In this document: in pieces, positions 1 through 38,026 of the stretch | Numbering within the stretch: position 1 is the first letter of the stretch | Layout: each line of letters starts with the position of its first letter | From: Arcobacter sp. | GTDB taxonomy: Bacteria > Campylobacterota > Campylobacteria > Campylobacterales > Arcobacteraceae | Length of the DNA: 38,026 nt | NCBI GenBank assembly: GCA_002685075.1 | Contig: NYWO01000003.1 | Span: 1 to 38,026 of the forward strand | Direction: 5' to 3' | Program-made: the position numbers and the translations under genes | The notes under the pieces: generated by a model | Seen by the model: only the letters and a program-made list of their open reading frames with translations | Databases searched by the model: none | What the model was told of the DNA's origin: nothing

Positions 1-1
1 G

Positions 2-835
2 GAAAACTTTTCTTTTACAAAAGGTGATATTTCAGATTATGAAACTTGTATAAATGCCACAAAAGGTGTAGATGTAGTTTTAAATCAAGCTGCATTAGGT
101 TCTGTTCCTAGATCTATTGATAATCCTGTAATTTCAAATAACTCAAATGTTACAGGTTTTTTAAATATGCTAACAGCTTCAAAAGAAAATGGTGTAAAAA
201 GATTTGTTTATGCTTCATCTTCTTCTGTATATGGTGATTCAGCAGAATTACCAAAAGTAGAGTCAAGAACAGGTAACTTACTTTCTCCATATGCAGTTAC
301 AAAATATGTGAATGAACTATATATGGGGGTATTTTATAAGTGCTATGGCTTTGAATCTATTGGATTAAGATACTTTAATGTATTTGGAAAAAGACAAGAT
401 CCAAATGGAGCATATGTAGCTGTTATGCCAAAATGGATATCTGCTATGCTAAATGGTGAAGATGTATTTATAAATGGTGATGGAGAAACATCAAGAGACT
501 TCACATATATTGATAACGTAGTTCAAGCTAATATAATGGCAGGAGTAACTACAAATAAAGAAGCATTCGCAAAAGCATATAATACAGCAGCAGGTGGAAG
601 AGAAACACTAAATAACCTTTATACTGCAATTTCAAATGGATTAAAAGAAAAATTACCTGAACTAAAAGTGCAAGAACCAATCTATAGAGATTTTAGAGCT
701 GGAGATATAAGACACTCAAATGCGAATATAGATCAAGCAAAAGAACTTCTAGGATATGAACCAACACATAACTTAGAACAAGGTTTAAAAGAATCACTAG
801 AATGGTATATAAATGATATTAAAGGAAGTAAATAA
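2..835 (+). CDS. UDP-N-acetylglucosamine 4-epimerase (WbpP/TviC family), 5' end missing
   Basis: Extended short-chain dehydrogenase predicted to interconvert UDP-GlcNAc and UDP-GalNAc (or their uronic acids) in the cytoplasm. The gene runs in from the left edge: the frame is open from base 2, giving 277 visible residues, so about 60-70 N-terminal residues with the NAD-binding GxxGxxG are outside the window. What is visible is typical of the family: LNQAALGSVPRS near the start, an SSSSVYGD serine motif, the catalytic YAVTK (YxxxK) pair, the LRYFNVFGKRQDP stretch and the DFTYIDNVV motif. The stop is one base before the start of the 6-dehydrogenase gene, a pairing known from WbpP/WbpO and TviC/TviB systems, which supports GalNAcA synthesis rather than a GalE role. 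A second, more GalE-like epimerase lies at 30782-31792. Confidence 0.88.
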   Translation, partial: ENFSFTKGDISDYETCINATKGVDVVLNQAALGSVPRSIDNPVISNNSNVTGFLNMLTASKENGVKRFVYASSSSVYGDSAELPKVESRTGNLLSPYAVTKYVNELYMGVFYKCYGFESIGLRYFNVFGKRQDPNGAYVAVMPKWISAMLNGEDVFINGDGETSRDFTYIDNVVQANIMAGVTTNKEAFAKAYNTAAGGRETLNNLYTAISNGLKEKLPELKVQEPIYRDFRAGDIRHSNANIDQAKELLGYEPTHNLEQGLKESLEWYINDIKGSK

Positions 836-836
836 A

Positions 837-2096
837 ATGGCAAATATAAACAATAGTAAAATATGTATAATCGGACTTGGTTATGTAGGTCTTCCTTTAG
901 CTCACGCATTTTCTTCAAAATATGAAGTTGTAGGATTAGATATTTATCAAACTAGAATTGATGAATTATCAAGAGCTTATGATAGAACACTAGAACTAAA
1001 TGAAGAGCAGCTTCAAGAAGCTATTGATAATAACATTAAATTTACTTGTAATATAGAAGATATTAAAGATTGTAATGTATTTATTGTAACAGTTCCTACA
1101 CCTATTGATAAAAATAAAAGACCAGATTTAACTCCACTTATTAAAGCAAGTGAAACTATTGGTAAGGTTCTAAAAAAAGATGATATTGTTATCTATGAAT
1201 CTACAGTATATCCAGGTGCAACAGAAGAAGACTGTGTACCAGTTCTAGAAAAGTTCTCTAACTTAAAATTCAATGTTGATTTCTTCTGTGGTTATTCACC
1301 TGAGAGAATCAATCCAGGTGATAAAGAACATACAGTTACAAAGATTTTAAAAGTAACAGCTGGTTCAACTCCAGAGATTGGTAAGAAAGTAGATGCTTTA
1401 TACTCATCTATAATTACTGCAGGTACTCATCTAGCACCTACTATTAAAGTAGCAGAAGCTGCAAAGGTAATTGAGAACAGCCAGCGAGATATAAATATCG
1501 CTTTTGTAAATGAACTATCAATTATTTTTAATAAGCTTGGAATCAATACAAATGATGTACTTGAAGCAGCAGGAACTAAATGGAACTTCTTAAAGTTTAA
1601 GCCAGGATTAGTTGGTGGACATTGTATCGGTGTTGATCCATACTATTTAACACATAAAGCACAACAAATAGGATATAACCCTGAGATTATCTTAGCAGGA
1701 AGAAGACTAAATGATAATATGGGAATATATGTAGCTAATCAAGTTATTAAACTTATGATTAAAAAAGGTCATAAAATAGAAGGATCAAAAGTACTTATGT
1801 TAGGAATAACATTCAAAGAAAACTGTCCTGATATTAGAAACTCAAGAGTTATTGATGTAATAGAAGAACTTCAAGAGTTTGGATGTGATATTACAGTAAG
1901 TGACTATTGGGCTGATAAAGATGAAGTTAAACATGAATACAATCAAAACTTAGATAATAATGTAAATTATGATGATTATGAAGCTATAGTAATGGCTGTA
2001 TCACATGATAAATATAAGACTTTGACTTTTGAAAATAAAAATCAAGTTGTTTATGATATAAAATCTATTTTAAAAAATAGTGATGGAAGATTGTAA
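837..2096 (+). CDS. UDP-N-acetyl-D-hexosamine 6-dehydrogenase (WbpO/TviB family)
   Basis: NAD-dependent oxidation of the C6 hydroxyl of UDP-GlcNAc or UDP-GalNAc to the uronic acid, a precursor for acidic surface glycans. The 419-residue protein has an N-terminal Rossmann motif GLGYVG (residues 13-18), the central dehydrogenase domain, the catalytic cysteine in GGHCIGVDPYY (Cys263) and a C-terminal UDP-binding domain. I chose the ATG at 837, which gives MANINN and sits right after the upstream stop, over an in-frame ATG at 813 that would overlap the epimerase by 23 bp. The next gene starts 1 bp after the stop. Together with the upstream epimerase it predicts UDP-GalNAcA. The sequence alone does not settle GlcNAc versus GalNAc as the substrate. 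Confidence 0.92.
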   Translation: MANINNSKICIIGLGYVGLPLAHAFSSKYEVVGLDIYQTRIDELSRAYDRTLELNEEQLQEAIDNNIKFTCNIEDIKDCNVFIVTVPTPIDKNKRPDLTPLIKASETIGKVLKKDDIVIYESTVYPGATEEDCVPVLEKFSNLKFNVDFFCGYSPERINPGDKEHTVTKILKVTAGSTPEIGKKVDALYSSIITAGTHLAPTIKVAEAAKVIENSQRDINIAFVNELSIIFNKLGINTNDVLEAAGTKWNFLKFKPGLVGGHCIGVDPYYLTHKAQQIGYNPEIILAGRRLNDNMGIYVANQVIKLMIKKGHKIEGSKVLMLGITFKENCPDIRNSRVIDVIEELQEFGCDITVSDYWADKDEVKHEYNQNLDNNVNYDDYEAIVMAVSHDKYKTLTFENKNQVVYDIKSILKNSDGRL

Positions 2097-2097
2097 A

Positions 2098-3288
2098 ATG
2101 AATAAAATATTAAATCTAATAGGACGAAATAAAGAATTATTCATAGAAGATATAAATTGTAATAATAAAAAATTAAAAGAAATAGTTTCTGCTTCATCAT
2201 TTTTAGTAATTGGAGCGGCTGGTTCAATAGGACAAGCAGTAACTAAAGAGATATTTAAACGAAATCCTAAAAAACTTCATGTAGTTGATATTAGTGAAAA
2301 TAATATGGTTGAATTAGTTCGAGATATTAGAAGCTCTTTTGGATATATAGATGGAGATTTTCAAACATTTGCTTTAGATATTGGTTCACTTGAATATGAT
2401 GCTTTTATAAAAGCTGATGGTGAATATGATTATGTTTTAAACTTATCTGCTTTAAAACATGTTAGAAGTGAGAAAGATCCTTTTACTCTTATGAGAATGA
2501 TTGATGTAAATATTTTTAATACAGATAAAACAATAGCACAATCAATCAAAAATGGAACAAAAAAATATTTTTGTGTTTCTACAGATAAGGCTGCAAACCC
2601 TGTAAATATGATGGGTGCAAGTAAAAGAATAATGGAAATGTTTGTAATGAGAAAATCACAAGAAATGAAAGTTTCAATGGCAAGATTTGCTAATGTTGCT
2701 TTTTCTGATGGCTCTTTATTACATGGTTTTAATCAAAGAATACAAAAACAACAACCAATTGTTGCTCCGAATGATATAAAAAGATATTTTGTAACTCCTC
2801 AAGAATCAGGTGAACTTTGTCTAATGTCTTGTATCTTTGGAGAAAATAGAGATATATTCTTTCCAAAACTTAGTGAAAACCTACATCTAATCTCTTTTGC
2901 TGATATTGCAGTTAAGTATTTAAATGATTTAGGGTACGAGCCATATTTATGTAAAGATGAAGATGAAGCAAGAGAATTAGTTCATACTTTACCAAAAGAA
3001 GGAAAGTGGCCATGTTTATTTACTTCAAGTGATACTACAGGTGAAAAAGATTTTGAAGAATTTTTTACAGATAAAGAAACTTTAGATATGCAAAGATTTG
3101 AAAACCTTGGGGTTATTAAAAATGAAACTATTTATGATGAAGATAAATTAAATCATTTTGAAAATACTATTAGAGGTTTTAAAAATGAACTTTCTTGGAA
3201 GAAAGAAGACATTGTAAAAGAGTTTTTTAGGATGATTCCTGATTTTGGACATAAAGAAACAGGTAAATATTTGGATGGGAAAATGTAA
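2098..3288 (+). CDS. legB: Nucleotide-GlcNAc 4,6-dehydratase of legionaminic acid synthesis (LegB-like)
   Basis: First committed enzyme of the legionaminic acid route: removes water from GDP- or UDP-GlcNAc to give the 4-keto-6-deoxy sugar. The 396-residue protein has the Rossmann GAAGSIG motif (residues 39-45) and STDKAANPVNMMGASK (161-176), in which Met replaces the catalytic Tyr of ordinary SDRs (Met172, Lys176). This is the configuration of PglF/CapD-type non-inverting dehydratases. It lacks the membrane N-terminus of PglF, which fits the soluble LegB form. The start at 2098 follows the upstream stop by 1 bp; in-frame ATGs at 2080 and 2083 would lie inside the preceding gene. The following four genes complete the pathway in order. 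PseB is less likely because the pathway continues with a hydrolysing 2-epimerase. Confidence 0.87.
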   Translation: MNKILNLIGRNKELFIEDINCNNKKLKEIVSASSFLVIGAAGSIGQAVTKEIFKRNPKKLHVVDISENNMVELVRDIRSSFGYIDGDFQTFALDIGSLEYDAFIKADGEYDYVLNLSALKHVRSEKDPFTLMRMIDVNIFNTDKTIAQSIKNGTKKYFCVSTDKAANPVNMMGASKRIMEMFVMRKSQEMKVSMARFANVAFSDGSLLHGFNQRIQKQQPIVAPNDIKRYFVTPQESGELCLMSCIFGENRDIFFPKLSENLHLISFADIAVKYLNDLGYEPYLCKDEDEARELVHTLPKEGKWPCLFTSSDTTGEKDFEEFFTDKETLDMQRFENLGVIKNETIYDEDKLNHFENTIRGFKNELSWKKEDIVKEFFRMIPDFGHKETGKYLDGKM

Positions 3289-4427
3289 TGGAAAAGATAG
3301 TTGATTTTATTCAAGAAACTTTTAAAACAAAAGAATTTATTCCTTTACATGAACCACGTTTTATAGGAAATGAAAAAAAATATTTAAATGATTGTATTGA
3401 TTCTACATTTGTTTCAAGTGTAGGAAAATATGTTGACCAGTTTGAAAAAGAATTTGCTTCAAAAATTGGAAGTAAATATGCAATTGCAACAGTTAATGGA
3501 ACAGCTGCTTTACATATTTCGCTTATTTTAGCAGATGTAAAAAAAGATGATGAAGTAATAACTCAACCACTAACTTTTATAGCAACTTGTAATGCTATAT
3601 CATATATAGGGGCAAAGCCTGTATTTGTTGATGTTGATTTAGATACGATAGGATTATCTCCTAAATCATTAGAAAGCTTTTTAAAAACAAATTGTGAACT
3701 TATTAATAATCAATGTATAAATAAAACTACTAACAAAGTAATAAAAGCTTGTGTCCCTATGCATACTTTTGGACACTCTTGTAGAATTACGGAGATAAAA
3801 GATATATGTGATAAATGGAATATTACTTTAGTAGAAGATGCCGCTGAGTCTTTAGGAAGTTACTATAAAGATAAACATACAGGTACTTTTGGAAAAGTAG
3901 GAGCATTTTCTTTTAATGGAAATAAAATCATTACAAGTGGTGGCGGTGGAGTTATAGTTACTGATGATGAGAAACTAGCTAAAAGAGCAAAACATCTAAC
4001 AACAACAGCAAAGATTCCACATCCTTTTGAATACGTACATGATGAGATAGGATACAACTATAGAATGCCAAACTTAAATGCAGCATTACTTGTAGCTCAA
4101 CTAGAACAACTAGATAAGTTTTGTAAATGTAAAAAAGAATTAGCTTTAAAATATGATGAATTCTTTAATGATATTGAAGGTATTAATTTTATTAATCAAC
4201 CTGAAAATTCATCTTCAAACTATTGGTTACAAGCTATAATTTTTAAAGATTTAAAAGCTAGAGATGAGTTTTTAAAATTTACAAATAAAAATGGTGTTAT
4301 GACTAGACCTATTTGGAAGTTGATGAATGAATTAGTGATGTTTAAAGATTGCCAATCAAGTGACTTAACAAACTCTAAAATTTGTGAAGAAAGAATTGTT
4401 AATATACCAAGTAGTGTAATTTTATAA
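3288..4427 (+). CDS. legC: PLP-dependent 4-aminotransferase (LegC-like, DegT/DnrJ/EryC1 family)
   Basis: Transfers an amino group, normally from glutamate, to C4 of the 4-keto-6-deoxy nucleotide sugar made by LegB. The 379-residue length is normal for the DegT family. The pyridoxal-phosphate lysine is Lys213 in SFNGNK, followed by a glycine-rich TSGGGG stretch; the cofactor-contacting aspartate is in VEDAAES (Asp184). NGTAALH (70-76) forms the usual phosphate-binding start. The ATG overlaps the legB stop by one base (TAATG), so translation is probably coupled. A related but distinct aminotransferase (27892-28998) lies in the bacillosamine-type module; the two share only family-level similarity and are not a recent duplication. 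Confidence 0.88.
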   Translation: MEKIVDFIQETFKTKEFIPLHEPRFIGNEKKYLNDCIDSTFVSSVGKYVDQFEKEFASKIGSKYAIATVNGTAALHISLILADVKKDDEVITQPLTFIATCNAISYIGAKPVFVDVDLDTIGLSPKSLESFLKTNCELINNQCINKTTNKVIKACVPMHTFGHSCRITEIKDICDKWNITLVEDAAESLGSYYKDKHTGTFGKVGAFSFNGNKIITSGGGGVIVTDDEKLAKRAKHLTTTAKIPHPFEYVHDEIGYNYRMPNLNAALLVAQLEQLDKFCKCKKELALKYDEFFNDIEGINFINQPENSSSNYWLQAIIFKDLKARDEFLKFTNKNGVMTRPIWKLMNELVMFKDCQSSDLTNSKICEERIVNIPSSVIL

Positions 4428-5002
4428 TGAAAGAGAAAATTGTTTTAATTGGAGGAGGTGGACATTGTCATAGTGTTATCGATGTAATAGAACAAGAAAA
4501 TAAATATGAAATTATTGGAATTATTGATAAAAAAGAATTACTCGGACAAAAAGTTTTAGGCTATGAAGTAATCGCTTCAGATAATGACTTAAGTGAAATA
4601 TTTAAAACTTGTAAAAATGCAATAATTACTATTGGTCAAATAGAATCAAGTAATTTAAGAACAAAAATATTTAATAATTTAAAAAATATAGGTTATACTT
4701 TACCAGTTATAGTTTCACCTATTGCATATGTTTCAAAGCATTCTTTTATTGAAGAGGGAACAGTAATTCATCATCACACACTAGTTAATGCAAATGTAAG
4801 AATAGGTAAAAATTGTATAATTAACACAAAAGCACTAATTGAACATGATTCAATAATAGAAGATTATTGTCATATATCAACAGCCTCTGTTATAAATGGT
4901 GGTGTTACAGTAAAAAAAGGTACTTTTTTTGGAAGTAATGCAACTTCTAAACAAAGTATAGAAATAGATGGATTTATAAAAGCTGGGAGTTTAGTAAAAT
5001 GA
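4427..5002 (+). CDS. legH: NeuD/PglD-type sugar N-acetyltransferase (LegH-like)
   Basis: Predicted to acetylate the 4-amino group made by LegC, giving the 2,4-diacetamido-2,4,6-trideoxyhexose intermediate. The 191-residue protein has the NeuD/PglD layout: a short N-terminal nucleotide-sugar-binding domain beginning IVLIGGGGHCHSV (residues 5-17), then a left-handed parallel beta-helix of hexapeptide repeats, with the catalytic-type histidines around VIHHHT and IEHDS. It overlaps the aminotransferase stop (TAATG) and the next gene by 4 bp (ATGA). Because neighbours on both sides are legionaminic acid enzymes, the role in this pathway is well supported. An O-acetylating NeuD role on the finished sugar remains possible. 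Confidence 0.83.
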   Translation: MKEKIVLIGGGGHCHSVIDVIEQENKYEIIGIIDKKELLGQKVLGYEVIASDNDLSEIFKTCKNAIITIGQIESSNLRTKIFNNLKNIGYTLPVIVSPIAYVSKHSFIEEGTVIHHHTLVNANVRIGKNCIINTKALIEHDSIIEDYCHISTASVINGGVTVKKGTFFGSNATSKQSIEIDGFIKAGSLVK

Positions 5003-6009
5003 ATAAAGATAAAAAAAATGTATTTATAATTGCAGAAGCAGGTGTTAATCATAATGGTTCTATTGAACTTGCAAAAAAACTAATTGATGTAGCGTACGAA
5101 GCAAAAGTTGATGCTGTTAAATTCCAAACTTTTAAAACTGAAGACTTAGTATCAAAAAATGCACAAAAAGCAGATTATCAAAAAGAAACAACTTCCAAAG
5201 AAGAATCACAATTTGATATGATAAAAAAACTAGAATTAGATGTTGATACTCATAATGAATTGATTTCTTATTGTAATAGTAAAAGTATTATGTTTTTATC
5301 TACTCCCTTTGATCATGATAGTATCAATTTATTAAATAACTTAGGTTTACAAATATTTAAAATACCAAGTGGTGAGATTACAAACCTACCATATTTAAGA
5401 CATATAGGAAGTTTGCAAAAAGAAGTTATATTGTCAACAGGCATGGCTGATATAGGAGAAATAGAGGATGCCTTAGATATTCTGATATCTTCTGGTACAA
5501 GAAAAGATGATATTACTATTTTACATGCAAATACAATGTATCCTACTCCTATGGAAGATGTTAATTTAAAAGCTATGAATACAATAGGAAATACATTTGA
5601 TTGTAAATATGGATATAGTGATCATACTTTAGGAATAGAAGTGGATATTGCAGCTGTTGCTATGGGAGCCTCTTGTATTGAAAAACATTTTACACTTGAT
5701 AAGAATATGGAAGGACCTGATCATAAAGCTAGTTTAGAACCAGATGAATTAATATCAATGGTGAACGCTATACGAAATATAGAATTAGCTTTAGGAAGTA
5801 GTATTAAAAAACCTTCAAAAAGTGAAACTCCAAATATAAAAATAGCTAGAAAATCAATTATCGCAAATAGTGAAATAAAAAAAGGTGATATTCTAACAGA
5901 AAATAATCTAGTAATAAAAAGGCCAGGAAATGGTATTAGTCCAATGAACTGGGACAATATTATAAATACTATTGCTCAAAAAAACTATAATAAAGATGAC
6001 TTAATATGA
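4999..6009 (+). CDS. legI: N,N'-diacetyllegionaminate synthase (NeuB family)
   Basis: Condenses phosphoenolpyruvate with the 6-deoxy 2,4-diacetamido-mannose-type sugar to give the nine-carbon acid. The 336-residue protein contains the NeuB TIM barrel, with signatures AEAGVNHNG near the N-terminus, DAVKFQTF, STPFDHD, IPSGEITN, GYSDHT and IEKHFTLD (metal- and PEP-binding positions of the family), followed by a C-terminal antifreeze-like SAF domain (RKSIIAN ... RPGNGI). Assignment to legionaminic rather than sialic acid rests on position between the LegH-like and LegG-like genes, as in the Campylobacter Cj1319-Cj1332 region. A second, clearly different NeuB is at 20697-21701. Confidence 0.87.
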   Translation: MNKDKKNVFIIAEAGVNHNGSIELAKKLIDVAYEAKVDAVKFQTFKTEDLVSKNAQKADYQKETTSKEESQFDMIKKLELDVDTHNELISYCNSKSIMFLSTPFDHDSINLLNNLGLQIFKIPSGEITNLPYLRHIGSLQKEVILSTGMADIGEIEDALDILISSGTRKDDITILHANTMYPTPMEDVNLKAMNTIGNTFDCKYGYSDHTLGIEVDIAAVAMGASCIEKHFTLDKNMEGPDHKASLEPDELISMVNAIRNIELALGSSIKKPSKSETPNIKIARKSIIANSEIKKGDILTENNLVIKRPGNGISPMNWDNIINTIAQKNYNKDDLI

Positions 6010-7169
6010 AAAAAGTTTGCGTAGTTACAGGTACAAGAGCTGAATATGGTCTTTTATATTGGTTAATGAAAGAAATTGAATTAGATTCACAATTAGAACT
6101 TCAGATTATTGTAACAGGTATGCATTTAAGTCCAGAATTTGGACTTACATACAAAGAGATAGAAAAAGACTTTATTATTAATAAAAAAATAGAGATGCTT
6201 TTATCTTCTGATACTCATATTGGGATTTCAAAATCTATGGGTTTAGCACAGATTTCTTTTGGGGAAAGTTTTGAAGAATTAAAACCTGATATTATAATTT
6301 TATTAGGTGATAGATATGAGATTTTTTCAGCTGCAAGCGCTGCTTTAATTGCAAATATACCCATAGCACATCTTCATGGTGGAGAAACTACTGAGGGTGC
6401 TTTTGATGAATCAATAAGACACAGTATTACAAAAATGAGCCATCTACATTTTACAGCAGCGGATGAATATAAAAACAGAGTTATTCAGCTTGGAGAACAA
6501 CCTAATAGAGTATTTAATGTTGGTGGTATGGGAATAGAAAATATCAAGAGATTAAAATTACTAAGTAAAGATGAATTTGAAAAATCAATTGATTTTAAAT
6601 TAAATAAAAAAAATATTCTTGTTACTTTTCATCCTGTTACTTTAGAAAATAGTACAGCAAAAGAACAATTTCAAGAATTATTAGATGCAATAGATGAACT
6701 AAAAGATACAAATATAATATTTACAAAAGCAAATAGCGATACAGCTGGTAGAATAATAAATCAAATGATAGACACATACGTAAGTAATAATTCTTTAAAA
6801 TCAGTTGGATATACATCTTTAGGCCAACTTAGATATTTATCAGCACTTCAATATGTAGATGCAATGGTAGGTAATAGTTCAAGTGGCTTAATTGAAGCAC
6901 CAAGTTTCAAGATTGCAACTGTTAATATAGGTGATAGACAAAAGGGCAGATTAAAAGCTAGTAGCGTAATTGATTGTGAATCTTTTAAAGCATCTATAAA
7001 AAAAGCCTTTAAAAAAGTTTATTTACAAGGATTTAATGAGTCATTAAAAAACGTAAAGAATCCTTATGGTGATGGTTATGCAAGTGAAAAAATTATTGAA
7101 GTAATAAAAGAAGTTGATTTAAATAATATATTAAAAAAATCATTTTATGATATAAAAAAGGAGAAATAA
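6006..7169 (+). CDS. legG: Hydrolysing nucleotide-sugar 2-epimerase (LegG/NeuC family)
   Basis: Releases the nucleotide from the 2,4-diacetamido sugar with inversion at C2, giving the manno-type substrate for LegI. It is a GT-B-fold UDP-GlcNAc 2-epimerase family member of 387 residues (normal length). Visible signatures are VTGTRAEYGLL at the N-terminus, LLGDRYE, the HLHGGETTEGAFDESIRH block, and the C-terminal VGNSSSGLIEAP loop that holds the nucleotide. The start overlaps legI by 4 bp (ATGA). In C. jejuni neuB2/neuC2 are followed directly by ptmE; here three amidotransferase genes lie between them. The pathway logic (dehydratase, aminotransferase, acetyltransferase, synthase, hydrolysing epimerase) supports legionaminic acid and argues against pseudaminic acid, which uses PseG instead. 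Confidence 0.86.
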   Translation: MKKVCVVTGTRAEYGLLYWLMKEIELDSQLELQIIVTGMHLSPEFGLTYKEIEKDFIINKKIEMLLSSDTHIGISKSMGLAQISFGESFEELKPDIIILLGDRYEIFSAASAALIANIPIAHLHGGETTEGAFDESIRHSITKMSHLHFTAADEYKNRVIQLGEQPNRVFNVGGMGIENIKRLKLLSKDEFEKSIDFKLNKKNILVTFHPVTLENSTAKEQFQELLDAIDELKDTNIIFTKANSDTAGRIINQMIDTYVSNNSLKSVGYTSLGQLRYLSALQYVDAMVGNSSSGLIEAPSFKIATVNIGDRQKGRLKASSVIDCESFKASIKKAFKKVYLQGFNESLKNVKNPYGDGYASEKIIEVIKEVDLNNILKKSFYDIKKEK

Positions 7170-7174
7170 AATAA

Positions 7175-7930
7175 ATGAATACACGAATAATAGTAAAATT
7201 AGATGTAAAACCACCATTCGTAGTAAAACCTGTACATTTTGAAGGTTTAAGAAAGGTAGGTACACCCTCTGAAATGGCAAAAAAATATTATAATCAAGGT
7301 GCAGATGAAATAATGTATATTGATATTGTTTCTTCTTTATATGAAAGAGATATTATATTTGAAGAAATAGAAAAGACAGCTAATGAACTTTATATACCAT
7401 TTGGTGTTGGAGGGGCAGTTAAAAGTATCGATGATTTTTCTAAACTTTTTCATATAGGTGCTGATAAAGTAGCTATAAATACCTTTGCCGTTCAAAAAGA
7501 TCCAACTATTATAAACAAAGCTGCAGAAATTTTTGGAAATCAAGCAGTTGTTGTAAATATAGAAGCTAAGAATTGGAATAGTCATTGGGAGTGCTATACA
7601 GATTGCGGAAGAATTCAATCTGGCAAAGATGTAATAGAATGGGCAAAAGAAGTTGAAAAACGAGGTGCAGGAGAAATTCTTTTGCAATCTGTTGATAAAG
7701 ATGGACGAAATAATGGTTTTGATTTAGAGTTAGCAAAACAGGTAGTTCAGAGTGTAAATATTCCAGTTGTTATTGCAAGTGGAGCAGGAAAACTAGAAGA
7801 TATTAAAAAGCTAATTGAATATGCTAAACCAAGTGGTATTGCAATTGCAAGTTTACTACATTATGATAAAGTTACTATTAATGATATAAAAGAATATTTA
7901 CGAAAAAATAATATAGAGGTTTCAAGATGA
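7175..7930 (+). CDS. hisF: HisF-like ammonia-channel subunit of a sugar amidotransferase complex (WbuZ-type)
   Basis: TIM-barrel paralogue of imidazole-glycerol-phosphate synthase cyclase subunit, 251 residues. In this setting it most likely passes ammonia from the HisH-like glutaminase to the N-acetyl-sugar amidotransferase encoded next, as known for WbpG/HisH2/HisF2-type systems. Visible are RIIVKLDV (Asp10, equivalent to catalytic Asp11 of true HisF), the second-half motif EVEKRGAGEILL and DKDGRNNG. The second catalytic aspartate of true HisF (Asp130, IDAK) is glutamate here (Glu130 in VNIEAK), consistent with loss of the histidine-pathway reaction. There are no other histidine genes nearby. 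An AAGGAG ribosome site lies upstream of the ATG, and the gene overlaps the next by 4 bp. Confidence 0.84.
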   Translation: MNTRIIVKLDVKPPFVVKPVHFEGLRKVGTPSEMAKKYYNQGADEIMYIDIVSSLYERDIIFEEIEKTANELYIPFGVGGAVKSIDDFSKLFHIGADKVAINTFAVQKDPTIINKAAEIFGNQAVVVNIEAKNWNSHWECYTDCGRIQSGKDVIEWAKEVEKRGAGEILLQSVDKDGRNNGFDLELAKQVVQSVNIPVVIASGAGKLEDIKKLIEYAKPSGIAIASLLHYDKVTINDIKEYLRKNNIEVSR

Positions 7931-8523
7931 GTAATATAATTGGAATAGTTAATTATGGTATAGCTGGAAATATTCATAGTATAGAAAAAGCTATCAAAGC
8001 AGCAGGGGGTAAAGTAGTGGTAATTAATCATCCAAGTCAATTTAATGATGTAGATAAACTTGTACTCCCTGGTGTAGGTAGCTTTAAAGATGCAATGCAA
8101 GAACTTGAAAATGATGGTTTTATCATACCTATAAAAGAGAATAAAAAGCCTATTCTAGGTATTTGCCTAGGGATGCAAATATTAGCTACAGTAGGCTTTG
8201 AATATGGAAAAACAGTAGGATTGAATTTTATTGATGCTGAAGTAAAACCTATCTTAGTAGATGCAAAAGTTCCTCATGTTGGATTTAATAATATTGAAGT
8301 TATAAAGAAAAATAGTTTATTAAATGGATTAGAAAAAGAAGAGTTCTATTTTATGCATTCTTTTGAAGTTGTCAATTATACAAATATTGTTACTTTATCA
8401 GAATATGCTAACCATAAGTTTGTTTCTTCTGTGCAGAAAGATAATATTTATGGAGTACAGTTTCATCCGGAAAAAAGTAGAGAAGCTGGTATAAAATTAT
8501 TTAAAAACTTTATTGAATTGTAG
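7927..8523 (+). CDS. hisH: HisH-like glutamine amidotransferase subunit (WbuY-type)
   Basis: Class I glutaminase of 198 residues that would release ammonia from glutamine for the acetamido-to-acetamidino reaction. The triad is intact: Cys80 in LGICLGMQ, His180 and Glu182 in QFHPEKS; the oxyanion segment LPGVGSFKDAM is also present. It overlaps the HisF-like gene by 4 bp and is followed 8 bp later by the amidotransferase, so the three genes form one unit. Sequence alone does not distinguish it from a histidine-biosynthetic HisH; context does, since the partner is an N-acetyl-sugar amidotransferase and the locus makes nonulosonic acids. Confidence 0.86.
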   Translation: MSNIIGIVNYGIAGNIHSIEKAIKAAGGKVVVINHPSQFNDVDKLVLPGVGSFKDAMQELENDGFIIPIKENKKPILGICLGMQILATVGFEYGKTVGLNFIDAEVKPILVDAKVPHVGFNNIEVIKKNSLLNGLEKEEFYFMHSFEVVNYTNIVTLSEYANHKFVSSVQKDNIYGVQFHPEKSREAGIKLFKNFIEL

Positions 8524-8531
8524 GAGAAAAA

Positions 8532-9749
8532 ATGAGTGAATTATTTGGAAAGTATGGGTTGCCGTTAGAAGTTAAATTTTGTAAAAAATGTACTATGAAT
8601 AATCAAAGGCCTTCTTCTACTGTAGAATTCAAGCAAAAAGAAGGTGAAAAGAAAAGAACATTAGCTTTTGGTGAAGATGGCATTTGTGAAGCTTGTAGAT
8701 ATGCAGAAAAAAAGAAGAATATTAATTGGGAAGAAAGACATGAACAGTTAGAAGAATTATGTAATAGATTTAGACGTAATGATGGAAGATATGATGTAGT
8801 AGTTCCTGGTAGTGGGGGAAAAGATAGTGTTCAAGCTGCGCATATATTAAAATATAAATATAATATGAACCCTATTCTAATAACTTGGCCACCAGCTTTA
8901 TATACTGGAATTGGGAAAAGAAATTTTGATGCTTGGTTAGATGCTGGTTTTGCTAATTATACATATAATCAAAATAAAAAACTACATAGATTTTTAACAA
9001 AAAATGCATTTTTGAATTTGGGACATCCTTTCCAACCATTTATATTAGGTCAAAAGAATCTTGCTCCTAGGTTATCGGTATTACTTGATATACCTTTAGT
9101 AATATTTGGAGAAAATGAAGCTGAGTACGGAAATGCGATAGAGGATAATGAAAAACCAACAAGAGATCCTAAATATTATAGTGCAGAAGTGAGTATAAAA
9201 GATTTAGTATTAGGTGGAGTACCTGCAAAAGACTTGATAGATGATTTTGGATTTAAATTATCAGACTTGGAAGCTTATTTCCCTACAAATCCCTATGAAA
9301 TAGAAAAAACAGGTACTGAAGTACATTATCTAGGATATTATGTAAAATGGCATCCTCAAGAAACTTATTATTATTCTGTAGAAAATAGTGATTTTATGCC
9401 TAATGATCATAGAACAGAAGGAAGTTTTAGTAAATATTCTTCTCTTGATGATAAAATTGATTGGCTTCATTATCATACAACTACAATTAAATTTGGTATA
9501 GGTAGAGCTACCTATGATTCTGCACAAGAAGTTAGAAATGGTGATATTACAAGAGATGAAGGAATAGCATTAATTAAAAGATTTGATGGTGAATTTCCAG
9601 AACAGTATATTAAAGATTGTTGTGACTATATGGATATTTCACTACAAGAATATCATGATGCAATAGAAAAATTTCGTTCACCACATCTTTGGGATAAAAG
9701 AAATGGAATATGGGAATTAAAACAACCAATTTGGAAAGAAAATAGATAA
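8532..9749 (+). CDS. N-acetyl-sugar amidotransferase (PseA/WbpG/WbuX family)
   Basis: PP-loop ATP pyrophosphatase predicted to adenylate the carbonyl of an N-acetyl group and replace it with ammonia, giving an acetamidino group. The 405-residue protein shows the PP-loop SGGKDS in VVPGSGGKDSVQ (about residues 92-103) and two N-terminal cysteine pairs (FCKKC and ICEAC) likely to bind zinc. A strong ribosome site (AGGAG) precedes the ATG. In C. jejuni PseA and adjacent hisH/hisF copies act on pseudaminic acid; here no pseudaminic acid genes are visible and the unit is embedded between legG and ptmE, so the substrate is more likely legionaminic acid or its CMP form (my inference). The last codon overlaps the next start (TAATG). 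Confidence 0.85.
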   Translation: MSELFGKYGLPLEVKFCKKCTMNNQRPSSTVEFKQKEGEKKRTLAFGEDGICEACRYAEKKKNINWEERHEQLEELCNRFRRNDGRYDVVVPGSGGKDSVQAAHILKYKYNMNPILITWPPALYTGIGKRNFDAWLDAGFANYTYNQNKKLHRFLTKNAFLNLGHPFQPFILGQKNLAPRLSVLLDIPLVIFGENEAEYGNAIEDNEKPTRDPKYYSAEVSIKDLVLGGVPAKDLIDDFGFKLSDLEAYFPTNPYEIEKTGTEVHYLGYYVKWHPQETYYYSVENSDFMPNDHRTEGSFSKYSSLDDKIDWLHYHTTTIKFGIGRATYDSAQEVRNGDITRDEGIALIKRFDGEFPEQYIKDCCDYMDISLQEYHDAIEKFRSPHLWDKRNGIWELKQPIWKENR

Positions 9750-10795
9750 TGAGAAATATTGATGATATCCTTATTAGAGAAACAACATCTATATTAGAAG
9801 TACTTCAAATTATAGATAGAAGTTCAAAGCAATTAGCAATAGTAGTTGATGAACAAAAAAAATTACTAGGAACAGTCAGTGATGGAGATATCAGAAGAGC
9901 TCTTTTAAAAAATATATCTTTACATGACAGTGTAAAAGATATTTATTTTAAGTCACCTACTGTAGCTAATATAAATGATTCTAAAGAAGAAATCATCAAT
10001 ATATGTAAAATAAAAAAGTTACATCAAATTCCTATCGTAAATAATTATGGAAATTTAGTAGGACTTGAAATTATAGATGAGTTAATATTAAAAGAAAAGA
10101 AAACTAATAAAGTAATTCTAATGGTTGGTGGTCTCGGTACAAGACTTAGGCCACTTACTGATAATATTCCAAAACCAATGCTTAAAGTTGGTAAAAAACC
10201 TATATTAGAAACAATAATAGAAAAATTTGCTGAGTATGGGTATACAAATATTATATTATGTGTAAATTATAAGTCAAATATTATAGAAGATTATTTTGGA
10301 GATGGTAGTGAATTCGGAGTAAATATCGAATATATTTTTGAAGAACAACGTATGGGAACAGCAGGAGCATTAAGTTTATTAAAAGAAAAACCAATTGAGC
10401 CATTTTTTGTGATGAATGGAGATTTACTTACAAATGTAAATTTTGAACATTTAGATAATTATCATAACTCAAATAAATCAATAGGAACAATGTGTGTAAG
10501 AGAGTATGACTTTCAAGTTCCTTATGGTGTTGTAAATATAAAAGATAGTAAAATATTATCCATAGAAGAGAAACCAACACATAAATTTTTTGTAAGTGCT
10601 GGGATATATATGCTATCTCCTGAAATTTTAGAATATATTCCTATAAATAATTTTTATGATATGCCAACACTGTTTGAAAAACTTATTAGTAAAAATAAAA
10701 ACATAATATCATTTCCTCTTCGAGAATATTGGCTTGATATTGGAAGATTAGATGAATATAAAAAAGCAAATGATGAATATGACAAGGTGTTTTAA
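9749..10795 (+). CDS. ptmE: Nucleotidyltransferase with N-terminal CBS pair (PtmE-like)
   Basis: Predicted sugar-1-phosphate guanylyltransferase making GDP-activated glucosamine for the legionaminic acid route, by analogy with PtmE of C. jejuni. The 348-residue protein has two CBS repeats in residues 1-115 (VSDGDIRRALL is the typical end of the first) and a nucleotidyltransferase domain starting at about 120 with GGLGTRLRPLT (127-137) and PKPMLKVGKKP. A CBS-NTP-transferase fusion next to ptmF, ptmB and ptmA homologues in this exact order is the main reason for the name. GTP preference cannot be read from the sequence; UDP or CDP chemistry remains possible. Confidence 0.83.
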   Translation: MRNIDDILIRETTSILEVLQIIDRSSKQLAIVVDEQKKLLGTVSDGDIRRALLKNISLHDSVKDIYFKSPTVANINDSKEEIINICKIKKLHQIPIVNNYGNLVGLEIIDELILKEKKTNKVILMVGGLGTRLRPLTDNIPKPMLKVGKKPILETIIEKFAEYGYTNIILCVNYKSNIIEDYFGDGSEFGVNIEYIFEEQRMGTAGALSLLKEKPIEPFFVMNGDLLTNVNFEHLDNYHNSNKSIGTMCVREYDFQVPYGVVNIKDSKILSIEEKPTHKFFVSAGIYMLSPEILEYIPINNFYDMPTLFEKLISKNKNIISFPLREYWLDIGRLDEYKKANDEYDKVF

Positions 10796-11704
10796 TTGAA
10801 GGTATTACTTATAGGTTTTGGTTCTATTGGAAAAAGACATTATGGGGTTTTATCAAGTTTATCTAAAATAGAATCAATAGATCTAGTCACGAAACAAAAT
10901 ATTGAAGATAAGAAATGCTATAAAACATTAGAAGAAGTTATAGATATATCTAAATATAATTATTTTGTAATAGCATCTGAAACAAATAAACATTATACTC
11001 AATTAAAGTATTTAGAAAATAATGTTAAAAATAAACTAATATTTTGTGAAAAACCTCTTTTTCAATCAAAACAAAATTTAGAAATAAAAAACAATAAAGT
11101 ATTCATAGGATATGTTCTTAGGTTCCATCCTTTACTTGAGAAGTTAAAAATATTTTTGATTGAAGAAGATATAATATTAGTAAATGCAAAATGTGGACAG
11201 TATTTACCAACATGGAGGCTAGATACAGATTATAAAAACTGCTATAGCGCAAAGAAAAAAGAGGGTGGTGGAGTTTTATTAGATTTGAGTCATGAAATAG
11301 ATTATGTTCAGTGGCTTTGTGGAAATATTGATGAAATAAAAAGTTATCAAAGAAAAATCTCAGATTTAGAAATAGATTCTGATGATTTAACTATGTTAAT
11401 AGGGAAAACAAATAAAAATATTATAGTAAATATTTCAATAGATTATATAAGTAAAAGTAGTCATCGGAGACTGCATATAGAAACTTTAGAAAATACTTAT
11501 GAACTTGATTTTATATCTAATAGACTAACTAAAAAAGATAAAAAAGGTTTAGAAGAAATTTATAGTTTTTCGAATCTTGAAAGAAACTATATATTTGAAA
11601 AGATGCATTTAGATATTTTTGAAAAACAAAAAAATATATGTACTTTTAATGAAGCATTAGAAGTAATGGATACTATATCAACTATACAGGAGCAAAACAG
11701 ATGA
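10796..11704 (+). CDS. ptmF: Gfo/Idh/MocA-type oxidoreductase (PtmF-like)
   Basis: NAD(P)-dependent sugar oxidoreductase of 302 residues. The Rossmann motif GFGSIGKRH (residues 7-15) and the family EKP motif in FCEKPLF (84-87) are present, and the C-terminal half carries the GGGVLLDLSHEIDY segment usual in this family. The start is TTG at 10796, directly after the ptmE stop; translation from it gives MKVLLIG, a proper Rossmann start, and no better ATG exists before the nucleotide-binding motif. Position between PtmE- and PtmB-like genes matches the Campylobacter flagellin-glycan cluster, where PtmF is linked to supplying the amino-sugar precursor. The exact reaction is not evident from sequence. 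Confidence 0.8.
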   Translation: MKVLLIGFGSIGKRHYGVLSSLSKIESIDLVTKQNIEDKKCYKTLEEVIDISKYNYFVIASETNKHYTQLKYLENNVKNKLIFCEKPLFQSKQNLEIKNNKVFIGYVLRFHPLLEKLKIFLIEEDIILVNAKCGQYLPTWRLDTDYKNCYSAKKKEGGGVLLDLSHEIDYVQWLCGNIDEIKSYQRKISDLEIDSDDLTMLIGKTNKNIIVNISIDYISKSSHRRLHIETLENTYELDFISNRLTKKDKKGLEEIYSFSNLERNYIFEKMHLDIFEKQKNICTFNEALEVMDTISTIQEQNR

Positions 11705-12405
11705 GTAATATCTTATGTACAATTTGTGCAAGAGGTGGGAGTAAAGGTGTGAAAAACAAAAACATCAAAGAACTAAATGGTAAGCCACTTATCGCATACA
11801 CAATAGAACAAGCAAAAGATTCTGGGCTTTTTGAACATATTGTTATTAGTACAGATAGTGATGATATCGCAAATGTAGCTAAAGAGTATGGTGCTGAAGT
11901 GTTTTTTAAAAGAAGTGAAGAGATGGCAAGTGATACAGCAGGTAAATTAGATGTGATAAAAGATGCATTTAGAAGAAGTGAAGAACACTATAATAAAACT
12001 TTTGACTATCTAATAGATTTAGATGCTACAGCTCCACTTAGAAATGTAGAAGATATTTTAAACTCTTTTAATAAATTTAAAGAAAACGAAAATGATAATC
12101 TAATAACAGCAATGCCAGGTAGAAGAAGTCCATATTTTAATCTTGTAGAGCAAAATAAAGATGGGAAAGTATATTTGTCCAAAACATTAAATAGTGCTGT
12201 TGTACGAAGACAAGACGCACCCAAAAGTTATGATATGAATGCTTCTATTTATATATGGAAAAGAGATATTATTTTAAATGAAGATAAATTGTTTTTAGAA
12301 AAAACTGGTTTATATGTAATGCCAGAAGAAAGATCAATAGATATAGATACAGAACTTGATTACAAATTTGTGGAATTTCTAATAAAAGAGAATAATAATG
12401 CTTAA
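11701..12405 (+). CDS. ptmB: CMP-legionaminic acid synthetase (PtmB/LegF, NeuA family)
   Basis: Activates the nine-carbon acid with CTP to the CMP-sugar used by glycosyltransferases. The 234-residue protein starts with the cytidylyltransferase P-loop-like signature CARGGSKGVKNKN (9-20 region), continues with LNGKPLIAYTIEQA and carries IDLDATAPLR in the middle, where sialic acid enzymes have the LQPTSPLR-type block. That block differs from the second synthetase at 22874-23536 (LQPTSPLR), consistent with different acid substrates for the two enzymes. It overlaps ptmF by 4 bp and ptmA by 8 bp. Confidence 0.86.
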   Translation: MSNILCTICARGGSKGVKNKNIKELNGKPLIAYTIEQAKDSGLFEHIVISTDSDDIANVAKEYGAEVFFKRSEEMASDTAGKLDVIKDAFRRSEEHYNKTFDYLIDLDATAPLRNVEDILNSFNKFKENENDNLITAMPGRRSPYFNLVEQNKDGKVYLSKTLNSAVVRRQDAPKSYDMNASIYIWKRDIILNEDKLFLEKTGLYVMPEERSIDIDTELDYKFVEFLIKENNNA

Positions 12406-13168
12406 AGAAAAGATTGTAGTCATTACAGGTGGAGCTGGACTCATAGGAAAAGAATTTGTAAAAGCAGTTATTGAAAATAATGGCATAGCTATTATTGCAG
12501 ATATAAATGAAGAGATAGGACAAAAAGTAAAAGAAGAACTATCTTCTGAATTAAATAGTTCAAATGTAGATTTTGTAAAATTAGATATAACATCTAAAGA
12601 TTCATTAAAAGAATGTATTAAATATATAGATAAAAAATATGGAAAGATTGATGCCTTAGTAAATAATGCATATCCAAGAAATAAAAACTATGGAAAACAT
12701 TTTTTTGATGTTGAGCATGATAATTTTGTAGAAAACTTAGGATTAAATCTTGGTGGATACTTTACAACTTCACAACAGTTTTCTAAATATTTTCAAAAAC
12801 AAGGTTATGGAAATATTATAAATATATCTTCCATTTATGGAGTTGTAGCTCCTAAGTTTGGAGTTTATGATAATACATCTATGACAATGCCTGTAGAATA
12901 TGCTGCTATAAAAGCAGGACTTATTCATCTTACAAAGTATATGGCAAAATACTTTAAAGGAATGAATATAAAAGTAAATACTTTAAGTCCTGGAGGAATA
13001 TTTGATAATCAACCTAAAGAGTTTTTAGAAAAATACAAAAATGAATGCTTAAATAAAGGGATGCTTGATAAGTCAGATTTAAAAGGTACCTTGGTTTATT
13101 TACTTAGTGATATGAGCAGATATATTAATGGGCAGAATATTGTTGTTGATGATGGATTTAGTTTATAA
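12398..13168 (+). CDS. ptmA: Short-chain dehydrogenase/reductase (PtmA-like)
   Basis: Classical SDR of 256 residues: TGGAGLIG cofactor motif (10-17), NNAYP, catalytic serine in NISSIYG (144-145) and YAAIK (Tyr168, Lys172), with the VNTLSPGGI segment following. In C. jejuni PtmA acts with PtmF and PtmE before LegB in the GDP-sugar branch of legionaminic acid synthesis; conservation of the whole ptmE-F-B-A order here supports the same role. The start ATG lies inside the last codons of ptmB, with an AAAGAG-like site ahead. This is the last gene of the legionaminic acid block; a 33-bp gap follows before the acyltransferase. Confidence 0.82.
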   Translation: MLKEKIVVITGGAGLIGKEFVKAVIENNGIAIIADINEEIGQKVKEELSSELNSSNVDFVKLDITSKDSLKECIKYIDKKYGKIDALVNNAYPRNKNYGKHFFDVEHDNFVENLGLNLGGYFTTSQQFSKYFQKQGYGNIINISSIYGVVAPKFGVYDNTSMTMPVEYAAIKAGLIHLTKYMAKYFKGMNIKVNTLSPGGIFDNQPKEFLEKYKNECLNKGMLDKSDLKGTLVYLLSDMSRYINGQNIVVDDGFSL

Positions 13169-13201
13169 TTGAATACAATTATATTAAGAGAAGGTAACTA
13201 G

Positions 13202-13750
13202 ATGTTTTTATTTGAATTTATAAAAAGAATTAAGTTTTGCAAAAACGCAAATAGAATAGGACCTGACATTCCTTTCACACATTGGAGATTGCATTTTAAA
13301 ACGACCATGTTAAAGTTATGTAAAAGGAAATTTAATTATTTTGATGATTCTGCATATTTTAGAGCTGGAGCTTATGCAGAGTTTTGTTCGAATATATCTA
13401 TTGGTAAAAATGTAGTTATTAGACCAAATAGTATGTTGTTTGCGGATGAGAATGCTAAAATAATTATTGAGGATAATGTATTAATAGGTTCAGGGGTACA
13501 TTTTTATGTTGATAATCATAAGTTTGATAGAGTAGACATTCCTTTAATTGAACAAGGATATTATCCATCAGAAGATATTGTAGTTAGAGAAGGTTCATGG
13601 ATTGGTGCTAATAGTATGATATTAACAGGAGTAATTATTGGAAGAAACAGTGTTATAGGTGCAGGAAGTATTGTAACAAAAAGTATTCCTGACTTTTGTG
13701 TTGCAGCAGGTAATCCTGCAAAAGTTATAAAAGTATTAAGTAATGATTAA
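13202..13750 (+). CDS. Hexapeptide-repeat acyltransferase (WbbJ-like)
   Basis: Probable acetyl-CoA-dependent O- or N-acetyltransferase of a glycan or nucleotide sugar, 182 residues. The C-terminal two thirds form a left-handed beta-helix: repeats such as ISIGKNVVIRPN, IIIEDNVLIGSG and VIIGRNSVIGAGSIV, the catalytic-type histidine in YVDNHKFD, and the family ending AAGNPAKVI. The N-terminal 60 residues are basic and not part of the helix. AGAAGG ahead of the ATG is a fair ribosome site. It overlaps the next gene by 8 bp. Substrate unknown; position after the legionaminic block suggests modification of that sugar, which is a guess. Confidence 0.8.
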   Translation: MFLFEFIKRIKFCKNANRIGPDIPFTHWRLHFKTTMLKLCKRKFNYFDDSAYFRAGAYAEFCSNISIGKNVVIRPNSMLFADENAKIIIEDNVLIGSGVHFYVDNHKFDRVDIPLIEQGYYPSEDIVVREGSWIGANSMILTGVIIGRNSVIGAGSIVTKSIPDFCVAAGNPAKVIKVLSND

Positions 13751-15134
13751 TATTTTAATAGTAGCAACTCAAACTCAAAGATTTTTGGACCAGGTTAGAT
13801 TATCAAAAGATTTACAAATTAAAGATGATAAGTTAGAAATATACTATTTTGTATCTAAAGAGGTAACTCAAAGATATAAAAATGAAATAAATAATCAAAA
13901 ACTTAAGATAATAAATATTGATTATAATAAAAAATATGATTTAGAAGAAAATATTTCTGTAAAATCTCGAATAAAAAATATTTTGTCATTAAAATATAAA
14001 TCTGCAATAATTAAATTTATTAATAGTTTTAAAAGTACAAAACTATTTACTAAAAGACTTAAGAAAGAAGAAAAATTATTTTTAGATAGATTAAATGAAA
14101 AGTATAAATGTATTTCAAGACTTGTACATAAAAATAAGATTGATATCATGTTCATAAATGGCGATAGACATCTAGGTTATGAACCAATATTTTTAAAAAT
14201 ATCAAAAAATTTTAATATTCCAACAATTATGCCATATATTGTTTATTTTGCTGAAGAGGAAGGTTTAGTTAAGTCGTCTATTATAAAGAATAGAAAAAAT
14301 ATTTTGATTTCATCTTATATCAAAAAATCACAAGATAAATTTAACTTTCATAGAAGAGGAAATGTTTTTTATTATCCACATACAATAGCAAATGCATTAG
14401 ATAAATTTGGAGTAATTACAGATAACCCATGGTTTATGGGAAGTGGTTTAAGTGATATTATTTGTTTAGCTAATGAGAATATGAAAAAACATTATGTTAA
14501 GAATGGAGTTAAAAAAGAAAAAATAAGAATTATTGGTGATGTTTCTTATGATAAACTTTATTATAAATATATGCAAAAAGAAGATTTAAAAATATATACA
14601 ATAGATAAGTACAAGCTACAAAAAGATAGAAAAAATATAATAATTGCATTACCACAGTTAGGAGAACATGCTATTTTACCTTGGCATGAGCATTGGAAAG
14701 AAATAAATTTTTTGATGGATAATATAGATAACCTAGAACAAAATATTTTAGTTTCATTACATCCTAAAATGGATAAAAGGAAGTATTTATTTTTAGAAGA
14801 TAGATATAATTGTAAAATATTAGAAGAAAGACTTGCTGATATTTTAATAGTATCAGATGTTTTTATAGCTTCATATTCAAGCACAATTTTATGGTCAGTT
14901 ATATGTGGTATAAAAACTGTAATAGTGGATTTCTATAACATTAATGAAACAAGTTTTGATTTTCTAACTAGTATAATGAAAGTTAATAATAAAAAATTAT
15001 TAAAAGAAAAATTAAATGATATATTAGTTAGAAAAGTGGATTTTAATCAAGATTGGGAAAGTCTTTCAAAAAATGAAGTTTTTGATGGTAAAACAATAGA
15101 AAAATATATAAATTTAATAAAAGAGTTAAAATGA
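13743..15134 (+). CDS. GT-B-like glycosyltransferase, candidate nonulosonic acid transferase
   Basis: No certain family match by eye. The 463-residue protein looks cytoplasmic with a two-domain GT-B layout: an N-terminal IVATQTQRF start, an acidic EEEG at 171-174, then a C-terminal domain with SLHPKMD (His340-Pro341) and ASYSST (376-381) followed by a Trp. The order acidic-acidic-Gly, His-Pro, Ser-Ser/Thr is the arrangement known for several bacterial sialyltransferase families, so a CMP-legionaminic or CMP-sialic acid transferase is a reasonable hypothesis. The same His-Pro/Ser pattern also occurs in Kdo transferases and CDP-glycerol transferases, which are the alternatives. It is notably AT- and Lys/Ile/Asn-rich compared with the legionaminic genes. 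Overlaps both neighbours (8 bp and 4 bp). Confidence 0.6.
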   Translation: MINILIVATQTQRFLDQVRLSKDLQIKDDKLEIYYFVSKEVTQRYKNEINNQKLKIINIDYNKKYDLEENISVKSRIKNILSLKYKSAIIKFINSFKSTKLFTKRLKKEEKLFLDRLNEKYKCISRLVHKNKIDIMFINGDRHLGYEPIFLKISKNFNIPTIMPYIVYFAEEEGLVKSSIIKNRKNILISSYIKKSQDKFNFHRRGNVFYYPHTIANALDKFGVITDNPWFMGSGLSDIICLANENMKKHYVKNGVKKEKIRIIGDVSYDKLYYKYMQKEDLKIYTIDKYKLQKDRKNIIIALPQLGEHAILPWHEHWKEINFLMDNIDNLEQNILVSLHPKMDKRKYLFLEDRYNCKILEERLADILIVSDVFIASYSSTILWSVICGIKTVIVDFYNINETSFDFLTSIMKVNNKKLLKEKLNDILVRKVDFNQDWESLSKNEVFDGKTIEKYINLIKELK

Positions 15135-16615
15135 AAAATATAATGATTATAAATTTTAATGATGATTTTTTGCTAAAATTTGTTCATGAAGTTGCAATAG
15201 TTGAGAATATAAAAATTGATTCAATTTTTACTGATATAAAAAAATTATCAAATAAATTTCTAACTCAATTGAATTATAAAGATGTTTATGACTTTTATAG
15301 TTTTGATAAAATAGTAGAATTAAACAATGATTCAGAATATGTTTTAAGTAAAGAGGATATAGAATGTTTTTATTTTTTAGAATCTGAATTTTTGGCAGAA
15401 AGTGATAGAATGTCATATGTTCCAATTTCAGTAAAAAAAAGAAAAATAATATATTATGAAATTCTTCAATACTGGATAAATTATTTTTTACAAAATAAAA
15501 TTGATTTAGTTGTTTTTGACGGTGTACCTCACATGGGATGGGATTTAATTTGTTATGAAGTAGCTAAAAAATTTAAGATACAGGTTTGTTATTTAGAATT
15601 AACAATAATACAAGATCAAGTAATTTGGCATGATGAATATAAATCTTTTAAAAAAAATCATCTACCTGTAAGCTCTTTGAATATTGAGGAAATAAAGAAC
15701 TCTATAGGAAAGGAGAAGCTTCTCAAATATAATGTAGAAGGTGAATTATTAAAATTGGGAAAAAAATTAAATGAAATTAAAACTCAAAAGACTTTTTTAA
15801 ATCTTTCTAAATATAAAATACTTCTTTTAAGTTTCTATAGATTCATTAAAAAAATAAAAGAAAATGCTCTATTAAAGGATAGCTCATTTTTTTATAGTAA
15901 GCCAACTCTTCTTCAATATTTATTTTATAATATGAAAAATAAAAATTATTTATATAAATTAAATAAACAATATGAAGAATTATCTGATAGTATTGATTTA
16001 GATAAAAAGTTTATTTTTTTTGCAATGCACTATCAACCAGAAAGAACTACTTCTCCACAAGGTGAATGTTTCCAAGAACAAATTTTAGCAATTAAAATCA
16101 TTTCTGCTTCTTTACCTGAGAACTGGATATTGTATGTAAAAGAACATCCTACACAAATGATTAATAGAAAGGTATTTAAAAATAAAAATTTTAGGGATTA
16201 TTACGATTATAAAATAATTAAACAACTAAAAAATGTGAAACTGGTTCCTCTTTCTGTAGATAGTGCGATAATTATTGAAAAAGCTCAATTGGTAGCAACT
16301 ATTAATGGAAGTATTGGATGGGAGACATTAATACAGTACAAGAAACCAGTTGCAATTTTTGGAAATATTTGGTATGCACAATGTAGAAGTTGTTTTAGTA
16401 TATCATCAACAGAAGATTTTAAAGATGTACTTAAATTACTAAAAGAACACACTCCAAATGAAGTTGAGAAAAATACACTTAATTTATTAAAATATTATAG
16501 TGATAAATTCTGTATATCATCTGATGGTGATTTTTATGCAAACTATTCATCATTGTCCAAAGATGAATTAATTAAAAATCTTGTAAACAAGTTTATCCAA
16601 GAATATATTGACTAA
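15131..16615 (+). CDS. Capsule-synthesis-like (Kdo/nonulosonate) glycosyltransferase
   Basis: 494-residue protein whose C-terminal half resembles the capsule polysaccharide KpsS/KpsC-related transferase group. Visible are FFAMHYQPERTTSPQGE (residues 296-312), VKEHPTQ (His339-Pro340 region) and NGSIGWE (392-398) followed by KPVAIFGN. The N-terminal half has VFDGVPHMGWD (128-138), a likely acceptor or nucleotide contact. These features fit an enzyme that uses a CMP-activated acid sugar. KpsC/KpsS use CMP-Kdo; here CMP-legionaminate and a second CMP-nonulosonate are made by the same operon, so one of these is the likelier donor (inference). No capsule export genes lie in the window. Stop and the next start abut with no gap. 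Confidence 0.68.
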   Translation: MKNIMIINFNDDFLLKFVHEVAIVENIKIDSIFTDIKKLSNKFLTQLNYKDVYDFYSFDKIVELNNDSEYVLSKEDIECFYFLESEFLAESDRMSYVPISVKKRKIIYYEILQYWINYFLQNKIDLVVFDGVPHMGWDLICYEVAKKFKIQVCYLELTIIQDQVIWHDEYKSFKKNHLPVSSLNIEEIKNSIGKEKLLKYNVEGELLKLGKKLNEIKTQKTFLNLSKYKILLLSFYRFIKKIKENALLKDSSFFYSKPTLLQYLFYNMKNKNYLYKLNKQYEELSDSIDLDKKFIFFAMHYQPERTTSPQGECFQEQILAIKIISASLPENWILYVKEHPTQMINRKVFKNKNFRDYYDYKIIKQLKNVKLVPLSVDSAIIIEKAQLVATINGSIGWETLIQYKKPVAIFGNIWYAQCRSCFSISSTEDFKDVLKLLKEHTPNEVEKNTLNLLKYYSDKFCISSDGDFYANYSSLSKDELIKNLVNKFIQEYID

Positions 16616-18016
16616 ATGAAGAAACTTATTTTTAAGAACACTTTATTATATAGTATACCAGATATAATAACAAAATTATTACCTTTTATTACTTTACCTA
16701 TAGTTACTAGATATTTGACAATTGATGAAATTGGATTAATAGGAATTTATGGAATAGTGATAGCTTTATATTCATTGTTTTCCCAGTTTGGAGTAGCTTA
16801 TGTAATAAACTCACAATGGTTTAAATTATCTATTAAAAATAGAGAAGTATTATTATACAATTTATTTTTAATTGGAATAATATTAAGTTTTTTAGCAATA
16901 ATATTATTTCTTATAATTAAAAATTTGATCACACCTTTAGCAATAGGAGATAATTGGGACAATTTAAAAAATCTTACACCTTTTATACTTATACAAGTTT
17001 TTTTTGCAGGGGTAAAAAGTTTATTTGATAGCTTTATGATTATCACAAGAAATGTAATTCTAGTATTAAAGTTGTCAATTTTTACAGTAGTTATCAATAC
17101 TACATTATTTTTGTATATGGTCATAATTACTTCTGACATTTTTTATATTTTGGGAACACAGGCATTAATAGCAAGTTTTATTGGAATAATATATTCTTAT
17201 ATTATTTTAAAGAACTGTAGATTCAAATTTAATAAATATTTTTGGTACAAGACATTTTTCATTAGTTATCCTATTTATATCCGTTCATTATTTAATTTCA
17301 TTCGAAATAGATATGATAAAATGTATATTGCTAATATATTAGGGAGTGCAAATTTTGCCATATACAATTTTGCATTTAGTGTATCATCAATTTTAAGTTT
17401 GCTTGGAAGTGCATTTGATAAAAGTTATTCTCCATTGCTAATAGAAAATATATCAAAAAATGAAAAAGACAATAGTGCATTATCATTTATGATTTTTTTA
17501 TATTTTGTTATAATGGTTACAATTTTAATCATATTTTTTTTTCTAGGCAAACCTTTAATAAACTTAATTTCTAATAGCTTATTTAGAGAATCTTATGATT
17601 ACATATTATTACTTTTTTTGAATCCATTGATTTCTTCATTTGCTTTAAGTAGTGGTAATATTTTAATCTATTATGAAAAAACAAAATTTATTTTATTTAC
17701 TACAGTAGTACAAGCATTAATAACCATATCTTTTATAGTCCTATTTGTTCCAATTTTAGGAGCAAAGTTTGCAATTATTTCTATTTTAATAGGTACATTA
17801 TATTATTCAACACATCAGTATATGGTGAGTAAAAAGCTTTTCCAAATTGAATTAAAAGAAAATATATTAATAATCTATAGTTTTTTATTTTCTTTAATTA
17901 TTTTTGATAAAGTATATTTTCATTTTATTAATTTTAATTTACTTAGTTGTTTATTTATAATACTCTATACTTTTATATTATGTCATTTATATTACAGATA
18001 TTTAAGGAAATATTAA
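16616..18016 (+). CDS. wzx: Wzx-type polysaccharide flippase (MOP superfamily)
   Basis: Polytopic inner-membrane protein of 466 residues with about 12-14 hydrophobic helices, predicted to flip an undecaprenyl-diphosphate-linked oligosaccharide to the periplasmic face. The start KNTLLYSIPDII and the following LLPFITLPIVTRYLTIDEIGLIG are typical of Wzx/RfbX proteins (charged helix 1, then the DxGxxG-like loop). A central basic loop (RSLFNFIRNRYDKMYIAN) is also usual. It contains a run of nine T residues at about 17534-17542 inside a Phe/Leu-rich helix. Lies between the transferases and the MBOAT pair. A drug-efflux MATE role is unlikely in this setting. Confidence 0.88.
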   Translation: MKKLIFKNTLLYSIPDIITKLLPFITLPIVTRYLTIDEIGLIGIYGIVIALYSLFSQFGVAYVINSQWFKLSIKNREVLLYNLFLIGIILSFLAIILFLIIKNLITPLAIGDNWDNLKNLTPFILIQVFFAGVKSLFDSFMIITRNVILVLKLSIFTVVINTTLFLYMVIITSDIFYILGTQALIASFIGIIYSYIILKNCRFKFNKYFWYKTFFISYPIYIRSLFNFIRNRYDKMYIANILGSANFAIYNFAFSVSSILSLLGSAFDKSYSPLLIENISKNEKDNSALSFMIFLYFVIMVTILIIFFFLGKPLINLISNSLFRESYDYILLLFLNPLISSFALSSGNILIYYEKTKFILFTTVVQALITISFIVLFVPILGAKFAIISILIGTLYYSTHQYMVSKKLFQIELKENILIIYSFLFSLIIFDKVYFHFINFNLLSCLFIILYTFILCHLYYRYLRKY

Positions 18017-19501
18017 ATGCTCTTCAATAGCTACGAATTTATATTCGCATTCTTACCAATAACCTTCTTCATATACTTTTACTTAAATAGTAAAAGGTTA
18101 ACAACAGCAAGTAAAGCATTTCTAGTGTTCTCTTCTTTGTTCTTTTATTCTTATTGGAATGTAGCATATTTACCTTTGATATTAGGAAGCATGCTATTTA
18201 ATTATGCAATAGGAAATAGTTTAGCTAAAAATAATGATGAGAAATCCAATAAGAAAGGATTTTCTAAAACATTCTCTAATAAATCAATCTTAATATTTGG
18301 TATTATTTGTAATATATCTTTATTAGCATATTTTAAATATGCAGATTTCTTTATAGAAAATTTTAATTTTATATCTGGAACAGAGTTTAACTTATTAAAT
18401 TTATTATTACCTCTAGCAATATCTTTTTTTACTTTTCAACAAATAGCATATTTAGTTGATTCCTATAGAAAAGAAACAGATGAATATGATTTTTTAAACT
18501 ATGCATTATTTGTGACTTTCTTTCCTCAACTAATTGCAGGTCCAATTGTACATCATAAAGAAATGATGCCACAGTTTGCTAATAATAGAAATATGGTAAA
18601 GAATTATAGAAATATAGCATTAGGTATATTTATCTTTTCAATGGGATTATTTAAAAAAGTAGTTATAGCAGATACTTTTGCTAAATGGGCAAATGCTGGA
18701 TTTGATACAGCAACAACTTTGAATCTATTTGAAGCCTGGGCTACATCTTTATCTTATACTTTTCAACTTTATTTTGATTTCTCAGGTTATACAGATATGG
18801 CAATAGGTATTGCATTATTGTTTAATATCAAATTACCTATTAACTTTAATTCTCCATATAAAGCTTTATCTATCCAAGATTTTTGGAGAAGATGGCATAT
18901 TACATTATCAAGGTTTTTAAGAGATTATATTTATATTCCTCTTGGTGGAAATAAAAAAGGTAGTTTTAGAACATATTCAAATCTAATGGCAACATTTATT
19001 ATAGGTGGTTTTTGGCATGGAGCTGGTTGGACATTTTTGTTTTGGGGATTTCTTCATGGTTTAGCTTTATCTATTCATAGATTATGGCAAGGTCTAGGAT
19101 TTAAAATGTGGACATGGTTAGCTTGGTTTATTACATTTAACTTTGTAAATATTACTTGGGTTTTTTTTAGAGCAAAGGAATGGAATGATGCGATTAAAGT
19201 TTTAGGGGCTATGTTTTCTTTAGATAATATTATGTTGCCTAATTTTTTAGAATCAAAATTAGCATTTTTAAAATCATATGGTATTGAATTTGGTGTTTTT
19301 GTTGAGAGTATACAAGCAGATAAATACATAGTTGTTTGGCTTCTCTTAGGATTTATTATAGTTCTTGCCTTCAAAAATTCTATGGAAAAAAAAGATTTAT
19401 TTAAATTAAGAATTATAACATCTATTTCAAGTGCATTTCTTTTTGTATATGCGATGCTTTCTTTAAATAAAGTATCAGAATTTTTATATTTCAATTTTTA
19501 G
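18017..19501 (+). CDS. MBOAT-family membrane O-acyltransferase (AlgI/PatA-like)
   Basis: Multi-pass inner-membrane O-acyltransferase, 494 residues. It would carry an acyl (most often acetyl) group across the membrane for transfer to a glycan. Diagnostic motifs are FDFSGYTDMAIG (253-264), FWRRWHITLSRFLRDY (289-304), YIPLGG and the catalytic FWHGAGWTF with His334. The N-terminal NSYEFIFAFLPI is typical of AlgI relatives. The next gene encodes a membrane-anchored SGNH-like protein, the usual periplasmic partner (as AlgJ/AlgX to AlgI, or DltD to DltB). Alginate-type polysaccharide itself is not indicated, since no alginate enzymes are present; the likely target is the glycan made by this operon. 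Confidence 0.9.
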   Translation: MLFNSYEFIFAFLPITFFIYFYLNSKRLTTASKAFLVFSSLFFYSYWNVAYLPLILGSMLFNYAIGNSLAKNNDEKSNKKGFSKTFSNKSILIFGIICNISLLAYFKYADFFIENFNFISGTEFNLLNLLLPLAISFFTFQQIAYLVDSYRKETDEYDFLNYALFVTFFPQLIAGPIVHHKEMMPQFANNRNMVKNYRNIALGIFIFSMGLFKKVVIADTFAKWANAGFDTATTLNLFEAWATSLSYTFQLYFDFSGYTDMAIGIALLFNIKLPINFNSPYKALSIQDFWRRWHITLSRFLRDYIYIPLGGNKKGSFRTYSNLMATFIIGGFWHGAGWTFLFWGFLHGLALSIHRLWQGLGFKMWTWLAWFITFNFVNITWVFFRAKEWNDAIKVLGAMFSLDNIMLPNFLESKLAFLKSYGIEFGVFVESIQADKYIVVWLLLGFIIVLAFKNSMEKKDLFKLRIITSISSAFLFVYAMLSLNKVSEFLYFNF

Positions 19502-19502
19502 G

Positions 19503-20684
19503 ATGAATAAAATGTATGAAAAAAGAATTAATGCAAAAAAGTGGATAACTATATATTCTTTTGTATGTTTAATTAGTTTTATATTTTTTTTACCATTTTA
19601 TTTAGTATTAAATAATGCTTATGAAAATAGCAGTTATTCTACTATTGTTAATGACCAAAAAACAAAAAATGCTATTTATGGCACATCACTTAATCAAAAT
19701 ACATTTAGTTATAAGTTAGAGTTAATCAAACAAACTAAACCTAATATTGTTGCCATGGGTTCTTCACGAGTAATGCAATTTAGAGAGATTTTTTTTGATA
19801 AAACCTTTGTAACTGCTGGTGGAGGGATGAATAACCTTGAGGAAGGAGGAATGTTTTTAGAAAAAATGTTGAAGGGACATACTCCTGAAAAAGTTATCTT
19901 AGGTCTAGATTTTTGGTGGTTTAGTAAAGAAAAAGAAAATAATATAGATTTTAATTATCATAAGAATGAAGGGGTTACTCTAACTAAAAGAAAGATTTTT
20001 TATCCTATCTCTTTAATAAAAGATAAAATATTTACTTATGAACAATTTTTTAGAATAACTTTTGGCAATACTATTAATGATATAACACATTATGAAAATT
20101 TTGGATATCAAGCAATAAAAAGTTCTAATGGTTTTAGAAAAGATGGCTCTTATTTATATGGAAAACAACTTTTTTTATCTAAAACAAAAGATATATCATT
20201 TAAGGATACATTGGAAAGGATTAATAAAGGTACCAACGGATTTGAACACAATCAAATATTTTCCAATAAAGCTGTACTAGAATTAGAACAAATTATTAAA
20301 TTATTAAAAAAAAATAAAATTGAATATATAATAATTTTACCTCCACTTCCTCAAATTATTATAGAAGAAATAAATAAAAATATGGATAAGTATCAATACA
20401 CTTTATTCCTTAAAGAATATCTATCTAAAAAGAAAAAATTTATTAATTATGAAGATTTCTTTTATGATGAATGTGAATTTATCGATGGTTTTCATGGTGG
20501 AGACGTTATATACGCTAGAATAGTACAAAATCTTGAAAAAGAAGGATTTCTATTGCTTTCTGAGGATAAGAAAATGGAACTACATAAATATATAGAAGAT
20601 AATAAATCTCATGCAACTATTAAGAGTACCTTTTATAAAATGAAAGAACAAGATTTCTTAAAATTAAACTGTAAAAAAAATTAA
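19503..20684 (+). CDS. Membrane-anchored SGNH/AlgJ-like acyl-transfer partner
   Basis: 393-residue protein with one N-terminal membrane anchor (about residues 15-38) and a periplasmic domain. The motif GSSRVMQ (86-92) resembles the Ser block of SGNH hydrolases, an aromatic LGLDFWWFS block follows (134-141), and DGFHGGD near residue 328-334 supplies an Asp and His in the right place for the catalytic dyad. Gene order directly after the MBOAT gene (1-bp gap) supports a two-protein acylation system. I chose the ATG at 19503; one at 19512 is also possible and would remove only three residues. A9 run at about 20306-20314. Overall similarity to AlgX/AlgJ or DltD by eye is low, so the name is functional rather than orthologous. 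Confidence 0.68.
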   Translation: MNKMYEKRINAKKWITIYSFVCLISFIFFLPFYLVLNNAYENSSYSTIVNDQKTKNAIYGTSLNQNTFSYKLELIKQTKPNIVAMGSSRVMQFREIFFDKTFVTAGGGMNNLEEGGMFLEKMLKGHTPEKVILGLDFWWFSKEKENNIDFNYHKNEGVTLTKRKIFYPISLIKDKIFTYEQFFRITFGNTINDITHYENFGYQAIKSSNGFRKDGSYLYGKQLFLSKTKDISFKDTLERINKGTNGFEHNQIFSNKAVLELEQIIKLLKKNKIEYIIILPPLPQIIIEEINKNMDKYQYTLFLKEYLSKKKKFINYEDFFYDECEFIDGFHGGDVIYARIVQNLEKEGFLLLSEDKKMELHKYIEDNKSHATIKSTFYKMKEQDFLKLNCKKN

Positions 20685-20696
20685 CGAAGGATTTAT

Positions 20697-21701
20697 ATGG
20701 AAACATACATAATAGCAGAAATAGGTAATACACATGAGGGTAGTCTAGGTCTTGCGAAATGTTTTATAAAAGCAGCAAGTGATTGTGGAGTTGATGCCGT
20801 AAAAATGCAAACACATATTTTTGAAGCTGAGAGTTTAGCTTCTGCTCCAAATCCGCCATATTTTAAAGATGAAACTAGAAAAGAATATTTTGAGAGAACA
20901 GCTTTTACATTAGAACAGTGGAAAGAATTAAGAAGATACAGTGAAGAAGACCTTAAAATAGATTTTTTTAGTTCACCTTTCTCTTTAGAAGCAGTTGATT
21001 TACTAGAAGCTGTAGGAATGGATACTTATAAGATAGCATCAGGAGAAGTGAATAATATTCCGCTACTTGAAAAAGTAGCAAAAACAGGGAAACGAGTATT
21101 ACTTTCAAGCGGTATGAGTAGTTGGGAAGAGTTAAATGAAGCAGTAGAAATATTACAATCAAATGGTTGTAAAGATTTAGTTCTTTTGCAATGTACATCA
21201 GAGTATCCATGTCCACCAGAACAAGCGGGATTAAATGTACTAGATGAGATGAAAGCTAGATATCAAAACATTACTATAGGTTATAGTGATCATACTATGG
21301 GTGTAGCTGTGCCACTAGCTGCTGTGATAAAAGGTGCAACTGTTATAGAAAAACACTTTACTCTTTCTCAAAAGATGTATGGAAGTGATGCTATGAATTC
21401 AACAGAACCAGAAGAGTTCAAAAGACTTGTAGATGAAATAAGACAAATCGAGCTTGCATTATTAAATAAAGTAAATAAAGATGAAAAAGTAAAATCACTT
21501 GGAAATATGAAAATGACTTTTGAAAAATCAATTGTTTCAGCAAATATAATTGAGAAAAATGATATTATTATTTTTGAAAGATTAGCTTTTAAGAAGCCAG
21601 GGGATGGCATACCAGCAAGAGATTACAAAAAACTTTTAGGTAAAAAGTTAAAAAATAAAGTAGAAAAAGATCATAAGTTTAAGTGGGAAGATTTTGAATA
21701 A
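20697..21701 (+). CDS. neuB: Second NeuB-family nonulosonic acid synthase (probably N-acetylneuraminate)
   Basis: 334 residues with the complete NeuB barrel: AEIGNTHEGS, DAVKMQTHIFEAE, SSPFSLEAVD, IASGEVNN, SSGMSSWEE, CTSEYPCP, GYSDHTMG, IEKHFTL, and a C-terminal SAF domain (SIVSANI ... KKPGDGIPARDY). It clearly differs from the synthase at 4999-6009 (for example NTHEG against NHNG, CTSEYPCP against HANTMYPTP). The only partners next to it are a NeuC and a NeuA; that three-gene set is the minimal pathway from UDP-GlcNAc to CMP-Neu5Ac, which is why I prefer sialic acid. A second legionaminic-type acid fed from the first set cannot be excluded. GAAGG ahead of the ATG is the ribosome site. Confidence 0.82.
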   Translation: METYIIAEIGNTHEGSLGLAKCFIKAASDCGVDAVKMQTHIFEAESLASAPNPPYFKDETRKEYFERTAFTLEQWKELRRYSEEDLKIDFFSSPFSLEAVDLLEAVGMDTYKIASGEVNNIPLLEKVAKTGKRVLLSSGMSSWEELNEAVEILQSNGCKDLVLLQCTSEYPCPPEQAGLNVLDEMKARYQNITIGYSDHTMGVAVPLAAVIKGATVIEKHFTLSQKMYGSDAMNSTEPEEFKRLVDEIRQIELALLNKVNKDEKVKSLGNMKMTFEKSIVSANIIEKNDIIIFERLAFKKPGDGIPARDYKKLLGKKLKNKVEKDHKFKWEDFE

Positions 21702-22872
21702 TAATATTAATAAAAATAAAAGAATATGTGTATTTGTTGGTGGTAGAGCAAATTATAGTAGTGTAAAATCTGTCATGAAAGCAGTTAAGGCTCATCCTAA
21801 ATTAGAACTTCAAGTAGTACTTGGAGCATCAGCTGTTTTAGATAGATTTGGAAAAGTTGAAGATCTTATTAGAAAAGATGGTTTTGAACCAGATTTTACT
21901 TTTCACAATCTTATAGAAGGTGAAAATCCAGCAACTATGGCAAAATCTACAGGACTTGGGCTAATGGATGCTTCTATGATATTCAATAATCTTAAACCAG
22001 ATATGTTAGTAGTAGTTGGAGATAGATTTGAGATGATGTCTATAACACTTGCAGCAGCCTATATGAATATCCGAATTGTTCATACAATGGGTGGTGAAGT
22101 TACAGGAACTATAGATGAGTCTATCCGTCATGCCATCACTAAATTTGCTCACATACATTTTCCAGCAAATGAAGATTCAAAACAAAGAATCATAAAAATG
22201 GGAGAAGATGAACGATATGTATTTAATGTTGGATGTCCAAGAACGGACCTAGTATCGGATGAACTTAAAAATGATAGCTATAAAGTATTAAAAAATTTGT
22301 TTAAAACATATGGTGGTGTTGGAAGAGAGTTTGATTTGACTAAGCCATATCTTTTAGTCTCTCAACATTCTGTAACTACAGAATTTGGAAACAATAGACA
22401 TCAAATAGAAGAAACTTTAAATGCACTTGAAGAGTTACGATTACCAGTGATTATGTTATGGCCAAATGCTGATGCAGGGGGAGATGATATAAGTAAAGGT
22501 ATAAGAACTTATAGGGAAAATAACAATCCCAAGTGGTTACATCTTTTTAAAAACTTACCTACTCATATATATATACACCTTATGAATACTACTGCTTGTT
22601 TAGTAGGAAATAGTAGTTCAGGAGTAAGAGAAGGTGCATTTATTGGAACACCTGTAGTAAATATAGGTACAAGACAAAATAAGAGATTAAGAACTAGTAA
22701 TGTTATTCAAGTGGATTATGATGCAAAAGAAATAGTAAATGCAATAAGAAAACAAATTAAACATGGTAAATATGAAAGTAGTGATATCTATGGAGATGGA
22801 ACAGCAGGAGAAAAGATAGCTGATATCTTAGTAAATTGTGAACCTAGTATTCAAAAAACAATAGTTTATTAA
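21694..22872 (+). CDS. neuC: Hydrolysing UDP-GlcNAc 2-epimerase (NeuC-like), second copy
   Basis: Converts UDP-GlcNAc to ManNAc and UDP, the first step to sialic acid. 392 residues, GT-B fold; visible motifs are FVGGRANYSSVK near the N-terminus, VVGDRFEMMS, TMGGEVTGTIDESIRH, SQHSVTTEFG, LWPNADAGG and VGNSSSGVREG. The histidine/glutamate block (GGEVTGTIDESIRH) is shared with the LegG-like enzyme at 6006-7169, but the central SQHSVTTEFG segment is different. The start is TTG at 21694, overlapping the neuB stop by 8 bp; no in-frame ATG precedes the conserved core, so the first few residues (Asn/Lys-rich) are uncertain. Confidence 0.84.
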   Translation: MNNNINKNKRICVFVGGRANYSSVKSVMKAVKAHPKLELQVVLGASAVLDRFGKVEDLIRKDGFEPDFTFHNLIEGENPATMAKSTGLGLMDASMIFNNLKPDMLVVVGDRFEMMSITLAAAYMNIRIVHTMGGEVTGTIDESIRHAITKFAHIHFPANEDSKQRIIKMGEDERYVFNVGCPRTDLVSDELKNDSYKVLKNLFKTYGGVGREFDLTKPYLLVSQHSVTTEFGNNRHQIEETLNALEELRLPVIMLWPNADAGGDDISKGIRTYRENNNPKWLHLFKNLPTHIYIHLMNTTACLVGNSSSGVREGAFIGTPVVNIGTRQNKRLRTSNVIQVDYDAKEIVNAIRKQIKHGKYESSDIYGDGTAGEKIADILVNCEPSIQKTIVY

Positions 22873-22873
22873 T

Positions 22874-23536
22874 ATGAAGATATTAGGAATAATTCCTGCA
22901 AGAGGGGGAAGTAAAGGAATACCAAAAAAGAATATTAAACTTTTAAATGGAAAGCCTTTAATTGCATATACAATTGAAGCTGCTCTAAATTCAAATCTTA
23001 ATAGAGTTATAGTTTCAACTGATTGTGAAGAGATAGCTATTATATCTAAAGAATATGGTGTAGAGGTTATGATGAGACCTTCTCGTCTATCTGAAGATAA
23101 AACTCCTACCTTGCCAGTACTTCAAGATGTAGTAGCAAAATTAGATGACGAGTTTGATGCTGTAATGACTTTACAACCAACATCACCCCTGAGAAAGATA
23201 GAAGATATAAATAATTCTATTGAGACTTTTAGTAGAGATAAAAAGGCTGATAGTTTAGTTAGTGTTGTTGAAACTCCGCATAATTATATGCCTGAAAAAT
23301 CTATGTCTTTTGATGGTAACTATTTGTCTGGGAATAATAAAATAAAAAGAAGACAGGATGTCTCTACTATTTATTCAAGAAATGGTGCTGCAATATATAT
23401 AACTAAAACTGAAAAATTACATAAGTATATTTTTGGTGAAAAAATCTTACCTTATTTTATGAAAAAAATTAATAGTTTTGATATTGATGATATGGAAGAT
23501 TGGGAAATAGTAAGTAAAATTGTAAAAGGTTCATAA
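22874..23536 (+). CDS. neuA: CMP-nonulosonic acid synthetase (NeuA-like), second copy
   Basis: Cytidylyltransferase of 220 residues activating the product of the neighbouring NeuB. Motifs: IPARGGSKGIPKKN (CTP-binding), LNGKPLIAYTIE, STDCEEIA, LQPTSPLR and the RRQD...NGAAIY segment that binds the acid sugar. The LQPTSPLR block is the common NeuA form and differs from IDLDATAPLR in the PtmB-like enzyme at 11701-12405. It starts 1 bp after neuC and its stop overlaps the next start by one base (TAATG), coupling it to a putative transferase. No C-terminal esterase or mutarotase domain is present. Confidence 0.86.
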   Translation: MKILGIIPARGGSKGIPKKNIKLLNGKPLIAYTIEAALNSNLNRVIVSTDCEEIAIISKEYGVEVMMRPSRLSEDKTPTLPVLQDVVAKLDDEFDAVMTLQPTSPLRKIEDINNSIETFSRDKKADSLVSVVETPHNYMPEKSMSFDGNYLSGNNKIKRRQDVSTIYSRNGAAIYITKTEKLHKYIFGEKILPYFMKKINSFDIDDMEDWEIVSKIVKGS

Positions 23537-24735
23537 TGAAAGAAATAGATGTAATATTTTTTGTAGAACACAAAGATAGAGAGTTAGAAAGTATAGAATT
23601 AGTAAAATCTAAACTAACAAAAGAGGGAATCTCCAGTATTATAGTATCTACATTTTTCCATTTACTTCATTTGTTTCTATATAAACCTAAGGTTATCATT
23701 TTTCCTTATCTCTTATCTAAAAAAGTGTGGCCAGTTGATTTTGTATATGAAATATATGGAGATGATGTTTATTACATTAATATGAACTGGGAACAACTTT
23801 TATCATCTGCTAGTCAAGAATATAAAAAACCGCAAGATGAATTTGTTAAAAATCAAGTTATACAATTATCTTGGGATAAACATTTTAAAAATAATTTTCT
23901 TTTGAAATATGAAGTAGAAAGGAAAAATATACATATCTCTGGAAATATTGCTAATGAGATTTTACATAACCTAATAGATAAAAAAAATGAATGGAGAAAT
24001 AATTTAGCAATAGAGTTTAATTTAGATACAAGTAAAAAATGGTTATTCATGCCTATGAATTATGGTTGGGCATTTTCAACTGATGAATTAATTAAAGGAA
24101 GAATTTCTTCAGGTTATGATGAAAAAATAGCTTGGGAATATAAAAAATATTCTCAAAAATGTTTAAAAGAATTTATTTTATTTATTGAAAATCTATCTGA
24201 AAACTATAATTATGAGATAATAATCAGACCACACCCAAGTATAACTGAAGAACAGTATAAGAATGAGTTCGAAAAAGAAATAAATAGCATACCTCAAAAT
24301 ATAACATTAAATAAATCATACTCTATTAGAGAATGGATAATTGCAAGTGATATTGTAGGAAGTAGTTGGAGTACCTCCGTTTGGGATGCACATAATATTG
24401 GTAAACCAGTATTTTTATTTACTCCTTATCCAAGACCAGTGTGGCTTGATGTTTGGTGGAATAAAGAAGTTAATAATATTGAACAATTTGATTCATATGA
24501 AGAGCCAAAATTAAATAATGAAACTAAATTAGAATTAGATGCGTCAGATACACTTGTTAAAATAATTACAAATTACATAACAAGGAAAGAATATTCTATA
24601 AAATTTAGAATATCAAATAAAAAATTATTTTTACTTTCAATAATAAGACTAGTTTCTTGCAAGTATTTCAAATGTAAATTGTTTTCAAAATATACTAAAC
24701 CTGTACAATATGATTATTTTGATATTAAAGTATAG
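23536..24735 (+). CDS. Surface-carbohydrate biosynthesis GT-B-like protein, candidate sialyl/nonulosonate transferase
   Basis: 399-residue soluble protein. The N-terminal half has IFPYLL and a YGDDVYYINMNWEQ segment; the C-terminal half has IIIRPHPSI (228-236, His233-Pro234), then GSSWSTSVWDA (275-285) and GKPVFLF. A His-Pro motif followed by a Ser/Thr-rich motif and a nucleotide-contacting loop is the pattern of CMP-sugar GT-B enzymes. It resembles proteins annotated as surface carbohydrate biosynthesis protein that sit beside nonulosonic acid genes in other bacteria (recall, not searched). Coupling to neuA by a one-base overlap makes the CMP-sugar made by NeuA the obvious candidate donor. 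Last gene before the only sizeable gap in the locus. Confidence 0.62.
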   Translation: MKEIDVIFFVEHKDRELESIELVKSKLTKEGISSIIVSTFFHLLHLFLYKPKVIIFPYLLSKKVWPVDFVYEIYGDDVYYINMNWEQLLSSASQEYKKPQDEFVKNQVIQLSWDKHFKNNFLLKYEVERKNIHISGNIANEILHNLIDKKNEWRNNLAIEFNLDTSKKWLFMPMNYGWAFSTDELIKGRISSGYDEKIAWEYKKYSQKCLKEFILFIENLSENYNYEIIIRPHPSITEEQYKNEFEKEINSIPQNITLNKSYSIREWIIASDIVGSSWSTSVWDAHNIGKPVFLFTPYPRPVWLDVWWNKEVNNIEQFDSYEEPKLNNETKLELDASDTLVKIITNYITRKEYSIKFRISNKKLFLLSIIRLVSCKYFKCKLFSKYTKPVQYDYFDIKV

Positions 24736-24829
24736 ATAACAAAATATAAAGTTATTTAAAAGTAGACATTTAATTTAGTTTTATTAAAAATATTAGAAGT
24801 TACAAAATTTATAGATAGGAAGAATATAG
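24736..24829. other. 94-bp intergenic gap within the glycan locus
   Basis: The only non-coding gap larger than about 35 bp between 837 and 31792. It is very AT-rich (about 20 % GC) and holds no clear hairpin terminator. TATAAA- and TTACAAAA-like strings could serve as a -10 element, but every stretch this AT-rich offers such matches, so I do not call a promoter. An AGGAAGA ribosome site at the right end belongs to the TTG-started GT2 gene. It separates the second nonulosonic acid block from the pgl-like initiation block and may mark a cassette junction. Confidence 0.45.
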
Positions 24830-25618
24830 TTGATAAATAACACTTTAGTTTCAGTTGTAATTCCAACTTTTAATTCGGAACAAACAATTCTACGAACTTT
24901 AGAGTCAGTTCTTACTCAAAAATATAAGAATATAGAAATTATAATGATTGATGATGGGAGTATTGACAATACAAAGAATTTGATAAACGATTTTTTTAAA
25001 GATAAAACTATCGAGTATAAATACATTTATCAAAAAAATAGTGGTCCCTCAGGTGCTAGAAACAATGGTGTAAAAAATTCAAATGGTGAATACATTGCAT
25101 TTTTAGATAGTGATGATGAATGGAATAAAGATAAGTTACAAATACAAATGAATATCATAAAAGAAAAAAAGCTAAACTTTTTAGGAAGTACCTATACTTA
25201 TAATCAATTTGATAGCATAAATAAGGAATTAGTTCTCAAGAAGTTTAGTTTTAATCAATTATTGTTAAAAACACAATTTTCAACTCCCGGAGTAATTATA
25301 AAAAAAGATTTATTCATATCTTTAGGTGGATTTGATGAGAATATGAAATATGCAGAAGACAATGATTTATGGTTAAGAGTAGCTATTAAAAATGACTTAT
25401 ATCTAATAAAAGAACCAAAACTTGTAAGGTTATATAAAAGTGCTTATGGTGAATCAGGATTATCGGGAAATATGTGGGCTATGTATTTTGGAGAACTTTT
25501 TTTATTAAAAAAACTTTTACAGTCTAAAAACTTAAATATTTTGAAGTATGTGTTTTTGTTTTTTTTTATAACAGTTAAATTTTTTAGAAGATTAATAAAA
25601 AGATATTTAATTAAATAA
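24830..25618 (+). CDS. Family 2 glycosyltransferase
   Basis: GT-A-fold transferase of 262 residues. The opening SVVIPTFNSEQTILRTLESV is the standard GT2 start; IDDGSID (40-46) and FLDSDDEW (91-98) supply the nucleotide- and metal-binding aspartates, and AEDNDLWLR provides the (E/D)D catalytic-base motif. A hydrophobic C-terminal stretch ending in basic residues (about 243-262) suggests peripheral attachment to the inner membrane. The start is TTG at 24830, supported by an AGGAAGA site at the right distance; no earlier ATG exists in frame after the upstream stop. Donor sugar cannot be told from sequence; GalNAc, GalNAcA and GlcNAc would all be available from this locus. Contains a T9 run near its 3' end. 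Confidence 0.87.
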   Translation: MINNTLVSVVIPTFNSEQTILRTLESVLTQKYKNIEIIMIDDGSIDNTKNLINDFFKDKTIEYKYIYQKNSGPSGARNNGVKNSNGEYIAFLDSDDEWNKDKLQIQMNIIKEKKLNFLGSTYTYNQFDSINKELVLKKFSFNQLLLKTQFSTPGVIIKKDLFISLGGFDENMKYAEDNDLWLRVAIKNDLYLIKEPKLVRLYKSAYGESGLSGNMWAMYFGELFLLKKLLQSKNLNILKYVFLFFFITVKFFRRLIKRYLIK

Positions 25619-25626
25619 GGTATTAA

Positions 25627-26751
25627 ATGAAAAAAATATGTATAATAGTAAGTACTCCCATGACTGTAAAAGCTTTTTTAATTAAACATATAAAAGAACT
25701 ATCTAAAAGTTATGAGATTACAGTTGTATCTAATTCAAATTTACAGTTAAAAGATGAGTTTAATATAAATTGTTTTTCAAAAAGTATTGAAATAGATAGA
25801 AAAATTAATTTACTAAATGATATTAAAAGTGTATTTTATTTGTATAAATTTTTAAAGAAAGAAAAATTTGATTTAGTTTTATCTGTTTCTCCCAAAGCTG
25901 GTCTTATTACAAGTATTGCTTCATTTTTATCTAGTACAAAAAATAGACTTCATTTTTTCACAGGACAAGTTTGGGCTACTAAAAAAGGTTTATTTAAATT
26001 ATTACTTAAATCTATGGATAAATTAATCACAAAACTTAATACAAATATTTTAGTTGATAGTCATTCTCAAAGAAATTTTCTAATTAAGGAAAAAGTGATT
26101 TCTTCTCTTAAGAGTAAAGTACTTTTATCAGGTTCTATTTCAGGAGTAGATATAGATAAGTTTATGTTTGATGAGAATATTAAAAATAATTTAAAAAATA
26201 AATATCAAATAAAAAATGATGAAATTGTATTTATGTTTATAGGTAGACTAAATATAGATAAAGGCATTTTGGATTTGGCTAAGGCTTTTGAGTTTATATT
26301 TTCAAAATATTCTAATATTAAACTCTTTTTAATTGGACCAGATGAAGAAAATATTGTAGAGGAAATAGATAATTTAATTAGTAATAAAAATGTAATTAGA
26401 CTAGATTATGTAAATAATCCAGAAGAAATACTAAATATTGCAGATGTTCTAGTTTTACCAAGTTATAGAGAAGGTTTTGGTACTATTGTAATAGAAGCTG
26501 CATCTATGGGAATCCCAACTATTGCTTCAGATATATACGGATTAAGTGATGCTGTTGTTGATAAAATAACAGGATTTTTACATAATAAAAAAGATATAAA
26601 TGATATGATTAAAAAATATGAACTTGCAGTTAATAATATTGAACAAATGAAAGAATTTGGAATAAATGCTAAAAAGAGAACATACAAAGAATTTAAAGAC
26701 GAGTATTTATCTATTGCTTTAAAAAAATATATTGATGAATTGTTAGGATAA
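25627..26751 (+). CDS. Family 4 glycosyltransferase (PglA/CapM-like)
   Basis: Retaining GT-B transferase of 374 residues. The N-terminal half carries [13 protein letters not shown] (109-121), the acceptor-side motif of PglA-like enzymes that add the second sugar to undecaprenyl-diphosphate-linked bacillosamine. The C-terminal half has GRLNIDKG (206-213) and [11 protein letters not shown], the E-x7-E nucleotide-sugar motif (Glu282, Glu290). It lies 4 bp upstream of the PglC-like gene, matching the pglA-pglC order of Campylobacter. Predicted to add a HexNAc (GalNAc in C. jejuni) to the initiating sugar; the true donor is unknown. Confidence 0.84.
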
Positions 26752-26755
26752 AATC

Positions 26756-27355
26756 ATGAAAAATATATTTGATAAACTATTAGCTCTTTTTTTGATTGTT
26801 TTGTTTTCTCCTATATATCTTATAATAAGTTTTTTAATCTTAATAAAGATGGGAAGACCAATATTATTTAAACAACAGCGTCCTGGGTATAAAGAAAAAA
26901 TATTTGGAATATATAAATATAGAACGATGACAAATGAAAAAGATAAAGATGGAAATTTACTTTCTGATGATCAAAGACTTGTAGGAATCGGTAAGTTTAT
27001 AAGAAGCACAAGTTTAGATGAACTTCCACAACTTTTTAATGTTTTAAAAGGTGAGATGAGTTTTGTAGGACCTAGACCTTTACTTATAGAATATTTGCCA
27101 CTTTATAATGATAAACAAAAAAGAAGGCATGATGTAAAACCAGGTATTACAGGATGGGCTCAAGTAAATGGAAGAAATGCTATATCATGGGAACAAAAGT
27201 TTGAATATGATGCTTGGTATGTAGATAATCAATCTTTTTTACTTGATATGAAAATACTTTGGCTTACATTTTTAAAAGTAGTTAAAAGAAGTGATATCAG
27301 TTCAAATACTCATGTAACAATGGAAGCTTTTAAAGGAAAAATAAATGAAAAGTAA
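26756..27355 (+). CDS. pglC: Monotopic phosphoglycosyl transferase (PglC-like)
   Basis: Starts the lipid-linked glycan by transferring a sugar 1-phosphate from UDP-sugar to undecaprenyl phosphate. 199 residues, the minimal PglC size rather than the long WcaJ/WbaP form. One re-entrant hydrophobic helix spans residues 8-30 with a central Ser-Pro, followed by FKQQRPG, KYRTM, the catalytic Asp88-Glu89 dyad in [17 protein letters not shown], and [12 protein letters not shown]. The dyad position (88/89) is close to that in C. jejuni PglC. The downstream aminotransferase and dehydratase point to a bacillosamine-type donor. The 3' end overlaps the acetyltransferase gene by 11 bp. Confidence 0.92.
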
Positions 27356-27887
27356 ACTGGGATATATTGAAGAAAGTGCAAAAGTTTATGAATTCGCAAA
27401 AATTATAAATAAAAATAACTTTTCTCTAGGAATAAATAGTCAAATTGATGATTTTGTTTTTATAAATGCAGGAAAAATGTGTGTTATAGGTGATTTTGTT
27501 CATGTTTCTTCTTTTTCTTCTATTATCGGAGGCGGAGAGTTTAGTATAAATAACTTTTCTGGAATTAGTGCAGGTTGTAGGATAATAACAGGTAGTGATG
27601 ATTTTAGTGGTTCTTTTCTATCAAATCCAACTGTCCCTTCAAAATATAAGAATGTAAAATGTGGTAAAATTAAAATTGGTAAACACTGTATTCTTGGTTC
27701 AAATAGTATTGTTTTGCCAGATATTGAAATACCGGATGGTGTTACAATTGGTGCTGGATCGGTTGTGAAAAAAGAATTAAAACCTTGGACAATATATGCT
27801 GGGTTTACTCCTAAAAAAGTTGGAGAGAGAAGTCAAGATGGAATAATTGAATTAGAATATAAATTAAGAAAAGAATTAGGAATATAA
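27345..27887 (+). CDS. Hexapeptide-repeat acetyltransferase at the pglD position
   Basis: 180-residue left-handed beta-helix acetyltransferase: repeats such as [33 protein letters not shown] and [12 protein letters not shown] are visible, with the ending [15 protein letters not shown]. Gene order (pglC, this gene, pglE, pglF) suggests it N-acetylates the UDP-4-amino sugar. However, it lacks the N-terminal GGGGH nucleotide-binding domain that PglD and NeuD proteins have (compare the LegH-like protein at 4427-5002), and looks more like WbbJ/FdtC-type acetyltransferases. It is therefore either a non-homologous substitute for PglD or an enzyme of a different amino-sugar route. It starts inside the pglC-like gene. 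Confidence 0.8.
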
Positions 27888-27891
27888 AATA

Positions 27892-28998
27892 ATGAATAAA
27901 AGACTTTTTCTTAGTGCACCTTATATGAGTGGTAAAGAATTGGATTATATTAAAAATGTTTTTGATAGTAATTATATAGCACCTTTAGGTGAATATGTAA
28001 ATAAGTTTGAAGATAGTATTAAAAACTATACGTCTTCAAAAAATGCTTTAGCTGTCATAAATGGAACTGCAGCTATTCACTTAGCTCTTAGAGTTTTAGG
28101 TATAAAAGAAGGAGATGATGTTTTAGCTTCAACTTTTACTTTCATAGGCTCTGTTTCTGCAATACTTTATCAAAATGCAAATCCAGTATTTTTAGATAGT
28201 GATAAAAAATCATGGAATATCTCAGTTGACTTATTAAAAGAGTATTTATTAACTTGTGACAAAAAACCAAAGGCACTTTTACTTACTCATCTATATGGTC
28301 AATGTGCAGATATAGAAGAAATAGCAAAAGTTTGTAAAGAACATAATATTTACTTGATAGAAGATGCAGCAGAATCACTTGGTGCAACATTCAATGGAAA
28401 GCATACAGGTACATTTGGAGATTTTGGAATATATAGCTTTAATGGAAATAAAATACTTACTACAAGTGGTGGTGGTATCTTAGTTTCTTCAAATGAAGAG
28501 TATATTAAAAAAGCGATGTTTTATAGTACACAAGCACGAGAACAAGAGATATTTTATGAGCATGAAGAGTATGGTTATAATTATCGTATGTCAAATGTCC
28601 TTGCAGCTATTGGTGTTGCTCAAATGGAAGTTATTGAAGATAGAGTCTCAAAAAAAAGAGAAATATTTTCTTGGTATAAAAAGTACTTATCAGATATAGA
28701 TGAAATAAAGATGATGCCAGAACTTGAAAATTCTAGAGGAAATAGATGGCTTACAACACTAACTTTTGAAAAAACAGATTACAATAAAGTTATGAAAGCA
28801 TTAGATTTAATAAATGTTGAATCAAGACCTTTATGGAAACCTATGCATATGCAACCATTATTTAAAACAGCTCAACGTTATCTAGATGGTACAAGTGAAA
28901 AACTATTTAAAAAAGGATTATGTTTAGCTTCAAGTCCAACTATGACTGAAGATGATGTGATAAAAATTTGTGAAGTGATTAAAAACGAATGTTCTTAA
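27892..28998 (+). CDS. pglE: PLP-dependent aminotransferase (PglE-like)
   Basis: DegT/DnrJ/EryC1 family enzyme of 368 residues predicted to form the UDP-4-amino-4,6-dideoxy sugar from the PglF product. Schiff-base lysine Lys187 in SFNGNKILTTSGGG, Asp158 in IEDAAESLG, NGTAAIH at 58-64 and GYNYRMSN are visible. It resembles the LegC-like enzyme at 3288-4427 in these motifs, but the N-terminus (LSAPYMSG) and substrate loops differ, so the two probably serve separate pathways. Its last 10 bp overlap the start of the PglF-like gene, and it follows the acetyltransferase by 4 bp. Confidence 0.87.
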   Translation: MNKRLFLSAPYMSGKELDYIKNVFDSNYIAPLGEYVNKFEDSIKNYTSSKNALAVINGTAAIHLALRVLGIKEGDDVLASTFTFIGSVSAILYQNANPVFLDSDKKSWNISVDLLKEYLLTCDKKPKALLLTHLYGQCADIEEIAKVCKEHNIYLIEDAAESLGATFNGKHTGTFGDFGIYSFNGNKILTTSGGGILVSSNEEYIKKAMFYSTQAREQEIFYEHEEYGYNYRMSNVLAAIGVAQMEVIEDRVSKKREIFSWYKKYLSDIDEIKMMPELENSRGNRWLTTLTFEKTDYNKVMKALDLINVESRPLWKPMHMQPLFKTAQRYLDGTSEKLFKKGLCLASSPTMTEDDVIKICEVIKNECS

Positions 28999-30785
28999 GT
29001 CTACTAAAACCTACGGCCTTAAAAAGAATATTATTCTTTTTAGGTATGGATACTTTTATATCTTTTGTAACTTTGCAAATCGCATATAACTTAAGATTTA
29101 ATTTTGAAGTTCCTACTCCTTTTATGGACAATTTTTTATTTATATTTTTTATTTTAATTACATTAAAAATATTAGTATTTATCTATTTCAAACTTTATCG
29201 TACGGCATGGAGGTTTTTTTCTTTATATGAAGTAAAAAAAATTATTCTTGCACATCTTATTATTTATACTATATTTTTTATTTTTTTTATGGTTTTTAAA
29301 GATGAAGTAGTTCCTTTTGCAAGAAGTATTATAATTATTGATTGTATTTTATCTTTAGTTTTTATTACTTTATTGCGTTTATCTAAAAGAATTATTATTG
29401 AAAGTAATAAAAATAAAAAACTTAAAAATACTCTGATAATAGGTGCAAATAACTCTTTAAAGAGTTTATTCGACGATAAACAAAATTTAGAGTATTCACC
29501 AGTTGCAATTATAGATGAAAGTCTTAATTTAACAAATACATATATTATGAATCTAGAAGTGTTTTCATTTGATAGCCTTGAAGAGATAATAAAATTAAAA
29601 AGTTTAGAAGCTGCTATCATCTCAAAAGAATATTCTCAAGAAGAATTGATAGATATTTTTGAAAGATTAAATAATTCAGGTATTAAAGATATCAAGATAA
29701 TAAATACTTTATCATCAAATAAAAATACTAAAAAACAACTAAAAGACATATCAGTTGAAGATTTATTAGCACGTCATCCAAAAGATTTGGATACACAAAA
29801 AATCGAATCTTTTATAAAAGATAAGGTAGTTCTTATTACAGGAGCAGGAGGAAGTATTGGCTCTGAAATATCTAGACAATGTAAAAACTTCAAAGCTAAA
29901 AAGCTTATTCTTTTAGATCATAGTGAATACAATCTTTATCAAATATGTGAAGAATTATCTGGTTTTGATATAGTACCTGTGATGCAAACTGTAAGAAAGA
30001 TTGAGTATTTAGAGAGTACATTTGATAAATATAAACCAGATATTGTGATACACGCAGCTGCTTATAAGCATGTACCTTTGGTTGAAGATAATATTTTAGA
30101 AGGTATCTCAAATAATATCATAGGCACAAAAAACTGTATTGATATGGCTATAAAACACAAAGTTAAAAAGTTCGTACTTATTTCAACAGATAAAGCAGTT
30201 CGACCTACAAATGTTATGGGTACAACAAAACGTATTTGTGAACTTTATGCACAAAATGTAGATTCATATGATACTGAAATAGTTGCTGTTAGATTTGGAA
30301 ATGTTTTAGGAAGTTCAGGTTCTGTTATTCCAAAGTTTAAATCTCAGATAGAAAAAGGTGAGAATATCACAGTAACTCACCCAGAAATTACAAGATATTT
30401 TATGCTTATACCAGAAGCCTGTGAACTTGTACTTCAAGCTGGAGCTATTGCAAAAGGTGGAGAGATATTTATCCTTGATATGGGTGAGCCTATAAAAATA
30501 GTTGATTTAGCAAAGAAGATGATAGATTTATCAGGACGTGAAAATATAGATATAGAATTCTGTGGATTAAGACCTGGTGAAAAGTTATATGAAGAGCTGT
30601 TGATTAATGATAGTGATAAAAACACAGAGTATGAGTCTATTACCGTAGCTTCTAGAACTTATTTTGATATTGATAAATTAAATGCTAAAATTGAAAAGTT
30701 ATTAGAGGAAAAAGATAAGATAAAGATCTTAAAAGAAATTGTTCCAGAATTTAACCATAATCTAAACAAAGGAGAAATATTTTGA
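28989..30785 (+). CDS. pglF: Membrane-bound UDP-GlcNAc 4,6-dehydratase (PglF/CapD-like)
   Basis: First step of the bacillosamine-type branch. 598 residues, typical of full-length PglF (about 590). Four hydrophobic helices occupy roughly residues 12-135 with LRFNFE and YRTAWRFFS between them, then a degenerate first Rossmann domain, then the catalytic domain with GAGGSIGSE (285-293), [10 protein letters not shown] and [16 protein letters not shown] (399-414), where Met410 and Lys414 replace the Tyr/Lys pair of classical SDRs. [12 protein letters not shown] lies near the C-terminus. It overlaps the aminotransferase by 10 bp and the TTG of galE by 4 bp. Confidence 0.92.
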
Positions 30786-31792
30786 AAGTATTAGTAACAG
30801 GAGGAGCTGGATATATTGGCTCACACACATGTATAGCTTTAGATGAAGCTGGATTTGATTTTGTAGTTTTTGATAACCTTTGCAATTCTTCACTTGAGAG
30901 TTTAAAAAGAGTAGAAAAAATCATTGGCAAATCTATAGAGTTTGTAGAAGGTGATATAAGAGATGAAAAAGCTATGGATGCTGTATTTGAAAAGTATGAT
31001 ATTGATTCTGTTATTCACTTTGCAGGTCTTAAAGCTGTAGGGGAGTCTGTATCTAATCCTTTGGATTATTATGATAATAATATAAATGGTACATTAGTAC
31101 TTTGTAAAGTTATGAAAAAATATGGATGTAAAAAAATAGTATTTAGCTCATCTGCAACGGTATATGGTGATCCCCATACTACACCAATACAAGAAGATTT
31201 TCCTTTATCAGCCACAAATCCTTATGGTAGAACAAAACTATTTATCGAAGAGATGCTAAGAGATGTATATGTATCTGATGAAAGCTTCAAAATTGTTCTT
31301 TTAAGATATTTCAATCCCGTAGGTGCTCATGAAAGTGGAACTATAGGTGAAGATCCAAATGGTATTCCAAACAATCTTATGCCTTTTATCTCTCAAACAG
31401 CAGTTGGAAAAAGAGAAAGCTTGAGTGTCTTTGGTGGAGATTATGATACTCATGATGGTACAGGTGTAAGAGATTATATACATGTAGTTGATTTAGCACT
31501 TGGACATGTAAAAGCTCTACAAAAAATAAATAGCATAGATAAAGTACTTACAGTAAACCTAGGTACGGGAAATGGCTATAGTGTTTTAGATATGGTAAAA
31601 GCTTTTGAGCTAGCTAGTGGAAAGAAAGTAGCTTATAAAATAGTAGATAGAAGACCAGGTGATATTGCAAAATGTTTTGCTGATCCAAGTTATGCAAAAG
31701 AGATGCTAGGATGGGAAGCTAGTCGTGGAGTTGAACAGATGTGTGAAGATAGCTGGCGATGGCAGTCGAATAATCCAGATGGATTTAAATAA
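30782..31792 (+). CDS. galE: UDP-glucose/UDP-HexNAc 4-epimerase (GalE/Gne-like)
   Basis: 336-residue extended [15 protein letters not shown] motif (7-15), [10 protein letters not shown], catalytic SSATVYGD and YGRTK, then [13 protein letters not shown] and [12 protein letters not shown]. These are the classical GalE signatures, unlike the WbpP-type epimerase at the left edge. Campylobacter Gne interconverts both UDP-Glc/Gal and UDP-GlcNAc/GalNAc and stands beside the pgl genes, so either activity is possible here. The start is TTG at 30782 within the pglF stop (TTGA), giving MKVLVTGG. Last clear gene of the glycan locus; the next, 17 bp on, is of a different kind. Confidence 0.92.
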
Positions 31793-31809
31793 ATAAAAAG
31801 GATAAAAAT

Positions 31810-32238
31810 ATGGAGTGTGAATTTCCAAGTGTTAATTCAAATAATGAAGAAATTATAGAAATATTTAAAAATACAAAAACAATAGCCATAGCAGGTCTCT
31901 CACCAAATGAAGAGAAAGCTTCAAATATGGTAGCAAGATATTTACAAAATGCTGGTTTTAAAATAGTACCTATTTACCCAAAAGAAGATACGATTTTAGG
32001 TGAAAAAGTTTATAGAAGTCTTAGCGAAATTCCATTTAAGATTGATATGGTTGATATTTTTAGAAAACCAAATGCTATAGCTGATGTAGTAGATGCTTGT
32101 ATAGCAAGAGGTGATATTGATACTGTATGGACTCAATTAGGTTTAGTAAATAATGAAGCTGCTAAGAAAGCTAGTGATGCTGGTATGAAAGTAGTTCAAA
32201 ATAAGTGTACAAAGATAGAGCATAGAAATCTTTTCTAA
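31810..32238 (+). CDS. CoA-binding domain protein (YccU-like)
   Basis: Small 142-residue protein made of one CoA_binding_2 Rossmann-like domain. KTIAIAGLSPNEEKASNMVARYL (split motif around residues 22-45), a VPIYPKE strand, KIDMVDIFRKP and TVWTQLG are the family signature, and the C-terminal NKCTKIEH is usual too. These proteins bind coenzyme A or a related nucleotide; their cellular role is poorly defined. It is in the same direction as the glycan operon and may be read through from it, but nothing links it to glycan synthesis. It converges with the histidine kinase gene, with a palindrome over both stops. Confidence 0.88.
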   Translation: MECEFPSVNSNNEEIIEIFKNTKTIAIAGLSPNEEKASNMVARYLQNAGFKIVPIYPKEDTILGEKVYRSLSEIPFKIDMVDIFRKPNAIADVVDACIARGDIDTVWTQLGLVNNEAAKKASDAGMKVVQNKCTKIEHRNLF

Positions 32239-32253
32239 AAGTTTAAACTTTTA
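32236..32253. terminator. 18-bp perfect palindrome between convergent genes, possible two-way terminator
   Basis: TAAAAGTTTAAACTTTTA is a perfect inverted repeat. Its first three bases are the TAA stop of the plus-strand CoA-binding gene and its last three the stop of the minus-strand histidine kinase gene. As RNA it could form a 7-bp stem with a 4-base loop on either strand. The stem is AT-rich and there is no long uninterrupted T tract, so termination strength is doubtful. Confidence 0.45.
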
Positions 32254-33546
32254 AGACTTCTTTACATCTGATGTGTTGTTAATAACTAGTTTAGCAACAC
32301 ATCCAACTTTCCCATCTTTTCTATTTTTTAGTGATATTCTAGCTCTTAGAGCATCTGCTGCATTTTTTGCTAAGAACAATCCTAATCCTACACCGCTTTG
32401 ATTTCCATATCTTTTAAATGGCGCAAAGGCATCTATATTTTCATCAATCCCTGAACCTTCATCCGTAACTGTGATAACTATTTTTGCTTTTGTCTTTTTT
32501 AATCTTATTGCAATTGATTTATCATTAGGTGTGAACTTTATAGCATTTTGAACAAAGTTTTGAAGTATTTGATTGAAAAGTGTTACTTGAAGTGATGTTT
32601 GTAAAATATTTACATTCGAGAAAAAAGTTATGATTATATTTTTTTGAGCACTAAGCATTCTATAGTCATTTGATTTCTTTTTCATATACTCAACTAAATC
32701 AATATCACTAGTTTGTTCAAACTGTGCACCCTCAGCTCGTCCTATATCCAAAATAGAAGTAATCATAATATTCATATCATCTATTTGTTTTACAGTTAGC
32801 TTTAAAGTCTCTTCATAAGCTTCTACTTCTCTTCTCTTACGTAATGTTACTTCATTTTTTAGTTTCATTACTGCAAGTGGTGTTTTTAGTTCATGTGCAG
32901 CACCTATAAATAACTCTTTTTTAAACTTTACATAGGTTTCAATTCTATTTGTTAAAGAGTTAATAGAATCAGAAAGTGAATGAAACTCAATAGGCAAATC
33001 TTTTTTATCAATCTTAGTTAAAGAGTTTTCATCCATATTAGATAGTTTTTTATTTATCTGAATAATAGGTTTAAGCAAAGACTTTGAAACCGCAAGTGAA
33101 TATAAAAGCATCATTATAAATCCAGGAATTGCCAAGACAAATAGATTTTTAAAAATTACAGAATATAGTAATTCTCTTTCAAAATTGATATTTCTGATTA
33201 TTTGTAAGTATTGCTTTTTCTTTACATTAATAGGGTAAATTAATTTTATATAATAATTGTCATCTTTGTCATATGTGTAAAATTGATGTTTTATTAAATT
33301 TACGTTATTGATCAAATCAATTGTAATATTGTAATTTTGAATAGCTTTAAAGTTGTCTTCTGAAAGCTCTTTATTTAAAGATGATGTGTAGATTTTTTTT
33401 GCATCTTGAAGCATGATTTTTTGGATATTTCCATAAACAGTACTTCTTGTGTATTCATAAAAAATAAAAGATAGTGCAATAATAAAAAGCGAAGTAGCAA
33501 TGATTAGTTTTGTATAAAACTGTTTGTATATACTCTTCGCTTCCAT
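32251..33546 (-). CDS. Sensor histidine kinase
   Basis: 431-residue inner-membrane kinase. Helix 1 is about residues 13-31; a roughly 100-residue periplasmic sensor segment follows (35-130); helix 2 is about 131-154; then a HAMP-like linker with KPIIQINKKL. The dimerisation domain has the H-box AAHELKTPL with phospho-acceptor His218. The ATPase domain has the N-box QNAIKF, G1 DEGSGID and G2 GVGLGLFLA. It is transcribed after the response regulator with a 35-bp gap and a fair AAAGG ribosome site, so they form a cognate pair. The periplasmic domain shows no motif I can name, so the signal is unknown. Confidence 0.92.
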   Translation of the reverse strand: MEAKSIYKQFYTKLIIATSLFIIALSFIFYEYTRSTVYGNIQKIMLQDAKKIYTSSLNKELSEDNFKAIQNYNITIDLINNVNLIKHQFYTYDKDDNYYIKLIYPINVKKKQYLQIIRNINFERELLYSVIFKNLFVLAIPGFIMMLLYSLAVSKSLLKPIIQINKKLSNMDENSLTKIDKKDLPIEFHSLSDSINSLTNRIETYVKFKKELFIGAAHELKTPLAVMKLKNEVTLRKRREVEAYEETLKLTVKQIDDMNIMITSILDIGRAEGAQFEQTSDIDLVEYMKKKSNDYRMLSAQKNIIITFFSNVNILQTSLQVTLFNQILQNFVQNAIKFTPNDKSIAIRLKKTKAKIVITVTDEGSGIDENIDAFAPFKRYGNQSGVGLGLFLAKNAADALRARISLKNRKDGKVGCVAKLVINNTSDVKKS

Positions 33547-33581
33547 TTTTTAACCTTTTTTCAAACTAGTTAAAATTTTTA

Positions 33582-34289
33582 CTATGCTTGTGCTTTAGTT
33601 TTAGCTGATTTTTCTTCTTCAGTTAAGTTAGGGTAACAAAATCTGTAACCTCTTCTTCTGATTGTTTCAATAGTAGAAATATTTAATGGTTTATCCATTT
33701 TTTGTCTAATTTGATTAATCGCAACTTCAATAACATTTGGAGTAACTAATTCTGGCTCTTCCCAAATAGCATCTAATAATTGCTCTTTTGAAACAATTTG
33801 ATCTCTATGTCTTGCTAAGTGAGTTAAAACTTCAAAAGGTTTACCTTTTAATTCAATCTCATTTCCAGCATATTCAATTTTTTCTTCATCTGGGTTGATG
33901 ATTAAGTCATCAATTTCAATTACATTAGTTCCACCAAATCTTAATCTAGCTTCAATTCTTGCAAGTAAAATATCAAAATCGAATGGTTTTTTAATATAAT
34001 CATCAGCACCTGATTTTAGTGCTTCAATTTCAGATTCTTTATCATCTCTTGCAGAAATAATAACTACTGCAGTTCTTGAACTTCTGTTTTTAACTAATTT
34101 ACATAATTCAATTCCATCACCATCTGGTAACATCCAGTCTGTTAAAACTAAGTCATAGTTTCTAATATCAATAAAATATTCAGCATCTTTATAATTCTCA
34201 GCGGCATCAACTTGGTAACCAAAATCAGCTAAGCCTTCTTGAAGTGTTCTATTTAAAGTTATTTCATCTTCTATAATCAATATTCTCAT
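33582..34289 (-). CDS. OmpR-family response regulator, HsrA/CosR-like
   Basis: 235 residues: receiver domain 1-115 and winged-helix DNA-binding domain about 125-225. The receiver is complete, with acidic pocket Glu7-Asp8, phospho-acceptor Asp51 in LTDWMLPDGDG and Lys101 in IKKPF. The effector domain, with stretches such as FEVLTHLARHRDQIVSKEQ, EVAINQIRQKMDKPL and RRRGYRFCYP, is nearly the sequence I recall for Helicobacter HsrA (HP1043) and Campylobacter CosR, essential orphan regulators whose receivers lack a normal phospho-acceptor. Here the acceptor is present and a kinase gene follows. It is divergent from the PEB4-like gene. AAGGA precedes the ATG at a suitable distance. Confidence 0.9.
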   Translation of the reverse strand: MRILIIEDEITLNRTLQEGLADFGYQVDAAENYKDAEYFIDIRNYDLVLTDWMLPDGDGIELCKLVKNRSSRTAVVIISARDDKESEIEALKSGADDYIKKPFDFDILLARIEARLRFGGTNVIEIDDLIINPDEEKIEYAGNEIELKGKPFEVLTHLARHRDQIVSKEQLLDAIWEEPELVTPNVIEVAINQIRQKMDKPLNISTIETIRRRGYRFCYPNLTEEEKSAKTKAQA

Positions 34290-34455
34290 AAGTTGTATCC
34301 TTTAAATTTAAGTTAAGTTTAAATTTTGTCGGAATTGTACCATAATTTATATAATAATTAAAGCTATTTTAAGGTAAATTTTAAAATTTCTTTAAGTTAA
34401 CCTTTTATTAACTTAGAATTGATAAAATAACAAAAACAATCTTTTAAGGAAAAAA
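34290..34455. promoter_or_regulatory. Divergent promoter region with phased TTTAA(G/A) repeats
   Basis: 166 bp between the divergent regulator and PEB4-like genes. TTTAA(G/A) hexamers occur in two groups: TTTAAG at 34307 and TTTAAA at 34318 (11-bp spacing), and TTTAAG at 34368, TTTAAA at 34380 and TTTAAG at 34391 (12 and 11 bp). Eleven-base direct repeats suit dimers of OmpR-family regulators. Candidate promoter parts are a minus-strand TACAAT (34334-34339) about 45 bp before the regulator start, and for the PEB4-like gene TAGAAT (34414-34419) with TTTAAG (34391-34396) 17 bp ahead as a -35-like box. TATAAT also occurs at 34350-34355. All promoter calls are by eye. Confidence 0.55.
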
Positions 34456-35265
34456 ATGAAAAAAATTATTTCAAGTTTAGTAGCGACTTTAGCAATTGCA
34501 TCTGTATCATTAAATGCAGCTGATTATTATGCATCAGTTGATGGAGATAAAATCACAAAAGCAGATGTTGCTTTAGTATTACAAGATCCAAGAATCGATT
34601 TTGCTAAATTACCAAAAAATGCACAAAACCAAGTTTTAGAGCAAATTATAAATAAAAAGCTTTTAGCAAAACAGGCTATTAAAAATGGAATTGAAAATGA
34701 TTCATCATATAAAGATGCTTTAAGCAAAATGAAACAAGACTTAGCATTTCAAGTATGGCAAAAAAATGAAATTGCAAAGCTTAAACCATCAGATAGTGAA
34801 ATCAAAAAGTTTTATGATGGAAATAAAGCAAAATTTGTAGTTCCTTCAACTCTAAAAGCAAGTCATATTTTACTTAAAGAAGAAGCAGAAGCAAAAAATA
34901 TTATTAAACAAATAAATAAAGCTTCAAATAAACAAGCTAAATTTACTGAATTAGCAAAAACAAAATCAATTGGTCCTACAGGAAAAAATGGTGGTAAATT
35001 AGGTGAATTTCCAGCAAATCAAATGGTTCCAGAATTTTCAACAGCTGCACAAAATATGACTCCCGGTTCATATTCAAAATCTCCAGTTAAAACTCAATTT
35101 GGTTACCATGTTATATATTTAGAATCAAAAAAATTAGGAAAATCATTATCTTTTAATGAAGTAAAAGGTAATATTTCACAAATGTTAATAGGAAACGCTT
35201 ATAATAAAAAAGTAAAAGAGGTTTCTGACAAGTTAAGAAAGACAGCAAAAATAGTAATTAAATAA
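34456..35265 (+). CDS. Periplasmic peptidyl-prolyl cis-trans isomerase / chaperone (PEB4-like, PpiC family)
   Basis: SurA/PrsA-like folding helper for outer-membrane proteins. 269 residues with a clear signal peptide (MKKIISSLVA..., cleavage expected near Ala21-Ala22), an N-terminal helical chaperone segment, and a parvulin domain at about 128-225 marked by KASHILLKEE, GKNGGKLGEF, MVPEFSTAA and TQFGYHVIYLE. The C-terminal helices pack back on the N-terminal part in this family. In Campylobacter the PEB4 gene is also followed by fructose-bisphosphate aldolase, as here (18-bp gap), which supports orthology. AAGGA lies 6 bp before the ATG. Its promoter region is shared with the regulator gene. 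Confidence 0.91.
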   Translation: MKKIISSLVATLAIASVSLNAADYYASVDGDKITKADVALVLQDPRIDFAKLPKNAQNQVLEQIINKKLLAKQAIKNGIENDSSYKDALSKMKQDLAFQVWQKNEIAKLKPSDSEIKKFYDGNKAKFVVPSTLKASHILLKEEAEAKNIIKQINKASNKQAKFTELAKTKSIGPTGKNGGKLGEFPANQMVPEFSTAAQNMTPGSYSKSPVKTQFGYHVIYLESKKLGKSLSFNEVKGNISQMLIGNAYNKKVKEVSDKLRKTAKIVIK

Positions 35266-35283
35266 ATTTTCAAGGATACTAGT

Positions 35284-36351
35284 TTGGGTGTATTAGAAGT
35301 AGTAAAAGCAGGAGTTTTAACAGGAAGTGAAGCAAAGAAATTATTTGCTTACGCAAAAAAGAATAAGTTTGCAATTCCAGCAGTAAATGTTGTTGGGACT
35401 GATTCTGTAAACGCAGTTTTAGAAGCAGCAGCAAAAGTTAATTCACCAGTTATTATTCAGTTCTCAAATGGTGGAGCAGGTTATTATGCAGGTAAAGGTT
35501 TAAAAGCAGAAAATGCAGCAGTTTTAGGTGGAATAAGTGGTGCTAATCATGTTCATACTATGGCTGAAGCTTATGGTGTTCCTGTTATTTTACATACGGA
35601 TCATGCAGCTAGAAAACTATTGCCATGGATTGATGGCTTATTAGATGCTGGAAAAGAACACTTTGAAAAAACAGGTCGTCCTTTATACACATCTCATATG
35701 CTTGATTTAAGTGAAGAATCATTAGAAGAAAATATTGGAACTTGTGTAGAGTATTTTAAAACTATGAACGAACTTGATATGATGATTGAAATTGAGCTTG
35801 GAATTACAGGTGGAGAAGAAGATGGTGTTGATAACTCTGACGTTGATAATGCCTTATTATATACTCAACCTGAAGAAGTTTCATATGCTTATGAAGAGTT
35901 AAGTAAAGTTAGTCCTAATTTTACAATCGCTGCTTCATTTGGAAATGTTCATGGTGTTTATAAACCAGGAAATGTTCAATTAAGTCCAAAAATTTTAGAT
36001 AATTCACAAAAATTTATTCAAGAAAAACATGATACTGAACTTGAACCTGTTGATTTTGTATTCCATGGAGGGTCTGGTTCACAGCTTTCTGAAATTAGAG
36101 AATCTATTGATTATGGTGTAATAAAGATGAATATTGATACAGATACTCAATGGGCAACATGGGATGGTGTTAGATCTTACGAAGCTAAAAACCATGACTA
36201 CTTACAAGGTCAAATTGGAAATCCAGAATGTCCTGATAAGCCAAATAAATCTTACTATGATCCAAGAAAATGGTTAAGAGCTTCACAAGAATCTATGATT
36301 GCAAGACTTGAAATTGCATTCTCTGATTTATGTGCAATCAACAAAAACTAG
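35284..36351 (+). CDS. fbaA: Class II fructose-1,6-bisphosphate aldolase
   Basis: Zn-dependent aldolase of glycolysis/gluconeogenesis, 355 residues, matching the E. coli FbaA (class IIA) length. Metal and catalytic residues are in place: Asp106-His107 in LHTDHAARK, Glu171 in IEIELGITGGEED, His223 in GNVHGVY and His261 in FHGGSGS, followed by NIDTDTQWA. The start is TTG at 35284, seven bases after an AAGGA site; the first ATG in frame is far inside the protein, so TTG is the only sensible start. Co-oriented with the PEB4-like gene and probably co-transcribed. Confidence 0.95.
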   Translation: MGVLEVVKAGVLTGSEAKKLFAYAKKNKFAIPAVNVVGTDSVNAVLEAAAKVNSPVIIQFSNGGAGYYAGKGLKAENAAVLGGISGANHVHTMAEAYGVPVILHTDHAARKLLPWIDGLLDAGKEHFEKTGRPLYTSHMLDLSEESLEENIGTCVEYFKTMNELDMMIEIELGITGGEEDGVDNSDVDNALLYTQPEEVSYAYEELSKVSPNFTIAASFGNVHGVYKPGNVQLSPKILDNSQKFIQEKHDTELEPVDFVFHGGSGSQLSEIRESIDYGVIKMNIDTDTQWATWDGVRSYEAKNHDYLQGQIGNPECPDKPNKSYYDPRKWLRASQESMIARLEIAFSDLCAINKN

Positions 36352-36375
36352 AAACAAAAAACTAAAAAATTAAAT

Positions 36376-36406
36376 TTATAAGCTAGTAAATTTTACTAGT
36401 TTATAA
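36376..36406. terminator. Inverted repeat after fbaA, possible terminator
   Basis: A 14-bp stem (36376-36389 with 36393-36406, one G-T pair) and a 3-base loop. No T run follows on the plus strand, but the bases to its left read as a T-rich tail on the minus strand. It lies 25 bp after the aldolase stop and before the next plus-strand gene, so a role in ending or stabilising the fbaA transcript is plausible; classic intrinsic termination is not clearly supported. Confidence 0.4.
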
Positions 36407-36418
36407 AGGCTTAAGACT

Positions 36419-37072
36419 ATGATAAAACCTCTTTTTATCTTCTTTTTTATATTTACTTCAATAGTAAATGCAAATCCTTTTAAAATATCACCAATAACTA
36501 AGCAAATACAAAAGCGAATGCTTGATGGAAACTCTTTTAAAAAAGGCTGCCCAATTCCTTTAAAAGATTTAAGATATTTAAGTATAAAACATTTAGGTTT
36601 TGATGGCAAAGATAAAATAGGTGAGTTAATAGTTCATAAAAATATTGCAGAAAATACTTTGAAAATATTTGATGAATTATATACAATAAAATACCCAATT
36701 TATAAAATGAAACTTGTAAGTGATTATAAAGCAGATGATTGGGTATCAATTGAAGATAATAACACTTCAGCTTTTAACTGTAGAGCAATAACGGGTAAAA
36801 AAAACAAATGGTCAAAGCATGCATATGGAAAAGCTATTGATATAAATCCAATAGAAAATCCATATATTTCAAAAAAAGGTCATATTTCTCATAAAAATTC
36901 ACTAAAATATAGAACTAGAAAACATAAAATAAAAACTTTAAAAGATAAAGCAGTATTACTTAAAAATGATAAAGCAGTAAAGATATTTGAGAACTATGGA
37001 TGGAAATGGGGTGGTGATTGGATTACTATAAAAGATTATCAACACTTTGAATATAAAATAAAAGGAATATAA
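36419..37072 (+). CDS. M15-type metallopeptidase (D,D-/L,D-carboxypeptidase-like), exported
   Basis: 217-residue exported protein with a hydrophobic signal sequence ending near ANA (about residue 19). The zinc site of the M15/VanY group is visible: His134 and Asp141 in SKHAYGKAIDINP and His209 in DYQHFEY, with WKWGGDW just before the last histidine. Two cysteines (44 and 121) could form a disulphide. Such proteins cut peptide stems of peptidoglycan, so a wall-trimming role is likely. The gene ends directly at the start of the aminopeptidase gene, suggesting co-transcription, though no functional link is obvious. Confidence 0.85.
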   Translation: MIKPLFIFFFIFTSIVNANPFKISPITKQIQKRMLDGNSFKKGCPIPLKDLRYLSIKHLGFDGKDKIGELIVHKNIAENTLKIFDELYTIKYPIYKMKLVSDYKADDWVSIEDNNTSAFNCRAITGKKNKWSKHAYGKAIDINPIENPYISKKGHISHKNSLKYRTRKHKIKTLKDKAVLLKNDKAVKIFENYGWKWGGDWITIKDYQHFEYKIKGI

Positions 37073-38026
37073 ATGAATATTAAATTATCAAAAAAAGATT
37101 TACATACAATTGATTCTGATATAGAATTAGTTGTAGTAAAAGATTTAAAAAAATTAGAAAAAAGTACACAAAAGCTTCTAAAGAAAATATCATTTGATTT
37201 AAAATCATTTGATACATATTTTGATGCAAGTAAAAACATATTTTATGTTTCAAGCGCAAAATTAAAAAAAGAAGATTTAAAACTTTGTTTTTCAAGTGCT
37301 ATTAGAAATATAAAGAAGCTAAATATCAAAAGTGTAAAGTTTGATTTAATTCAAAATGACAAAGAGCTAAAAATAGATGAGATTGTTGAAGGTTTAGTTT
37401 TAGGAGCTTATGAATTTACAAAATACAAATCAGCAAAAAATAAAAACAAAAAAATGAATATTACAATTTCTACAAAAAACTCAAAAAAAAATGAAGAAGT
37501 TTTAGAAAAAACTCTTGCAAATACTTTAGCTATTACATCTAGTGTAAATATGGTAAGAAGTATTATAAATACTCCACCTGAAGATTATTTCCCTGCAACT
37601 ATGGCAAATGATGCAAAAAATATAGCAAGCCAAAACAACTTACAATGTATTATTCACGGGGAAGAGTACTTAATAAAAAATGGAATGAATGCAATGTTTA
37701 ATGTAGGACGTGCTTCAAGACATGAATCACAGCTTATACATCTATCATATAAGCCAAAAGAGCCAAAAGGTAAGATAGTTCTAGTTGGAAAAGGTTTGAC
37801 TTATGATAGTGGTGGTTTAAGCTTAAAATCGGGTGCTGGTATGGTTTCTATGAAATGTGATAAAGGTGGTGGCTCTGCAGTATTAGGAATTATGAATACT
37901 TTAAAAGCACTTTCTTGTGAATACGAAGTTCATGGAATTATAGGTGCTGTTGAAAATATGATAGGTGGAGATGCCTATAAACCTGATGATGTATTAAAAG
38001 CTAAAAATGGAAAGACTATAGAAGTA
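37073..38026 (+). CDS. pepA: Leucyl aminopeptidase (M17 family), 3' end beyond window
   Basis: The frame is open from the ATG at 37073 to the right edge: 318 codons. The N-terminal domain is variable and Lys-rich; the catalytic domain begins near residue 160 with VRSIINTPPEDYFPATMA. The metal-site motif VGKGLTYDSGGLSLK (first metal-binding Lys and Asp, catalytic Lys) and SMKCDKGGG (next Asp) are intact, and the end reaches GDAYKPDDVLKAKNGKTIEV, just before the expected NTDAEGR motif outside the window. Cytoplasmic hexameric Zn/Mn aminopeptidase releasing N-terminal residues from peptides. The start directly follows the upstream stop. Confidence 0.93.
   Translation, partial: MNIKLSKKDLHTIDSDIELVVVKDLKKLEKSTQKLLKKISFDLKSFDTYFDASKNIFYVSSAKLKKEDLKLCFSSAIRNIKKLNIKSVKFDLIQNDKELKIDEIVEGLVLGAYEFTKYKSAKNKNKKMNITISTKNSKKNEEVLEKTLANTLAITSSVNMVRSIINTPPEDYFPATMANDAKNIASQNNLQCIIHGEEYLIKNGMNAMFNVGRASRHESQLIHLSYKPKEPKGKIVLVGKGLTYDSGGLSLKSGAGMVSMKCDKGGGSAVLGIMNTLKALSCEYEVHGIIGAVENMIGGDAYKPDDVLKAKNGKTIEV

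Follow-up and report, generated by a model that had tools for sequence, protein, structure and literature searches.

Our favored reading is that positions 2080 to 13168 of the 38,026-nucleotide stretch of Arcobacter sp. DNA analyzed here (the window) carry a CMP-legionaminic acid (Leg)-type cassette of the GDP-sugar route within a Wzx-dependent polysaccharide locus, and that the organism probably does not put this sugar on its flagellin. We place the probability of this reading at roughly 0.78. It was favored because of the gene families and their order, the empty Maf searches, and a flagellin locus on contig C57 that lacks a maf island, together with a matching locus in the congener G370, the non-Maf near relatives on the PtmE tree, the same gene order in E. 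coli S30 and Rhizobium WL3, and two Wzy_C proteins.

What each enzyme does, which sugar is made, how it is linked, and what finally carries it are inferred here from the genes. PtmE, probably with PtmF and PtmA, would supply a GDP-linked amino sugar, which the dehydratase, LegC, the acetyltransferase, NeuC, and NeuB would convert to a Leg-type nonulosonic acid that PtmB would activate with CMP. The HisF-HisH-amidotransferase genes are probably acetamidino-forming, which suggests an acetamidino group on the sugar. The PglC-type enzyme would start the repeat on a lipid carrier, in-cluster glycosyltransferases would attach the Leg-type sugar, probably along with a second nonulosonic acid, and Wzx would then flip the unit toward an O-antigen- or capsule-like glycan.

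Cassette genes and the identity of the sugar

The first-pass annotation had read the ptmE-F-B-A order of the C. jejuni flagellar cluster into positions 9749 to 13168. The families and coordinates of the four plus-strand ORFs, all abutting or overlapping, bear this out (Table 1), with the last gene scoring 297 bits against NF050062, "flagellin modification protein PtmA" (cut-off 350). It was noted that LegC, NeuB, NeuC, a CMP-sugar synthetase, and PtmE, which together mark a CMP-Leg cassette of the GDP route, are all present.

Table 1. Coordinates of the predicted genes and the matches behind each name
Position	Strand	Predicted product	Match
2-2096	+	NAD-dependent epimerase (cut by contig start), nucleotide-sugar dehydrogenase	PF01370; UDPG_MGDP_dh
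2080-3288	+	4,6-dehydratase, E. coli/3pvz type	743.6 bits to PDB 3pvz; 75-80% to three E. coli loci
3288-4427	+	LegC-family aminotransferase	TIGR04181, 570.6 bits, over cut-off
4427-7169	+	NeuD-type acetyltransferase, NeuB synthase (4999), NeuC hydrolysing epimerase (6006)	TIGR03570, TIGR03569, TIGR03568, over cut-off
7175-9749	+	HisF, HisH, N-acetyl sugar amidotransferase (PtmG/WbuX type)	TIGR03573, 322 bits, over cut-off
9749-10795	+	PtmE-type nucleotidyltransferase with CBS domain	PF00571 and PF00483; 82% to G203
10796-11704	+	PtmF-type oxidoreductase	GFO_IDH_MocA domains
11701-12405	+	PtmB/LegF-type CMP-sugar synthetase	PF02348 (CTP_transf_3); NeuA-type PDB chains
12398-13168	+	PtmA-type short-chain dehydrogenase (SDR)	NF006619 over cut-off; NF050062 below
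13202-13750	+	Hexapeptide acyltransferase	PF00132
13743-16615	+	Two putative GT-B proteins, candidate nonulosonate transferases	Weak PF02350, PF05159, below cut-off
16616-18016	+	Wzx-type flippase	PF01943, 62 bits, over cut-off
18017-20684	+	MBOAT acyltransferase, 393-aa protein	PF03062, 143.7 bits (MBOAT)
20697-23536	+	Second NeuB-NeuC-NeuA set	PF03102; TIGR03568 over cut-off; PF02348
23536-26751	+	Surface-carbohydrate protein, GT2, GT4	TIGR04396, below cut-off (first protein)
26756-27355	+	PglC-type initiating sugar-phosphate transferase, 199 aa	PF02397, 220.5 bits
27345-31792	+	PglD-, PglE-, PglF-like genes, GalE-like epimerase	Hexapeptide; DegT, 313 bits; epimerase families

Campylobacter-type flagellar Leg loci (such as L131, from a genus that we take to be Campylobacter) share the NeuB-NeuC-PtmE-F-B-A order, with PtmE 44% and PtmB 63% identical to the window, but Maf and flagellin follow there. 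In C. jejuni, cj1330 is presumably PtmF and cj1332 presumably PtmA. The published assignments, LegI cj1327, LegG cj1328, PtmE cj1329, and LegF cj1331 (PMC3438082, in part), give cj numbers consistent with NeuB-NeuC-PtmE-[F]-B-[A]. The claimed likeness was upheld for this order. Two features depart from it: neuC and ptmE are separated by the HisF-HisH-amidotransferase genes, and the type of 4,6-dehydratase differs, with no match to TIGR04180 (LegB), the type found in the Campylobacter-like rows. In Rhizobium WL3, the annotated WbuZ and HisH share 44% and 32-35% identity with the window HisF and HisH.

Because the dehydratase is of the 3pvz type and not a TIGR04180 LegB, the choice between Leg and its 8-epimer was left open. 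We give somewhat less than even odds to 8-epi-legionaminic acid (perhaps 8eLeg5Am7Ac) as the product, in the same setting. The E. coli/3pvz type of the dehydratase speaks for it, as do reports of 8-epi-Leg in the V. fischeri O-antigen (PMC7940393, in part) and in E. coli O61 with elg genes (PMC3628348, in part), and of 8eLeg5Am7Ac in A. salmonicida LPS (PMC7371886, in part). However, the same dehydratase type adjoins an O161-family flippase gene in E. coli, and O161 is reported with a Leg derivative (PMC10609480, in part); the type therefore leaves the isomer undecided. It is also common, being found in 20 of the 46 Maf rows and 50 of the 81 non-Maf rows of the survey below. A class assignment from NeuB residues (Neu, Leg, or Pse) was tried and set aside, as the signals conflict: position 132 is Ser in both window NeuBs, and position 184 is Ser in NeuB2 and Thr in NeuB1 (1xuu alignments, counted by hand), whereas the diagnostic residues at 184 are given as Tyr for Leg and Ser for Pse, with Phe at 132 for Pse (PMC7371886, in part).

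Distribution and ancestry of the ptmE-F-B-A block

We compared 161 PtmE loci, comprising 46 near Maf, 81 non-Maf (Maf absent from the examined stretch, at least 6 kb each side), and 34 truncated. These rows remained from 174 loci (87 from the phylum sample, window included, 80 named, and 7 plasmid) after removal of duplicate PtmE sequences and of PtmE ORFs no longer than 300 aa. Besides the window, 90 PtmE matches lay above the domain-only matches, and 86 were taken in (G116, G100, G140, and G293 were left out); L055, L060, L062, and L065, cut at PtmE by region borders, were set as non-Maf by hand. The exact E-F-B-A order was found in 26 of the 46 Maf rows, 20 of the 81 non-Maf rows (window included; G272, L064/L065, whose block spans the region cut, is outside this count), and 7 of the 34 truncated rows. 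A unique relocation of a flagellar operon was rejected on the basis of those 20 rows and of E. coli S30. With narrow models, flagellin matches occurred in 28/46 Maf rows and 0/81 non-Maf rows, and polysaccharide markers in 7/46 and 42/81; the 39 non-Maf rows with no such marker were counted against the polysaccharide-locus reading. Relatives above 200 bits of the acyltransferase at 13202 were present in 8 of the 81 non-Maf rows (window included), none of the 46 Maf rows, and 1 of the 34 truncated rows.

On the PtmE tree, a quick one with SH-aLRT support only and long outgroup branches, all reconstructed states from the root to the window were non-Maf, as were the sister (G203) and near rows, and the tree implied 10-14 changes into the Maf state against 1-5 out of it. 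The nearest rows by path on the F-B-A tree were Maf-side (L101 and L158, at 0.30), which also counts against the polysaccharide-locus reading. These rows are 86% identical to the window in PtmB, 82-83% in PtmA, and 76-78% in PtmF, and the window departs from G203 after ptmE (PtmB 38%). Such values would fit a transfer of the block out of a Maf-side flagellar locus and into a polysaccharide locus, possibly for ptmF-B-A alone. We consider this unlikely, given the PtmE tree, the non-Maf rows L177 (0.31) and L153 (0.37) that are almost as near, and the non-Maf state of the deepest F-B-A rows under a midpoint root. The first-pass annotation had described the block as moved from a flagellar setting; this wording was abandoned, as neither setting is rare, the PtmE tree is non-Maf down to the window, and the F-B-A tree does not settle the source.

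Several known systems resemble the cassette. E. coli S30 (an elg/wei-type O-antigen-region Leg/8eLeg cassette) possesses the 3pvz-type dehydratase (80%), LegC, neuC, neuB, the acetyltransferase, and PtmE-F-B-A in the same order, beside galF, but the order neuC-neuB-acetyltransferase is reversed, the stretch is without HisF-HisH-amidotransferase, and identity outside the dehydratase is 31-55%. The flagellar Leg island of Plesiomonas shigelloides 302-73 is reported as LegB(Elg1/WvaM type)-LegC-LegG-LegI-LegH-PtmE-PtmF-LegF-PtmA with a WeiJ-like acetyltransferase; unlike the window genes, it lies between flagellar regions and modifies flagellin (PMC4481668, in part). Its mean identity to the E. 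coli O161 O-antigen genes is given as 63.9% (PMC4875605, in part). The Legionella pneumophila LPS locus shares NeuA/B/C and a ptmG homologue, with 5-acetamidino Leg in its O-antigen, but its route is described as going through UDP-bacillosamine, and ptmE/F/A are not named in the portion of the source used (PMC3766260). Arcobacter butzleri RM4018, taken to belong to the same family (Arcobacteraceae), has a strain-variable O-antigen region with wbpG, hisH, and hisF, for which a term search of the source returned no named Leg or ptm genes (PMC2147049, in part). A published description of this cluster was not recognized in the open-access literature searched.

O-antigens with Leg or 8-epi-Leg are already published, and the gene set occurs in such clusters in other bacteria including E. 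coli, so that the locus is a clear but mostly ordinary case of flagella-associated sugar genes within a sugar-coat cluster. Since some loci have the E-F-B-A block next to Maf and others have it among surface-polysaccharide genes, ptm gene names should not be taken as evidence of flagellin glycosylation, and the neighbors must be read.

Surface-glycan setting and the carrier

A plus-strand gene run from base 2 to 31792 joins the cassette to Wzx and to the PglC-type gene, in agreement with the first-pass claim of a linked flippase and initiator. The flippase, initiating transferase, and glycosyltransferases of a Wzx-dependent lipid-linked polysaccharide locus lie in one run. No Wzy polymerase was recognized in the window, which was counted against this reading; two Wzy_C (O-antigen ligase/polymerase family) proteins are encoded elsewhere in the genome, on C61 and C17. 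Also counted against it was the candidate status of the glycosyltransferases, to which Pfam at E 5 added no firm assignment in the window. No Pfam family matched the 393-aa protein. Among the genes at 27345-31792, whose Pgl names are by resemblance, a PseB/FnlA-type domain was found at residues 276-550, and the PglD/E/F-like genes may supply a bacillosamine-type sugar.

A lipid-linked oligosaccharide could instead be passed to proteins by general O- or N-glycosylation, and not to lipid A or capsule. The PglC/D/E/F-like genes would suit this, as would the two Wzy_C proteins, a family to which PglL-type transferases also belong. We judged it quite improbable: no STT3/PglB match was found with a search whose control matched only four archaea of 14 named genomes, so that a bacterial PglB could be missed, and the region upstream of the G370 locus contains genes of the export and chain-length type.

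Within the window, whose base 1 is the contig end, the Maf model matched no ORF, and flagellin families were absent from the proteins scanned with the family library, that is, those left of 31792; Maf and flagellin do not adjoin the cassette there. The earlier statement that 38 kb hold neither gene therefore stands within that scope. A genome-wide search found flagellins and no detectable Maf: PF01973, PF20157, and a Maf alignment of 9 sequences all returned 0 matches. The assembly is 86.5% complete, so that the remainder could hide a Maf gene, and this completeness was counted against the polysaccharide-locus reading. The alignment matched 75 of 104 family genomes, some of them sources of its sequences. 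On C57, a flagellin gene lies only 413 bp from recA, at recA-enolase, and the maf/pseB island is missing, which makes a pure gap artefact less likely. By contrast within the genus, the complete G370 has a 14-kb maf/pseB island beside recA-enolase.

CMP-Leg from the cluster might also feed a Maf encoded elsewhere that decorates flagellin, as PtmE genomes with no nearby Maf can carry one at a distance (G203, on C13 and C4; G187, on C23 and C39) and the assembly is incomplete, but this is very unlikely in view of the empty searches, the short flagellin-recA gap, the lack of a Maf match in 6 of the 9 other genomes of the genus (3 of these listed as 100% complete), and the separate PseB-type set beside Maf in G370. 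The proposal that legionaminic acid goes onto a lipid-linked oligosaccharide was accordingly retained in part. A Wzx-dependent lipid-linked surface glycan is the most likely destination; the sugar may be Leg or 8-epi-Leg, and the carrier may be LOS, O-antigen, capsule, or glycoprotein.

The polysaccharide-locus reading also draws on the matching G370 locus, whose first genes are 90% and 86% identical to the window epimerase and dehydrogenase, and in which the first module is exchanged and an EpsE-like export gene lies upstream. No Maf was found in 80 kb there, and the upstream 40 kb, counted from the gene that matches the window epimerase, has none either. The second NeuB-NeuC-NeuA set suggests two nonulosonic acids. 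We tentatively propose that the glycan contains two different nonulosonic acids and that each is supplied by a separate CMP-sugar set. Both sets and the GT-B pair would then form a cross-phylum module shared with a Rhizobium plasmid, whereas the export system would be exchanged (Wzx or ABC), as would the first nonulosonate module in G370. Rhizobium WL3 has the E-F-B-A order with an ABC transporter. Given this second set and the GT-B pair, how many nonulosonic acids the coat contains, and in what order, becomes a testable question. HP and S[S/T] letters, which we take to be sialyltransferase motifs, occur in the GT-B pair, and the single-sequence structure models of the two proteins had a mean pLDDT of 33.7 each. 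Relatives of the pair (121 and 133 bits) adjoin NeuB2 in Rhizobium WL3, and the protein at 13743 has a 52% relative in G370.

Gene content and predicted sugar

We found that the start of the window coincides with the contig start, and that the forward strand carries all genes from base 2 to 31792 (see table). The open reading frames and gene families confirmed the first-pass annotation in placing a ptmE-F-B-A order within a polysaccharide run holding a Wzx flippase and a PglC-type initiator. Production of a legionaminic acid (Leg)-type sugar for a lipid-linked surface glycan appears likely (probability roughly 0.78).

Features of the polysaccharide run
Feature	Position	Strand	Remark
Epimerase, dehydrogenase, dehydratase, LegC, NeuD, NeuB, NeuC, HisF, HisH, amidotransferase	dehydratase 2080-3288	+	5' of ptmE-F-B-A
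CBS/nucleotidyltransferase, Gfo/Idh/MocA oxidoreductase, CMP-sugar synthetase, SDR	9749-13168	+	ptmE-F-B-A type by family
Hexapeptide acyltransferase	13202-13750	+	3' of ptmE-F-B-A
Two putative GT-B proteins	13743-16615	+	3' of ptmE-F-B-A
Wzx		+	3' of ptmE-F-B-A
MBOAT gene, unclassified 393-aa neighbour	18017-20684	+	3' of ptmE-F-B-A
Second NeuB-NeuC-NeuA set	20697-23536	+	further 3'
More glycosyltransferases, PglC-type initiator, PglD/E/F-like genes		+	further 3'

The dehydratase aligned with PDB 3pvz (397 residues, 743.6 bits) and was 75-80% identical to three E. coli dehydratases, with no match to the TIGR04180 LegB profile. Related gene sets are described as producing Leg in E. coli O161 (PMC10609480, PMC4875605), 8-epi-Leg in E. 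coli O61 (PMC3628348) and V. fischeri (PMC7940393), and 8eLeg5Am7Ac in A. salmonicida (PMC7371886). The product predicted from sequence is either Leg or 8-epi-Leg. A predicted acetamidino group fits the amidotransferase, HisF and HisH, paralleling the description of a Legionella ptmG homologue (PMC3766260).

Flagellin and Maf in the window genome

The assembly (2.68 Mb, 161 contigs, 86.5% complete, 4.25% contaminated) contained PF00669 matches on contigs C57, C43 and C28, with Flagellin_C also present in the C57 and C43 flagellins. No Maf gene was found in the assembly with PF01973 (whose control matched only four archaea), PF20157 or A1, a nine-sequence Maf alignment. PF20157 matched 242 of 298 phylum genomes and 18 of the 20 family members in that sample besides the window genome, while A1 matched 75 of 104 family genomes, some of them sources of its sequences. 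Within the genus, A1 matched 3 of 9 other genomes, with no match in G372, G373 and G377 (each listed as 100% complete). The window genome yielded no PseI-family synthase besides the two window NeuBs.

On C57 (L046 1265-4583), an AAA/DUF234 gene sits between trmA and a 608-aa flagellin, followed by 413 bp, recA and enolase. In the complete congener G370, trmA is followed by twelve flagellin genes, Maf and a stretch of about 12 kb that includes a NeuB-like gene and PseB (TIGR03589, 554 bits against a cut-off of 408), and then by recA and enolase; identity between the two genomes is 73% for trmA, 94% for recA and 95% for enolase. Because the G370 island precedes recA-enolase and C57 has only 413 bp there, the island is missing at that place in the window genome. 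Maf adjoins flagellin in G369 and lies close to recA-enolase in G371; the 20 kb read at the C43 flagellin locus held no Maf match. The twelve tandem G370 flagellins (3386769-3399176; L250 6769-19176), directly 5' of one Maf gene, have 282-287 aa against the length of the C57 flagellin.

History of the ptmE-F-B-A block

Of 298 phylum genomes, 121 had PtmE matches (E <= 1e-40); some of these matches covered just the nucleotidyltransferase portion of a longer protein. About 10 kb per side was read around 86 matches, and 80 named loci (the best 80 of 444) and 7 Alphaproteobacteria plasmid loci were added. Of the 161 rows kept, 46 had Maf in the stretch read, 81 lacked it and 34 were truncated; exact E-F-B-A order was found in 26, 20 and 7, respectively. 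Eight non-Maf rows had complete HisF, HisH and amidotransferase sets, as did one Maf row and two truncated rows; relatives (>200 bits) of the acyltransferase following PtmA occurred in 8 non-Maf rows (window counted), no Maf row and 1 truncated row. The window's order from dehydratase through LegC, NeuD, NeuB, NeuC, HisF, HisH and amidotransferase to PtmE recurred in G203 (L050), L150, L154 and L229; it was also noted in L214, but with a TIGR04180-type dehydratase and adjoining two Maf genes and flagellin. Among the best 80 of 444, PtmE was 58-73% identical to the window's in L171, L173, L175, L186, L198, L217 and L229, titled Hahellaceae, Devosia, Methylococcales, Spirochaetia, Gallionella, Aquificota and SAR86, reflecting either inter-phylum transfer or misbinned contigs.

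The proposal that the block had moved from a flagellar setting was not upheld. For its 127 labelled rows, the PtmE tree required at least 15 changes between Maf and non-Maf. With the Alphaproteobacteria plasmid rows as outgroup (one of them if not one clade), its root was non-Maf, with 10-14 changes to Maf and 1-5 back, and all reconstructed states from root to window were non-Maf. Counting against this history is the PtmF+PtmB+PtmA tree of 63 rows, which was midpoint-rooted and needed 7 or more changes: there the rows nearest the window by path were Maf-side L101 and L158 (0.30), and non-Maf L177 and L153 followed closely (0.31 and 0.37). The window and its PtmE sister G203 share 75-92% identity from dehydratase through PtmE, but 38% in PtmB, and G203 is without F and A beside PtmE. 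These sequences suggest a possible recombination junction after ptmE (9749-11704), and the block may be mosaic, its F-B-A part coming from either a Maf-side or a non-Maf source.

Cassette use in both settings is already on record. E. coli S30 (serotype without annotation) carries dehydratase-LegC-neuC-neuB-acetyltransferase-PtmE-F-B-A directly after galF; the proteins of the Plesiomonas flagellar island are on average 63.9% identical to the Leg proteins of the E. coli O161 O-antigen (PMC4875605). This island has the gene order of S30 and, like the window, an acyltransferase after PtmA, there WeiJ-like (PMC4481668). The A. butzleri O-antigen region is described as varying between strains and having wbpG, hisH and hisF (PMC2147049). 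The window locus is a further example of known cassette use.

Matching loci and the second nonulosonate set

The G370 counterpart (C1, ~996-1009 kb) was identical to the window at 90% in the epimerase, 86% in the dehydrogenase, 52% in the GT-B gene at 13743, and 84%, 88% and 74% in the second-set NeuB2, NeuC2 and NeuA2, and also holds a flippase-like gene. Where the window has its first nonulosonate module, G370 has a different NeuB/NeuC/HisF/HisH/amidotransferase/NeuA module. With much of the rest common to the two congeners, this is the pattern that swapping of modules within a polysaccharide locus would be expected to leave. On its 5' side the G370 locus has an export gene resembling EpsE (117 bits, below cut-off) and another gene with weak resemblance to Wzc; a search of the 80 kb read around the locus yielded no Maf.

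The possible two-nonulosonate module is the most novel point of the locus. The second set has few close relatives: NeuB2 (E <= 1e-85) matched the window genome only among 298 genomes, and NeuC2 (E <= 1e-80) 3 of 104 family genomes, window genome counted. Its product would be either a Neu-type acid made from UDP-GlcNAc or one derived from UDP-bacillosamine, for which the PglD/E/F-like genes would supply the precursor. The best plasmid relatives were in Rhizobium sp. WL3 (NeuB2 50-53%, NeuC2 59%, NeuA2 41%). One plasmid stretch there, with an ABC transporter, holds these together with relatives of LegC, NeuC, NeuB, PtmE-F-B-A, amidotransferase, HisF, HisH and both GT-B proteins (26%, 121 and 133 bits); its dehydratase is of TIGR04180 type, unlike the window's. 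The MBOAT gene and its 393-aa neighbour are perhaps an O-acylation pair, and MBOAT relatives above 700 bits were found in loci L163 and L182.
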